From assembly GCA_031291795.1 (NCBI GenBank), contig JARLIJ010000152.1, positions 1 to 55,798 on the forward strand: a DNA stretch of 55,798 nucleotides, written 5' to 3'. The translations under genes and the position numbers were made by a program. A model generated the notes under the pieces. The model did no database searches and was not told the origin of the DNA. It saw nothing but the letters and a program-made list of their open reading frames with translations. The DNA comes from Acetobacteraceae bacterium (GTDB lineage: Bacteria > Pseudomonadota > Alphaproteobacteria > Acetobacterales > Acetobacteraceae). This document shows positions 1 to 55,798 of this stretch, piece by piece (within the stretch, counting starts at the first letter, position 1; every line of letters begins with the position of its first letter).

Positions 1-105
1 ATGCCGCCGCAGCTTCATTTCGCGGAAAATACCCTCCCGCTGCATCTTCTTCTTGAGCGCCTTGAGCGCCTGGTCGACGTTGTTGTCACGCACGAGGACT
101 TGCAC
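1..105 (-). CDS. rpsU: 30S ribosomal protein bS21, N-terminal part
   Basis: The minus-strand reading from a GTG at 103-105 gives [20 protein letters not shown], then [15 protein letters not shown]. This is the conserved N-terminal half of bS21, the small basic protein of the 30S subunit that helps initiation. A GGAG lies about 11 bases upstream of the GTG and supports this start. The gene continues past the left edge, so only 35 codons are visible. It is divergent from def and the COQ9-family gene. Family members of that COQ9 gene in alphaproteobacteria are known as rpsU-divergently transcribed proteins, so the neighbourhood agrees. Confidence 0.9.
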
Positions 106-259
106 TTGGCCGCCTACTCCTCTCACCAGGACGCTCCCGCCAATCGGGAACGTGCACCAATAGACCCGCCGCCGGACCAGCCGACGCAGGAAGGGCGCGC
201 CTATACCATGGCTCCCGGCAGGTACCAATGGTATTTCGGTGATCTTGGACGGAGGTTGC

Positions 260-814
260 ATGGCCATTTTGAAGATCGCCCGCATGGGCCACCCGGTGTT
301 GTTGCAGTGCTGCGCGCCGGTCGAGGACCCCGGTGCGCCTGAAATCAGGCGGTTGGTGGCCGACATGATGGAGACGATGGAAGACGCGCCCGGCGTCGGG
401 CTGGCCGCGCCACAGGTGCATGTGCCCTTGCGATTGTTCGTCTTCCGCGTGCCCGGGGAGCGCGCCGCCGGCGAGCCGGACGATGTGCCGGTTGGAAACT
501 CGGTCCTGATCAACCCGACCCTGGAACTCCTGGGCGACGAGCGCGTCCTGGGCTGGGAAGGCTGCCTGTCGATCCCCGGCCTGCGCGCGGCCATCCCGCG
601 CGCCAGCCGAATCCGCTACCGGGGCGTCGATTGCGACGGCAACCCGGTGGAGCGGGAAGTCGCCGGCTTCCACGCTCGCGTCGTGCAGCATGAATACGAC
701 CATCTGGACGGGATCCTGTACACCATGCGCGTCACCGATTTCGGCCTGTTCGGCTTCAATGAGGAACTCAACCGCGCCGCCGAAGCGCGCGCGCCCGCCG
801 AGGCACCGCGATGA
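260..814 (+). CDS. def: Peptide deformylase
   Basis: This is a cytoplasmic metalloenzyme that removes the formyl group from the N-terminal methionine of new proteins. All three catalytic motifs are visible in order: [16 protein letters not shown] (metal-binding Cys) and QHEYDHLDG (two metal-binding His and the catalytic Glu). The product is 184 residues, a usual length. A GTG seven codons upstream at 239 could also open the frame. I prefer the ATG at 260 because GGAGG lies 5 bases before it and the protein then starts [14 protein letters not shown], as in the family. The stop overlaps the ATG of the COQ9 gene (ATGA), so the two are probably translated together. Confidence 0.95.
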
Positions 815-1422
815 TCGTCCACCCCGAACGCTCCGTCGAACGTGATGCCGCGATTGAGGCGATGCTGCCGAACGTGCCGTTCGACGGCTGGACGTTTCGC
901 GCAATGCGGCGCGGTCTGGCCTCGATCGGCGTGCCCGAGGACGATGCGGAGCTGCTGTTCCCGGGCGGCATCTCCGACGTGATCGACGCATTCTGCGATC
1001 TGGCGGACCGCCGGATGGAAGCCGCTGCCCCGCCGCCGGCCGATCGGCCACTGCCTGAGCGGGTGCGCGCGGTTGTGGCATTGCGGCTGGAACAGAACCG
1101 CGGGAACAAGGAGGCGATCCGCCGCGTGATCGCCATCCTGTCTTTCCCGCGCAACGCCCGGCTTGCCGCACGATGCACGGCACGCACCGTGGATGCGATC
1201 TGGCATGCGGCCGGCGACACCTCGGCCGATTTCACCTGGTACACCAAGCGGGCGCTCCTGACGGTGGTCTACAGCGCGGCCCTGCTGTTCTGGCTGCGTG
1301 ACACCACCGACGACGATGCCGCCACGCTCGCGTTCCTCGACCGTCGGCTGGCGGGCGTCGGGCGGACCCATCGCATGCGCCAGCGTGTGGAATCGATGTT
1401 GGGGAGGTTCAGGCCCGCCTGA
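811..1422 (+). CDS. COQ9 family protein
   Basis: The 203-residue product resembles the COQ9 family, whose eukaryotic member binds lipids and supports the ubiquinone hydroxylase COQ7. The alphaproteobacterial members were first named rpsU-divergently transcribed proteins, and here the gene does lie divergent from rpsU with only def between. Visible family features are the N-terminal helix with FDGWTFRAMRRGLASIGVPE, the segment AELLFPGGISDVIDAFCDLADRRM, and a Trp-rich C-terminal half (AIWHAAGDTSADFTWYTKRALL, given here in two pieces: AIWHAAGDTSADF and TWYTKRALL). A role in ubiquinone biosynthesis is inferred from the family. It starts within the def stop codon. Confidence 0.85.
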   Translation: MIVHPERSVERDAAIEAMLPNVPFDGWTFRAMRRGLASIGVPEDDAELLFPGGISDVIDAFCDLADRRMEAAAPPPADRPLPERVRAVVALRLEQNRGNKEAIRRVIAILSFPRNARLAARCTARTVDAIWHAAGDTSADFTWYTKRALLTVVYSAALLFWLRDTTDDDAATLAFLDRRLAGVGRTHRMRQRVESMLGRFRPA

Positions 1423-1510
1423 TTGGAACGGTTTGCGACGCCGCTATTGGTCCTGCGATTTCGTGGTGATCTGCGCGATATGATCGGACCAATACACCAG
1501 GAACCGACCC

Positions 1511-2242
1511 ATGAACGACAGTGCAACGCCGGCGGCCAGTTTTCCCGTCACCAACCGCAACCGGGTCCGGCGCAAGCCCGATCGCGCCCGGTTCGACAAG
1601 GCCACCGTCTACGACATCCTGGACTCGGCCATGGTCGCGCACATCGCCTATGTCATCGATGGCCAGCCCTATTGCACGCCGACCGGGTTCTGGCGGGAAG
1701 ATGACCGGCTGTACTGGCACGGGTCCTCGGCCAGCCGGATGATCCGCGCCCAGGCTGCCGGCCTGCCGGTCTGCGTCACGGCCACCCATCTCGACGCCAT
1801 CGTTCTCGCCCGCAGCGGCTTCCACCACTCGGTCAACTACCGCTCGGTCATGGCCTACGGCACCACCCGGCTGGTCGAAGGGGAGGCGGAGAAGCAGCGC
1901 GTCTTCGATGGCTTCGTCGACCGCTTCTTTCCTGGGCGCTCGCAGGAAATTCGTCCGGCGACGGTGCAGGAGACCAAGGCGACGACGTTCATTGTGATGG
2001 ATATCGAGGACGCTTCGGGGAAGATCCGCGCGACCCACGTGATGGACGACGAGGCCGACTACGCCCTGCCGGTCTGGACCGCCCGTTATCCCGTGCACCA
2101 GGTGCTGGGCGCTGCCGAGGAATGCCCGCGCCAACTGCCCGGCCTGTCGTTGCCGGACGGGCTGCAGGGCTACCAGGCCGGCCGGCGCCTGGATGAGGTG
2201 CTGCTGGAGGCGTACCACACGACGTATCCGACGAAGGGATAG
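1511..2242 (+). CDS. Pyridoxamine 5'-phosphate oxidase family (flavin-nucleotide-binding) protein
   Basis: The 243-residue product has the split-barrel fold pattern of the FMN-binding PPOX family (COG3467 type). An N-terminal segment leads into AHIAYVIDGQPYCTPTGFWREDDRLYWHGSSASRM (quoted as its parts AHIAYVIDGQPYCTPTGF and LYWHGSSASRM), the conserved core of this group. FHHSVNYRSVMAYGTTRLVEG follows. These proteins bind FMN or related flavins and are often annotated as nitroimidazole-resistance-like, but the substrate is usually unknown. Nothing here points to vitamin B6 synthesis. It stands alone, and it is convergent with the PPDK-like gene. Confidence 0.8.
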   Translation: MNDSATPAASFPVTNRNRVRRKPDRARFDKATVYDILDSAMVAHIAYVIDGQPYCTPTGFWREDDRLYWHGSSASRMIRAQAAGLPVCVTATHLDAIVLARSGFHHSVNYRSVMAYGTTRLVEGEAEKQRVFDGFVDRFFPGRSQEIRPATVQETKATTFIVMDIEDASGKIRATHVMDDEADYALPVWTARYPVHQVLGAAEECPRQLPGLSLPDGLQGYQAGRRLDEVLLEAYHTTYPTKG

Positions 2243-2248
2243 CAGCAA

Positions 2249-2272
2249 GCCGCGGGCAGGGGAGAACGCGGC
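2249..2272. terminator. Short hairpin between convergent genes
   Basis: GCCGCG at 2249-2254 pairs with CGCGGC at 2267-2272 around a 12-base loop, in the 33-bp gap between two convergent genes. There is no T-tract, so termination is only inferred from the position and the stem. Confidence 0.3.
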
Positions 2273-2275
2273 CGC

Positions 2276-3874
2276 TTACAGGACTGCCGCGTGCCGCCAG
2301 CTCTCGATTGCGGCCAGTTCGCGCTCCGGCCGCTCCGTCAGCACGCCCAGCATCCCCGGATAGATCGCGCCGTCGTTGCCATCCAGGCTGATCGGATCGC
2401 CCTCCGCCAGCGTCCGATCGCCGATTCGGCAAGTTCGCTGCTCCAGGTTGATCGTCAGACCGCTGCACCCTACCAGGCAGGGCTTGCCAAGCTGGCGCGC
2501 GACCACAGCGGCATGCGACGTGCGGCTGCCCGCCGCTGTCAGGATTCCCGCAGCCCGCGCCATGCCGGCAATGTCGGAGGTCGCGGTCTCCGGCCGCACC
2601 AGGATCGGCGGTGTTCCGGCCTCCGCCAAGCGCTCCGCTTCGGCGGTGTCCAGCGCGATCGGGCCAGCCGCGACCCCGGGGCCGGCGATGACCCCCTCAG
2701 CCAGCTTGGCGGGCAGGGGTGCCGCGAACCGGGTGCGCGTCGCCGCGTCCATCTCCACGCTGGCCAGCCGAACCATGGCCTCGGCCGGGGTGATCAGCCG
2801 CTCTTCCACCATGTCGACCGCGATCCGCAGCGCGGCGAGCGGCGTGCGTTGGGCGCGCCGGGTCTGCAACAGGAACAGCCGTCCCTCCTGCACGGTGAAC
2901 TCGAAGTCCTGCACGTCGGCGAACAGTGCCTCCAACCGAGCCTGGGTGGCCTGCAGATCGTCGTAGACCACAGGCAACAACCGGCGCAGGCGGTCGCTGT
3001 CCGTCAGGGTGCGGCGGCCGGCGACCACGTCCTCCCCCTGGCCGTTGAAGCAGAAGTCGAAATACAGCGCCCGCACGCCGGTCGCCGGGTCGCGGGTGAA
3101 GCCGACGCCTGCCCCCGACCCGCCCCCCGCATTGCCGAATACCATGGTCTGCACCGTTACCGCCGTCCCCGCATCGTCCGACAGCAGGTTGAGCCGCCTG
3201 TAGGACACCGCCTTGGGCGCATCCCAGGAGGCGAACACCGCCGCGGCGGCCTGGGTCAGCTGCGCCATCGGATCGGCCGGAAACGGATGGCCGGCGAGAT
3301 GGTCGAATAGTGCCAGCATCTCCCCCGTCAGCGCGCGCAGCGCCAAATGGTCCAGCTCCCGCTCGGTTTCCACCTGGGCGGATTGGACCGCTTCGCGCAA
3401 CGCGGCCTCGAACGGCGCCGCGTCAAGGCCGGCGACCACTTCGGCAAAGCCTTGGACCAGCCGTCGGAAGCTGTCCCAGGCCAGCCGCGGATTGCCCGTC
3501 AGCCGGATCAGCCCATCCACTGTCCGGTGGTTCAATCCGACATTCAGCACGGTCTCCAGCATGCCTGGCATCGAGATGGCGGCCCCCGAGCGGACCGACA
3601 CCAGCAACGGACGGCGGGGCGAGCCGAAAGTGAGATCGGTCGCGCCCTCCAGCCGCGCGATCCCGTTGGCCAGCGCAGTGTACAGGGCGGCGTCGTCGGC
3701 GCCTTCGGTGCGGCGGGCGCGGCACCAGGGGGTCGGCAGCACGAATCCCGGCGGGACGGGCAGGCCGGCGTCGGCCATGCGCATCAGGTTCCACGCCTTG
3801 TTGCCCATGGCCGCCGCTCCGCCGGGGGGCAGCGGCGTCCCGGCCAGGATGAAGCATGGGTCCAGGTCAGCCAC
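2276..3874 (-). CDS. PEP-utilising protein resembling pyruvate phosphate dikinase but lacking the C-terminal barrel
   Basis: The 532-residue product has the N-terminal ATP-grasp region of pyruvate phosphate dikinase (GNKAWNLMRMADAGLPVPPG, then VSVRSGAAISMPGMLETVLN). It also has the swivelling phosphohistidine domain near residues 430-500 (AAGSRTSHAAVVARQLGKPC, with the catalytic His in TSHAAVV). The PEP/pyruvate-binding TIM barrel of full-length PPDK (about 870 residues) is absent. It could therefore move phosphate from a nucleotide to its own His, but the acceptor is not evident. I chose the GTG at 3872-3874: GAGG lies just upstream, and the start overlaps the stop of the upstream PhoU-like gene by 8 bases. 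This coupling suggests a shared pathway. Its true reaction is unknown to me. Confidence 0.75.
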   Translation of the reverse strand: MADLDPCFILAGTPLPPGGAAAMGNKAWNLMRMADAGLPVPPGFVLPTPWCRARRTEGADDAALYTALANGIARLEGATDLTFGSPRRPLLVSVRSGAAISMPGMLETVLNVGLNHRTVDGLIRLTGNPRLAWDSFRRLVQGFAEVVAGLDAAPFEAALREAVQSAQVETERELDHLALRALTGEMLALFDHLAGHPFPADPMAQLTQAAAAVFASWDAPKAVSYRRLNLLSDDAGTAVTVQTMVFGNAGGGSGAGVGFTRDPATGVRALYFDFCFNGQGEDVVAGRRTLTDSDRLRRLLPVVYDDLQATQARLEALFADVQDFEFTVQEGRLFLLQTRRAQRTPLAALRIAVDMVEERLITPAEAMVRLASVEMDAATRTRFAAPLPAKLAEGVIAGPGVAAGPIALDTAEAERLAEAGTPPILVRPETATSDIAGMARAAGILTAAGSRTSHAAVVARQLGKPCLVGCSGLTINLEQRTCRIGDRTLAEGDPISLDGNDGAIYPGMLGVLTERPERELAAIESWRHAAVL

Positions 3875-5777
3875 CGAGCACCTCGCCGAGGACGCGGTCA
3901 CGCAGGATGAGGCTGGCGCGTTTGAGTGCGTCCGCCGCCTCCTCCAGCTTGTTGCCGAGCGACGCGCAGAGATGCAGCTGGCGGAAATCCGCGGCATGGC
4001 GGACCGAGGCGGCGGTCAGCGCACGTTCCGCATCGTCGGCTGCATGCTCCAGCGCCAGCACGCGGTCGATCGCCACCAGGAAGTCGTCGGCGTCCTCGGC
4101 GGCACTGCGGTCTTCCGCGTGGGCCGCGTCCAGCAGCGCCTTCACCCACTCCTGCGCGGTCTCCACCACCAGGGCGGCGAGCGCCTGCAATTTCTCGATG
4201 ATCGGCGCGGGCGGGTGGTCCTCGCCGAATTGGGCGAGCAGGAACACCGCCTCCTCCAGCTCGTCGGCGGCGTCGTCGGAGGCGTGCATCAGGGGCGCGA
4301 AAGCGGCGTAATCCGGTCGTTTGCGCACCGCCTCCCGCACATCGCTGACCAGGCGGTCGGCGTCGTGCTCGAACCGGGCGGCGCGCTTCTGGTGCTTCAG
4401 GACCGCGGTCTCCCCCACCGCCAGGGCGCCATCGCGAACCAGGCAGGCGAGTTCGAACACCAACCCGGCATGATCGGAGGCGAGCTGCAGCAGGCGCCTT
4501 TCCTCATTGCTGAAGTGCCGGGCGAGTTCGGCGCGGATACGGTCGCGCAGCAGCGAGGGCGAGCGTCGGCTCAGCATGCAATCGGTGGAAGCGCGCAGCA
4601 CGAAGCGGAGGAAGGTCTCGGTTTCCACCACGCCAAGTACGTCGGACAGGCGGTCGCCGAAATGCATGGCGGACCCCGCGGTGGCCTCGATTGCCTGATT
4701 GACCAGCTTGGCACCGCCGAGAGCCAGGAAGCCGCGATGGCCAATATCCTGCTCAGCCGCCCAGCGTAGCAGAGCCACGCGGGGTTCGCCCGGCAGGAAC
4801 GCACGAAGCTGGCGGCGCGCGCGGTTCCAGTCGATCAGGAACACCAGGCGGGACCCGAGTAGGGCAAGGTAGGCCTGGCAGGCGGGCTCATTGGCGGCGT
4901 CGAGGCGTCCGGTCGCCATGTAGAACGGTGCGCCGGCGCCGAGCTGCCCGGATTGGGTGGTCTCCCAGGCGACCGGATGGCTTGACAGCAGGGTCTGGAA
5001 AAACGTCAGCCGCTCGGGGTGTACATCGGTGTATGTGACGGTGACGGACTCGTCTTCGACATGCACGACGATCACGTGGGCATCGGTCGTGCCGATGTCG
5101 TTCTGGATGATCAGCCGCGTGCCGGTCCGGGTGGCGGTGGTGGCCAGACCGGGATGGTCGAATTTCAGCCGCGCGGTGCGGTTCAAGCCGGCCATGAAGG
5201 CGGCGACCCGCGGGCGATCGACTTCCTCCAGTCCGTAGGCGGCGGCACCGTCGATGGTTTCCTCGGCCAATGCGGCCTGCAAGGCATTGAGTTCTTTGTG
5301 CATATCCATGACGAGCCGATGCAGGCTGTCGGTCCCTGCCGCGGGATTGGCGCGGGTCATCGCGGTGAGGGCGTCGCCCTCCAGCACATCGCCCTCGGCT
5401 GACGGGATGGCAGCGAGCAGTGTGTCGAGACGGGCGGCGAACCCCGCCTGGTTCGCTGCCAGCACCGGTGCAGCCATGACCCGTATGTCTGCGGCGATGC
5501 GGGCGAGCAACCGGGCGGCACCTGGAATCTGGTAATGGCCTCGTTTGCGGCGTGCGGCGGCAGCCATGCTGTCCAGTGCCTCATCGTCGATGCCGCACGC
5601 GATCCGCTCGCGCTTCAGGCTGGCGGCCGGCTGTTCCGGCCGATCGGCGTGGGTGGCGGCCATCTGCAGCAGGGTGAACGCGTATTTGACGCGGTCATTT
5701 GCGGCCAGCGCCGCGTTCACCGCGGCCGGACGCTGTAACTCGCCCTCCCCGATCGCGGCCAGCACTTCGGTCTTCAT
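3867..5777 (-). CDS. Large protein with PhoU/DUF47-like C-terminal region
   Basis: The product is 636 residues. The last roughly 230 residues are helical and acid-rich (for example KHQKRAARFEHDADRLVSDV, ASDDAADELEEAVFLLAQFG, LEHAADDAERALTA), the pattern of PhoU and DUF47 phosphate-transport regulators. The first roughly 400 residues are unfamiliar. They include a mixed segment with RLIIQNDIGTTDAHVIVVHV and VAWETTQSG that looks like a separate folded domain. The start at 5777 is preferred over 5846 because a G-rich ribosome site lies upstream of it and the extra 23 residues look non-coding. It overlaps the PPDK-like gene by 8 bases. A role in phosphate or phosphotransfer control is inferred, not shown. 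Confidence 0.65.
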   Translation of the reverse strand: MKTEVLAAIGEGELQRPAAVNAALAANDRVKYAFTLLQMAATHADRPEQPAASLKRERIACGIDDEALDSMAAAARRKRGHYQIPGAARLLARIAADIRVMAAPVLAANQAGFAARLDTLLAAIPSAEGDVLEGDALTAMTRANPAAGTDSLHRLVMDMHKELNALQAALAEETIDGAAAYGLEEVDRPRVAAFMAGLNRTARLKFDHPGLATTATRTGTRLIIQNDIGTTDAHVIVVHVEDESVTVTYTDVHPERLTFFQTLLSSHPVAWETTQSGQLGAGAPFYMATGRLDAANEPACQAYLALLGSRLVFLIDWNRARRQLRAFLPGEPRVALLRWAAEQDIGHRGFLALGGAKLVNQAIEATAGSAMHFGDRLSDVLGVVETETFLRFVLRASTDCMLSRRSPSLLRDRIRAELARHFSNEERRLLQLASDHAGLVFELACLVRDGALAVGETAVLKHQKRAARFEHDADRLVSDVREAVRKRPDYAAFAPLMHASDDAADELEEAVFLLAQFGEDHPPAPIIEKLQALAALVVETAQEWVKALLDAAHAEDRSAAEDADDFLVAIDRVLALEHAADDAERALTAASVRHAADFRQLHLCASLGNKLEEAADALKRASLILRDRVLGEVLGG

Positions 5778-6018
5778 GGTCGAACCCCCGTTTGGCGCGG
5801 GTGGACTGAAGCGCGGCGGTGGGTGATGCGCCTTGATATGCGTCAAGGCGACGATGGACGCGGCAAGACGTCATACGTTTGAAGCATGGTTTGCCGGCCA
5901 ACCCGCAATACGACGGCCGGATTCCAGGCAACGGATGACACCGGGCACCGGACTCTCTATCTCTCCGTCAGCGTGGCGGCCTTTGCCTGCCCACGAACGC
6001 CCGTAACCGAAACAGGTC

Positions 6019-7824
6019 ATGACCGACACCCCGCTTGCCCGTATCCGCAATTTCGCGATCATCGCGCATATCGACCATGGGAAATCCACCCTGGCCGATC
6101 GCCTGATCCAGTACACTGGCGCCCTGACCGACCGGGAGATGACCAACCAGGTCCTGGACAGCATGGACCTGGAGCGGGAGCGGGGCATCACCATCAAGGC
6201 GCAGACCGTCCGCCTGGCGTATCGCGCCAAGGACGGGGAGCTGTACGAGCTCAACCTGATGGACACGCCCGGGCATGTCGACTTTGCCTATGAGGTCAGC
6301 CGCAGCCTGGCCGCCTGCGAGGGCAGCCTGCTGGTGGTCGATGCCAGCCAGGGGGTGGAAGCGCAGACGCTCGCCAATGTCTACCAGGCGATCGACGCCA
6401 ACCATGCAATCGTCCCGGTCCTTAACAAGATCGACCTGCCGGCGGCCGAACCCGAACGGGTGAAGCAGCAGATCGAGGACGTGATCGGCCTGGATGCCTC
6501 CGACGCGGTGGAGATCAGCGCCAAGACGGGCATCAACATCGAGGGCGTGCTGGAGGCACTGGTAACCCGCCTGCCGCCGCCGACCGGGGATGCATCGGCG
6601 ACGCTGAAGGCGCTGCTGGTGGATAGTTGGTACGACCAATATCTCGGCGTGGTGATCCTGGTCCGGATCAAGGATGGTCGCCTGAAGCGCGGGCAGAAGA
6701 TCCGCATGATGTCGAACGGCGCCGTACATGTCGTCGAGCAGGTCGGCGTGTTCAGCCCCAAGATGGTGCCGACCGACGACCTCGGGCCGGGTGAGATCGG
6801 CTTCATCACCGCTGCCATCAAGACCGTGGCCGACTGCAACGTGGGCGACACCATCACCGACGACCGCATGCCCGCCCTTGAGGCGTTGCCGGGCTTCAAG
6901 CCATCGATCCCCGTGGTCTGGTGCGGACTCTATCCGGTCGATGCGGACGATTTCGAGAAGCTGCGGGAGAGCCTGGGCAAGCTGCGCCTCAACGACGCCA
7001 GCTTCCATTATGAGGCGGAGACCTCCGCTGCGCTCGGTTTTGGCTTCCGCTGCGGGTTCCTGGGACTGCTGCATCTGGAGATCATCCAGGAGCGGCTGAG
7101 CCGGGAGTTCGACCTCGACCTGATCGCGACCGCACCCTCCGTGGTCTATCATGTGTACCGCACGAACGGCGCGATGGACGAGTTGCACAACCCGGTGGAC
7201 ATGCCGGACGGGTCGGTCATCGCGAAGATCGAGGAGCCGTGGATCAAGGCCACCATCATGGTGCCGGACGAATATCTGGGCGCCGTTCTGGCGCTGTGTT
7301 CGGAGCGGCGCGGCGAGCAGGTCGACCTGACCTATGTCGGCAACCGCGCCATGGCAGTCTATCGCATCCCGCTGAATGAGGTCGTGTTCGACTTCTACGA
7401 TCGGCTGAAATCGTGCTCCCGCGGGTATGCCAGCTTCGACTACCAGATGGACGGGTATGCCGAGAGCGAACTGGTGCGGATTTCCATCCTGGTGAACGGC
7501 GACACGGTGGATGCGCTGAGCTTCATCGCACATCGCGGCGCGGCGGAAGCCCGGGGCCGGGCGATTTGCGCGCGGCTGAAGGATCTGATCCCGAAGCAGT
7601 TGTTCAAGATCGCGATCCAGGCGGCGATCGGCAGCCGGGTCATCGCGCGCGAGACGATCAGCGCGCTGTCCAAGGATGTGACGGCGAAGTGCTATGGCGG
7701 CGACATCAGCCGCAAGCGCAAGCTGCTGGAGAAGCAGAAAGAGGGCAAAAAGCGCATGCGGCAGTTCGGGAAGGTGGAAATCCCGCAATCTGCGTTCCTC
7801 GCGGCGCTGAAGATGGATGCCTGA
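6019..7824 (+). CDS. lepA: Elongation factor 4 (ribosome back-translocating GTPase LepA)
   Basis: LepA is a translation GTPase that acts on stalled ribosomes. The 601-residue protein has the G1 motif [14 protein letters not shown], the switch II motif DTPGHVDF, the NKIDLP motif, an EF-G-like domain II, and the LepA-specific C-terminal domain ([20 protein letters not shown], then [20 protein letters not shown]). Length and all motifs match the family. The ATG at 6019 gives the usual N-terminus with [13 protein letters not shown]. It is monocistronic and followed by a tRNA-Ser gene. Confidence 0.97.
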
Positions 7825-7876
7825 GAACGGGGTTTTCCGAACCGGCGGGCGCTGCTAGAAGGCGCCGGCTGCCGCG

Positions 7877-7966
7877 GGAGAGATGGCCGAGCGGCTTAAG
7901 GCGCACGCTTGGAAAGCGTGTGTGCGTGAAAGCGTACCGTGGGTTCGAATCCCACTCTCTCCGCCA
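7877..7966 (+). tRNA. tRNA-Ser (anticodon GGA)
   Basis: The 90-base gene has a perfect 7-bp acceptor stem (GGAGAGA at 7877-7883 with TCTCTCC at 7956-7962), discriminator G, and an encoded CCA at 7964-7966. The anticodon arm is CACGC-TTGGAAA-GCGTG, so the anticodon is GGA (reads UCC/UCU). The long variable arm (about GTGTGCGTGAAAGCGTAC) and the T-arm GTGGGTTCGAATCCCAC are those of a class II serine tRNA. Confidence 0.95.
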
Positions 7967-8031
7967 CTTCCGAAAGTCGGTCCGGTCTGCGACGCTGTGG
8001 CCAAACACCACAGGCTCCTGGGGGTGATCGC

Positions 8032-9060
8032 ATGGAATCGAGATCTGTCATGCCGCATTCCGCCTTGACCCGTCGTGGCGCGATCGGTGCGCTGCTCGGC
8101 ACGCTCGCCGTGACGCCGGCCGTGGCTGCAACGACCCTGCTCAACGTGTCCTATGATCCGACCCGCGAACTGTACCGCGACATCAATCGCGCTTTCATCG
8201 CGGCCTGGAAGGCGAAGACCGGCGATGTGGTGACCATCAACCAGTCGCATGGCGGTTCCGGCGCCCAGGCGCGCGCCGTGCTCGACGGGTTGCAGGCCGA
8301 CGTCGTGACGCTCGCGCTGGCAGCCGATATCGATGCCCTTGCCCAGCGCGGCCTGCTTGCCGCCGATTGGCAGTCACGCCTGCCGGACAACGCAGCGCCC
8401 TTCACCAGTACGATCGTATTCCTGGTCCGCAAGGGCAATCCGAAGCAGATCCACGACTGGCCGGACCTGCTGAAGCCGGGTGTCCAGGTGATCACGCCCA
8501 ACCCGAAGACCTCCGGGGGCGCCCGCTGGAACGTCCTGGGCGCCCTGGCATGGGCGCGCCGCCAGCCGGGTGCGACCGACGCGTCAGCGGAGGACTACCT
8601 CCGAGCGCTGTTCCACCAGGTGCCGGTGCTCGACACTGGGGCCCGCGGCGCCACCACCAGCTTCGCGCAGCGCGGCCTGGGCGACGTGCTGCTGGCGTGG
8701 GAGAACGAGGCCTTCCTGGCGCGTAAGGAATTCGGCGACGCCGATTTCGAGATCGTGCTGCCCAGCGTGTCCATCCTGGCGGAGCCGCCGGTCGCGGTGG
8801 TCGATAGCGTGGTGGATAAGCGCGACACGCGGACAGTCGCCGAGGCCTATCTCCATTTCCTCTATACCCCGGAGGGCCAGGAGATCGGCGCGCGCAACTT
8901 CTACCGGCCACGCGATCCCGCCGTCGCCGCACGGTATGCGGAGACATTCCCGCAACTGACCCTCGCCACGATCCAGGACTTCGGCGGTTGGGCTAAGGCG
9001 CAGCCGGCCTATTTTGCCGATGGCGGTCTGTTCGATCGAATCTTCATGCCGGGCAAATGA
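8032..9060 (+). CDS. sbp: Sulfate/thiosulfate ABC transporter periplasmic binding protein
   Basis: This is the periplasmic receptor that passes sulfate to the CysTWA transporter. After an export signal ([21 protein letters not shown]), the mature protein starts with [12 protein letters not shown], the signature of this family. It also has [21 protein letters not shown] (parts [13 protein letters not shown] and VLDGLQAD) and the ligand-side [11 protein letters not shown]. Length is 342 residues. The ATG at 8032 has GGGGGTG about 5 bases upstream. A start at 8050 is possible and would keep the signal. The stop overlaps cysT (ATGA). Whether it prefers sulfate or thiosulfate (Sbp or CysP type) cannot be told, so the symbol is tentative. 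Confidence 0.92.
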
Positions 9061-9875
9061 CCCGCCGCACCGCGCTCCCCGGCTTCGGCCTCACGCTTGG
9101 CATGACGGTGACCTGGGTCTCGCTGATCGTGCTGCTGCCGCTCGCCGCGCTGGCGCTGCGCCCGTGGGAACTGGGCCTCGCCGGCGTCTGGCACTCGGTG
9201 AGTGAACCGCGCGTGCTGGCGGCCCTGCGACTGAGCTTCGGCGCCGCGGCGCTGGCGGCGGCGGTCAACGTCCCACTGGGGTTACTGATCGCCTGGGTGA
9301 TGGTGCGCTACCGCTTCCCGGGCCGCAGCCTGGCGGATGCGATGATCGATATGCCGCTGGCCCTCCCCACCGCGGTTGCCGGTATCTCGCTGACCGCGTT
9401 GTTCGCCGCGAGAGGCTGGCTGGGCGCCCTGCTGGCACCGCTCGGGATCAAGGTCGCCTACACGCCGCTGGGCGTGCTCGTCGCGCTGATCTTCGTTGGG
9501 CTGCCCTTCGTGGTGCGCACCCTTCAGCCGGTGATCCTGGACCTGCCGTCTGACGCAGAGGAAGCCGCCGCCACCCTTGGCGCCACCCGCATGCAGACGC
9601 TGTGCCGGGTCGTGTTGCCGGCTCTCGCCCCGGCCCTGCTGGCGGGCTTCGGCGCGGCCCTGGCCCGCGGCGTCGGCGAATACGGGTCGGTGATCTTCAT
9701 CGCCGGCAACATGCCGATGGTCAGCGAAATCGCCCCATTGCTGATCGTCATCCGCCTGGAACAACTCGATTATGCGGGAGCCGCTGCCCTCGGCCTCGCC
9801 ATGCTGGCGCTGTCGTTCGGCCTGCTGCTGCTGCTCAACCGGCTGCAGCACTGGCTGCCGGGGCGGGCAGCCTGA
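9057..9875 (+). CDS. cysT: Sulfate ABC transporter permease CysT (CysU)
   Basis: This is the inner-membrane permease subunit that pairs with CysW. The 272-residue protein has about six hydrophobic segments and the permease EAA loop ([20 protein letters not shown]) that contacts the ATPase. It also has the conserved [16 protein letters not shown] after the loop. Its start overlaps the sbp stop by four bases, so the two are coupled. Unusually for this operon, the next gene, cysW, is more than 200 bp away. Confidence 0.93.
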
Positions 9876-9927
9876 ATACCGTCGTGGAACAGCCGGAGCC
9901 TCCTTCTGCCCGTTGCGGAGTTGGCTG

Positions 9928-9956
9928 GTGCCAGCGCCGCCCGCGGTGTCTACAAT
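9928..9956 (+). promoter_or_regulatory. Possible internal promoter upstream of the cysW leader ORF
   Basis: GTGCCA (9928-9933), a 17-base spacer and TACAAT (9951-9956) form a sigma70-like promoter with a good -10 and a weak -35. It lies in the cysT-cysW gap, just ahead of a short cysteine-containing ORF. The assignment is inferred from sequence only. Confidence 0.35.
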
Positions 9957-9994
9957 GCGGCATGACATCGAATGAGACGACGAGGGTCAACGAC

Positions 9995-10087
9995 ATGAGC
10001 TGCCGCCGGGCTGTCTGGCGATCCTATGCCCTGCAATCGGCCTGCGTCGCACAGCGCCGGACGGAGTTTGCTGCGCGGGTCTGCTAA
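9995..10087 (+). CDS. Cysteine-containing 30-residue short ORF, possible leader peptide of cysW-cysA
   Basis: An ATG at 9995, with GAGGG about 9 bases upstream, opens a 30-codon frame that ends with TAA at 10085-10087. That is two bases before the GTG of cysW. The peptide begins MSCRRAVWRSYALQSAC and has Cys (TGC) at positions 3, 17 and 30, the last being the final codon before the stop. cysW has no clear ribosome site of its own, so translation of the short ORF may feed cysW. A cysteine-sensing leader is my inference. The frame could also be spurious. Confidence 0.4.
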   Translation: MSCRRAVWRSYALQSACVAQRRTEFAARVC

Positions 10088-10089
10088 CG

Positions 10090-10953
10090 GTGGCTCTCTC
10101 GCCTGTCAGGCGACCGCCGCACCGGCGGGCTGCCACGCTGACCACGCTGCGCCACGCTATTCTGGTCGCGCTGACGCTCGCGGTCATGACGCTTTTGCTG
10201 GTTCTGCCGCTCGCCGTGATCTTCACCCAGGCGCTGTCCAAGGGATGGGGTGCCGTGCAGGACGCGCTCGCGGAACCCGACGCCGGTTCGGCCATTGGCC
10301 TGACGCTGATGGTTGCCGCTGTCACCGTGCCGCTGAACGCGGTCTGTGGTACTGCCGCCGCCTGGTGCATCGGGCGCTTCCGCTTCCCCGGCCGAACTTT
10401 GCTGACGACACTGATCGAACTGCCGTTCTCGGTCTCGCCGGTGATCTCCGGTCTTGTCTGGGTGCTGCTGTTCGGTGCCAATGGCTGGTTCGGTCCATGG
10501 CTCGACCGGCATGGCGTGCGGGTGGTGTTCGCCTTCCCCGGCCTCGTGCTGGCAACAGTTTTCGTGACGTTCCCCTTCGTCGCGCGCTCGCTGATCCCGC
10601 TGATGCAGGAACAGGGTGCGAGCGAGGAGGAGGCCGCCATCACCCTCGGCGCCGGCGGCTGGCAGACCTTCCGGCGGGTGACGCTGCCGAATATCCGCTG
10701 GGCGCTGCTGTATGGCGTGCTGCTGTGCAACGCCCGCGCGATGGGGGAATTCGGCGCTGTCTCCGTCGTGTCCGGCCATATCCGCGGCCAGACCCTGACG
10801 ATGCCGCTGTATGTCGAGGCACTGTTCAACGATTACGAATGGGTGGGCGCGTTCACGGTCGCTGCGCTGCTTTCGATGCTGGCACTGGTGACCCTGGCGC
10901 TTCGGCTGCTGCTGGAACGGCGTGTGGGCGCCGGTCGGAGGATGCACGCGTGA
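10090..10953 (+). CDS. cysW: Sulfate ABC transporter permease CysW
   Basis: This is the second permease subunit of the sulfate transporter, 287 residues, with about six membrane segments. The EAA loop is EEEAAITLGAGGWQTFRRV, and the conserved NARAMGEFGAVSVVSGHIRG (parts NARAMGEFGAV and SVVSGHIRG) and NDYEWVGAF near the C-terminus are diagnostic for CysW. The start is GTG at 10090, two bases after the stop of the short upstream ORF, and I see no strong ribosome site before it. The stop overlaps the cysA start (GTGA). Confidence 0.92.
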   Translation: MALSPVRRPPHRRAATLTTLRHAILVALTLAVMTLLLVLPLAVIFTQALSKGWGAVQDALAEPDAGSAIGLTLMVAAVTVPLNAVCGTAAAWCIGRFRFPGRTLLTTLIELPFSVSPVISGLVWVLLFGANGWFGPWLDRHGVRVVFAFPGLVLATVFVTFPFVARSLIPLMQEQGASEEEAAITLGAGGWQTFRRVTLPNIRWALLYGVLLCNARAMGEFGAVSVVSGHIRGQTLTMPLYVEALFNDYEWVGAFTVAALLSMLALVTLALRLLLERRVGAGRRMHA

Positions 10954-11978
10954 ATGTGGACCTGCGCGACCTGCGCAAGCAGTTCGGCCCCACCGCGGCG
11001 CTTGACGGCCTCAACCTTGCCATTGCCCGGGGTGAGTTTATCGCCTTGCTGGGCCCCTCCGGCTCCGGCAAGACCACGTTGCTGCGGGTGCTCGCGGGCC
11101 TGGACTTCGTCGAATCCGGCACAATCGAGATCGACGGCCGTTCCATGCACGACGTACCGGCCCGCAAGCGGCGTATTGGCCTGGTGTTCCAGCATTATGC
11201 GCTGTTCCGCCACATGACTGTCGCGCGCAACGTGGCATTCGGGCTGGAGGTGCGGCCGCGGCACGAACGACCGCCACGGGCCGTGATCCGCGCCCGCGTG
11301 CAGGAGCTGTTGCAGCTGATGGGGATCGGCGATCTGGGGCAGCGTTATCCCGATCAGATATCGGGCGGCCAGCGGCAACGGGTGGCGCTGGCGCGCGCCC
11401 TGGCGATCGAGCCGTCACTGCTGCTGCTGGACGAGCCGTTCGGCGCGCTCGACGCCAAGGTGCGCAAGGCCTTGCGCCTCTGGCTGCGCGATGTGCACGA
11501 CCGGATGGGCCTGACCAGCCTGTTCGTCACCCATGATCAGGCCGAGGCGATGGAGATGGCGGATCGCGTGGCGGTGCTGCGCGCGGGGCGGATCGAGCAG
11601 GTCGATACGCCGGACCGGCTGTACGCCGAACCGGCCAACGCGTTCGTGCACGAGTTCCTGGGCGAGTCGGTCCGGCTTGACTGCACGGTTGAGGCTGGGA
11701 TGGCGCGGTTCCATGGCATGCCTGACATCTGCGTCCCGACCGGCAGCCGAGCGGGGCCGGCGATTGCGCTGCTGCGGCCGCATGAGATCGGGCTGCTGCC
11801 CGGTCCCGGTCCGATGCGGGTCGAGAGCGTGCATGCCAGCGGTCCTATGCGCCGCGTGCGACTGGTATTGGAGGCACGGATCATCGAGGTCCTGCTGCCG
11901 GAGGACCTCGCACTCCCGACCGTCGGGGAGAGCTGTGGGATCGACCTGACTCGCGCGCGGATCTATCCCGCGGATTGA
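10950..11978 (+). CDS. cysA: Sulfate ABC transporter ATP-binding protein CysA
   Basis: This is the ATPase that drives sulfate import. The 342-residue protein has Walker A (GPSGSGKTT), the Q-loop FQHYALFRHMTV, the ABC signature ISGGQRQRVALARAL, Walker B (LLLLDEPFGALD) and the switch His (FVTHDQAEAME). A C-terminal regulatory region typical of CysA follows (LRPHEIGLLP). The GTG at 10950 is chosen because GGAGG lies 8 bases upstream and the start overlaps the cysW stop. The longer upstream open frame is just the antisense-free run-in and is not coding. Confidence 0.95.
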   Translation: MNVDLRDLRKQFGPTAALDGLNLAIARGEFIALLGPSGSGKTTLLRVLAGLDFVESGTIEIDGRSMHDVPARKRRIGLVFQHYALFRHMTVARNVAFGLEVRPRHERPPRAVIRARVQELLQLMGIGDLGQRYPDQISGGQRQRVALARALAIEPSLLLLDEPFGALDAKVRKALRLWLRDVHDRMGLTSLFVTHDQAEAMEMADRVAVLRAGRIEQVDTPDRLYAEPANAFVHEFLGESVRLDCTVEAGMARFHGMPDICVPTGSRAGPAIALLRPHEIGLLPGPGPMRVESVHASGPMRRVRLVLEARIIEVLLPEDLALPTVGESCGIDLTRARIYPAD

Positions 11979-12033
11979 ACGCGCAGGCTTGCGGGGGCGG
12001 CCACGAACGGCCATGCGGCGTGGGCCAGGGCGG

Positions 12034-12504
12034 TCAGAAATCGCGCCCGCGCAGCAGGTGCACCGGGACCGAGATGCCGGCTCCGATCGCGAACACCGTG
12101 AAGACGACACGCAGTCCTGAAATGGTGCTGATCACCAAGGTCTCCGCCGGGTTTACCGGGTTCGCCGTCGTAAGATCGAACATGCCCAGCAGCGCCTGGG
12201 CAAAAAACGCGCCCGGGATCATGGGAATGCAGCCCGCGACCGCAATCGCCGAGGCGGATGTGCCAAGGTGGCGGCGCAGGATACCAACGGTGCAGGTGGT
12301 CACGGCAGCCGCTGCCGCCAGGGACGCGCCCTCCAGGCTCCACCCAAATGCGAGCCCGGTCGTCCTTGTCGCCAGGGCCAGCATGCCGCTTGCCGTGCAC
12401 CAGATCAGGGTGTCGCGGCCGAAGTTGAACAGCACGCCGAACCCGGCAGCGGCGAACCCGCCGAACAAGGCCTGTTGCAGGATGTGCAAGGCGAGGCGTG
12501 TCAT
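12034..12504 (-). CDS. Threonine/serine exporter, C-terminal-type subunit (ThrE_2)
   Basis: The 156-residue integral membrane protein has four to five hydrophobic segments and matches the small second half of ThrE-type amino-acid exporters (GFGVLFN, then GCIPMIPGAFFAQALLGMFD, the conserved core). In the single-chain ThrE of actinobacteria both halves are fused. Here they are two genes, and the ATG overlaps the stop of the first half (ATGA). The transported substrate is inferred from the family only. Confidence 0.82.
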   Translation of the reverse strand: MTRLALHILQQALFGGFAAAGFGVLFNFGRDTLIWCTASGMLALATRTTGLAFGWSLEGASLAAAAAVTTCTVGILRRHLGTSASAIAVAGCIPMIPGAFFAQALLGMFDLTTANPVNPAETLVISTISGLRVVFTVFAIGAGISVPVHLLRGRDF

Positions 12505-13319
12505 TGATGGAGACCCAGGACTGCCTGTGCGGCGCAAATTCCGGTTGTTGCAAACACCATCGTCATCAGGACGGAGATCGCCCGGGCGCTGCCCAGCGTC
12601 GGCAAGCCGTCCAGGATATCGGCCTGGGCATTGGTGGCGGGAATCCCCGGCACGAGAAGCAGGGTTGACGCGATCATGGCAAGATTGATGGTGTCGCTGC
12701 CGGCGAGGCGTGCGGCGATGCCGCCGAGCGAGGCCGCGGCGAAAGCGGTGGCCACGGTTGCAACATAGGGATTGATGCCGTTCTTCAGCATGGCATGGCG
12801 GATAAGCTGCCCGACGCAGCCGGCCAGGCACACCGGCACAAAGGCGAGTCGATCAATCCCGAGGAGGCCGCCGAACGCGGCGCAGGCCACCCCCACTGCG
12901 GCGACCACGAACCAAACGGGATACCGGGGAGAGTCCGTCACGACGGCATCGAGGCGAGCGGTGATCTCGGCCGGTGCCATGCCCGTTTCCGATGCGGAGA
13001 CGACCAGGCCGCGCACCCGCTGGTTCAGGCGGTAATCCATGCCGTGGCGTTGCACCGTGACCATTCGGGTGATCGTGTTCACACCACTGACGAGCGTGAC
13101 GCTGATCGACGCGTAACCGACTCGGACACCGAGCATTTTTGCTCCCAGGCCGGTGGCGAGCAAGCGGCAGCATTCGTGGACGGTGCCAGCACGGCTGCCC
13201 GTTTCCATCAGGACTCGCGCACATCCCAGGCTGGCGATGGCAATCTGCTCAAGGTCCCGATGCCGGTGACGTTGCGGCTCCCGGTCGTCTGGCAGCGAGG
13301 AACGCGGCATGGTGGTCAT
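12501..13319 (-). CDS. Threonine/serine exporter, N-terminal-type subunit (ThrE, DUF1212)
   Basis: The 272-residue protein has a soluble N-terminal region with GARVLMETGSRAGTVHECCR-like features (GCARVLMETGSRAGTV), then GVNTITRMV and five or so membrane segments. The last part carries LLLVPGIPATNAQADILDG, a ThrE hallmark (PG.P..N...D). The ATG at 13319 was chosen after removing an unlikely 100-residue extension. It overlaps the second subunit gene by four bases, so they form a two-gene exporter operon. Confidence 0.82.
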   Translation of the reverse strand: MTTMPRSSLPDDREPQRHRHRDLEQIAIASLGCARVLMETGSRAGTVHECCRLLATGLGAKMLGVRVGYASISVTLVSGVNTITRMVTVQRHGMDYRLNQRVRGLVVSASETGMAPAEITARLDAVVTDSPRYPVWFVVAAVGVACAAFGGLLGIDRLAFVPVCLAGCVGQLIRHAMLKNGINPYVATVATAFAAASLGGIAARLAGSDTINLAMIASTLLLVPGIPATNAQADILDGLPTLGSARAISVLMTMVFATTGICAAQAVLGLHQ

Positions 13320-13475
13320 CGATCGATCCGTCTCCTGGCGGTGGTTACCTGGAACAGTGCCATCATGGGCGATCCTGCCACGCCGGGCCGCCGGAGGTAA
13401 CCGGACGCAGCGGGGGGCAGCTTTGTCGGTTGGCGCTCCGGTGCCTAAGCTGCGGCAACGCGACGGGAGGCATTC

Positions 13476-14489
13476 ATGAAATTCGGCCTGATCATCCGGG
13501 GCCAGTATCCGCAGGGCGACGACATGCGAATCCGCCTGCGGGAAGACCTGGACGCCGCCACGCGCGCCCAGGCGCTTGGCTACGACTGCATCGCCAAGGG
13601 ATCGCACTACAGTTCCCATCCGTTCCAGTACATTCAGCAGATCCCCTATCTCTGCCAGGTCGCCCTGGTCGCGCCGAAGCTGCGGCTGATCCCGGGTGTG
13701 GTGCTGCTACCCTTGCACTCGCCCCTGCACGTGGCTGAGGAATTGGCTTCGTTGGACGTCATGTGCGACGGGAAACTGATCTTCGGTGCTGGCATCGGCT
13801 ACCGGGAGGTCGAGTTCCGGGCGTTTGGCAGCACGCAGAAAGACTCCGGCCGTCGATTCGAGGAGTGCCTGACCGCGGTGAAGCGCCTGTGGTCGGAAGA
13901 TTTCGTTACCATGGAGGCGAGCTACTTCCGCCTGGACAACGCCAATTGCACGGTGATGCCGGTGCAGAAGCCGATGCCGCCGGTATGGATCGGCGCCAAC
14001 GCCAATGTCGGCATTCGCCGCGCCGCGCGGATGGCTGACGCATGGTTCATCAATCCGCACAACAAGATCGACACCATTGCGGAGCAGATGGAGGTCTACA
14101 AGCGGGCGCTGGACGCGGCAGGCAAGCCATTTCCGGAGGAGCTTCCGATGGCGCGGGAAGTGTTCGTGGCGCCGTCGCGCGCCGAAGCGATCCGACTGGC
14201 GCGCCCGTCGCTTGAGGCGAAATACAAGGCGTATCGCGACTGGGGCCAGGACAAGGTGATGCCGGCCGGCGATCGTTTCGACCTGGACTTCGAGGAATTG
14301 ATGCAGGATCGCTTCCTGTTTGGCTCGCCGGCCGAGGTGGTGGAGCAGATCCTGGTCCTGCAGCGCCGTTTCGGAATCAACACGCTGATCCTGGGCATCC
14401 ACTGGGTCGGCATGCCGGCAAGCCTGGCAATGGAGCAGATGCAACTATTGGCTGAAGACGTATTCCCTGCAGTCAACGGCGCCGCTTAA
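13476..14489 (+). CDS. LLM class flavin-dependent oxidoreductase
   Basis: The 337-residue protein has the luciferase-like monooxygenase TIM-barrel pattern: MKFGLIIRGQYPQGD start, LRLIPGVVLLPLHSPLHVAEE, LASLDVMCDGKLIFGAGIGY, RRFEECLTAVKRLW, and KPMPPVWIGANANVGIRRAA (parts as listed). Such enzymes use FMN or F420 to oxidise small molecules. The substrate here is unknown. It lies 32 bp upstream of a second, diverged member of the same superfamily on the same strand, and the two are likely one operon. Confidence 0.85.
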   Translation: MKFGLIIRGQYPQGDDMRIRLREDLDAATRAQALGYDCIAKGSHYSSHPFQYIQQIPYLCQVALVAPKLRLIPGVVLLPLHSPLHVAEELASLDVMCDGKLIFGAGIGYREVEFRAFGSTQKDSGRRFEECLTAVKRLWSEDFVTMEASYFRLDNANCTVMPVQKPMPPVWIGANANVGIRRAARMADAWFINPHNKIDTIAEQMEVYKRALDAAGKPFPEELPMAREVFVAPSRAEAIRLARPSLEAKYKAYRDWGQDKVMPAGDRFDLDFEELMQDRFLFGSPAEVVEQILVLQRRFGINTLILGIHWVGMPASLAMEQMQLLAEDVFPAVNGAA

Positions 14490-14521
14490 GCGGCTCGACC
14501 AGCCCTGAAGGAAATCCGACG

Positions 14522-15376
14522 ATGAAGATCGGTGCCGTGATGTTCTTCACCGCCTATTCCATGTCCCCCGCCGCGCTCGGACGGGCGCTCGAGGAACGCG
14601 GGTTCGAATCATTGTGGGTGCCGGAGCACTCTCACATCCCGCTCAGCCGGAAGACGCCCTACCGCATGGGTGGCGCGTTGATCCGGCCATATTACGACAT
14701 CATGGACCCGTTCCTGGTGCTCAATACCGCGGCGGCAGTCACGACGAAGCTTAAGGTCGGGACAGGGGTGTGTCTGATCAACCAGCGCGACCCGATCCAG
14801 ACGGCGAAGCTGGTGTCCTCGATCGACCAGTTGTCCAATGGGCGATTCCTCTTCGGCGTCGGCAACGGCTGGAACCAGGACGAGATGGAAAACCACGGCA
14901 CCGTCTTTGCCACCCGCCACAAGCTGTCGCGGGAACGTATCGAGGCGATGCAGGCAATCTGGACCCACGATGAGGCCGAATACCATGGCGAATTCGTCAA
15001 CTTCGATCCGATGAACCAATGGCCGAAACCGGTGCAGCAACCCTGGCCGCCGGTGATCGTTGGCGGTGCGTTTCCCTACGCCGCGCGCCGCGCCATCCGC
15101 TACGGCAATGGCTGGATCCCGCGCGCCGACCGGTTGGAGCAGGACGGCGTCGGCGTGCTGATTGACAAGTTTCGTGCCATGGCGGTCGAGGCGGGGCGCG
15201 ATCCCGCCTCTCTACCGATCACGATCTTCCGGGTGCCAGACGACCTTGCCCAGCTGCGATTCTGCAAGGAAGTCGGTGTCGATCGTGTGGTGTTCAGCCT
15301 GCCGGCGGAACGAGAGGACACGATCCTGCCGATCCTCGACCGGTGGGCCGCGGTGCAGGCGGAGCTGGCGCGATGA
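14522..15376 (+). CDS. LLM class oxidoreductase (F420-dependent-type, TIGR03619-like)
   Basis: The 284-residue luciferase-superfamily protein begins MKIGAVMFFTAYSMSPAALG and carries FESLWVPEHSHIP, the pattern of the smaller F420-type group. It also has GTGVCLINQRDPIQTAKLVS, LSNGRFLFGVGNGWN and PWPPVIVGGAFPYAARRAIR. Assignment to F420 rather than FMN follows family annotation only. No F420 biosynthesis gene is in the window. It is the second gene of a probable two-gene operon. Confidence 0.82.
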   Translation: MKIGAVMFFTAYSMSPAALGRALEERGFESLWVPEHSHIPLSRKTPYRMGGALIRPYYDIMDPFLVLNTAAAVTTKLKVGTGVCLINQRDPIQTAKLVSSIDQLSNGRFLFGVGNGWNQDEMENHGTVFATRHKLSRERIEAMQAIWTHDEAEYHGEFVNFDPMNQWPKPVQQPWPPVIVGGAFPYAARRAIRYGNGWIPRADRLEQDGVGVLIDKFRAMAVEAGRDPASLPITIFRVPDDLAQLRFCKEVGVDRVVFSLPAEREDTILPILDRWAAVQAELAR

Positions 15377-15531
15377 GCACCGGTCCGCATCCCGGCTAAC
15401 GCCTGCAGCCCGGCGAGCGGATCGTCCACGGCGCGCCGGGAACCGGTCTGATGCTGGACCTTGCGACGCGAGCGGCGATTTTCGATCGCCTGGCACGCGT
15501 CGCTCGGTTCGGGTTCAGCAGAGGTGAAGCC

Positions 15532-15568
15532 GATCGCCCGTGCTCAGATCGCCCCTGCTCAGATCGCC
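15532..15568. repeat. 15-bp tandem repeat, 2.5 copies, over the SDR stop codon
   Basis: GATCGCCCGTGCTCA (15532-15546) is followed directly by GATCGCCCCTGCTCA (15547-15561) and a partial GATCGCC (15562-15568). The minus-strand SDR stop codon (TGA at 15559-15561) lies inside the second unit. Each unit read on the minus strand contains GCGATC, so the repeat seems to have grown from the gene end. Confidence 0.8.
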
Positions 15569-16326
15569 ATGTAGCCGCCGTCGACGTTGTAACAGGCGCC
15601 GCTGATGTAGCTGCTGCGGTCGCAGCTCAGGAACAGCACCATCTCAGCGATCTCCTCCGGTCTGCCCATGCGGCCGAATGGGACCTTCTGCATCAGTTCG
15701 GTGCCCCGGCGGCGCATCGTGTCCTCGGTCATCTTTGTTTCGATGTAGCCGGGGCACACCGCGTTCACCCGAATGTTGTCCTGCGCATATTCCAGGGCGG
15801 CGGTCTTGGTGAACCCCAATACCCCGTGCTTGGCGGCGACGTAGGCCGAGGACGTGGGGAGCCCGATCAAGCCGGCGATCGAGCCGGTGTTGACGATCAC
15901 CCCGCCGGCCTGGGCAAGCATCTGCACCAGCTCATGCTTCATGCAGAGCCACACCCCTTTCAGGTTTACCGCCAGCATGCGGTCGACCGAGGCGTCGGGC
16001 CATTCATGCGTGCGCTTGCCACCGGCATCGACCTGATACCCGGCGATACCTGCGTTGTTGAAGGCGCAATCGAGCCGCCCGTAGGCCGCGACGACGGCCT
16101 TCACCATGGCCTGCACCGCGTCCGGGTCGGTGACGTCGCCGGACAGCGACATCGCCTGTCCTCCGGCGTCATTCACCAGCGCCACGGTCTGCTGCGCCGC
16201 CGCCTGCGCGGCGTCCGCCACGGCCACCCGCGCTCCCTCCCGCGCGAATGCCAGGGCGGTGGCACGGCCGATGCCGCCCCCGCCGCCGGTGATCAACGCC
16301 GATTTACCTTCGAGCAATCCTGCCAT
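15559..16326 (-). CDS. SDR family NAD(P)-dependent oxidoreductase
   Basis: The 255-residue classical short-chain dehydrogenase has the nucleotide-binding motif TGGGGGIGRATA, NNAG (FNNAGIAGY), the catalytic Ser in NTGSIAG, and the catalytic YVAAK with HGVLGFTK following. CPGYIETKM and the C-terminal SYISGACYNVDGGYMA are typical of this group. The ATG at 16326 has GGAGG five bases upstream, so the longer frame from 16356 is not used. The gene is divergent from a TetR regulator 74 bp away, which probably controls it. Substrate unknown. Confidence 0.9.
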   Translation of the reverse strand: MAGLLEGKSALITGGGGGIGRATALAFAREGARVAVADAAQAAAQQTVALVNDAGGQAMSLSGDVTDPDAVQAMVKAVVAAYGRLDCAFNNAGIAGYQVDAGGKRTHEWPDASVDRMLAVNLKGVWLCMKHELVQMLAQAGGVIVNTGSIAGLIGLPTSSAYVAAKHGVLGFTKTAALEYAQDNIRVNAVCPGYIETKMTEDTMRRRGTELMQKVPFGRMGRPEEIAEMVLFLSCDRSSYISGACYNVDGGYMAI

Positions 16327-16356
16327 GGTTTCCTCCGATTCTTGATCGAAGATCAT

Positions 16357-16394
16357 GCTACCCGGCAGTAGTCTTTCAATCCAGTTTGGGTAGC
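16357..16394. promoter_or_regulatory. Possible TetR operator region
   Basis: The 74-bp gap between the divergent SDR and TetR genes holds GCTACCC (16357-16363) and its exact inverse GGGTAGC (16388-16394), 24 bases apart, plus the palindrome TAGCGCTA next to the regulator start. TetR proteins commonly bind dyads between divergent genes. The wide spacing makes this only a candidate. Confidence 0.3.
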
Positions 16395-16400
16395 GCTAGC

Positions 16401-17042
16401 ATGGGTCACCGGAACAGTGGATTGGCGGATCGGATGCGCGAGGAAATTTTGGCCTACAAGCGGGAGCGTATCCTGGAGGAGGCCGTCAAGCTCTTCTACG
16501 AGCGCGGCTTCAACGGGACCACCCTGGACGACATCGCGGCCGAGTTGGGCGTGACCAAGCCGTTCATCTACACCCATTTCCGCAGCAAGGTGGAACTGCT
16601 GGCCGCGCTATGCCGTCCGACCATCGAGTTGTCGCTCGCGGCCGTGCGGAGTGCGGCCGAGGGTGCCGGCACCCCCACGGAACGGCTGCACCGCGGGATC
16701 ATTGATTTCACCCATGTCATCCTGTCGAAGCAGGCGAACATCGCGATCTTCTTCCGGGAGGAGAAGAACCTCACGAAGGAGGCGTTGGACGACATCAACG
16801 CGCTTCGCAAGCAGTTCGACCGCCTGCTGTCGCAACTGCTGAGGGAGGGGGTGGCCGCGGGAGAGTTCCATCTTGCAGACATAGACCTTACGTCGCTGGC
16901 GATTGGCGGCATGATCAGCTGGGCCTACGCATGGCACCGTCCGGGCGGGCGTCTGGCGCTGGCGGATCTGTGCGAACGGATGGCTGACCTCACCCTGCAG
17001 ATGGTCGGCGCGCGCAAGATCACCGACGTGACGCCAGTGTGA
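16401..17042 (+). CDS. TetR/AcrR family transcriptional regulator
   Basis: The 213-residue protein has an N-terminal TetR helix-turn-helix at about residues 20-65: ILEEAVKLFYERGFNGTTLD, then DIAAELGVTKPFIYTHFRSK. A variable ligand-binding helical domain follows (HVILSKQANIAIFFREEKNL). The ATG at 16401 is preferred over an upstream TTG at 16386. Its divergent position suggests control of the SDR gene and perhaps itself. The inducer is unknown. Confidence 0.88.
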   Translation: MGHRNSGLADRMREEILAYKRERILEEAVKLFYERGFNGTTLDDIAAELGVTKPFIYTHFRSKVELLAALCRPTIELSLAAVRSAAEGAGTPTERLHRGIIDFTHVILSKQANIAIFFREEKNLTKEALDDINALRKQFDRLLSQLLREGVAAGEFHLADIDLTSLAIGGMISWAYAWHRPGGRLALADLCERMADLTLQMVGARKITDVTPV

Positions 17043-17173
17043 GGCCGGATCCGGGCGAACTCCGCGCCGTTTGGCGGGCGCAGCGACCCCACCCGGTCTG
17101 AACGAAGACGCAGGCCTTCGACGGGACAGAGTCCCTGACGTATCCTCGTGCGTGACATCACGAGGAGAGGCCC

Positions 17174-18154
17174 ATGGACACGGTGGTGGTGACGTTCGAG
17201 CTGGCGCCGAGGGACCGGGCAATCGTGGCGGACGCCCTGGGGGATGCCGCGCAAGCGGTCTACCTGACGGATCTCGACGAGCCTGGGCGTGCGGCGGCAC
17301 TGGGGTCTGCGACAGCGCTGCTGGCCCGCAACACCGGCAAGGAACTGCAGGGGCACGAGCAAGGGCTGATCGAACACGTCCGCCTGATCCAGTTCATGAG
17401 CGCGGGGATCGACTTCGTCCCGCTGAAGCAACTGCCACCTGGCGTCCCGGTCGCCGCCAATGGCGGGGCCTATGCCGAACCGATGGCCGAACATGGTCTC
17501 GCGATGATCCTGGCCGCGGCCAAGCGGCTGTTCGTGGAGCAAACAGAGCTGGCGGCCGGGCGGTTCAACCAGCACACGCGGAACCGCTCCCTGGCGGGTG
17601 GGGTCTGCGGGATCCTCGGCTTTGGCGGTATCGGGATCGCCACCGCGCGGCTGATGCGGGCCCTTGGCATGAGGATCCATGCGATCAACCGCCGCGGCGC
17701 CAGCGAGGTTGCCACCGACTGGATTGCCAAGCCGGACCGGCTGGACGACCTGCTGGCCGCGTCCGACGTGCTCGTGCTCTGCGCGCCGCTTACGCGAACG
17801 ACGCACGGTCAGATCGGTGCGCCACAATTGGCGCGCATGAAGGACGACGCGATCCTGGTGAATCTGGCCCGAGGCGAGATCATCGATGAGGCAGCGTTGT
17901 TCGCGCATTTGCAGGCGCACCCGAAATTCTTCGCGTGCATCGATGCCTGGTGGGTGGAGCCGATACGGCACGGCACGTTCCGTATGGACCATCCGTTCCT
18001 GACGTTACCGAATGTGATTGGTTCCCCGCACAATTCGGCATCCGTACGGGGCGCCGGCGAGGTAGGGCTGCGGCGTGCCATCGCGAATATCCGGCGTGCC
18101 CTGGCCGGGGAAGCGCCATACTACATGGTCGGCCACGACGAGCGCCTGGTGTGA
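17174..18154 (+). CDS. D-2-hydroxyacid dehydrogenase family protein
   Basis: The 326-residue protein has the NAD-binding Rossmann motif GILGFGGIGIATARLMRALG, the conserved DVLVLCAPLTRTTHGQIG, and LVNLARGEIIDEAAL with the substrate-binding Arg. The late region is DAWWVEPI and then GSPHNSA, where the catalytic His of the family sits. It should reduce a 2-keto acid to a D-2-hydroxyacid or act in reverse. The substrate is unclear. GAGGAGAGG precedes the ATG by a short spacer. It is convergent with the anti-sigma factor gene. Confidence 0.85.
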   Translation: MDTVVVTFELAPRDRAIVADALGDAAQAVYLTDLDEPGRAAALGSATALLARNTGKELQGHEQGLIEHVRLIQFMSAGIDFVPLKQLPPGVPVAANGGAYAEPMAEHGLAMILAAAKRLFVEQTELAAGRFNQHTRNRSLAGGVCGILGFGGIGIATARLMRALGMRIHAINRRGASEVATDWIAKPDRLDDLLAASDVLVLCAPLTRTTHGQIGAPQLARMKDDAILVNLARGEIIDEAALFAHLQAHPKFFACIDAWWVEPIRHGTFRMDHPFLTLPNVIGSPHNSASVRGAGEVGLRRAIANIRRALAGEAPYYMVGHDERLV

Positions 18155-18180
18155 GGGCGCCGCGCGAACGGAGGAGAGGA

Positions 18181-18948
18181 TCAGTCGCCGGCGACGAGGC
18201 GGGAAAACGTCTGTAGCTGGTCAGCCTCGAGATCGGAGATCGCACAGTAGGCGACGCCGTCGTGTCGCCAGGTCATCAGGTTGAAGCCCTGCCGAGCTTC
18301 CTGGCGGAACCCGGCGTCGGCGGTATTGGGCGCGGCCCAGGCGAACAGATTGATGACGTGCTTGTCGCGCCGATACACCACGGCAGCGGCGCGATGGCCG
18401 TCGATGTAGTCGAGCCGGCCACCGACCAACGGGAATCCCTCCGGGGCGAGGTCGGGCACCGGCGGCGAGACGTCCAGCCGCGCCGACAGCCACGGCTTCA
18501 CGGTGTGGCGGTCTTCGGTCAGGACATCCGTCAGATGGTCGGCCATCATCGAACGCACATGGCTGTTGAGCACCGCCTGGGTCATCGCGTCGTCGGCGCG
18601 TCCATTCATGACCAGGAAGGTCAACGCAACCCCAGCCAATGCCCCGGCAAAGGTGCTGCCCGCGAAGGCGAAAGTGCGACCTGCGAGGGTGAGGCGCGAT
18701 CCGCGACCGATCGGGACCGGCGGCATCTCCCGCGGCAATACATTGCCGATGCGCGCGGCCAGGTCGGGGGGTGCCTGATGAAACGGTAGATTGGTCCGCA
18801 TCGCCGTCCGCATGGTCTGCAGATCCTCCAGTTGCGCCGCGCAGTCCGGGCATCGCGCCAAATGACGCGACACCATCCAGCGCCGCGTCAGCGACAATTC
18901 GCCGTCGGCCAGCAGCGGCAGAAGCGGACGGACCCGATCACACGCCAT
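18181..18948 (-). CDS. Anti-sigma factor, zinc-finger (ZAS) type
   Basis: The 255-residue protein has an N-terminal zinc-binding anti-sigma motif, HLARCPDCAAQL (His-x3-Cys-x2-Cys), near residue 30. A single membrane segment follows around residues 100-120 (FAFAGSTFAGALAGVALTFL), then a roughly 130-residue extracytoplasmic domain. It should hold the neighbouring ECF sigma factor inactive at the inner membrane until a signal reaches the periplasmic domain. The ATG at 18948 overlaps the sigma gene by 11 bases, so the two are made together. Confidence 0.88.
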   Translation of the reverse strand: MACDRVRPLLPLLADGELSLTRRWMVSRHLARCPDCAAQLEDLQTMRTAMRTNLPFHQAPPDLAARIGNVLPREMPPVPIGRGSRLTLAGRTFAFAGSTFAGALAGVALTFLVMNGRADDAMTQAVLNSHVRSMMADHLTDVLTEDRHTVKPWLSARLDVSPPVPDLAPEGFPLVGGRLDYIDGHRAAAVVYRRDKHVINLFAWAAPNTADAGFRQEARQGFNLMTWRHDGVAYCAISDLEADQLQTFSRLVAGD

Positions 18949-19501
18949 GTGCGGCCTCCCGGGATTCGTTGCTGAGCCAGAGCCGGCGAAGTGCCAGGCG
19001 GGCGCGCGCAAGACGCGACATCACTGTGCCGATCGGTACCGACACCACCGTGGCGATCTCCTTGTATGACAGGTCCTCGACCTCGCGCAGCAGCAGGACC
19101 TCCCGATATTCCGCCGGCAGGCGCTCCATCAGGCGGGTCAGCGTCTGGCTGTCGATGCTTTCCAGCAACAGGCTTTCGGGGTCGCGCGGCTGGTGGCCCC
19201 AAACGATGTCTGCGATCTCCCCGCCGTCGTCGGCGGGCGATTCGGACCGGAACACCATCCGTGGCGTGCGGTTCTCTTTTGCCCAGGTCATGAAGCTGTT
19301 CCGCACGATGGTCAGCAGCCAAACCCGGAAGTTGCCGCCCTGCCAGGCGTCGAAATAGCGAAATGCCCGCAGATAGGCGTCTTGCACCACGTCCTCGGCG
19401 TCCGCCCCATTGCCTGCCAGCCAGCGGGCAAGGTTGTAGGCCGCGTCCAGGTGCGGCAGGGCGAGCAACTCGAAACGGCGTTTCCGGTCGTCCGGGGCCA
19501 C
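18938..19501 (-). CDS. ECF RNA polymerase sigma factor
   Basis: The 187-residue sigma-70 family protein has only regions 2 and 4. Region 2 is DAAYNLARWLAGNGADAEDV, then VQDAYLRAFRYFDAW. Region 4 is LPAEYREVLLLREVEDLSYK and EIATVVSVPIGTVMSRLARA. This is the extracytoplasmic-function type. The start is a GTG at 19501. The membrane anti-sigma factor overlaps its 3' end. Two matching promoter-like boxes occur in the divergent intergenic region, one facing this gene, so it probably activates itself and the divergent metallophosphoesterase-cupredoxin pair. Confidence 0.92.
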   Translation of the reverse strand: MAPDDRKRRFELLALPHLDAAYNLARWLAGNGADAEDVVQDAYLRAFRYFDAWQGGNFRVWLLTIVRNSFMTWAKENRTPRMVFRSESPADDGGEIADIVWGHQPRDPESLLLESIDSQTLTRLMERLPAEYREVLLLREVEDLSYKEIATVVSVPIGTVMSRLARARLALRRLWLSNESREAAHGV

Positions 19502-19535
19502 GGTTCGCGTCCTGTCTGTCGAGCGATACTCGTCT

Positions 19536-19562
19536 TACCGCGCATTGCCGTCTGGTATTCCC
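19536..19562 (-). promoter_or_regulatory. Candidate ECF promoter for the sigma/anti-sigma operon
   Basis: Read on the minus strand, GGGAATA (19562-19556), 16 bases and GGTA (19539-19536) precede the sigma factor start by about 35 bases. The same boxes with the same 16-base spacing face the opposite way for the divergent genes. Confidence 0.55.
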
Positions 19563-19586
19563 GGCAAACAAAAAATCCTGCGCGAG

Positions 19587-19613
19587 GGGAATAGCCCGAA
19601 CCGAACACCGGTA
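19587..19613 (+). promoter_or_regulatory. Candidate ECF promoter for the metallophosphoesterase-cupredoxin operon
   Basis: GGGAATA (19587-19593), 16 bases, then GGTA (19610-19613), followed by a 53-base gap to the metallophosphoesterase ATG at 19667. It mirrors the box pair in front of the sigma factor gene, which argues that both are read by the same sigma factor. Confidence 0.55.
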
Positions 19614-19666
19614 TGGCGCGCAGAAGGGTCGCCGTTGCGGCCCTCGCACCGGAGGAGCCAACAGAC

Positions 19667-20605
19667 ATGGGCAGCGATACCCTTCGGCCGGATGCTCCCG
19701 GCCGCCGCCGCGTCCTGACGTGCATGAGCTGGGCCGGTTCGGCCATGATCTGGTCCATGGCAGGCGGCGTGCCGCGCTCCCGCCTGATCGGGGTCGCCGA
19801 AGCGGCGATGCCGACCAAAGACTTCTCATTTGCGCAGATCAGCGACAGCCACCTGGGCTTCGACAAACCGGTCAACCCGGATACCACAGCGACGTTGCAG
19901 GAAGCGCTCGGCCGGGTCACGGCAATGCCGGAGAAGCCGGCGTTCCTGATCCACACCGGCGATATCACCCATCTCTCCAAGCCCGGGCAGTTCGACACGG
20001 GTCATCAGTTGATGGCAGCCACCGGCCTGACCGTTCACACCGTCCCCGGCGAGCACGACATCCTGGAAGATGACGGCAAGAGCTACCTCAATCGCTACGG
20101 CAAAGGCACCAAGGGCGACGGCTGGTACAGCTTCAATGCGGAGGGCGTGCATTTCGTCGGCCTGGTCAACGTCGTGAACCTTCAGGGCAACGGACTGGGC
20201 GCTTTGGGACACGCTCAGCTCGAATGGTTGGAACGGGACGTCAAGGGTCTCAGTGCCAGCACCCCGATCGTGGTGTTCGCCCACGTGCCGCTCTGGATGG
20301 TCTACGGGGATTGGGGCTGGGGCACGGCCGACGGCGCACAGGCTCTGGGCTATCTGAAGCGTTTCGGGTCGGTGACCGTGTTGAACGGGCACATCCATCA
20401 GGTGATGCAGAAGGTGGAAGGGCATGTCGCCTTCCACACTGCGCGCTCCACGGCGTTCCCGCAGCCGGCGCCGGGGCAGGCAAAGGGGCCGGGCCCGATC
20501 GCCGTACCGCCGGGCGAGCTTAGAAATTACCTGGGGGTGGCCCGTGTCAGCCTGGTGGCTTCCAATGCGCCGCTAGCCGTCGTTGACACGCCGTTGGCGG
20601 GCTGA
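19667..20605 (+). CDS. Secreted metallophosphoesterase
   Basis: The 312-residue calcineurin-like phosphoesterase has the two-metal motifs in order: QISDSHLGF (D-x-H), IHTGDITH (GD), VPGEHDIL (the family GN/D-H position, here GEHD), VFAHVPLW and LNGHIHQV (GHxH). The N-terminus has RRR followed by VLTCMSWAGSAMIW, a twin-arginine-like export signal, so it is probably periplasmic. The ATG at 19667 has GGAGGAG upstream and lies downstream of a candidate ECF promoter. It is followed by a cupredoxin gene 11 bp away. Its substrate is unknown. Confidence 0.85.
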   Translation: MGSDTLRPDAPGRRRVLTCMSWAGSAMIWSMAGGVPRSRLIGVAEAAMPTKDFSFAQISDSHLGFDKPVNPDTTATLQEALGRVTAMPEKPAFLIHTGDITHLSKPGQFDTGHQLMAATGLTVHTVPGEHDILEDDGKSYLNRYGKGTKGDGWYSFNAEGVHFVGLVNVVNLQGNGLGALGHAQLEWLERDVKGLSASTPIVVFAHVPLWMVYGDWGWGTADGAQALGYLKRFGSVTVLNGHIHQVMQKVEGHVAFHTARSTAFPQPAPGQAKGPGPIAVPPGELRNYLGVARVSLVASNAPLAVVDTPLAG

Positions 20606-20616
20606 GGGAGCCGCCG

Positions 20617-20982
20617 ATGACGCGCATCAGACAAGCAGCGCCCGACTCCTTGCGGGTGCGTCGCCGGGCGCTGCTCGCCACGATTCCTTGGCTGGCGGCG
20701 CTCTCACGTGCCGGGTGGGCGGAGATGCCGCCCCAGGCAGACGTCCAGGTCGACAACTTCACGTTCCAGCCGGCGCTGGTTCGAGTCCGCGCCGGGACCA
20801 CGGTGGTCTGGACCAATCACGACGACATTCCGCACAGTATCGTCGTCGCAGCGCTGAAGGTGCACTCCCATCCGTTCGACACCAATAGCACGTTTTCGTA
20901 CCGGTTTGAGGCGCCAGGGACCTTCAACTACGTTTGCGGCCTTCATCCGCACATGAAAGGTCAGGTCCTCGTGTCGGCCTGA
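20617..20982 (+). CDS. Cupredoxin (plastocyanin/amicyanin-like) with export signal
   Basis: The 121-residue protein has a twin-arginine-like signal (RVRRRALLATIPWLAALSRA) and a single cupredoxin domain. The copper ligands are visible: His in NHDDIPHSIV, then Cys, His and Met in YVCGLHPHMKGQV, the pattern of a type 1 blue copper site. It would act in the periplasm in electron transfer or copper handling. It lies 11 bp behind the metallophosphoesterase in a unit that the ECF sigma factor probably controls, which hints at an envelope redox or copper stress role. Confidence 0.88.
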   Translation: MTRIRQAAPDSLRVRRRALLATIPWLAALSRAGWAEMPPQADVQVDNFTFQPALVRVRAGTTVVWTNHDDIPHSIVVAALKVHSHPFDTNSTFSYRFEAPGTFNYVCGLHPHMKGQVLVSA

Positions 20983-21000
20983 ACCGGCTGCAGGCTCGCA

Positions 21001-21025
21001 CCTCCTCCGTGTTCGACGGAGGAGG
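21001..21025. terminator. Hairpin terminator between convergent genes
   Basis: CCTCCTCCGT (21001-21010) pairs perfectly with ACGGAGGAGG (21016-21025) around the loop GTTCG. It lies in the 50-bp gap between the convergent cupredoxin and thiolase genes. There is no long T-tract, but stem and position fit a shared terminator. Confidence 0.6.
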
Positions 21026-21032
21026 CTGCGGT

Positions 21033-22214
21033 TCACACCCGCTCGAAGATCGCGGCGATGCCCTGACCGCCGCCGATGCACATCGTCACCAGGGCATAGC
21101 GGCCACCGATGCGCTCCAGCTCGTAAAGTGCCTTGATCGTAAGGATGGTGCCGGTGGCGCCGACCGGATGACCCAGCGATATCCCGGAGCCGTTCGGATT
21201 GGTCTTGGCCGGATCGAGCTCAAGCTCCTTGGCGACCGCACAGGCCTGTGCGGCGAAGGCTTCGTTTGACTCGATCACGTCCATGTCGGCGAGGGTCAGG
21301 CCGGCGCGCTTCAGGGCCTGGCGGGTCGCCGGAACCGGGCCGATGCCCATCACCTTCGGATCGACGCCGGCATGGCCGTAGGCCACCAGGCGGCCCAGCG
21401 GCTGGGCGCCACGCTTGCTGGCCGTATCCCCGTCCATCAGCACCACGGCGGCCGCGGCGTCGTTGATGCCGGAGGCATTCCCGGCGGTCACGGTGCCATC
21501 CTTGCGGAAGACCGGGCGGAGCTTTGCCATATCCGCGGCCTTGGCATCGGCACGGACATGCTCATCGGTGTCGAACAGCGTCTCGCCGCGACGCGACCGG
21601 AGCGTTATTGGCATTATCTGCGCCTTGAACCGGCCCTCGGCGATCGCGTGCGCGGCACGGCGATGCGATTCCACTGCCAGACCGTCCTGCTGCTCGCGGG
21701 TGATCTGGTGGCTCTCCGCCAGGTTCTCCGCCGTCTCGCCCATGTGGATGTCGTGGAACGGGTCATGCAGGGCGGCGGTCATCATGTCGATCATCTTGCT
21801 GTCGCCCATGCGGGCGCCCCAGCGCATGCCGGACGCCAGATAGCCGGCACGGCTCATGCTTTCCGCGCCTCCCGCAACGGCGATGTCCGCGTCCTCGAGC
21901 ATGACAGCCTGCGCCGCAGACACCACGGCCTGCAGACCGGAGCCACATAGCCGGTTCAGCGTCAGCGCAGGCGCGCTCTGGCCGATGCCGGCGCCCAATG
22001 CCGCCACGCGGCTGAGGTACATATCCTTCGGGTCAGTATGGATCACGTTGCCGAAGACGACATGTCCGACCTCGGCGCCATCGACCGCAGCCCGCGACAG
22101 CGCCTCACGCGTTACCTGGGCGGCAAGTTCGGTGGGAGGGATGTCCTTCAGGCTGCCGCCGAAATCCCCAATGGCGGTGCGCACACCGGAAATGACGAAC
22201 ACGTCCCGCTGCAT
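21033..22214 (-). CDS. Acetyl-CoA C-acetyltransferase / beta-ketothiolase
   Basis: The 393-residue thiolase condenses or cleaves acyl-CoA units. It has the acylated Cys at about position 90 in NRLCGSGLQAVVSAAQ, the signature NEAFAAQ, the catalytic His in GHPVGATG and the second Cys in CIGGGQGIA. This is the biosynthetic or PHB-type class, so roles in polyhydroxybutyrate or fatty-acid metabolism are possible. No phaB or phaC neighbour is present to decide. The length is complete. Confidence 0.92.
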   Translation of the reverse strand: MQRDVFVISGVRTAIGDFGGSLKDIPPTELAAQVTREALSRAAVDGAEVGHVVFGNVIHTDPKDMYLSRVAALGAGIGQSAPALTLNRLCGSGLQAVVSAAQAVMLEDADIAVAGGAESMSRAGYLASGMRWGARMGDSKMIDMMTAALHDPFHDIHMGETAENLAESHQITREQQDGLAVESHRRAAHAIAEGRFKAQIMPITLRSRRGETLFDTDEHVRADAKAADMAKLRPVFRKDGTVTAGNASGINDAAAAVVLMDGDTASKRGAQPLGRLVAYGHAGVDPKVMGIGPVPATRQALKRAGLTLADMDVIESNEAFAAQACAVAKELELDPAKTNPNGSGISLGHPVGATGTILTIKALYELERIGGRYALVTMCIGGGQGIAAIFERV

Positions 22215-22480
22215 GATGGCCTGCCTTTATGTCACGCTTCCTGCTGGCTTGCTTCACACAGGCTCTCGCCGGACGCAAGCGGCGCCAGTCACGGGCTGAC
22301 TCGTGGGCCACCGGCCGCGCCGGCCATGCCGAACGGCGGCATGCCGATCTCGGCACCCGGACCAGTCAAATGCGACAACGCAAGCGTCTTGGGGGGTGCA
22401 AAGCCGGAGCAAACGGGCTAGGCACCCCCGCTTAAGGCGTTTGCTATCAAATAGTCATCGGATTGCCTGGAGCCGAGGAT

Positions 22481-24175
22481 ATGGGTGAGAACGAGACCGC
22501 CGCGACGGATGCAGGACGGGACTTCGTGCGCGACATCGTGCAGGCGGACCTGACCGCAGGGCGGGTCCAGACCGTCGTGACTCGCTTTCCGCCTGAGCCG
22601 AACGGTTACCTTCATATCGGGCATGCCAAGTCGATTTGCCTGAATTTCGGCATCGCGCAGGAATTCGGAGGGCGTTGCCATCTGCGCTTCGACGATACGA
22701 ACCCGGTCAAGGAGGAACAGGAATACATCGACTCGATCCAGCGGGACGTCCGTTGGTTGGGATTCGACTGGGGGCAGAACCTCTACTACGCGTCGGATTA
22801 CTTCGAGCAGCTTTATGCCTGGGCGGAGCATCTGATCCGAAATGGCAAGGCCTATGTGGACGATACCCCCGCGGAAGCCATGCGGTCGGCGCGCGGCACG
22901 CTGACGGAGCCTGGGCAGAACAGCCCGGATCGCTACCGCTCGATCGAAGAGAACCTGGATCTGTTCCAGCGCATGCGAGCCGGCGAGTTCCCGAACGGCG
23001 CGCGGGTGCTGCGGGCAAAGATCGACATGGCGTCCGGCAACATGAACCTGCGGGATCCGGTGCTCTATCGCATCCTGCACGTGCCGCATCCGCGCACTGG
23101 CGACACCTGGTGCATCTACCCCACTTACGATTTTGCACACGGTCAGTCGGACGCGATCGAAGGTATCACGCACTCGATCTGCACACTGGAGTTCGAGGAC
23201 CATCGCCCGCTGTACGAGTGGCTGATCGAGAACCTGCCGGTCCCGGCACACCCGCGGCAGTATGAGTTCGCACGCCTGAATATCGGCTACACGGTGCTCT
23301 CGAAGCGCATCCTGACAACCCTGGTGCGTGACGGGCATGTGACCGGGTGGGACGATCCCCGCATGCCGACGCTCGCGGGGTTGCAGCGCCGCGGCGTGCC
23401 GGCAGCTGCCGTCCGTGAATTCGTCCGCCGCGTGGGGGTGGCCCGAGCGAACAGCGTGGTGGACGTGGCCCAGCTCGAGGCGACGATCCGCGAGACGCTC
23501 AATCCGATCGCAGAGCGTCGTATGGCTGTGCTGCGCCCGCTAAAGGTCGTGATCGAGAACTATCCGGCGGGGCAGACGGAGACCCTGATGGCCGCGAATC
23601 ATCCCGATGCGCCGGAGCGGGGCCAGCGCCCGCTCACGTTCGGGCGGGAGATATTCGTGGAGCAGGAGGATTTCATCGAGGATCCGCCGAAGAAGTTCTT
23701 TCGCCTGTCGCCAGGGCGCGAGGTGCGCTTGCGTTACGCCTATCTCGTGACATGCCGCGAGGTCGTAAAGGACGCCGACGGCACCGTTGTGGAGTTGCGG
23801 TGCGTATACGATCCGGCGTCTCGAGGCGGGAATGCCCCCGATGGTCGGAAGGTGCAGGGTACGCTGCATTGGGTGGCTGCTGCTGACGCTGTGGCCGCTG
23901 AGGTTCGTCTCTACAACCACCTGTTCGCGCGGCCTGACCCTGGCGCTGACGGGAACGTCATGACCGACCTCAATCCGAATTCCCTGGAAGTGCTGCGAGA
24001 TTGCCTGATCGAACCAAGCCTTGCCGGAACGGACCTGCCCCATACAGTGCAATTCGAGCGACAGGGTTACTTTTGCCGCGACCGCGACAGCACCGTGGGG
24101 CGACCGATCTTCAATCGCACCATCGGATTGCGCGACACATGGGCAAAGGCCGGGGGGACGCCCGCACGCCGATGA
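22481..24175 (+). CDS. glnS: Glutamine--tRNA ligase
   Basis: The 564-residue class I aminoacyl-tRNA synthetase charges tRNA-Gln. It has the HIGH-type motif [20 protein letters not shown], the GlnRS-specific [12 protein letters not shown], the KMSKS-type loop VLSKR, and the C-terminal anticodon-binding beta barrels ([18 protein letters not shown]). The ATG at 22481 is preferred over a TTG six codons upstream. It is the last normal-GC gene before the phage block, whose first promoter-like site lies about 75 bp after its stop. Confidence 0.96.
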
Positions 24176-24250
24176 TCGGAACGTGCGGGTTGGTTGGCGA
24201 TGCTGCCGCTTCGAGCCTGGCCGACAAGACGGAGGGGTAGGAAAAATTTC

Positions 24251-24280
24251 TTGCCCACCTGACCCAGAATTCGGTATATC
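24251..24280 (+). promoter_or_regulatory. Candidate promoter for the phage structural operon
   Basis: TTGCCC (24251-24256), an 18-base spacer and TATATC (24275-24280) give a sigma70-like promoter in the 302-bp gap between glnS and the terminase gene. This gap is AT-richer than the upstream gene, and I see nothing else in it. Confidence 0.4.
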
Positions 24281-24477
24281 TTCGGCCATGATCAGGGTTC
24301 AGGTCTCGGGCCCTCTGGTCTAACTCTTCTGGAATCAATGGCTTCGCCGCCAAGCCAGTATCGCGGCCGGATGTGTGGCATCCGCGACCGCGACCAACAT
24401 GGTGCGCGATCGCGTGGCTGGATGATCGAGGTGTCCCTGGATTTTTCAGCGTCTTCTGTTGCTGTACCGTACAGGCT

Positions 24478-25902
24478 GTGACGCAGACCGAGAGCGAGCA
24501 CAGCGTCGGCGCTGCGTATGAAACTGTCCTACGCACCTCCGTCCGGTCCGATCTGACACGTTGGGCCAGCTATGTCATGTCGCGCAGCGCCCAGCGTCCG
24601 GCTGCGCATCATCGCCTCCTGTTGGCCAACCTGGAAAAACTGAGCCGCGGTGAGACCGACCGGCTCATGGTTCTGATGCCGCCTGGTTCGGCGAAGTCAA
24701 CCTATGCGTCGATCCTCTTCCCGGCGTGGTGGTTCGTTCATCACCCGCGTTCGTCCGTGATCGGCGCGTCGCACACAGCGACCCTCGCCGCCTATTTCAG
24801 CCGGCGGGTCCGCGACACGGTGACGCAACATGCTTCGCGCCTGGGCTATGAAATATCGAGCTCAGACCGCGCCGCAGCGCACTGGACCACGACGACGGGA
24901 GGCGAATACTATTCGGCTGGCACCCGCGGTTCGTTCGTTGGCCGCCGTGCCGACCTGGTGGTCATCGACGACCCGCTGCGGTCGCAGGTCGAGGCTGACA
25001 GCCCGTCTCTGCGTGAACGCATATGGGGTTGGTACCAGTCCGATCTGGCTACCCGCCTGAAGCCAGGCGCCCGGATCGTTCTGATCATGACCAGGTGGCA
25101 CGAGGACGACCTTGGAGGCCGCCTCCTGGCGCAAAGCGATACCGAATGGACGGTGCTGCGCCTCCCCGCGCTTGCCGAAGCAGACGATCCGCTCGGGCGC
25201 ACTACAGGGACGCCATTGTGGCCCGAGTGGGAGAGCCTCACAGACCTTAGCCGGAAGCGCCTGGCAGTGGGAGAACGAGCCTGGTCCGCCTTGTTCCAAC
25301 AATCTCCTCAGCCGCAGACCGGGCGCCTGTTCGACGTGTCCCACCTTCGGACGATCGATCGGGAGTCGAAGGAGGCAAACGCGCCTGTGGTGCGCGCCTG
25401 GGATCTGGCCGCGACGGCTGCAACCGGCGACAATGACCCTGACTGGACGGTCGGATTGAAGCTGGCTCGCAATTCTGTTGGCACCTACGCGATCCTCGAT
25501 GTGGTTCGCTTGCGGGGATCACCGCGGCAGATCGAGGATCAGATCGTTGCGACTGCCGCGGCGGACGGACCGACTGTCCGCATCGGGTTGCCGGAGGATC
25601 CCGGGCAGGCTGGCAAAAGCCAGATTGCTTATCTTGTCAGCCGACTCAGTGGTTATCACGTTTCAGCATCACGCGAGGCCGGAGGGAAAGCCGCACGCGC
25701 CGCGCCCGTCGCCTCTCAAATGGACGCCGGGAACATCGCCATCGTGCACGCGAAATGGAACCATGCTTTTCTTGATGAATTGAAGCTTTTCCCATTTGGT
25801 CGCAAGGATGACCAGGTGGACGCGTTGTCGCGCGCTTTCAGCATGCTGGTCCCGTCGCAGCAGGCGACGCGGAAGCTGAGCATCCCGCTCTTCGTCCGCT
25901 GA
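24478..25902 (+). CDS. Phage terminase large subunit
   Basis: TerL is the motor and nuclease that packs DNA into the capsid. The 474-residue product has a Walker A-like MPPGSAKSTYAS, Walker B with LVVIDDPL, the coupling region VLIMTRWHEDDLGGRLL, and a C-terminal RNase H-like nuclease with an Asp in VRAWDLAATA and DDQVDALSRAF near the end. All catalytic positions look intact. The start is uncertain. I chose the GTG at 24478 because the 35 residues before it look non-coding. No small terminase gene is visible upstream. Confidence 0.85.
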   Translation: MTQTESEHSVGAAYETVLRTSVRSDLTRWASYVMSRSAQRPAAHHRLLLANLEKLSRGETDRLMVLMPPGSAKSTYASILFPAWWFVHHPRSSVIGASHTATLAAYFSRRVRDTVTQHASRLGYEISSSDRAAAHWTTTTGGEYYSAGTRGSFVGRRADLVVIDDPLRSQVEADSPSLRERIWGWYQSDLATRLKPGARIVLIMTRWHEDDLGGRLLAQSDTEWTVLRLPALAEADDPLGRTTGTPLWPEWESLTDLSRKRLAVGERAWSALFQQSPQPQTGRLFDVSHLRTIDRESKEANAPVVRAWDLAATAATGDNDPDWTVGLKLARNSVGTYAILDVVRLRGSPRQIEDQIVATAAADGPTVRIGLPEDPGQAGKSQIAYLVSRLSGYHVSASREAGGKAARAAPVASQMDAGNIAIVHAKWNHAFLDELKLFPFGRKDDQVDALSRAFSMLVPSQQATRKLSIPLFVR

Positions 25903-25986
25903 GCCGCAGCCTGAGCGCTTGCGCTGATCAGGGCGGCTGTTGTTGGGATCGACACAGCCTGCTCTCCCTCAATTTCAGGCATATTC

Positions 25987-27405
25987 ATGTTCGAGACGAT
26001 CTGCCGATTGATCCCACAAGACAGCGACTACCCCGCACGAACACGAACCCTCGACATCCTGACGCGGATTCTCGACGGGCGATTGTACGATGTTCTGCCC
26101 TATGAATTTCATGAGGAGCGCGCGTCCAGCGGCGAGTACATCCCGTTACGCAGCCGGCGTCCGAATGTCCGCTACAATCTCGCGCGAATTGTCGTGGAGG
26201 ACAGCGTCTCTCTGCTTTTCAGCGAAGGGCATTTCCCCAGATTCGATTGTACCGACAAGGTGCTGCAAGGCACGCTTGCCGACATCGTCAAGGAAACCCG
26301 TCTCAATCAGCTGATGACCGACGCCGCGATACGCGGCTCCGTCGGCTCCATTGCCATATTGGTCCGCGTTCTCAGCGGACGTCTCTTCTTTGATGCCATG
26401 CCGACCACTTACCTCACCGCGCTTTGGAATCCTGCCTGTCCAGACGCATTGGCAACCGTCAGGGAAGCCTACAAGGTTGCTGGGACCGTGCTGGCTTCCA
26501 ACGGATATCAAATCGACGACCCGACCGTTACATACTGGTTCGTTCGTCAGTGGGATACCGAATTTGAAACCTGGTATCTTCCGACTCCCACAACGCAGGG
26601 CGTCCCGAATGCGGTCGACCCGGCCAGAACGGTCCGGCACGGTCTGGGATTTGTTCCGATCGTCTGGATCAAGAACCTGCCTGGCGGCTCATCGACCGGC
26701 GACAAAAATGATGGGGGATGCACATTCGGTACGGCAATTGAAAGCCAAATCGAGATTGACTACCAGCTCAGCCAGGCTGGTCGAGGGTTGAAATATAGCA
26801 GTGATCCAACCTTGCTCATCAAGGAACCCGCCTCGTCGGACAGCGAGATTGTCAAAGGCGCAGGAAATGCCCTGATCGTAACGGAAAAGGGCGACGCTCG
26901 CCTCCTCGAAATCGGTGGGTCGGCATCGGCTGCGGTTGTCGATTATGTTCGCACGCTCCGGGAGTTCGCACTCGAAAGCGTTCATGGCAATCGTGCCAAT
27001 CCCGAGCGACTGAGTGCCGCCCAATCGGGGCGCGCCATCGAGTTGCTGAACCAGGGCTTGCTGTGGCTATCAGACAATCTGCGGATCAGTTACGGTGAAA
27101 TCGCTCTTCTTGATCTGGCACGGATGGTGGTGCGCGCATCACAGATCTATCCGTTGCAGGTCTTCGGAAAACCCATTCCTGCCATGGACAGTACTGTTCG
27201 CCTCTCGCTGCAGTGGCCACGGTGGTATGTACCAACCGCCGATGATCGTCAAAAGGATGCACAGACCTTGGCCGCATTGGTCGAGTCCGAGCTAATCAGT
27301 CACGAAACAGCGGTAAAGGCCATCGCCCACAATTACGACATCGGTGATATTGCCGCTGAACTATCGCAGCTTGCTGAAGATCAGAATACCGAGGCTTCAT
27401 TATGA
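25987..27405 (+). CDS. Phage portal protein
   Basis: The 472-residue protein lies between terminase and scaffold, where a portal is expected. It has portal-like features of the SPP1-gp6 type: an N-terminal segment with RPNVRYNLARIVVEDSVSLL, a beta-rich clip region, IDYQLSQAGRGLKYSSDPTL, and a C-terminal helical tail (ADDRQKDAQTLAALVESELI, then SHETAVKAIAH). The portal forms the DNA entry ring at the capsid vertex. The stop overlaps the next gene start (ATGA). Confidence 0.8.
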   Translation: MFETICRLIPQDSDYPARTRTLDILTRILDGRLYDVLPYEFHEERASSGEYIPLRSRRPNVRYNLARIVVEDSVSLLFSEGHFPRFDCTDKVLQGTLADIVKETRLNQLMTDAAIRGSVGSIAILVRVLSGRLFFDAMPTTYLTALWNPACPDALATVREAYKVAGTVLASNGYQIDDPTVTYWFVRQWDTEFETWYLPTPTTQGVPNAVDPARTVRHGLGFVPIVWIKNLPGGSSTGDKNDGGCTFGTAIESQIEIDYQLSQAGRGLKYSSDPTLLIKEPASSDSEIVKGAGNALIVTEKGDARLLEIGGSASAAVVDYVRTLREFALESVHGNRANPERLSAAQSGRAIELLNQGLLWLSDNLRISYGEIALLDLARMVVRASQIYPLQVFGKPIPAMDSTVRLSLQWPRWYVPTADDRQKDAQTLAALVESELISHETAVKAIAHNYDIGDIAAELSQLAEDQNTEASL

Positions 27406-27812
27406 CAGAGAGTACCGTCCCCGAACCCAATCCTGAGATCCAGGAGCTCAAGCGACAGAACGACGATCTGCAGCGCGCCATCGCCGATGTGAAGCAGGAG
27501 ATGATGTCCAGGCTCGTTGTTTCCGAACTGAAAGCGGAGGCGCTGCGAGCAGGCATCGTGGATCTGGACGGCCTCCGGCTGCTCGATATGGACAAGCTGC
27601 GCATCGGGGATGGTGACGCCATCCAAGGGGCCGTCGAGGTGATCGACGGGTTGAAAGCCCGCAAGCCCTGGCTGTTCCAGACGACGTCCTCGTCGTCATC
27701 GGCGATGCCCGCGCCCCCGGCGCATCCGCCATCGCAGAAGCTCGCGACCGAGATGACGGACGCGGAATATCGCGTCGCCCGTGCCCACCTTATCAAGTCT
27801 CATGCCCGCTGA
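27402..27812 (+). CDS. Probable capsid scaffolding protein
   Basis: The 136-residue acidic protein begins with a coiled-coil stretch (NPEIQELKRQNDDLQRAIAD), then a segment with LKAEALRAGIVDLDGLRLLD, the pattern of small phage scaffolds upstream of capsid genes. A proline/serine linker and a basic C-terminal end (RVARAHLIKSHAR) could bind the capsid shell. It overlaps the portal gene by four bases. No head protease is encoded nearby, so the scaffold may leave intact. The assignment rests on position and shape. Confidence 0.65.
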   Translation: MTESTVPEPNPEIQELKRQNDDLQRAIADVKQEMMSRLVVSELKAEALRAGIVDLDGLRLLDMDKLRIGDGDAIQGAVEVIDGLKARKPWLFQTTSSSSSAMPAPPAHPPSQKLATEMTDAEYRVARAHLIKSHAR

Positions 27813-27980
27813 TCCACCCGGCGTTCAGGGCACGATTTTGCTACCAACTGCCCTGTCATTCGCGAGCGCGTTGAGCGGTCCCGGCCGATTCCGGATTCTG
27901 CAGGACTAATCGAGAAGCAGGTTTGCTCTGGATCCCCATAAGCACGCGCACCTGCAATTTTGAGATGAAAAAGGATCGAA

Positions 27981-29303
27981 ATGGCTATTCAAAGCTTCCC
28001 GTTGGCACTGCAGCCGATCATCCAGCAGGGCTTTCTTGAAAGAGAGTTCGACCAGGCACTGCGGTCCCGCTTGGGATATCGGGCGTGCGCGGACCGGGAA
28101 CTGATCTCTGTCGGCATCGGTGAGACGATCACCAAGACGCGGGCTGGACTAAAGCCCTCCGTCACGACGCCTCTTGCGGGCGCGAACAACACCAATCTCG
28201 ACAACGGCCTTACGCCGACGGCATGGAATGTCGAGCAGTATACGCTCGTCATGAACCATTATGCTTCCACGACAGATCTCAACATGGTCACGAGCCGGGT
28301 TGGCATTGCATCGCAATTCCTGCAGAACGCCTCTGTAAATGGCGAACAAGCTGCCCGCAGCCTCGATGAACTGGCGCGCAATGCATTGTTCAATGCCTAC
28401 TTCAGTGGCAACACCCGGGTGCGAACGACGTTGACCAGTGCCGGTCCGGCTGTCGCCGTGGACGACATCCGTGGCTTCCAGACCGTGTTCGTCAATGGCG
28501 TGCAGCAGCCGGTCAGCACGGGCTCTTCCCTGCTCGTGACTGTGGGGTCCAACGCATACAGCGTGACTGGAGCGGCTGCAGATTCAACGAATGTGTCGAC
28601 GACGCCGGCGGGAATTTCCGGCACGCTCACCTTTTCCGGTAATGTGACAGTTTCGGATGGAACCGCAAACAACACTGTCCAGGCGAGCAATGCAGCGGTC
28701 ATTCTTCGTCCGGCACAGCGGGGCAACACGAATCAGCTGGTCGTAAGCGATACGCTGACGATGTCCTGCCTGCTGGATGCTGTCGCGAAGCTTCGCATGA
28801 ATGCGGTCCCGGAAATTGACGGGGTGTACAACTGCTATCTGGACCCCGTGTCGGCCCGGCAACTCTTCTCCGATCCTGATTTCAAGCAACTGTTCCAGGG
28901 TGCCACGTCGGCCAATCAGGTGTTCCGCAAGGGCATGACCAACGACTTCCTCGGTTTGCGTTTTATCTCGACCACCGAGACATTTGTCCAGTCACACCCA
29001 ACATTAAGCAATGTGATGGTGCGTCGGCCAATCGTGTGCGGCCAGGGCGCGCTCGTCGAGGGTGATTTTGCCGGGATGGCCAACAACGACGTCGCGCCAT
29101 CGGATTCAATTGTGTCGGTTGTCAATGGCGTTGCGATGGTAACACGAGAACCCATCGACCGTCTGCAGCAGATCATTGCACAATCCTGGTATTGGATCGG
29201 CGGATTTTGCGCGCCATCCGATACGACGACGAATCCGTCGACAGTCCCGACAGCGACGAACGCAGCCTATAAGCGTGCCGTTATGATCGAGCATATTGGT
29301 TAG
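27981..29303 (+). CDS. Phage major capsid protein (P22-coat-like)
   Basis: The 440-residue protein follows the scaffold gene and has AAGGA before its ATG. The N-terminal region (LEREFDQALRSRLGYRACAD) and the core resemble large HK97-fold coat proteins of the P22 type. The middle segment (about residues 150-230) is rich in Ser, Thr, Val and Gly, and looks like an inserted beta domain of I-domain or Ig type. The C-terminal part has YNCYLDPVSARQLFSDPDFK, seen in related coat proteins. The fold assignment is inferred. Confidence 0.7.
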   Translation: MAIQSFPLALQPIIQQGFLEREFDQALRSRLGYRACADRELISVGIGETITKTRAGLKPSVTTPLAGANNTNLDNGLTPTAWNVEQYTLVMNHYASTTDLNMVTSRVGIASQFLQNASVNGEQAARSLDELARNALFNAYFSGNTRVRTTLTSAGPAVAVDDIRGFQTVFVNGVQQPVSTGSSLLVTVGSNAYSVTGAAADSTNVSTTPAGISGTLTFSGNVTVSDGTANNTVQASNAAVILRPAQRGNTNQLVVSDTLTMSCLLDAVAKLRMNAVPEIDGVYNCYLDPVSARQLFSDPDFKQLFQGATSANQVFRKGMTNDFLGLRFISTTETFVQSHPTLSNVMVRRPIVCGQGALVEGDFAGMANNDVAPSDSIVSVVNGVAMVTREPIDRLQQIIAQSWYWIGGFCAPSDTTTNPSTVPTATNAAYKRAVMIEHIG

Positions 29304-29314
29304 GGAGCGAGAAA

Positions 29315-29623
29315 ATGGCACTAGGCTCCGCCAGTGCATTTCGCCCGACGGGTACAGTCTCAATTACTGCTGGAACGACCTCCAATTCAGTCATATTGAG
29401 CGGTGGGGGCGAGACGATCGTCGTCACCAATACCTCGGCCGCACTGGCATTTGTGCGCTTCGGCGCTGACCCTTCGGTGACCGCGTCAAGCGCAGATATG
29501 CCGGTCCTGCCGAACGCTCGGGTGGTGCTGTCAGTCAATTCCTTTGTTACGTATGGCGCAGTATTACTGGGAAGCGGAACCGGGGTCGTGATGCTCACCC
29601 GAGGTGACGGGGCGTTCGTATAA
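29315..29623 (+). CDS. Small virion protein, possible capsid decoration protein
   Basis: The 102-residue protein is almost all beta-forming residues (SVILSGGGETIVVTNTSAAL, then a C-terminal VVMLTRGDGAF) with no Cys and few charges. It has a strong ribosome site (GGGAG) and sits directly after the capsid gene, the usual place for a decoration or head-fibre protein. I do not recognise a specific family. Confidence 0.45.
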   Translation: MALGSASAFRPTGTVSITAGTTSNSVILSGGGETIVVTNTSAALAFVRFGADPSVTASSADMPVLPNARVVLSVNSFVTYGAVLLGSGTGVVMLTRGDGAFV

Positions 29624-30003
29624 TGGCGCTGACCGACTGCGAAAAGACCGACGTGAGACGCTATTGTGGCTACCGCGTCCTCGGAAGCGCCGAGGTCCAG
29701 TTGCTCCAATGGCCAGTGTATCAGAGCCGCGGAATGCTTGAGTACCGTATGAACAATCTCACAGCGTCGGAAGAGGCGGTCCTTCGCAGACAATTGGGCA
29801 CGCTACTCACGCTCGAATGTGCGGTACCAACGGCAGGCGACAACCTGGACACCGACCAGGCTGCAACCTGGTCCAGAAATCCAAACGAACAGGACGATCG
29901 CTTGAGGCTGCTGGACACATGGCGTCACCGCCTCTGCCAATTTCTGGGTGTGTCGCCGGGTCGTGGTCTGACATGCAGCAACAGCATCTCCATTATCGTT
30001 TAA
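29623..30003 (+). CDS. Possible head completion / head-tail connector protein
   Basis: The 126-residue protein starts within the stop codon of the previous gene. It begins MALTDCEKTDVRRYCGYRVL and is mainly helical, with a C-terminal segment that has RLRLLDTWRHRLCQFLGV. Small helical proteins at this place usually form the ring under the portal. The function is inferred from position. Confidence 0.5.
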   Translation: MALTDCEKTDVRRYCGYRVLGSAEVQLLQWPVYQSRGMLEYRMNNLTASEEAVLRRQLGTLLTLECAVPTAGDNLDTDQAATWSRNPNEQDDRLRLLDTWRHRLCQFLGVSPGRGLTCSNSISIIV

Positions 30004-30648
30004 ATGAGAGCGGATCGAATCCTGGATGTCGTGCGATGGGGCAACAATGTGGCTGCCCGCGCCATCGGAGAGATGGCAATCGCATATCGGCCGCGGAGTG
30101 CGTACACTCCATTGGTGCCCGAGCACAGGTATCTCCGTCTGCCGGTGGCCTTTGCGCCGATTCGTGGCCGGTTTGAACATCCGACACTGTATGGTGACGC
30201 TCTCAGGATCGGGATCTACGATGCGTTGTATACCCGCCCAGGCGACTACCTGGTTCTGGAGACGGGCATCTGGTTCATAGCGTCGCAGGATCGATTCCTG
30301 CCCAGCCTATGCGTGGAAACCAACCGCACGATCTCGATCGCGCGCCCGGGTCAGCCTTTGACTGTCGGAGCGAACGCCTATGCGGGCATCACTACCGGAA
30401 CAACCGTGGGGGTGACCGGTGATTGGCCGGCGAGCGTCCTTGGAATATCGGGTTCGGGTATCAATCCAGCAGGCTTGCCGACAGATCTATCCGTGCCCTA
30501 CTGGACGGTCCTGCTGCCTCCGATCCCGACTGTTACGTTGCAGGTATCTGATCTGGTTTCCGACGACCTGGGCCGTAGCGGCGTCGTTGCGGCAGCCGAG
30601 CTAACCCGCCTCGGATGGCGCTTAACGGTCAAAGAAGCGACGGCCTGA
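30004..30648 (+). CDS. Phage head-tail joining region protein, family not recognised
   Basis: The 214-residue protein starts directly after the previous stop. It includes RYLRLPVAFAPIRGRFEHPT and YLVLETGIWFIASQDRFLPS, a pattern seen in connector or stopper proteins that check the filled head, but I cannot name the family. The second half is Gly- and Thr-rich (ITTGTTVGVTGDWPASVLG), which is unusual for a simple stopper. Confidence 0.45.
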   Translation: MRADRILDVVRWGNNVAARAIGEMAIAYRPRSAYTPLVPEHRYLRLPVAFAPIRGRFEHPTLYGDALRIGIYDALYTRPGDYLVLETGIWFIASQDRFLPSLCVETNRTISIARPGQPLTVGANAYAGITTGTTVGVTGDWPASVLGISGSGINPAGLPTDLSVPYWTVLLPPIPTVTLQVSDLVSDDLGRSGVVAAAELTRLGWRLTVKEATA

Positions 30649-30693
30649 TTGCCGCGGATCGTGGCCGCTCGTTGGCAGACGCGTTGAAGCGCG

Positions 30694-31512
30694 ATGGGAA
30701 TCATGGCCGATTACGCAGATATTGAAAACTCTCTCGTGACATTCATCGCAGATGCCTTGTATCCCGACGGAATAAATGCACCGAGCATAGTCGGTACTAC
30801 ATGCAGGATATTTCGTGGTTGGCCGTTGCCAGCGGCCCTAAATTCGGATCTGTCTGCGGGCGTTGTCAACGTGAGTGTATTTCCTTGGAAAGGTTCCGGC
30901 CGTGTCCTGCCGCCTCTTCCGATAGTCTATCGCGTCAATGTCGCGTTACCCGCACTATCTGCTGTCGTTTCGGATGAAACCGTAACGTTTACCGGAATGC
31001 CGGCGGTCGGTCAGTGTGCTGGCCTCCTGATCGACGGAACATCCTACGTCTATCGGCCCCAGGCAGGAGATTCTTCTGCCTTGGTCGCCGCGGCGTTCGC
31101 TGTGCTGGTCAACTCCGATCGGATCGCGCTATTGTCAGGGACTACGCTGACCCTACCGGGCGCCTCGAGGGTTATCGGACGTGTTGTCGCTGATACCGTC
31201 TCCCTCACAGAGGTGAGGCGCCAGGAGCGCGAAACCAGCATAACGTGCTGGTGCGCGACGCCGGACATACGAGACACCGTCGCGGAAGCCATCGACGTGG
31301 CATTGGCACGAGTGACTTTCCTGCCATTGGTTGAAGGGAGCAGCGTTCGGGTTCGCTATTGCGATAGCGTCCAACATGATCAATCACAGAATGCGCTGCT
31401 GTATCGACGGGACCTCATTTATACGGTCGAGTACCCCACAGTCGTGCGGCAAACCGAGCCGGCAATGCTGTTCGGCGATCTAAAAATGGGTGCAGTGCAG
31501 ACGATCGTTTGA
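30694..31512 (+). CDS. Phage tail terminator/connector-like protein with an insertion
   Basis: The 272-residue protein begins MADYADIENSLVTFIADALY after a possible upstream Met. It has a central inserted part (FTGMPAVGQCAGLLIDGTSY) that looks beta-rich, and a late EAIDVALARVTFLPLVEGSS. Its place, just before the sheath gene, fits a tail terminator or tail completion protein. Typical terminators are about half this length, so the insertion is a point of interest. The start may be 30694 or 30703. Confidence 0.45.
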   Translation: MGIMADYADIENSLVTFIADALYPDGINAPSIVGTTCRIFRGWPLPAALNSDLSAGVVNVSVFPWKGSGRVLPPLPIVYRVNVALPALSAVVSDETVTFTGMPAVGQCAGLLIDGTSYVYRPQAGDSSALVAAAFAVLVNSDRIALLSGTTLTLPGASRVIGRVVADTVSLTEVRRQERETSITCWCATPDIRDTVAEAIDVALARVTFLPLVEGSSVRVRYCDSVQHDQSQNALLYRRDLIYTVEYPTVVRQTEPAMLFGDLKMGAVQTIV

Positions 31513-31743
31513 CCACCCATTTCATGATATTTGTCCGTATACGTAAGTAACGAAGGCCAGGTGATGCAAATGGATGCGTGTGTGAGAGCTTCCTCGGCAA
31601 TCATTGCTGCTGTCGAAACATGCGCTGCATAGTTGGGGCGACGATTTACAGCGACCGGAAGGTAAGGAACGCGCACATCGCACCGGTACGCGCTGCTGAT
31701 GCCCACGGACGACAAGGTAGTTTATAACCGGAGTGCTACTTGA

Positions 31744-33312
31744 ATGCCTATTGTGCAGCAGGGCGCAATCAATACGACAGCCATCCTCGTTCCAGATCTA
31801 TATGTCCAAATTGTCCCTCCCCAGAATCTCATCCTCAATGGGGTGCCGACGAACGTTATCGGTGTTGTTGGCACTTCCTCCTGGGGGCCGGTTAATCAAC
31901 CGGTTCTGGTTGGTACGATGGCGGATTACGTCACGAGCCTTGGACCGGTCATTGCCCGCAAATTCGACATGGGTACGCAGGTCGCTACGGCTGTTCAGCA
32001 AGGCGCCCAAAGCTTCCGATGCGTGCGAGTGACAGATGGGACCGACACGTCGGCGCAGGCCGCAGTGTCTGGCACCACCGTAACATTGACGGCGCTGTAC
32101 ACTGGCTCGCTTGGCAATTCGATCGGAGCCATTCTCCAGGCTGGATCCCGGCTGGGGACCTGGCGGCTGACAGTCACCCAGCCTGGACTTCAACCCGAGG
32201 TCTTTGACAACATTGGAGGCACTGCTGGTAGCTTCTGGGCGGCTCTTGCGGCCGCCGTAAACGACGGACAGGGCGGTCAGCGCGGGCGTTCTCAGCTCAT
32301 TGTGGTAAACCCTGGTGGCGCGACGGCGACGCCTGCCCCGTTCTCTCTGACGCTGGGATCGTCCGTACCGGGGACGGACGGCGCCGTCTCCGTTACTGCT
32401 GCGAGGTTGATCGGAGTTGACGGCCCCTCGAGGCTCGGGATGTACGCGCTGCGCGGGCAGGGGTGCAGCATCGGGATGCTCGCGGATTCTGATGACTGGA
32501 TGTGCTGGACCGATCAAGCCGAATTCGGACTTGATGAAGGCATCTATATGATTGTAACCGGCCCTTCCGGACAGGCAATCCAGGACGGTATCAATCAGAA
32601 GAATCAGGCGGCCATTGACAATTATGCAGTGAAGCTTCTGTTTGGCGATTGGCTATGGTGGTCTGACCAGGTAAACAACGTGATAAGGCTCGTGTCGCCA
32701 CAGGGCTTCGCGGCCGGGCGCCTGGCCAACCTCTCTCCCGAGCAGTCCGGACTGAACAAGCCGATCTACGGAATTATTGGCAGCGAGCGGACCGGGGATC
32801 CGGGTTCCGGTCAGGCGGCCACGTATTCCTATGCCGATCTGGGAGCGCTATTGGGCGCCGGTCTGGACGTCATTTGCCGTCCGCAACCGGGAGGTACCTT
32901 CTGGGGGCTTCGAGGGGGGCACAACACATCCTCGGTTGCTGGTACGAATGGAGACAACTACACACGTCTGACAAACTACATTGCTGCCACGCTATCGGCT
33001 GGCATGGGGGGATATGTCGGGCAGGTGGTGAACACGGGCCTGTTCCGGAATATTCGTGCCACTCTGCTGTCATTCCTTCAGAATATGCTGAACCAAGGGC
33101 TGCTGGGTACGACAACGACGGATGGGGGGCTGCCATTTAGCGTGATCTGCGACTGGACGAACAATCCGCAGACACGGGTGGCATTGGGTTATGTTCAGGC
33201 CGATGTCCAAATTCAATATCAGTCGATCAATGAAAAATTCATAGTCAATCTCGAAGGCGGGCAATCGGTGCAGGTGAGTACGCAGCTCTTGCCGACGAAT
33301 GGTGTTTCCTAG
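31744..33312 (+). CDS. Phage contractile tail sheath protein
   Basis: The 522-residue protein is the sheath of a contractile tail. It has the family layout: an N-terminal segment (ILNGVPTNVIGVVGTSSWGP), a variable middle, and a conserved C-terminal domain with LRGGHNTSS and VSTQLLPTNGVS. It also carries FGDWLWWSDQVNNVIRLVSP and the arm that links sheath subunits. A 231-bp gap of no clear content precedes it, possibly with a promoter. This gene fixes the particle as myovirus-like. Confidence 0.88.
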   Translation: MPIVQQGAINTTAILVPDLYVQIVPPQNLILNGVPTNVIGVVGTSSWGPVNQPVLVGTMADYVTSLGPVIARKFDMGTQVATAVQQGAQSFRCVRVTDGTDTSAQAAVSGTTVTLTALYTGSLGNSIGAILQAGSRLGTWRLTVTQPGLQPEVFDNIGGTAGSFWAALAAAVNDGQGGQRGRSQLIVVNPGGATATPAPFSLTLGSSVPGTDGAVSVTAARLIGVDGPSRLGMYALRGQGCSIGMLADSDDWMCWTDQAEFGLDEGIYMIVTGPSGQAIQDGINQKNQAAIDNYAVKLLFGDWLWWSDQVNNVIRLVSPQGFAAGRLANLSPEQSGLNKPIYGIIGSERTGDPGSGQAATYSYADLGALLGAGLDVICRPQPGGTFWGLRGGHNTSSVAGTNGDNYTRLTNYIAATLSAGMGGYVGQVVNTGLFRNIRATLLSFLQNMLNQGLLGTTTTDGGLPFSVICDWTNNPQTRVALGYVQADVQIQYQSINEKFIVNLEGGQSVQVSTQLLPTNGVS

Positions 33313-33323
33313 GGAGAGTCTCA

Positions 33324-33752
33324 TTGTCAGTCAGTACATTTTCAATCGGTCGGGATACGCAACTCGTCGTTGTTGGTCCGCAAGGGCGCCTTGATCTGAG
33401 CTTCGTCTCAGGCTTCGAGTCGCATCAGCTTACTCAGTCGGTGCGAGTCAGCAGGCTTGATGGAACGCAAATGGGCACCGAACTCCCGAAAGGCTGGGAG
33501 GGTAGCTTTGAGCTCGAGCGCGGAAGTTCTGCGGTTGAGGATTTCATCGCTGCCGCCGAGCAGAGCTTCTACACCGGGGCGTTGAATGCAAACTCGACTA
33601 TGTATCAATATATAGCTGAGCCAGATGGGTCTACATCTACATACCAGTACGACAGCGTCATGTTTAAGCTCGCTAGTGCGGGGCATTGGAAGGGGGACAG
33701 CAGCGTGAAGCAAAAGCTCGAGTTCTTTGCAACACGTAGGCGGAGAATCTGA
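33324..33752 (+). CDS. Phage tail tube protein
   Basis: The 142-residue protein follows the sheath directly, as tube genes do. It is beta-rich, with RDTQLVVVGPQGRLDLSFVS, LPKGWEGSFELERGSSAVED and a late DSVMFKLASAGHWKGDSSVK, the pattern of small myoviral tube proteins. The start is a TTG at 33324 with GGGAG 8 bases before it. No ATG would keep the first strands. The stop overlaps the chaperone ATG (TGATGG region). Confidence 0.8.
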   Translation: MSVSTFSIGRDTQLVVVGPQGRLDLSFVSGFESHQLTQSVRVSRLDGTQMGTELPKGWEGSFELERGSSAVEDFIAAAEQSFYTGALNANSTMYQYIAEPDGSTSTYQYDSVMFKLASAGHWKGDSSVKQKLEFFATRRRRI

Positions 33753-34105
33753 TGGGGGCCGCGTTTGACCCGCAGGCACAGGGCAGTCCCGAGACCGTAA
33801 CAGACGGTCGAGGCCGTATTCTCGCTATCCGTCGGCTTTCTGTTCTTGATCGCCTTCGGTTGTTCAAGGCGGCAGGACCGGTGCTGGCCGAGAATCATCC
33901 GTGGTTCGGAATGGCAGTTCTCGCGACGTCGGTTGCTGCAATCGATGGTGTGCCCGTGCCGATGCCTGCCAACGAGTTGCAGATCGAAGCCGCTGTCTCT
34001 CGTCTTGGCGAGGAGGGGCTGTCTGCGGTGGCCATGACCCTTGATCAAGAGGATGGTGAATCCACGGAGACAAGCGCGGGAAACTTGCACGGCACCCTGA
34101 CCTGA
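33752..34105 (+). CDS. Tail assembly chaperone, short (unshifted) form
   Basis: The 117-residue protein lies between tail tube and tape-measure positions, the place of the lambda gpG-like chaperone. It contains a helical core (RRLSVLDRLRLFKAAGPVLA) and an acidic tail with DQEDGESTETSAGN. The last residues overlap a canonical -1 slippery sequence in phase (GGA AAC, codons at 34079 and 34082). When the ribosome does not slip, it stops at TGA 34103-34105. Confidence 0.85.
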   Translation: MGAAFDPQAQGSPETVTDGRGRILAIRRLSVLDRLRLFKAAGPVLAENHPWFGMAVLATSVAAIDGVPVPMPANELQIEAAVSRLGEEGLSAVAMTLDQEDGESTETSAGNLHGTLT

Positions 34106-34140
34106 TCGATTGCCTGTACCTGGTCAGGAACGGGGTGCCG
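34078..34140 (+). promoter_or_regulatory. Programmed -1 ribosomal frameshift signal
   Basis: GGGAAAC at 34078-34084 is read as G GGA AAC in the chaperone frame, the canonical X XXY YYZ phase. After a 5-base spacer (34085-34089), CGGCACCC (34090-34097) pairs with GGGTGCCG (34133-34140), and TGACC (34098-34102) pairs with GGTCA (34122-34126). This makes a 13-bp stem with a 6-base bulge on the 3' side. Confidence 0.85.
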
Positions 34141-34269
34141 TACGACATAGCGTTTACGCTTCCGACTGATGAGCGGATTGCTCATGTGATCATAATGGGC
34201 ACTTTGTCCGGCCACGTGTTCGATTGGCACACGATGCGATGGGTCGACCCCATTAGGGCCGGCCTCTGA
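34084..34269 (+). CDS. Frameshift-made C-terminal extension of the tail assembly chaperone (gpGT-like)
   Basis: In the -1 frame, the reading open from 34060 continues after the slip as LARHPDLIDCLYLVRNG, then VPYDIAFTLPTDERIAHVII, and ends with HTMRWVDPIRAGL at TGA 34267-34269. It has no start codon or ribosome site of its own, so it can only be made as a fusion: 111 codons from 33752, then 61 more, a protein of about 172 residues. Phage GT-type proteins use this extension to bind tube and tape measure during assembly. The preserved frame argues for function. Confidence 0.8.
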   Translation, partial: LARHPDLIDCLYLVRNGVPYDIAFTLPTDERIAHVIIMGTLSGHVFDWHTMRWVDPIRAGL

Positions 34270-34326
34270 ACCGACGTGCGACAAACGTGGATGCTGTAAA
34301 GATCTTCCATCGTGATAGGAAGCCCG

Positions 34327-35316
34327 ATGAGTCCTCCAGGAGATCGGGAGACGCCGCCCGCACGCCTGCTAGCAAGAGCCGGACGCATCGCGCTGCGTCC
34401 TTGGCAGCCGCAGATCACGGGTTTTGCGGCGACAGCCTGGGCTCCTTTCGTGGTGCTCAGTCGTATGGGGGGGCGGAACAGCCCCCTTGATGTGTCCCGA
34501 TTTGGGGCGCCATACGCGGCATCGAGGCGCGTTGACCTGACCTCTATTCTGCCGGCTCGCGCGGGAGGCTTTCGGGCGTCCCGATCGCGCAATGAACCGA
34601 TATCATCCTACGAGCTGGGGATGCGCCGATCCCGGACTGTTGGGAGGCGGGGAAGCATTGAGGAAGCAAAGGTTGAAAGTTATGCAACACGCCACGCTTG
34701 TGCGACCGTACCCCAGCCAACTGGCCTGGATGCCCCCTCCCACTCCCGCCGTAGCACCGGCACAAGACCGTGGTCCGAGGCAGAGAGCCGTTCCCACCAT
34801 GAGCGCACTGCCGGAGCATCGCCGATTTCCTCTCATCGTTCCGTCTTTTTGGGAGGAAACGCTTCCGCAAGCGTGCAGCGCTGGCTAACATCGACCAGCA
34901 CTGCCCGACGGTCCGCTCTGGCGGTTGTAAGAGCAATGAAAATCAGCCGAACTGCTCGTGTTTTGAGTTCGGCTCATGGGGGCATTGTCGCGGACCAGAG
35001 AACTCAGTGGGCACCTACTCAGGCTACTCCCAGCGTCACAGTGCATCAGGCGTCTCCGGATGCGCTGCCGGTAGGCATGCGGCAAAGCGTCCAACTGTCA
35101 ACGGCGGCGGACGGCGAGCACGGATCCGCAGGTTCGTACAACAGTGAGCAGGGAAGCCGGGCAATTCCCGGTGAGTTGATCCTCGACGGTGCAGAGCTTG
35201 GCTCCTGGGTGGTCCGTCATCTTTCGGATAGCCTGGCGGCAGCCCCAATAGGCACCACCGGGCCCGACGGTCGGATAGCGCCGCCGACATTGGGGACGGC
35301 ACTATATCCCTCGTGA
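34327..35316 (+). CDS. ORF at the tape-measure position, shortened or decayed
   Basis: A tape-measure gene is expected right after the chaperone. The only plus-strand frame here gives 329 residues from an ATG at 34327 (AGGAAG upstream). Its last 45 or so residues, with GELILDGAELGSWVVRHLSD then a Gly-Pro-rich end, look like the C-terminal tip of alphaproteobacterial tail proteins. The middle (RRSRTVGRRGSIEEAK and similar) is rich in Arg, Ser and His, and looks like an out-of-frame or decayed reading. I see no long coiled coil or hydrophobic stretch like a normal tape measure (usually over 500 residues). It may be a remnant. Confidence 0.4.
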   Translation: MSPPGDRETPPARLLARAGRIALRPWQPQITGFAATAWAPFVVLSRMGGRNSPLDVSRFGAPYAASRRVDLTSILPARAGGFRASRSRNEPISSYELGMRRSRTVGRRGSIEEAKVESYATRHACATVPQPTGLDAPSHSRRSTGTRPWSEAESRSHHERTAGASPISSHRSVFLGGNASASVQRWLTSTSTARRSALAVVRAMKISRTARVLSSAHGGIVADQRTQWAPTQATPSVTVHQASPDALPVGMRQSVQLSTAADGEHGSAGSYNSEQGSRAIPGELILDGAELGSWVVRHLSDSLAAAPIGTTGPDGRIAPPTLGTALYPS

Positions 35317-35379
35317 GGAGGGCGCCGGCGCCAGTTCTGGCCAAGGGGGGGTGATGATCCTCTGAAGAAATGCAGGATA

Positions 35380-35536
35380 GATAGTCGTCCGTGAACTGCT
35401 GCTTGATGAACGTCCAGCCGATGTTCCGGACCGGCTCCACCAGCGGGTGGTTGAGGTCGACGATCTGATCGAGGCGTGATCGCGCCGCCCGCTGTTGCCT
35501 CGCTTGGGTGGTCGTATCCCACCCCTCCCAGGTCAC
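35380..35536 (-). pseudogene. Decayed IS5-type transposase N-terminal piece
   Basis: Between 35,317 and 35,720 there is no phage gene. The minus-strand reading has RSRLDQIVDLNHPLVEPVRN, then IGWTFIKQQFTD and HHPPLARTG, which resembles the N-terminal (DUF772) region of IS5-type transposases. It has no catalytic domain and no clear inverted repeats at its ends. It is a remnant, recognised by eye only. Confidence 0.5.
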
Positions 35537-35720
35537 CTGGGGGCGCTTATCATACCCGTCCGTGTCGGAGCAAGTTGCGGGGGTATCTGTGACCGATAGC
35601 GATTACATAACGAATGAAGTCATTGCCAAGCCATACATGTCCGAGACTCATAACGAGTTCTGAATTCTTCATGGACGACCAGACACGCGTATCCAGATCG
35701 GGCCAAGCGGTGACAGCGGG

Positions 35721-36443
35721 ATGATACTAGGATCTATCCGATTCCGTGACTTTGAGGTCCCCTCGCGTATCAGCTTTGGTGGGCGTCAAAGCATGAGCAC
35801 GCACAGGCTTAGCGGTGGTCAGAGAGTGGTTGATGTGATGGGCCCCGAAAGCGCAAGCATCGCATTCACTGGGGCATTCTCGGGCATCGATGCGGTGCAA
35901 CGGGCAAAGAGAGTCGATTTTCTCCGAATAGCGGGAACTGTCGTGCCCCTTTCATGGGACAGCCTCTATTTCAATGTCATAGTTGCCAAATTCCAGGCTG
36001 CCTATCAAAATCGGATCTGGATACCCTTTCAAGTAACCTGCACGGTGGTAAGGGACGATGCGACGGATTCTAGATCTGCCGTCGTTGCCCAGGACGATGG
36101 ATTGGCCGCTTCGATGCTTGCGACCGCAGCGGCACTTCTAATGACCGTACCGGCCACAAGCCAATATATCGTGAACCTCGGCCTGCCGGATGATGGGCTT
36201 GCGAACCAGACGGCCGCCGCTACCAACGCGAGCAACCTCGCGCTGGCACAAGACAGTGTCGGTCGGAGTCTCGCGGCGTCAGAAGCACAGTTTCTACAGG
36301 CCGCGTCCTTCCAGGATCAGCCTCCGGCAACTGCCATGTCGGCGTTGGGGACCGCTGAGTCCGCTGGACAAAATATGAGTGCGCTCGTGTTGGCACGTTC
36401 ATATCTCTCGGTCGCGGGACTTTCATCAGGGACTGCCTCCTAA
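35721..36443 (+). CDS. Phage baseplate/DNA circularisation N-like protein
   Basis: The 240-residue protein begins MILGSIRFRDFEVPSRISFG and has GGQRVVDVMGPESASIAF and a core that resembles the N-terminal domain of the Mu-type circularisation/baseplate protein, which sits after the tape measure in many myoviruses. The C-terminal part is a low-complexity Ala/Ser-rich helix region. It ends at TAA overlapping the next ATG. Confidence 0.6.
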   Translation: MILGSIRFRDFEVPSRISFGGRQSMSTHRLSGGQRVVDVMGPESASIAFTGAFSGIDAVQRAKRVDFLRIAGTVVPLSWDSLYFNVIVAKFQAAYQNRIWIPFQVTCTVVRDDATDSRSAVVAQDDGLAASMLATAAALLMTVPATSQYIVNLGLPDDGLANQTAAATNASNLALAQDSVGRSLAASEAQFLQAASFQDQPPATAMSALGTAESAGQNMSALVLARSYLSVAGLSSGTAS

Positions 36444-36628
36444 TGCGTAGCATTACCGTGACCCGGGGCAATCTGTTTCAGATTGCAGCCCAATACCTGG
36501 GAGATGCGACGATGTGGATTTATCTCGCACAACTGAACCAGATCAAGGATCCATCCATACAGGCCGTAACGGTTCTCACGCTGCCCGCAGCCTCCAATCT
36601 TCAGGGAGGGGGCATTGTCATCCAATGA
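36443..36628 (+). CDS. LysM-like small tail protein (gpX-like)
   Basis: The 61-residue protein starts MRSITVTRGNLFQIAAQYLG and has DATMWIYLAQLNQIKDPSIQ, then VLTLPA, the single LysM-type fold of small baseplate hub proteins such as P2 gpX. It overlaps the genes on both sides, so it is translated in a tight block with the baseplate genes. Confidence 0.7.
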   Translation: MRSITVTRGNLFQIAAQYLGDATMWIYLAQLNQIKDPSIQAVTVLTLPAASNLQGGGIVIQ

Positions 36629-37703
36629 CCACGCTTCCTTGGTCCGCTATCCCCGATTACAGGTGCTGGCGGACGGGGAACCTCTGAACGGTGCTTTTGA
36701 GGCACGTGTAGTGTCAAACAACTACTATATGCCGGACCGATTTTCGCTTCGTCTGTTAAGGGGTTCTCTAACAAACGGCCTTCCTGACTATCTACAGTTG
36801 CCGGAGGCGACCGCGTTCTCCATCTCTGCCGGTGTCGACTCTGGGGCAAGCTTCACATGCCTGATAGTCGGACGGGGTGACTCCCTCTCATGCGATTACG
36901 TTTCTCGGGGCATTCGCATTGATGGTCGCGATCTTTCCGCTGTACTGCAGGATACGCCTACTAATGATGTATTCTCCAACAGGACGTCCAGCGAGATTGC
37001 GACCATCCTCGCCGAGCGTCATGGACTGATCCCTGTGGTAATGCCGACGGCAACTCTTGCGGGGCGATACTACCACGGCGACACCAACCAGGGGGCGCAT
37101 AATCAATTCAGCCGCACGTCGACGGAATGGGATCTGCTCGTGTTCCTGGCCCGATGCGAATGCTTTGACATATTTGTCGTTGGGAGCGCTCTTTATTTTC
37201 AGCCGATTGCCCAAGGATTAGGTGTGTCCACAGTACTGCGGCCTTCGGACCTGATCACCCTCAAACTCCGACGGAGGCTCCGCCTGTCCGGGGACATCGC
37301 GGTTACAGTCAGGAGCTGGAGCTCAAAGCAGAGCATCGCAATAACCCAGACGGTCGTGTCGCAGAGGCTGGGCTACGCCTCTGTTGCTGGCTCGCTTGGC
37401 GCCTCGCCCACTCAGCATTACTACCTGGTCCAACCCAATCTGTCGGCAAGCGACGCGGAAAGGATTGCACAGAATCGGGTGGAAGAGCTCGCTCGTCACG
37501 AGCAATGTATCGATTTTACGATGCCGGGCGAACAAACGCTTACGGCCCGAAGTCGCTTCTTCCTTCAGGGGACGGACTCGGACTTTGATCAAATCTATCA
37601 GGTAGATTCGATTGAAAGAACGATCAGCTCATCTTCGGGCTTCGTTCAGCGCGTTTCGGCACACAGCATCTCGACCCGGCAGACCATTCTGTCGCCTTTT
37701 TGA
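36615..37703 (+). CDS. Phage late control protein D-like baseplate hub protein
   Basis: The 362-residue protein resembles gpD/gp27-type hub proteins: an N-terminal beta domain (YPRLQVLADGEPLNGAFEAR), a TLAGRYYHGDTNQGAHNQFS region and WDLLVFLARCECFDIFVVGS, typical of this family. Near the C-terminus is a barrel with LTARSRFFLQGTDSDFDQIY. The start is a TTG at 36615 with GGAGGGGG just before it, inside the end of the LysM gene. It forms the trimeric hub under the tube. Confidence 0.75.
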   Translation: MSSNDHASLVRYPRLQVLADGEPLNGAFEARVVSNNYYMPDRFSLRLLRGSLTNGLPDYLQLPEATAFSISAGVDSGASFTCLIVGRGDSLSCDYVSRGIRIDGRDLSAVLQDTPTNDVFSNRTSSEIATILAERHGLIPVVMPTATLAGRYYHGDTNQGAHNQFSRTSTEWDLLVFLARCECFDIFVVGSALYFQPIAQGLGVSTVLRPSDLITLKLRRRLRLSGDIAVTVRSWSSKQSIAITQTVVSQRLGYASVAGSLGASPTQHYYLVQPNLSASDAERIAQNRVEELARHEQCIDFTMPGEQTLTARSRFFLQGTDSDFDQIYQVDSIERTISSSSGFVQRVSAHSISTRQTILSPF

Positions 37704-37714
37704 GTGTGACGGTA

Positions 37715-38230
37715 ATGGAACATATTATAAACGCAGTAAAGGGATACGCAGCCAGCCTGGATCAGTTGCAAGCTATGCCCCGCCTTGCGATTGTGTCGTC
37801 TGTGGATTCGCAAACTGCCTGTGCCCGGGTGCTTCATCAGCCAGAGGGGGTTTTGAGCGGATGGCTGCCTGTCCTTGCCCTTTGGGCTGGTAATGGTTGG
37901 GGATTGGTCTGCCTTCCTGCTCCGGGTGATCAGGTACTGGTTCTGTCCCACGACGGCGACCCAGCTAGCGGCATAATTCTCGGTGGGTTGTATTCTGATG
38001 CGAGGCGTGTCCCATCCGCCCCCATTGGTGAGTTTTGGTTGGTTCATAGCAGCGGCAGCTCTCTGAAGATGGTCAACGACGGCACGGTGCAGATATCCGG
38101 TGACCTTCACGTGAGTGGAGATGTCTACGATAAATCGGGATCGCTCTCGCGCTTGCGGCAAGCGCACAACGCACATGTACACACTGATGCGGTGGGGCGC
38201 GCCACGTCTGCTCCGACTACTCGGGATTAG
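37715..38230 (+). CDS. Baseplate assembly protein V-like spike protein
   Basis: The 171-residue protein has an OB-like N-terminal domain (LAIVSSVDSQTACARVLHQP, then GWLPVLALWAGNGWGLVCLP and GDQVLVLSHDGDPASGIILG). A beta stretch (DGTVQISGDLHVSGDVYDKS) and a C-terminal HAHVH-like metal-binding end (AHNAHVHTDAVG) follow, as in the membrane-piercing spike of P2 gpV. A TTG at 37700 is an alternative start. Confidence 0.75.
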   Translation: MEHIINAVKGYAASLDQLQAMPRLAIVSSVDSQTACARVLHQPEGVLSGWLPVLALWAGNGWGLVCLPAPGDQVLVLSHDGDPASGIILGGLYSDARRVPSAPIGEFWLVHSSGSSLKMVNDGTVQISGDLHVSGDVYDKSGSLSRLRQAHNAHVHTDAVGRATSAPTTRD

Positions 38231-38238
38231 AAAGTTCA

Positions 38239-38625
38239 ATGGGAGACGCCTGGCATGAGTGGGGCACGGACCTGTCGACGGGCCCAAAAGGGGATCTGGC
38301 GGTCGCTGATGACCAGACTCTGGGGCAGCAGCGCATTCTACGGCGCCTGTTGACCAATCCAGGTGATTACATCTGGCATCTCGATTATGGTGGAGGCCTC
38401 GGCGCGTTCGTGGGGCAACCTGCGGCGGCAAGCCAGATCGCTTCTGTGGTTCGGGCCCAGATGTTCCTGGAGTCGTCGGTCGCACGCGACCCAGAGCCTG
38501 AGGTCGTGGTTGACACGTCGGGTTTTGCGGGGAGCGGCTCCATATTCGTCAAAATTCAATATACAGATGCGGAGCAGGGAGATACGCAAGTTCTGCAGTT
38601 CTCTCTCCCAGGTAACTCGACATGA
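38239..38625 (+). CDS. Baseplate wedge protein gpW/gp25-like
   Basis: The 128-residue protein has a gp25-type core: LAVADDQTLGQQRILRRLLT, then NPGDYIWHLDYGGGLGAFVG, and a beta C-terminal half. gp25-like proteins connect the wedges with the sheath. The stop overlaps the baseplate J start (ATGA). Confidence 0.75.
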   Translation: MGDAWHEWGTDLSTGPKGDLAVADDQTLGQQRILRRLLTNPGDYIWHLDYGGGLGAFVGQPAAASQIASVVRAQMFLESSVARDPEPEVVVDTSGFAGSGSIFVKIQYTDAEQGDTQVLQFSLPGNST

Positions 38626-39749
38626 AGTTGAATCTTCAAACGTTCTCTACGATCGTCGCAAATTCAGCTGCTGCGGTTCAGGCTGGAACGGCTCAGTTAC
38701 TTGACCTCAGTACCGGATCTCTTCTGCGCGCTATTCTAGAAGCCAACGCTTCGATCACTCTCTGGCTGCAATGGCTAGTCATTTGCGTCATGAGGATTAT
38801 GCGGGCTTCTACTTCGGCGGGAAGTGATCTTGACAGCTGGATGGGCGATTTTGGCTTTACCAGGCTGCCGTCTTCTTGTGCCTTCGGGGTGGTAACATTC
38901 TCCCGCTACAATGTTTCTAACAATGCCACGATTGCTCCGGATGCATTAGTTAGGACGGCTGACGGAACCCAGACATTCTCTGTGTCGACCGATGCAGCGA
39001 ATGTCGCATGGAATACCGCTTTGGGGGCATATGTGCTGGCCAGCGGAGTGACTTCGATCGATCTACCGGTCGTTGCCACGGTGGCAGGGGTGGCTGGCAA
39101 TGTTCAAGCTGGTGCCATTACCACTATTGCATCACCGATTGCTGGCGTTGATATGGTGGCGAATGCCCTCGGAGCGACCAACGGCCGCGATGCTGAGCAG
39201 GATGCTGCGTTCCGGTCCCGGTTCGTCCTGTTCATCAACAGTCGATCTCAGGCAACCCGGATTGCGGTTGAATACGCTATCTCGTGCGTGCAGCAGGGGT
39301 TATCCTATTCAATACAGGAAAATCTAGACGGGAGCGGAAACTCCAGGAATGGGAGCTTCCTGGTTACGGTAGATGACGGGTCCGGTTGTCCCTCTGCCAC
39401 ATTGTTGAGCGCAGTCAATTCGGCGATTGATGTCGTGCGGCCGATAGGATCGGTATTCACGATCCAGCCGCCTACAGTTCAGCTTGTTGCCGTATCTGCG
39501 AATGTCACGCTCACGGCGAATGCCAACCAATCGGCCGTCCTGGCAGCCATTGAGACACAGATAACAAACTTCGTAAACAATCTGCCCGTTGGAGTCGGCC
39601 TTCCGATCACACGCGTTGCGCAACTGGCCTATGACGCTGATCCAAGCGTCATAAACGTACGCAATCTTGTATTGAACGGAAATTCCCTCGATATCGCAGT
39701 AAGCGTTGTTGGTATAATAAAGCTTTCTAATCTATCGGTGACGCTATGA
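38622..39749 (+). CDS. Baseplate J-like protein
   Basis: The 375-residue protein is a J-type wedge protein. It starts with NLQTFSTIVANSAAAVQAGT, has GSDLDSWMGDFGFTRLPSSC and the conserved GRDAEQDAAFRSRFVLFINS, and ends with a beta C-terminal segment. The order W-J-I is that of P2-like baseplates. It overlaps the genes on both sides by four bases. Confidence 0.85.
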   Translation: MKLNLQTFSTIVANSAAAVQAGTAQLLDLSTGSLLRAILEANASITLWLQWLVICVMRIMRASTSAGSDLDSWMGDFGFTRLPSSCAFGVVTFSRYNVSNNATIAPDALVRTADGTQTFSVSTDAANVAWNTALGAYVLASGVTSIDLPVVATVAGVAGNVQAGAITTIASPIAGVDMVANALGATNGRDAEQDAAFRSRFVLFINSRSQATRIAVEYAISCVQQGLSYSIQENLDGSGNSRNGSFLVTVDDGSGCPSATLLSAVNSAIDVVRPIGSVFTIQPPTVQLVAVSANVTLTANANQSAVLAAIETQITNFVNNLPVGVGLPITRVAQLAYDADPSVINVRNLVLNGNSLDIAVSVVGIIKLSNLSVTL

Positions 39750-40420
39750 CAGGTGATCAGGCCGATATCATTGGACGCATCAAGAGCACCTTGCCAGTCG
39801 GTTGGTTTCCCGACGACAGCCCGATGCTCGACAGCCTTTTAGGCGGTGTCGCACAGGCCTGGTCCTGGATCTATGACTGGATTAGTTATGTCGGGCAGCA
39901 AACTCGTATCACGACTGCCGCAGGTGTATGGCTGGATCTTGCGGCGGTCGACTACTTTGGCGCCGATCTTCCACGCAGACCGCACGAGACAGACGAGCAT
40001 TTCAGTAAGCGGATACATCGCAATCTCCTGCGGAAGCGCGGAACGCGATGCGACGTCATATCGGCTCTGACAGATCTGACCGGGCGATCCCCTGATGTGT
40101 TCGAGCCGGCACGGTGCTCTGACACCGGGGCATATGGCATTGACCCAGCGTCCTCTGGCGGTCTCTCCTATAACGCCGTCGGGGGTTGGGGAAGCCTTGC
40201 CCTGCCGTTTCAGTGCTTCATCACAGCGTATCGTCCAGTTCCCAGCGGAATCGCATTCGTATCGGGTTGGTGTTGTTATGCGGGAGGATACGGTGGTGGT
40301 GTAATCCAGTACGTGGATCTGGCACTTATGGAGGATCAAATCTCAGATATGGAAATCTATGGGGCCATTTCGTTAACTCTCCCGGTTGCCACTATCGGAT
40401 GGACAAGAATAGCAAGCTAG
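39746..40420 (+). CDS. Phage tail protein I-like wedge protein
   Basis: The 224-residue protein follows J with an ATGA overlap. It has LPVGWFPDDSPMLDSLLGGV and a helical core with LDLAAVDYFGADLPRRPHET, where DYFG and the following HFSKRIHRNLLRKRGTRCDV are typical of short wedge proteins of this position. It ends in Gly/Tyr-rich beta segments. Confidence 0.7.
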   Translation: MTGDQADIIGRIKSTLPVGWFPDDSPMLDSLLGGVAQAWSWIYDWISYVGQQTRITTAAGVWLDLAAVDYFGADLPRRPHETDEHFSKRIHRNLLRKRGTRCDVISALTDLTGRSPDVFEPARCSDTGAYGIDPASSGGLSYNAVGGWGSLALPFQCFITAYRPVPSGIAFVSGWCCYAGGYGGGVIQYVDLALMEDQISDMEIYGAISLTLPVATIGWTRIAS

Positions 40421-40514
40421 AAGACGCCGTAATATAAAGTCAACACCTGCGGCGATCAAGAAACCCACGTGGTAGAGGCGCGCACTGCACGGCACGGCAG
40501 CCGAAGCGCAGGGA

Positions 40515-40754
40515 TCAAAGCCCTATCGGCTGTTGCCATGCCGGTCTATCGCCGGAATGAGGAGGGCGGCCCCGGTAAGCCAGGAGGACCAATACGCCGG
40601 TCGTTGCCGATCGCTTACCGTGCGCCCCGGCCGAGGCGTGGACCTTCCTCGCCAGTTCATCACGCGATGACTTGGTCGCTCGGCCCCAGCAGTTGGTCCG
40701 AGGGCTCATTTGGCCATCGTTGCCGGAGCGTCCCGGCGAGTGTGACGATAGCAT
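40515..40754 (-). pseudogene. Possible decayed IS5-type transposase piece in a 546-bp gap
   Basis: The gap 40,421-40,966 has no intact gene. Its minus strand includes GRATKSSRDELARKVHASAG, then AHGKRSA, which resembles the G.SRGGLTTKIHA..D..G.P stretch of IS5-family DDE transposases with several changes. Nothing else in the gap is recognisable. It may be an insertion scar between the baseplate and fibre genes. Confidence 0.35.
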
Positions 40755-40966
40755 TTTGTATACTCGCGGTCGAACACCAGATTTCCCGGGTAGTCATACC
40801 GATAGACCCGCTACGTGCCGAAGGAACGTTCATGATACGCACAGACTTGCTATCGCGACAGGCACAGCGGTACTTCCGGATTTGGCCAGCACGCGAAGCG
40901 AGGATTCAAGCACGTTTGGTCTCCTCCATTTGATGATACGCTCCAGAATATTGAAAAGTCGAGCAC

Positions 40967-42220
40967 ATGGATCGAAACATTGTCTATCCAGGAAGCATAC
41001 CCCTGGATACTGATATTCTCACGCTTAACCGAAACACGATGCTCGCCCTGGGCTACCTGGCCCAATGCGTGATAGGCACCGGACCGGTTGTCGATGGTCT
41101 GGCCTGCACCGCCACGTCGCCGGCTTCGATGCAGATTAACATAGCGCCAGGCAGCATCTTACAACTCTCTGTGCTGGATACTGTGGGGTACGGCTCGTTA
41201 ACTGCAGATACCGTGACCCCCGTCGTCAAAATGGGAATTACCAGCGCCGCTTCCACATTCAATCTGGTTGCACCCACTGTTCCGGGGCAGATTAACACGT
41301 ATCTTGTGCAAGCAACTTTTCAAGAATCCGATATAAATCCAGTTGTGCTTCCCTATTACAATGCATCCAATCCGGCGCAGCCCTACAGCGGTCCTTCAAA
41401 CGGAGGTAATCCGCAAGCAACGTCACGCGCTCAACGCGTCGAATTGCAACTCAAACTCGCAACGTCGTCAGGTAGTGGCAACGCTACGGTGCCGCCAGTC
41501 GATGCCGGTTGGGTTGGTCTCTATTCAATAGCAGTTCAGTACGGTCAGACATCCGTTTCAAGCCAAAATATAGCATGCCTGCCGACAGCTCCCTTCATCT
41601 ATTGGAAGTTGCCATGGCTGCGGCCTGGCTTCGGCTCGGGAACCCAGACATTTACGGGTTCGGGGGCGTTCGTTGTTCCTGCAGGGGTTCAGCAGGTTGA
41701 GGTTGAACTATGGGGCGCGGGTTCTGGAACCTTTGCATCGGTGTCCGGCCAACCCAGCGGTGGCGGATGCGGCGGCGGTTATGCACGAAAGCGAATTTCC
41801 GGTTTGACGCCAGGGCAAAGCATTCCGGTAACCATCGGCGTTGGCGGCGCGGCAGGCAGCGTGGGCGGTGCATTGCCGTCGGCAGGTGGGACATCGAGCT
41901 TCGGCACGTTTGTGAGTGCAAGCGGCGGGAGCTTGAATTATCTGGCGACAGCCACGAACCCGGCAAACGGTGCGACGCCAGCGGGTTGTGGGATCGGTGG
42001 TGACGTCAATCTGGCCGGGTCCGCTGGACAGGCTGCTGTCCTCAATCAGGGAGGCATGGGGGGAGCCGCGCCAATGGGCGGCTCGCAAAACAGCGGTACG
42101 ACTGGTGCGCCCGGCATCTTCCCCGGCGGCGGGGCCGCGGGTGCCGGTACCGGCGCCAACGGAACGACGCCATATAATGGTGCTGCCGGGGCAGCCGGCA
42201 TGGTTGTGGTCCGCTGGTAG
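40967..42220 (+). CDS. Phage tail fibre-like protein with glycine-rich C-terminal domain
   Basis: The 417-residue protein has an N-terminal half with GSIPLDTDILTLNRNTMLAL and beta strands. The C-terminal glycine-rich domain starts at TFTGSGAFVVPAGVQQVEVE, then LWGAGSG, and continues with GGGCGGGYARKRISGLTPGQ and a long Gly/Ala-rich stretch. Such domains form polyglycine-II sandwiches at fibre tips and bind surface receptors. It ends in GMVVVRW, as domains of this type do. Confidence 0.75.
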   Translation: MDRNIVYPGSIPLDTDILTLNRNTMLALGYLAQCVIGTGPVVDGLACTATSPASMQINIAPGSILQLSVLDTVGYGSLTADTVTPVVKMGITSAASTFNLVAPTVPGQINTYLVQATFQESDINPVVLPYYNASNPAQPYSGPSNGGNPQATSRAQRVELQLKLATSSGSGNATVPPVDAGWVGLYSIAVQYGQTSVSSQNIACLPTAPFIYWKLPWLRPGFGSGTQTFTGSGAFVVPAGVQQVEVELWGAGSGTFASVSGQPSGGGCGGGYARKRISGLTPGQSIPVTIGVGGAAGSVGGALPSAGGTSSFGTFVSASGGSLNYLATATNPANGATPAGCGIGGDVNLAGSAGQAAVLNQGGMGGAAPMGGSQNSGTTGAPGIFPGGGAAGAGTGANGTTPYNGAAGAAGMVVVRW

Positions 42221-42397
42221 TTCTTTCGCAGTCGCACACGAATCCTACCGAGCAAGGTCGGCTCAAGCGACTGGCATGGACGTAATTGTCTATGGTGGTG
42301 GCCCGATGACCCGGCATCCTCATAGTCTATGACGCAGATAGGACGCGGGTTCGTCGAGTGCGAGAAGGCAGTACGTAGAATAGACCCGGAGATGATT

Positions 42398-42880
42398 ATG
42401 GCGACGCCAGCCTCACATGTTCTGAAGCCAAGTTGGGCCAGAGTGGTAACGATAGACTCCTTCATTGCTGTGCCTCGCGGCTCCGAGGCAATTGCACCGC
42501 CGCCACTAAACTGGCCCGCCAAGGATCCCTGCGATATACTGGATTATGTTATCGAATTTTCACCGGCAGTCCTGGGAAATGATGGTGATAGCCTTGCGAC
42601 CCTTGATGTGACGGTGACGCCGGACGCACCTGGCGATCTCTCCATGACGAACTCTGGCGCTGATGGGACGCGGGCGGTCCTGTGGTTCAGCGGCGGTCAG
42701 GCTGGCACTGTGTATGTCGTTACGATATCCATTAATACGACCAATGGAAGAACGATACAACGCAGTATAATTCTACCAGTAATTCTACTTTCGGCGCCCG
42801 CAACACCGGCAATGGCGATCCAGACGGCTGCAGGCCTGACTATTACCGACCAAAATGGCAATCCAGTCTTGTCTTCATAG
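42398..42880 (+). CDS. Phage fibre-tail adaptor-like protein
   Basis: The 160-residue protein has a central segment with WPAKDPCDILDYVIEFSPAV and then AVLWFSGGQAGTVYVVTISI, the pattern of the small adaptor proteins that link fibres to the baseplate. The last residues are TITDQNGNPVLSS. The ATG at 42398 has GGAG six bases before it. Upstream frame starts at 42329 have no ribosome site. Confidence 0.6.
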   Translation: MATPASHVLKPSWARVVTIDSFIAVPRGSEAIAPPPLNWPAKDPCDILDYVIEFSPAVLGNDGDSLATLDVTVTPDAPGDLSMTNSGADGTRAVLWFSGGQAGTVYVVTISINTTNGRTIQRSIILPVILLSAPATPAMAIQTAAGLTITDQNGNPVLSS

Positions 42881-42975
42881 CAGGGCGGGCCTCACGCTGA
42901 TATTTCGCTCCGAGGTGTTGCGTCCGACACGATCCTGCAACCAGACTGCCTTGAAGCCGAGAGTTTCCATCACAA

Positions 42976-45900
42976 ATGCCAACCATTGACCAACTTGCTC
43001 CCGCAACGGCGGCGTCTGATACCGACGAACTGCTGGCAAGCCAGGCCGGCTCGACGCGGAAAATTACTCGCGCGCAGGTCATTGCGGGATTGCAACAGCA
43101 ATTGTCATTGACGAGCGGTACGCTCCTCGGTCGCAAAAGCCCGGGCAGCGGCTCCGCTGAGGTGATCGCTATTGGTGCAAATCTTAGCCTCAACGGCGGC
43201 ACGCTGGTGGCGGCTTCTTCCCCCTTCACGGTATCGCAATTGCCTTCTGGCGCCGTCCCGTCTATCGCCGATCAGATTGCAATATCGCAATCCGGTACGA
43301 ATGTTGCTATTACGTATTCACAATTTCAAAACAGTCTTTCCAGCGTCCCGAACATCAATTTGTCACAGGCGCTGGTCACTCCTACCGGGTCGACCAGCAG
43401 TCGTAAGCTGGCGGATTTCGCAAGCAGCGTCCTGTCTGTGAATGGCGGGACCTTGACGGGGCCGCTCCAGCTTGCGGGGGCGCCCACGGCCGCCCTGCAG
43501 GCGGCGACCAAGGCGTACGCCGATCTCATTGGGCTCGGAGCGCTTTCGGTGTCTGGAGGTTCGTTGTCTGGGCCTTTGATTCTCGGGGGCGATCCGACGG
43601 TATCGAGTCAAGCCGCGACTAAAAATTACGTTGACGGCCAAGTCTCCAATGCTCTGGCAAAATCGGGCGGTAGCGTTTCCGGCGCCCTCACGTTAGCAGG
43701 GGATCCAACCGCAAACCTGCAGGCTGCGACGAAGCAGTATGTCGATGGCAAGGTTGCCCGATCGGGAGACACGTTGACAGGACCGCTGTTGCTGGCCGGC
43801 TCTCCATCTGTACCGTTGCAAGCGGCATCGAAGTCGTATGTCGATATCCAGCTCCAGACGGCGCTGCCGGCGGCTGGAGGGACGCTCGCTGGCAGCTTGA
43901 TCCTGGCAGGAGATCCGACAGCGGGGACGCAAGCTGCGACCAAGAATTATGTGGATACACAGGTCTCGACAAGTGTCCTGCGGACCGGTGGCACGATCTC
44001 GGGTGCGATTGTCCTGTCTGCAGATCCTGTGGTGCCGCTGCAAGCGGCAACGAAGCAATATGTTGATACCCGGATATTGAGAAGCGGTGATACGCTTACC
44101 GGACAGCTCTTCCTTGCGGCGGATCCCTCGACTCCGTCACAAGCCGCCACTAAATCATATGTGGATGGCCAGATGGCCACTGCGCTGCCTCGAACTGGTG
44201 GTAGTCTCACGGGGGCGTTGGCGCTCAGTGCTGATCCCGTCACCACTTCCCACGCTGCCACCAAACGGTATGTAGACGCGCAGGTGGCGACGTCCGTTCC
44301 AATCGCAGGAGGGACACTTGCGGGCGCACTGATGTTGGCAGCGGCGCCTGTTACCTCGGCGAGCCTGGTCAACAAGCAGTATGTCGATGGCCAGGTGGCG
44401 ACTGTGCTACCTCTCGCGGGAGGGACGCTCACCGGCGGTTTGACACTTGCGGCCGGTCCCACAGCGAATCTGCACGCGTCGACCAAGCAATACGTCGATA
44501 GCTCTGCTGGTCTCCCCGGCGTCATTGAGGTTAAATCGGCAGCGTACAGCGCCCAGATCAATGGTACCACAGATGATACTGCGGCATTTGCAACGGCCTA
44601 CCAGGCCGCACCGAGTGGGGGCAGAATTCATGTGCCCAGCGGCATCACAGTTCTGAAAAGCCCAAGTGCCTGGAACGTGCCGCTCACCAAGCCTGTGAAA
44701 TGGCTGGTGGACGGGACCACGCTGCCGGACGGGACGTCCCTTTCCAGTGCCATCCCTGCCGGCGGCAATCCCGCAACGCTGAGCCTGCCCGGCATTGTGG
44801 AAGGATACTCGGCATCCGGATCTGAATTCTCGCGATCAGGTTCATCGACCAACGATTTTGCCGTCTTGCACGCCGCATATATAGTAAACCATACTGGCGG
44901 TAATTCATCGGTCATAGCTAACGAACGCTCTGACACAATTATATACAATAGTCCAAACAACTATGTCTGGTCCGGGCTTGACCGTCTGGTCTGGGCAGGG
45001 ATTCAAACACCGAACAGTACCGCGGCCGCACAGCATGTCGGACGCTATGTTCAGACGATCAGGCAGAGTATCGGAACGAACTCGAGCGGTGCGCCGCTCC
45101 CGCAGCCCCAATTATGGGCTGCGTGCCTCGAATATCGCGACGCAACCGGAAAGCCCTCCAGTTGGGCGAACGCCTCGCTGACCATCGAGATGGACTGGAT
45201 CGGGAATGGACCCGATGACGGGAATTCCAGACAGATTCAGTCCCTTGTGGTGGCACAAAACGATCCTTCCGGGACGCCAGTGGAAATTTCTACCGTGGTG
45301 GGCGTCTATCTGGCTGGGGGGTCGACCGGGCACGCATACCGGGTGTTCAATGTCGGGATCCCATTTTCCATCGCGGTTCTGGATACGACCTCGTCGCAAC
45401 AGCTTGCGGGGGCTGCTGCAATTCGAATGGCAGCTGGCCATTCTATTGCGTTCGAACCCACCGCAAGCAATGTTTTAACCTACGATAGTCCAACCGGGAC
45501 GTTGCGATGGAAGCAGGGCACCCTGTCCTATATCGTTGGGAAGGGCCTGACGGTGGGTTGGGCCAATGTGTGCGGATCCAACACATCATTGCCTGGCTAC
45601 CTGGCTGGCAACATCGTTCTACTCGTTGGAAGCTCGCCGTATACGGTGAGCTTGCCAACGGCGGCATCGACCCCTGCCGGAACTGGCTTCACGTTTTCCA
45701 TGCTGGGGACTACATCGGTAACGATAACTCCGAACGGCTCCGATGGAATAGACAATGGTCCTGTTGTACTTAGAAACTCGGACAGATATCATATCGTATC
45801 GGACGGGACATCCTATTGGCGCGAAGTATTCCGTACGAATTCAGTTAGCCCCAGGTTTACAGGACCGCCGGTGCTCCCAACGTATGCGGTTTCAACGCTT

Positions 45901-46047
45901 CCGGCCTCGCCCGGCACCGGCGCCAAGGCCTTCGCGACAAATGGCCGGAAACCCAATGAAGGAACAGGTGCAGGATCCGGTGTAGAGGTCTTCTATGATG
46001 GCAGCCGATGGATCTCCGGATGCACGGGCTCCCAGGTCGTCGCGTGA
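42976..46047 (+). CDS. Large phage tail fibre with N-terminal anchor, repeat shaft and beta-helix-like head
   Basis: The 1023-residue protein has three parts. Residues 1-150 form an anchor (MPTIDQLAPATAASDTDELL) that is shared with the next fibre. Residues about 156-510 form a shaft of ten repeats, each with A-A-T-K-x-Y-V-D and G-G-T-L-x-G. After residue 515 comes a pectate-lyase-like entry (GVIEVKSAAYSAQINGTTDD, then TAAFATAYQAAPSGGRIHVP) and a receptor-binding part. The end has VSTLPASPGTGAKAFATNG and VFYDGSRWISG, a common fibre-tip motif. It probably decides host binding. Confidence 0.8.
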   Translation: MPTIDQLAPATAASDTDELLASQAGSTRKITRAQVIAGLQQQLSLTSGTLLGRKSPGSGSAEVIAIGANLSLNGGTLVAASSPFTVSQLPSGAVPSIADQIAISQSGTNVAITYSQFQNSLSSVPNINLSQALVTPTGSTSSRKLADFASSVLSVNGGTLTGPLQLAGAPTAALQAATKAYADLIGLGALSVSGGSLSGPLILGGDPTVSSQAATKNYVDGQVSNALAKSGGSVSGALTLAGDPTANLQAATKQYVDGKVARSGDTLTGPLLLAGSPSVPLQAASKSYVDIQLQTALPAAGGTLAGSLILAGDPTAGTQAATKNYVDTQVSTSVLRTGGTISGAIVLSADPVVPLQAATKQYVDTRILRSGDTLTGQLFLAADPSTPSQAATKSYVDGQMATALPRTGGSLTGALALSADPVTTSHAATKRYVDAQVATSVPIAGGTLAGALMLAAAPVTSASLVNKQYVDGQVATVLPLAGGTLTGGLTLAAGPTANLHASTKQYVDSSAGLPGVIEVKSAAYSAQINGTTDDTAAFATAYQAAPSGGRIHVPSGITVLKSPSAWNVPLTKPVKWLVDGTTLPDGTSLSSAIPAGGNPATLSLPGIVEGYSASGSEFSRSGSSTNDFAVLHAAYIVNHTGGNSSVIANERSDTIIYNSPNNYVWSGLDRLVWAGIQTPNSTAAAQHVGRYVQTIRQSIGTNSSGAPLPQPQLWAACLEYRDATGKPSSWANASLTIEMDWIGNGPDDGNSRQIQSLVVAQNDPSGTPVEISTVVGVYLAGGSTGHAYRVFNVGIPFSIAVLDTTSSQQLAGAAAIRMAAGHSIAFEPTASNVLTYDSPTGTLRWKQGTLSYIVGKGLTVGWANVCGSNTSLPGYLAGNIVLLVGSSPYTVSLPTAASTPAGTGFTFSMLGTTSVTITPNGSDGIDNGPVVLRNSDRYHIVSDGTSYWREVFRTNSVSPRFTGPPVLPTYAVSTLPASPGTGAKAFATNGRKPNEGTGAGSGVEVFYDGSRWISGCTGSQVVA
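43441..44510 (+). repeat. Ten shaft repeats of about 34-37 residues inside the tail fibre gene
   Basis: Ten units with the core AATKxYVDxQ recur every roughly 105 bases, each followed by GGTLTGxLxLAxDP. The units differ in DNA but keep the protein pattern, as in trimeric fibre shafts (phage fiber repeat). The ninth unit has LVNKQYVD in place of AATKxYVD. Confidence 0.8.
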
Positions 46048-46262
46048 TGCTATTGCATTCCATGGCAGGCAACTCGACCACGTGGCCCAACTCAGCTGAG
46101 TCCGGCTGGAGGCGCGCAGGGGGGAGTCGTGTCGGCCCCGCCGGCAAGCCTTTCCGACGACGGTCGTGCGGCGGTAGCGAAATGCGCTGCCTCTTAGGCT
46201 GATTGCCGGATTCTCCTTCGTCAAACCCACGTCTCGATGCACGATGTCGGTCAAGAGGTGCG

Positions 46263-48125
46263 ATGCCTACCATAACTCAGCTCCCGCCCGGCAGTGGCGT
46301 CACGGCTGCCGACATCCTGCCGCTTAGTCAGGCGGGGACGACGAACGGTGTGAGTGTGGGGGCGTTGCTTGCCGGTACCCAGCCCGCCATCCTGACGCGG
46401 TCATCTACATTGTTGGGACGGGTCAGTGTCGGGCCGGGGGGGCCGGAGGAAATCGATGTCGGTAGTGGTCTTCTCCTCGTTGGCGGCACGCTGGCGGCAA
46501 CGGGTGCCGATCATGCAAGCTTTCCGCAGCAGGACTCCCTCGCTGCGACAGACTCGGTTGTGCTGTCGAGCGACGGTCATCCGGCGCTTCTTCCTGTTGG
46601 AGCGCTGCGGGAACTATTTTCCGCAGGCAATAATATTTCGATAACGTCATCGGGCCTCATTTCTGCAACTGGTGCCATTCAATCGGAGGGCGCCAGTTCA
46701 ACGGGATATGCCATAGACGCCCTGCCCACCGTTTCGGCGCTATCTGGCCAGGATCTGGTGGGCATCAGCCAGAACGGCAGCAACTGCGCGATAACATTGG
46801 CTGATTTCTTGGGTGGCGTGACTATCGACGCTGCCCAGACTGCAGGCCCCGCGTCCGACTCAGATACATTCTGGGTCGCCCAGGGAAGTAGTACAATGTC
46901 CTGCCAGACCCTCAGTTCTACGTGGCCATGGATCGTAGGAAAATTGCAGAGCTATACGGCGCCCATCGTCGAGATTGCGAGAGATACAACTCTCCAGGGG
47001 ACCGTGCATAACGGTAGAGTCCTGTTGTGCACGAGCCCCGTGACGCTTTCGTCGGCTCCCATCAGTACGGGCGGTGGCTTCTTCTGCGACATCATCAACG
47101 TAAGCCCATCGAATGTTATGCTGGCAAGTGGTATAACGACTTCATCCGGACAGTCTTTGTTGATGGCTGGCCAGTGCATGAGGATATATGCTGCCACGTA
47201 TTCTGGCGGAACCCTGATGTTTGGATGGATGGGGGGCTCCAGTTCATCTGCGAGCCCGCCCGGCCAGGCCACGGGCCTCTCATCGAGTAGTCAAACCGTA
47301 AACAGTGTGTCGCTAACGTGGGCGGCACCCACATCGGGCGGTGCCGTTACCGGCTACTCAGTGAGCTTTCGAGTTTCCGACTCAGCGAATTGGACAACGG
47401 CCGTTTCTGGCGTTGTGGCGACCCAATACACAGTCACGTCCCTCGCTGGTAACACAACCTACGATTTTATAGTGACCGCCACCAATGGCTCATTGACGGG
47501 CCCTAGCTCTAACGTTGTCACAACATCGACTGGCATGTCGACGAGTACGATTTCTGCCCCGGCAGGTCTGTCCGCCACGAATGTCAGTGCTGCCAACGTT
47601 ACATTGGCATGGCTGGCACCGACGATCGGAGTCGCGCAAAGTTATACGGTACAATACCGCACCACTGGATCATCTGGCTGGAGCGGTAATATAATGGGCA
47701 TCACGACCACGTCCTTCACGACGACCGGGCTGAGTGCTGGTCAGTCGTACGATTGGCAGGTTATTGCAATTGGCTCCGACGGCTCAACCGCCACTTCGTC
47801 GTCGATAGTCGTGCAGACTTCGCCGACAACGGCATCGGTCACATCGATCAGCTGGAACCTCGTGCCTTCTGGACCGTTTGTCCACGGGACTGGTGTGCTC
47901 GGAATGAATGCGCACATCACGCCTGCCACTGCTGCTGTGCAGTTTGGCGTTTCGATGTCAATGAGCACGCCGCCTGCGACCTGGACTGCTGGCAACTATG
48001 TCAATACCGATTTGTGGGGCGCGTACGTTGCGGTGCCGTCAGTCGCTGGCACATGGTACGCGTGGGTAGAGGGCGTCGATGGTAGCGCATCGGTTGTTTA
48101 TCCCGTTGGATTGATCGTCACCTGA
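46263..48125 (+). CDS. Second tail fibre-like protein with two fibronectin type III domains
   Basis: The 620-residue protein begins MPTITQLPPGSGVTAADILP, related to the start of the previous fibre (same TLLGR, GGTLAA and ordering). A middle with VGISQNGSNCAITLADFLGG follows. The C-terminal third holds two fibronectin III domains (SVSLTWAAPTSGGAVTGYSV, and NVTLAWLAPTIGVAQSYTVQ) and a terminal beta domain. The ATG at 46263 has AAGAGGTG before it. The FN3 domains probably bind surface sugars. It is the last gene of the phage block. Confidence 0.75.
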   Translation: MPTITQLPPGSGVTAADILPLSQAGTTNGVSVGALLAGTQPAILTRSSTLLGRVSVGPGGPEEIDVGSGLLLVGGTLAATGADHASFPQQDSLAATDSVVLSSDGHPALLPVGALRELFSAGNNISITSSGLISATGAIQSEGASSTGYAIDALPTVSALSGQDLVGISQNGSNCAITLADFLGGVTIDAAQTAGPASDSDTFWVAQGSSTMSCQTLSSTWPWIVGKLQSYTAPIVEIARDTTLQGTVHNGRVLLCTSPVTLSSAPISTGGGFFCDIINVSPSNVMLASGITTSSGQSLLMAGQCMRIYAATYSGGTLMFGWMGGSSSSASPPGQATGLSSSSQTVNSVSLTWAAPTSGGAVTGYSVSFRVSDSANWTTAVSGVVATQYTVTSLAGNTTYDFIVTATNGSLTGPSSNVVTTSTGMSTSTISAPAGLSATNVSAANVTLAWLAPTIGVAQSYTVQYRTTGSSGWSGNIMGITTTSFTTTGLSAGQSYDWQVIAIGSDGSTATSSSIVVQTSPTTASVTSISWNLVPSGPFVHGTGVLGMNAHITPATAAVQFGVSMSMSTPPATWTAGNYVNTDLWGAYVAVPSVAGTWYAWVEGVDGSASVVYPVGLIVT

Positions 48126-48165
48126 GTGTGATGCGGCAGGCGCCATTCAGCCAACAGACGGTATA

Positions 48166-48285
48166 GATCAGGGTGGGTCGCATTGGCTTCTGCACGGCGG
48201 GAGCGGTAACAGCCATTGCTTCCTGGCAGTGGACAGCCTGGGCTTGCCGGTCCCGGTGCTTCAACTCCTGCGCTGGTGCGCTGAT
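48166..48285 (+). pseudogene. Possible decayed transposase piece at the right border of the phage block
   Basis: The gap 48,126-48,460 has no gene. Its plus strand reads GGSGNSHCFLAVDSLGLPVP, then VLQLLRW, similar to the GG.TTKIH..VD.LG.PV motif of IS5-type transposases. It is short and has no ends. The rest of the gap shows nothing recognisable. Confidence 0.35.
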
Positions 48286-48460
48286 ATCTTCCTATCACCG
48301 CGCGAAATGTTGACGTTGAGGCAGTGGGAGATTGGACTGCTGCCGCCGACCGCGAAATCCGTGCCCAGCTTCATCCAGCCACGCCAGAGATCGATGCCTG
48401 GAGCGCGAGCAGCCGAACCGTGAATCGCCACGCTGGTGCCAAAATGTTCCCGGTCGGGCG

Positions 48461-49138
48461 TTAGGCGTGACCGGCGGTCTGGGAAAGCAGCAGCGGATCG
48501 ACATGCAGTCGATCGAAGGCTCGTCGCCATTTGGTTTCATGGACACTGTCGAACACAAGGCTCTCTTCGGCGTCGACCGACAGCCAGGTGTTGGCATGGA
48601 TTTCCTGGTCGAGCTGCCCAGGAGCCCACCCGGCATATCCCAAAGCCAGGATACATGCACGAGGTCCGCGATCCGCCGCCACTGCACGAAGGACGTCCAG
48701 GCTGGCCGTGAGAGCCATTGTTTCGCCGACCAGGAGCGTGCCCTGATCGGTCCAGTCCGGCGTGTGTAACATGAAGCCTCGGGCGATATCGACCGGGCCC
48801 CCGGCGCACATGGCGATCTCTCGTCGCGGCGGAGTCGGCCCAATATCGAGCTGCCGCAGGAGGTCTGCGAACGACGGACGCTCAAGCGGACGGTTCAAAA
48901 CAATCCCCATTGCCCCCTCCGGCGTGTGCGCGCAGATGCAGATGATAGTTTGCGCAAACCTCGGATCGGCCATCGCAGGCATCGCGATCAGCAACTGGCC
49001 GGTCAGGAAGCCATCCGGCTCCCGGTTCCGAGGCGCGGTGTCGGAAGCAATGAGGGCGTTAACGCGACTTGGTCCCATGAGTGGATTCATGGGGTGCCGT
49101 CGGGCAACAAGCAAGCGCCGTCGAAGCCCCCTGGCCAT
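48461..49138 (-). CDS. YqgE/AlgH family protein (UPF0301)
   Basis: The 225-residue protein has the family core: FLTGQLLIAMPAMADPRFAQ, TIICICAHTPEGAMGIVLNR, CAGGPVDIARGFMLHTPDW and ALGYAGWAPGQLDQEI. The function is not settled. Some members are linked to alginate regulation. The ATG at 49138 has AGGAG 4 bases before it. The high-GC housekeeping sequence resumes here. It is divergent from the peroxiredoxin gene. Confidence 0.9.
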   Translation of the reverse strand: MARGLRRRLLVARRHPMNPLMGPSRVNALIASDTAPRNREPDGFLTGQLLIAMPAMADPRFAQTIICICAHTPEGAMGIVLNRPLERPSFADLLRQLDIGPTPPRREIAMCAGGPVDIARGFMLHTPDWTDQGTLLVGETMALTASLDVLRAVAADRGPRACILALGYAGWAPGQLDQEIHANTWLSVDAEESLVFDSVHETKWRRAFDRLHVDPLLLSQTAGHA

Positions 49139-49223
49139 ACTGCTCCTTCAGGATTAGGAATTGGTCGCTGACCACGCCCCGGTTAAGCGACCGTTTATCC
49201 CATTTTGGGGGAGCAAGAAGTCC

Positions 49224-49706
49224 ATGACGATCAAAGTCGGCGACACGATCCCATCCATGAAGCTCATGATGGCCACCCCGGAGGGGCCAAAGGAGACCAC
49301 CACGGACGACGTCTTCAAGGGTAAGAAAGTTGTTCTATTCGCTGTTCCGGGTGCGTTCACGCCGACGTGCAGCGCAAAGCATCTTCCTGGCTTCGTGCAG
49401 AATGCCGATGCGATCAAAGCCAAGGGCGTCGATACCATCGCTTGCATTTCGGTGAACGACGCCTTCGTGATGGGCGCATGGGGCAAGGACCAGGGCACCG
49501 GGGATAAGGTCGTGATGCTGGCGGATGGGGCCGCGGCTTTTGCCAAGGCGCTCGGACTGGAGCTCGATCTAAACGCCCGTGGTATGGGATGGCGTAGCCA
49601 GCGTTATGCTCTCGTGGCAGAGAACGGCGTCGTCACACATCTTGGTGTAGAGGCGCCTGGCGGCTTCGAGGTGAGCAAGGCCGAATCTGTTCTGGCGACC
49701 CTGTAG
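49224..49706 (+). CDS. Peroxiredoxin (Prx5-like)
   Basis: The 160-residue thiol peroxidase has the active site PGAFTPTCSAKHLPGF (peroxidatic Cys in TPTC), the downstream NDAFVMGAW and a conserved Arg in GMGWRSQRYALV. It reduces hydrogen peroxide or alkyl peroxides. The ATG at 49224 has a GGGGGAG site before it and gives MTIKVGDTIPSM, the usual N-terminus. The next gene is convergent. Confidence 0.92.
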   Translation: MTIKVGDTIPSMKLMMATPEGPKETTTDDVFKGKKVVLFAVPGAFTPTCSAKHLPGFVQNADAIKAKGVDTIACISVNDAFVMGAWGKDQGTGDKVVMLADGAAAFAKALGLELDLNARGMGWRSQRYALVAENGVVTHLGVEAPGGFEVSKAESVLATL

Positions 49707-49749
49707 GCCGGACCGACCGCCGAGGCGGCACGGGGCCAACGGCTGTTAC

Positions 49750-49796
49750 GCCTCGCAACTGCGGGTGTCCCCTCGGGGGCCGAAGCAGGGCGAGGC
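49750..49796. terminator. Hairpin between convergent peroxiredoxin and der genes
   Basis: GCCTCGC (49750-49756) pairs with GCGAGGC (49790-49796), and an inner CCCCTCGGGG forms a smaller hairpin. It lies in the 119-bp gap between convergent genes. There is no T-tract, so this is a weak call. Confidence 0.3.
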
Positions 49797-49825
49797 GATC
49801 TGCCCGATCGTCCGGCCCATCTGAC

Positions 49826-51166
49826 TCATGACGCGACGAATGGATTGTCAGAACCACGAAAATAAATGCGAATCGGCGTGCCGGGAAGATCGAACTTATC
49901 TCTCAACGAGTTGACGAGATACCGTCGATAATCTTCTGGCGTCGCCTCGGCGCGCGTCCCGAAGACAACAAACGTTGGTGGCCGTGCCTTGCTCTGCGTG
50001 ACATACCGCAGTTTGAGCCGGCGTCCCACGACCAAAGGAGGCTGATGGCGGGACAACGCGTCCTCGAACCAGCGATTGAGGGCGCCGGTTGGAACTCGCA
50101 GGTTCCAGACCGCCGCTGCCCCGAGTACCGCTGGCAGTAAGCGTGCCATCCCGGCCCCGGTCAGCGCCGATACGGTGACGAGGGGGATCCCCCGCATCTG
50201 GGGCAGGCTCTCTTCCAGCCGTTCGACAATCGCCTGCCGCGTGGCGTTGCGATCCACGACGGCATCCCATTTGTTCAATACGACGACGCAGCCGCGGCCT
50301 TCCCGTTCGACCAGGCGGGCGATCTGCAGGTCCTGGTCCTGCATGCCGTCGACCGCATCAATGACCAGCACAACGACCTCGGCCATTTTAAGGGCTTCGA
50401 TCGCGGCGCTGACCGACATCTTTTCGAGCGGCGCCTCGATCCGGGCGCGTCGCCGGAGGCCGGCGGTATCCACCAGCTCGAAGCGATTCCTCTCCCCATC
50501 CGTCAACATGACGCTGACAGCATCCCGAGTCAGTCCTGGCTCGGCTCCGGTGATCATGCGCTCCTCGCCGATCAGTCGGTTGAGCAAGGTTGATTTGCCG
50601 GCATTGGGTCGGCCCACGATTGCCAACTTCAACGGACGGTCGGCAGTCTCTTCCGGCTCATCGGCCGCTTCCTCCGGCAACCGATCCACGATCTCGGTCA
50701 TCAGGTCCGAAATCCCCTCGCCGTGCTCCGCCGAGACTGCGACCGGTTCACCCAAGCCCAATTCGTAGGCGTCAAGGAGGGATGAGCCTGCCGATCGCCC
50801 CTCAGCCTTGTTTGCAACCAGGAGTACTGGCTTTCCTTGACGACGAAGCCATTGCGCGAAATGGCGGTCTGCAGGAGTCAAACCCCCGCGCGCGTCCACT
50901 ACAAACAAGACGAGGTCGGCATGCCCTACGGCCGAAGCGGAACCGAGGCGCATACGGCTTGCTAACGTCTCGGGAGCCGATTCCTCCAGACCCGCGGTAT
51001 CGATCACGACGACGTTCCGGCCGCGCATTTTGGCCTCGGCCTCCTTGCGGTCGCGTGTCACGCCCGGCGTATCGGCAACCAGCGCTGTTCGCCGGCCGAC
51101 CAGCCTGTTGAACAGGGTCGACTTTCCGACGTTCGGCCGTCCGGCAATGACCACGACTGGAAGCAT
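49826..51166 (-). CDS. der: Ribosome biogenesis GTPase Der (EngA)
   Basis: The 446-residue protein has two GTPase domains, each with G1 (GRPNVGKSTLFNRL and GRPNAGKSTLLNRL), DTPGVTRDR-type switch regions, DTAGL and the base-binding VANKAEG and LNKWDAV. A C-terminal KH-like domain follows. Der helps mature the 50S subunit. It is the last gene of a YfgM-like, bamB, der operon, a common order in proteobacteria. Confidence 0.95.
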   Translation of the reverse strand: MLPVVVIAGRPNVGKSTLFNRLVGRRTALVADTPGVTRDRKEAEAKMRGRNVVVIDTAGLEESAPETLASRMRLGSASAVGHADLVLFVVDARGGLTPADRHFAQWLRRQGKPVLLVANKAEGRSAGSSLLDAYELGLGEPVAVSAEHGEGISDLMTEIVDRLPEEAADEPEETADRPLKLAIVGRPNAGKSTLLNRLIGEERMITGAEPGLTRDAVSVMLTDGERNRFELVDTAGLRRRARIEAPLEKMSVSAAIEALKMAEVVVLVIDAVDGMQDQDLQIARLVEREGRGCVVVLNKWDAVVDRNATRQAIVERLEESLPQMRGIPLVTVSALTGAGMARLLPAVLGAAAVWNLRVPTGALNRWFEDALSRHQPPLVVGRRLKLRYVTQSKARPPTFVVFGTRAEATPEDYRRYLVNSLRDKFDLPGTPIRIYFRGSDNPFVAS

Positions 51167-51202
51167 GTTAGGAAACCCGATAGTTGGGCAGCAGAGCGCC
51201 GT

Positions 51203-52555
51203 CTATCGCAGTGCCGCCAGATGCCCATTGTCCGTGATAAGCAGCAAGGTCCCGTCGACCATAACCGGTCCGACCGGAGCGGCCGGATCGGACAGGGGCT
51301 GTCGACCCAGAATATCGCCAGTATATGGGCTAACAGCCAGCGCCTCGCCACTGGTTCCCGTCACGACAAGCCGATCGCCGGCCAGGATTGGACCGAACCA
51401 GGTCAGCGAATCGCTTTGCTTTTCGGGATTCTCCCACCGCGGCAGCGCCGTGACCCAGGCAACTCGGCCATCATCGAGGTTCAGTGCCGCCATGTCCTGC
51501 GACGCCGAGACGATGAACATCCATGAGCCGGCAACACAGGGGCTGTCCTCGCCCGCAACCTGGCGCTCCCAAAGGCGTCGGCCGGTCGGCAGGTCCAATC
51601 CGAGTGCAAGGCCGCCGAGACTGATGGCGAACACCCGCCCATTGCTGACGACCGGCACACCGCGAATAGACGAAAAATCGGCCAGGCTGTTCCGCCCCCG
51701 CGCGGCACCCAGGCTGTCACTCCATACGACGCTGCCGCTGTCGGCGCGGAATGCCGACAACTCGCCCGAACCGAATCCGGCCACGACGAGGCCGCTGGAA
51801 TAGGCCGGGGCAGGTTGTCCCAGCACTTCCGTGGCGGCGACCGAGGCCTGGTGGTTCCAGAGTGTACGCCCGTCGTCCGCTGCCAGCGCCAGGAGCCGAT
51901 CCTCGATCGTGATCAGGAAGAGCCGTCCCTCGGCCACGGTCGCCGCCGACCGGGCCGGTACGCCGATATTTCGGCGCCAGCGAACGGTGCCCTTCGACGC
52001 GTCGAGCGAGACGACGTCGCCGATCCCATTCACGGTGAACACCGTGCCTTGTTCGACCGCAAGGCCGCCACCGGTGTTGGTACTGTCGCTATCTTCGGGC
52101 TTGGTGTCGAAACGCCACAGGCGCGCCCCGCTACTCAATTCGAATGCGCTGACGACAGCCGCAGAATCCATCGTATAGACTACGCCATTTGCCACGACCG
52201 GCTGCGCCAGGATCTTCCGGCGATATCCGCCGCCGGCGCCGATGTCGGCGACCCATGCCTGGGCCAGCTGCTCGTTCGCTGCCAGATGTCCCATCAAATG
52301 GGCTGGGTTGCCACCAGCCTGCGGCCATGCGGCATTCCGCACAGGCGGCGGCAGTACGACTTTCGGCACACCATCATCCACCGTCAGCCCGCGATGACTG
52401 GGCATGACCGGCTCACGCGTGCCCGGTAGCGGCTTCTTGTTGCTGCCGAACCAGTCATCGAACAGGCCGCAGCCCCCGACGGCGAGAGGCGCCAACAAGG
52501 CGGCGCGGCGCGTCAGGGCCCGTGTCCACGCGACCGAGCCGGGTCTGTCATTCAT
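51203..52555 (-). CDS. bamB: Outer membrane assembly lipoprotein BamB-like (PQQ-like beta-propeller)
   Basis: The 450-residue protein has a lipoprotein signal with ALLAPLAVGGC (lipobox before Cys) and a beta-propeller of PQQ-like blades: VVANGVVYTMDSAAVVSAFE, SLDASKGTVRWRRNIGVPAR, LALAADDGRTLWNHQASV and others. BamB helps the BAM complex insert outer membrane proteins. The ATG at 52555 is in the YfgM-like gene end region, 8 bases from its stop. It lies between YfgM-like and der. Confidence 0.85.
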   Translation of the reverse strand: MNDRPGSVAWTRALTRRAALLAPLAVGGCGLFDDWFGSNKKPLPGTREPVMPSHRGLTVDDGVPKVVLPPPVRNAAWPQAGGNPAHLMGHLAANEQLAQAWVADIGAGGGYRRKILAQPVVANGVVYTMDSAAVVSAFELSSGARLWRFDTKPEDSDSTNTGGGLAVEQGTVFTVNGIGDVVSLDASKGTVRWRRNIGVPARSAATVAEGRLFLITIEDRLLALAADDGRTLWNHQASVAATEVLGQPAPAYSSGLVVAGFGSGELSAFRADSGSVVWSDSLGAARGRNSLADFSSIRGVPVVSNGRVFAISLGGLALGLDLPTGRRLWERQVAGEDSPCVAGSWMFIVSASQDMAALNLDDGRVAWVTALPRWENPEKQSDSLTWFGPILAGDRLVVTGTSGEALAVSPYTGDILGRQPLSDPAAPVGPVMVDGTLLLITDNGHLAALR

Positions 52556-52562
52556 GTCGTTC

Positions 52563-53252
52563 TCATCCACCCAGCTTGGAAACCAATGAAGAGGCGCGGC
52601 CGCGCACACCGGACGGAGCCGTAACGTCGTCTGCCAGCTTGCGCAATGTGTCCTTGGCCGCATCGTTCTTGCCTTGCCGCAAATCGAGCAGGGCAAGCTG
52701 TTCCTGCGCCATCGCGCGCCAAGTGCCCCCAGGCGCAGCCAAGGCCTGGAGTCGCGCCGCCACAAGGGCCGGATCGCCATGATCGACCTGATGTTCGGCC
52801 CACAGCAAGCTCGCCAGATCGCGCAGCACCGGGGGCGCAGACGTATCTCCGGCGACCTGGTCCCACAACGCAGCGGCACCGGCAGCGTCGCCCAAGTCGG
52901 ACTTAAGTGCTGCTGCTCGGAGTCGGGCGAGAATGCGGTACCCCTCCGGCGCGTTCGTCGCGATCCCCTCCAGCGCAGCGGCCGTTCCTGGGCGGGCCGC
53001 AATGCCGGAGGGAGTGGTGGAATCGGCCGTACCCATGACGCCGACATAGGCGGTTGCGGCGGCAGAATCCTGTTTCGCCTGCCACCAATGCCATGCCTGC
53101 CACGCCCCCGCGGCGCCGACGATCGCGATCGCTACGGCGACGATCACGCCGCCGTACCGCATAAGAAGCTTCTGCGCCCGTTCGGCGCGAAGGTCTTCAT
53201 TCACCTCGTCGAAAATATCGACCACGAATTCTCTCGCTGCCTTGTCGTTCAT
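52563..53252 (-). CDS. YfgM-like membrane-anchored TPR protein
   Basis: The 229-residue protein has a short cytoplasmic N-terminus (DKAAREFVVDIFDEVNEDLR), one membrane segment (YGGVIVAVAIAIVGAAGAWQ) and a periplasmic helical part that reads as TPR-like repeats (RLRAAALKSDLGDAAGAAAL). YfgM is a periplasmic chaperone partner near BamB in E. coli, and here too it precedes bamB. The start at 53252 is preferred over 53300 because the family begins with this charged segment. Confidence 0.8.
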   Translation of the reverse strand: MNDKAAREFVVDIFDEVNEDLRAERAQKLLMRYGGVIVAVAIAIVGAAGAWQAWHWWQAKQDSAAATAYVGVMGTADSTTPSGIAARPGTAAALEGIATNAPEGYRILARLRAAALKSDLGDAAGAAALWDQVAGDTSAPPVLRDLASLLWAEHQVDHGDPALVAARLQALAAPGGTWRAMAQEQLALLDLRQGKNDAAKDTLRKLADDVTAPSGVRGRASSLVSKLGG

Positions 53253-53312
53253 GCCCGGTAGAGGGCGGCGGACCATAGCGGCGGCGTGTGTTGGCGGCAA
53301 ACCGGGAGCCGC

Positions 53313-53720
53313 ATGAACGAACGGTTCACTCTTTTGCTGCAGAATGCCGGGATGGTTCGGCCTCTGTTCGCCCTGCTGCTACTGACCGGCTGCGGTGCCA
53401 CGCCGGAGCAATTGCTCACGGGCGTGGCTGGTGGCGGCATCGCCAGCATCGCGATCATCCACCGCAGCCCCTTCGATGCGCTGTATTCCTTGGCGACCGG
53501 CCGCGATTGTTCAGTCGTCAGGTTGGAGCGGGGCGAGACATATTGCCGGTCTGAGGAGCCGCCGCCGGAGGTTCCGCGCTTCTGCACAAGGAGTCTTGCT
53601 GCGGTGGACTGTTGGAGCGAACCATCCAAGCTGCCTGCACCGCAACGCCAGGTGGCTGACGGGCCGCATGTGCTGACGGAGCAGCAAGAAGCCGATCGCA
53701 TACGTCGCTGGCCGGAATAG
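53313..53720 (+). CDS. Small lipoprotein, unknown function
   Basis: The 135-residue product has a signal with MVRPLFALLLLTGCGA, a lipobox ending in Cys, so it is probably an outer or inner membrane lipoprotein. The mature part has IASIAIIHRSPFDALYSLAT and several Cys residues (GRDCSVVRLERGETYC, CTRSLAAVDCW) that may form disulfides. The ATG at 53313 has GGGAG 5 bases upstream. A start at 53352 would shorten the signal. It is divergent from the YfgM-like gene. Confidence 0.65.
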   Translation: MNERFTLLLQNAGMVRPLFALLLLTGCGATPEQLLTGVAGGGIASIAIIHRSPFDALYSLATGRDCSVVRLERGETYCRSEEPPPEVPRFCTRSLAAVDCWSEPSKLPAPQRQVADGPHVLTEQQEADRIRRWPE

Positions 53721-53742
53721 CCCGCGGATAACCTCCCTGGCC

Positions 53743-53866
53743 AGTGTCCTGCCCCCGAAGTTCGCTTTGCAGCAGACTTCGGGGATCAGCAGGTCACTGA
53801 AAACAAAGGGCCAGTGTTCCCATTCCTTCACTCGCCCGTGACTGCGAACTTCGGAATCGGGACACT
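53743..53866. repeat. 124-bp inverted-repeat element (MITE-like)
   Basis: AGTGTCC, 5 variable bases, then CCGAAGTTCGC (53743-53765) is mirrored by GCGAACTTCGG, 5 variable bases, then GGACACT (53844-53866). These are 23-bp ends with 19 matching positions. Inside, CCCCGAAGT (53753-53761) also pairs with ACTTCGGGG (53776-53784). There is no transposase. The right end stops two bases from the stop codon of the dihydroorotase gene. No clear target duplication is visible. Confidence 0.6.
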
Positions 53867-53868
53867 AG

Positions 53869-55194
53869 CTAACCAGCGAAGCGCACCAGCCTGCCGCGCG
53901 GCGATCCCACGACCGTGTCGTCGCGCATGACCGCCTGGCCGCGGACAATGGTCGTCACGGGCCATCCAGTGATCGCCATCCCGGCAAAAGGCGTCCAGCC
54001 GCAGGGCGAGACGATCCACGACTCCTCGATGCGCCGCTGGTGCTTCATGTCCACCAGGGTGAAGTCTGCGTCATAGCCCGCCGCAAGACGTCCCTTGCCG
54101 ACCACGCCATAGACCCGCGCCGGACCGGCACACATCAGATCGACCATCCGACCGAGCGAAAGCCGGCCGGCATTGACGTGGTTCAGCATGATCGGGACCA
54201 AGGTCTGCACCCCGGTCAATCCAGCCGGGCATTCCGGCCATGGCAGCAGCTTCTTGTCCCGAGGGTGCGGCGCATGGTCGGAGCCGACCGTGTCGACCGT
54301 GCCATCGTTGATCGCCTTCCAGGCGGCCTCCTGATGCGCCACGCCGCGAATCGGCGGATTCATCACGCCGAAGCCCTTCAGCGTCTCGTAACAGTCGGGT
54401 GCCACCTGGGTCAGGTGGTTCACCAGCACTTCGCAGGTCGCTATGTCCCGGAAGTCCTTGAGGTAATCCAGCTCCTGGGCGGTCGACACATGCAGGATGT
54501 GAGCGGGTCGGCCGGTCTTGCGTGCCAGCGCCATCAACCGTCGGGTCCCGAGGAACGCGGTCTCCTCGTCGCGCCACTCCATGTGGCTGGTGTACGGGTC
54601 GCCCGATTTGAACAGCGGCTTGCGCGCCTGCAGACGGTATTCGTCTTCGCTGTGGTAGGCGATGCGGCGGCGCCCCGAACGCATGACGCGTTCCAGGCTC
54701 TCGTCATCCTCGACCATCAGGTCGCCAGTGGAACTGCCGGCAAAGATCTTGATCGCACAGACGCCGCGACCGAGTTCCAGGTCCGGCAGGGCCGGAATAT
54801 TGGTCCTGGTGCCCCCGACATAGAGGCCCATGTCGCACCACGCCACCTCCTCCACATAGCCTTGCTTCCAGGCCAGCCGCTCCGCGTCCACGATCGACGG
54901 ACTGGTATTCGGCATGTCGAATACCGCAACGAGGCCGCCCAACACGGCCGCTTTCGTGCCGGTTGGTATCGTCTCGACGGCCTTGTTGCCGGGATCGCGC
55001 AAATGGACATGCGGATCGATCAGACCAGGCAGGACGTGCAAGCCGGCGGCGTCGATGGTCTCTTCAGCGGTGGCATCTCCGGGGACGCCCAGGGCCGCGA
55101 TGCGACCATTGCGGACGCCGATATCGGTGCTCTCGATGCCCCAGGGCAGCACACAGGTGCCATTGCGGATCAGCAGATCGAAATGTGCGGACAT
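53869..55194 (-). CDS. Dihydroorotase family amidohydrolase
   Basis: The 441-residue amidohydrolase has the metal motif DPHVHLRDPG, the carboxylated Lys region AIKIFAGSSTGDL, His in AYHSEDEYR and HILHVSTA, and the catalytic Asp in VGSDHAPH. It is of the dihydroorotase/allantoinase group. Dihydroorotase of the pyrimidine pathway is more likely, but no pyr neighbour is present. The ATG at 55194 has AGGAGAGG before it. It is followed upstream by a lyase gene on the same strand. Confidence 0.85.
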   Translation of the reverse strand: MSAHFDLLIRNGTCVLPWGIESTDIGVRNGRIAALGVPGDATAEETIDAAGLHVLPGLIDPHVHLRDPGNKAVETIPTGTKAAVLGGLVAVFDMPNTSPSIVDAERLAWKQGYVEEVAWCDMGLYVGGTRTNIPALPDLELGRGVCAIKIFAGSSTGDLMVEDDESLERVMRSGRRRIAYHSEDEYRLQARKPLFKSGDPYTSHMEWRDEETAFLGTRRLMALARKTGRPAHILHVSTAQELDYLKDFRDIATCEVLVNHLTQVAPDCYETLKGFGVMNPPIRGVAHQEAAWKAINDGTVDTVGSDHAPHPRDKKLLPWPECPAGLTGVQTLVPIMLNHVNAGRLSLGRMVDLMCAGPARVYGVVGKGRLAAGYDADFTLVDMKHQRRIEESWIVSPCGWTPFAGMAITGWPVTTIVRGQAVMRDDTVVGSPRGRLVRFAG

Positions 55195-55252
55195 GCGGGC
55201 CTCTCCTGTCAGGGATGCGATGGCTACTGTGACACCGGCGCCATGTCCACGG

Positions 55253-55798
55253 TCATCCCGCCGACGCGACCGCTGCAAGGACACGGTCGATGAAAGCATC
55301 TGTGCTGCCAAGGTAGCGGGAAGGGTCGATCAGCCCCTCGATCGCGGCACGATCCAGCCGTGCGGCCACGGCAGGATCGCGCTCTAGCGCGTCTGCCAAG
55401 GGGATCTGCTCCGTTAGCGCCACATCGCAGGCGTGCTTGACCACGTGATGCGCCTCACCCCGGCCGAGATGGGGGGCCAGGCCCATCATCACGGCCTCGG
55501 CCACGATCAGACCAGGTGTGATGTCGAGGTTCGCCCGCATCCGTTCGGCATCGACCACCATTCCCTCGGCGATGGTCCGGGCGTGCAACAGCGCGCCGTG
55601 TGTCAGCACGAACGCCTGCGGCAACGCGAGGGCTTCGGCCTGCCACGGTCCCGTGGCGCGCTCGTGGTCCTGCGCCATGGCGCCCAGCATCACCGGCACC
55701 AGCGCCTGCACCGTGCGGGTCGCGGCCAGGATGTACTCGCTGGCAATCGGGTTGCGCTTCTGCGGCATGGTGGAAGACGCGCCCCGGCCGGCGACGTA
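55253..55798 (-). CDS. Adenylosuccinate lyase/PcaB family lyase, C-terminal part
   Basis: The visible 181 residues contain the superfamily signature SSTMPQKRNP near the right edge, followed by a helical C-terminal domain (GPWQAEALALPQAFVLTHGA, MRANLDITPGLIVAEAVMMG, LAPHLGRGEAHHVV). The C-terminal pattern fits the 3-carboxy-cis,cis-muconate cycloisomerase (PcaB-like) group more than argininosuccinate lyase. The gene runs off the right edge, so substrate class is not certain. It shares strand with the dihydroorotase gene, 58 bp apart. Confidence 0.75.
   Translation of the reverse strand, partial: YVAGRGASSTMPQKRNPIASEYILAATRTVQALVPVMLGAMAQDHERATGPWQAEALALPQAFVLTHGALLHARTIAEGMVVDAERMRANLDITPGLIVAEAVMMGLAPHLGRGEAHHVVKHACDVALTEQIPLADALERDPAVAARLDRAAIEGLIDPSRYLGSTDAFIDRVLAAVASAG

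Follow-up and report, generated by a model that had tools for sequence, protein, structure and literature searches.

The question raised by this locus is whether a short gene, lying among the tail genes of a phage-like structural cluster in Acetobacteraceae DNA, is extended by a programmed -1 ribosomal frameshift into a reading frame that lacks a start of its own, as the first-pass annotation had proposed from the letters of the window (the whole 55,798-nucleotide stretch analyzed here), and whether the signal has been preserved in its homologues. As far as the comparison of sequences can tell, the signal is real and preserved, and it belongs to a type familiar from phages: a -1 slip on G GGA AAC, aided by a hairpin, would almost certainly add a 172-aa fusion to the 117-aa protein, with lambda-like roles for the two. 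The features referred to throughout are the following:

24373..48125, + strand: structural cluster (terminase, portal, scaffold, major head protein, sheath, tube, chaperone, baseplate, fibres), in the same order in relatives
31744..33312, + strand: tail sheath protein (PHROG 23, E 3.2e-44)
33324..33752, + strand: probable tail tube protein (phrog_12993, unknown function, E 3.4e-40), so named for its position between sheath and chaperone
33752..34105, + strand: zero-frame ORF, putative tail assembly chaperone (gpG-like), 117 aa (phrog_20383, unknown function, E 5.7e-21)
34078..34084, + strand: slippery heptamer G GGA AAC, in phase with the ORF start at 33752
34078..34269, + strand: -1 frame extension (T-like domain), without a start of its own
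34089..34141, + strand: hairpin predicted to stimulate slippage (lower stem of 11 bp, internal loop of 1x2, upper stem of 8 bp, loop of 12 nt), from folding with a shuffle control
34103..34105, + strand: zero-frame stop TGA, 18 nt past the heptamer and within the hairpin
34312..35316, + strand: candidate tape-measure protein, 334 aa, from its position and a tblastn match (25%, residues 20 to 331, E 3e-12) at the same place in the relative L033

The reading frames are laid out as a -1 programmed ribosomal frameshift would have them, an X XXY YYZ heptamer being found in the correct phase: relative to the ORF start at 33752, GGGAAAC at 34078-34084 reads exactly as G GGA AAC, just as had been claimed. 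The -1 frame comprises 63 codons from 34078 to the TGA at 34267-34269, 61 of which follow GGG AAA, and its nearest stop upstream lies 21 nt before the heptamer with no ATG, GTG or TTG in between, which bears out the earlier description of a frame open for 61 codons and devoid of a start. The fusion size of about 172 residues given there agrees with simple arithmetic from the coordinates (111 + 61 = 172 residues for the predicted slip product). The heptamer by itself, however, is no rarer than chance would have it (4 occurrences of GGGAAAC on both strands of the window vs 5.85 expected), so the evidence has to be sought in its phase, the hairpin that follows and the conservation of the whole arrangement.

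A structure does lie a few nucleotides downstream of the heptamer, as at other frameshift sites, its stimulatory effect per se being a prediction. The downstream RNA folds with a minimum free energy of -36.3 kcal/mol (z -4.63; none of 200 shuffles was as good) into a lower stem of 11 bp (34089-34099 with 34131-34141) and an upper stem of 8 bp (34101-34108 with 34121-34128), with a weak 3-bp base beside the heptamer in addition to these two main stems. Of the earlier description, a 13-bp stem after a 5-base spacer, the strong hairpin at a distance of 4-5 nt was confirmed (the spacer between the heptamer and the main stem is 4 nt, or 5 if the A-U closing pair is not counted), but not the single stem of 13 bp, which is replaced by the stems of 11 bp and 8 bp. 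As a control that leaves the encoded protein intact, the 18 codons after the start of the extension (K-L-S/A) were replaced synonymously 300 times per locus at 110 loci, and the homologous hairpins proved better than the mean of such codon shuffles in all 110 (mean z -3.63, below -2 in 95% of the loci and above 0 in none). Under the structure of the window, 77% of the aligned cells pair vs 38-51% when the structure is slid along the alignment; changes on both sides of a pair (96 cells) do not rise above all of the slid controls (45-112), and covariation is thus not used as support here, its weakness being attributable to the lower stem (GGCACCC/GGGUGCC), which is nearly fixed.

An alignment of homologues had been suggested as a check, and it came out in favour of the frameshift. 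A search of 200 genomes of the bacterial family to which the window belongs recovered the extension in 82 of them, at 90 places, the window's own included. All of these family places (30 + 60 loci) entered the junction set, along with 22 of 24 viral contigs and the Komagataeibacter phage phiKX1, which gave 113 junctions, or 110 distinct ones after the removal of 3 duplicates; the viral loci L048 and L054 were left out, as their extension was unmatched, their stretches ending at, or a few bases past, the chaperone match. An in-phase XXXYYYZ heptamer is found in 109 of the 110 distinct junctions (GGGAAAC in 62, AAAAAAC in 44, AAAAAAA, GGGAAAT and AAAAAAT in 1 each, none in 1), and in just as many the extension lies in the -1 frame relative to the chaperone profile match. 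The sole exception, L091, has neither the heptamer nor the -1 offset (its frame offset is another one); an ATG in frame with its extension is seen 39 nt upstream (L091:759-761), as if a separate gene had replaced the frameshift there. Coding alone does not explain the heptamer, given that these genes use AAA for 28% of their Lys residues and GGG for 30% of their Gly residues. The GGG and AAA forms of the heptamer require at least 6 changes on the tree, 24 of whose 107 inner branches are well supported.

Further homologues outside the junction set were provided by an order-wide search (6 new loci of the 20 listed) and a class-wide one (L159 and L161), and the heptamer is kept in 7 of 7; it is absent from L159, an eighth and marginal match from another family. 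The order-wide search placed the extension family in 120 of 299 genomes, all 120 of them in the family of the window, and the class-wide search in 3 of 385, namely 2 genomes of the same family (one being the window's genome) and the marginal L159. At the protein level, the conserved extension with low dN/dS that had been anticipated was recovered: between the window and its near relative L034, the -1 frame shows pN 0.10 and pS 0.69 (0.11 and 0.75, respectively, vs L033), and the extension alignment of 39 members contains both invariant and nearly invariant residues, which shows the -1 frame to be under protein-level selection. A second, diverged copy of the extension (L087; G000:C205, 13695-13856), 46% identical, resides elsewhere in the window's own genome, where the heptamer is AAAAAAC and the zero-frame stop follows 37 nt from the heptamer start.

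These data also bear on other readings of the locus. The inverted repeat is GC-rich and stands near the end of an ORF, and it might be read as a transcription terminator of the intrinsic type, or an attenuator, set between tail genes, next to which the heptamer would be incidental; the stem, however, is followed by no U-tract, and the hairpin falls within coding sequence conserved in the -1 frame and keeps an almost fixed distance to the heptamer, and we regard a terminator or attenuator as extremely improbable. Expression of the extension as a separate gene, from its own start or by translational coupling and with the frameshift left unused, is very unlikely: 89 of the 110 loci, that of the window among them, have no ATG, GTG or TTG between the last upstream stop of the -1 frame and the heptamer, and the heptamer is kept in 109 of 110, although L091 (heptamer and -1 offset absent, in-frame ATG 39 nt upstream) does seem to be such a case and phiKX1 has been annotated with two hypothetical genes. 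The window comes from an incomplete genome assembly (68.8% complete), which might invite the suspicion that an error of sequencing, or mutation of a gene in decay, lies behind the frame change, but an offset of -1 that is common to 109 of the 110 distinct junctions, including the one in phage phiKX1, and is accompanied by both heptamer and hairpin already contradicts it, and the probability of such an artefact is virtually nil.

That the gene is a tail assembly chaperone, as the first-pass annotation had named it, and one of the gpG/gpGT type, is supported, without being proven, by the gene order and, weakly, by the predicted fold. The order is that of sheath, probable tube, chaperone and tape-measure candidate, followed by baseplate genes, so the gene stands between tail tube and tape measure, the sheath being identified by PHROG and the other two by position and weak similarity. 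No family match was obtained for the tape-measure candidate, whose 334 aa would make for a short tail if this is the whole protein (in phiKX1, a 742-aa CDS, L116:11059-13287, is found a little downstream of the chaperone). An AlphaFold model of the first 111 zero-frame residues (pLDDT 89.4) has the HK97 tail assembly chaperone 2ob9 as its best solved match (prob 0.84, TM 0.45, E 0.1, the E value not being significant); some of its matches among viral models are named tail assembly chaperones (best E 0.015), the sole match below 0.001 being an unnamed phage protein. No fold match with an E below 0.001 was found for the extension. Searching solved structures by sequence gave no match with an E below 0.3. 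Among 39 members, the zero-frame half matched no Pfam family and the extension no Pfam or PHROG family; neither half thus matches a named chaperone family in these libraries, and it is the placement and the predicted working of the gene that are chaperone-like.

Under the proposed mechanism, the majority of ribosomes would stay in the zero frame and produce the 117-aa gpG-like protein, while a minority would slip by -1 at G GGA AAC, aided by the hairpin 4-5 nt downstream, and produce the 172-aa fusion carrying the T-like domain. In the lambda model, as presented in a review (PMC5009743), the short form binds the tape measure and the long form also recruits tube subunits; by analogy with gpG and gpGT, coating of the tape-measure protein here would fall to many short copies and recruitment of the tail-tube subunits to a few long ones, the slip rate thereby setting the ratio of the two. 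We infer the occurrence of the slip, its rate and the binding partners from this analogy and the sequence; as for actual rates, frameshifting of 6-7% has been reported in two HK97-like tail chaperone genes (PMC3711429).

A feature shared by most of the family, and missing from the window, is a stop codon adjoining the heptamer. Of the 109 junctions that have a heptamer, 95 have the stop immediately behind it (TGA in 85, TAA in 7, TAG in 3), whereas the window copy has the sense codon UUG there and its stop 18 nt downstream; 11 of the other 14 junctions have, like the window, a TGA at +25 from the first base of the heptamer. Where the -1 frame encodes Leu-Ser at the junction, a stop is present in 87 of 91 cases; codon usage would predict 18.6%, and Leu-Ser pairs elsewhere in these genes give a stop in 20 of 160. 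Among the further homologues, the stop adjoins in 5 of 7, in two of them by means of TAG. With L091 counted as “stop”, 9 changes between stop and sense are needed on the tree and only 4 are forced by well supported branches, which makes for few independent events. For comparison, the mean distance from heptamer to stop in the phage training set of PRFect is 26 nt (PMC10885494).

It may be asked whether the frameshift in this family competes with termination, so that the mostly UGA stop in the A site would make the ratio of long to short protein follow RF2, a layer that the window copy would lack. The adjoining stop in 95 of 109 junctions and the Leu-Ser excess (87 of 91 vs 18.6% expected) speak for it, as does a bacterial system in which the HIV slippery sequence was used and in which, according to an account of that group's earlier work (PMC4373837), raised RF2 abolished slippage at an intercodon stop; the same work, however, had the stop lowering -1 slippage, the sequences compared here are related and the independent events few, the UGA arises in part from the Leu-Ser codons CTG AGC themselves, and an adjoining stop also simply gives the short protein a neat end. 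Such competition is a possibility to be taken seriously, with the balance inclining somewhat against it, and a release-factor-sensitive ratio is a fair hypothesis for the chaperone family and not for the window copy. The bolder version, in which the heptamer has been set against the stop so that the ratio of short to long protein reports host RF2 activity and the lineage of the window has secondarily lost the stop, strikes us as rather unlikely; if true, bacteria would have a natural counterpart to the sites with an intercodon stop in Rous sarcoma and barley yellow dwarf viruses. Those eukaryotic viruses are unrelated, and their natural -1 sites have the stop directly after the heptamer (PMC4373837), like 95 of the 109 here and unlike the window copy itself.

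The choice of heptamer deserves a comment as well, given that 106 of the 110 end in A AAC and not in the A AAG of lambda. Both G_GGA_AAC and A_AAA_AAC occur in the same genes of haloarchaeal viruses, as the review cited above reports (PMC5009743), which also states that in E. coli slippage at A_AAA_AAC is much weaker than at A_AAA_AAG, a point that counts against the proposed slip, and traces the marked shift-proneness of A_AAA_AAG there to weak pairing of AAG with the only tRNA-Lys of that species. A genome of the same genus (G156) has a tRNA-Lys with the anticodon CUU beside the one with UUU (30 of 46 tRNA matches sampled), so AAG would probably be read too tightly to slip there, and we infer that the tRNA-Lys content explains the use of A AAC; in the window's own genome, no tRNA-Lys was seen among the 30 of 36 tRNA matches sampled.

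Set beside the known systems, the window resembles lambda G/GT in having a short and a long product (PMC5009743), and differs from it in the heptamer (GGGAAAG in lambda, ending in A AAG and standing 15 nt before the zero-frame stop, vs mostly A AAC in the window family), in the contractile tail and in the lack of any Pfam family or PHROG of known function. With P2 E/E+E' it shares the contractile tail, the succession of sheath, tube, -1 frameshifted chaperone and putative tail length determinator, and even the stop 18 nt after the heptamer, but the slippery site there is TTTTTTG. Mu gp41 has the same order of sheath, tube, frameshifted chaperone and tape measure, although a -2 frameshift is given in its record, and HK97 gp13/gp14 is likewise a -1 frameshifted tail chaperone, to which the best solved fold match of the window belongs (2ob9, at an E of only 0.1); the scan used found no in-phase XXXYYYZ near the gp13 stop. 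A homologue is present in the Komagataeibacter phage phiKX1 (LC644975), which has both halves at a -1 offset, AAAAAAC followed by TGA and a hairpin with z -4.3, its zero-frame part being about 35% identical to that of the window. The two halves (L116:9989-10530; BCZ76063.1 and BCZ76064.1) are annotated as separate hypothetical proteins, while the sequence across their junction, AAAAAACTGA, points to a single frameshifted gene; neither “frameshift” nor “chaperone” turns up in a word search of the text of the phiKX1 paper (PMC8566455), in which a prediction program is also said to have called phiKX1 incomplete. Titles, abstract openings and passages of the open-licence literature yielded no description of a frameshift in this chaperone family, which is not proof of its absence from print.

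A large tail-chaperone family, unnamed in Pfam and PHROGs, would thereby join the known cases of frameshifting, and a temperate phage of acetic acid bacteria would have as its chaperone what is annotated as two hypothetical genes. The 109 natural sites might, moreover, serve as a series for testing A AAC heptamers, lysine tRNA content and the adjoining stop against bacterial frameshift rates.

As to the nature of the cluster, every gene in it that a family names is a virion gene, and host genes flank it closely (gltX on one side and algH/der/bamB on the other); it may represent a particle cluster that is defective or has been co-opted. The premise of a decaying prophage, on which the earlier argument for selection had been built, found no support: there was no broken structural gene and no internal stop in the translated window genes, but as these were chosen as open frames, damage could be missed. 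Relatives show the same gene order, though the most distant of them retain less of it, and among chosen flanking frames in four relatives host-type genes are nearby and differ from one relative to the next, which argues against one fixed site; frames of no assigned identity adjoin the cluster in several. No integrase (PF00589) stood within 40 kb of the chaperone among the stronger matches listed for 15 such genomes. A comparison aimed at domestication and vertical inheritance of the gene-transfer-agent kind, i.e., host BamB vs element identity in 18 genomes, was ambiguous, with Spearman coefficients of 0.38 for the head protein and 0.42 for the sheath vs 0.62 between these two element genes. 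Phage-like contigs from peat moss have been reported to align to Acetobacteraceae genomes and to have metabolic genes on their flanks (PMC12142844). In two relatives (L137:11788-13863 and L142:11768-13852), the fn3 protein at the right end of the cluster is followed by an open frame of about 690 aa for which Pfam gave no match; in the window, the first gene beyond this point to match a family is a host gene. The genome G153 has two identically scoring Mutator-family transposase genes (L146:1308-2576 and 4715-5983) close to where the element ends on the right.
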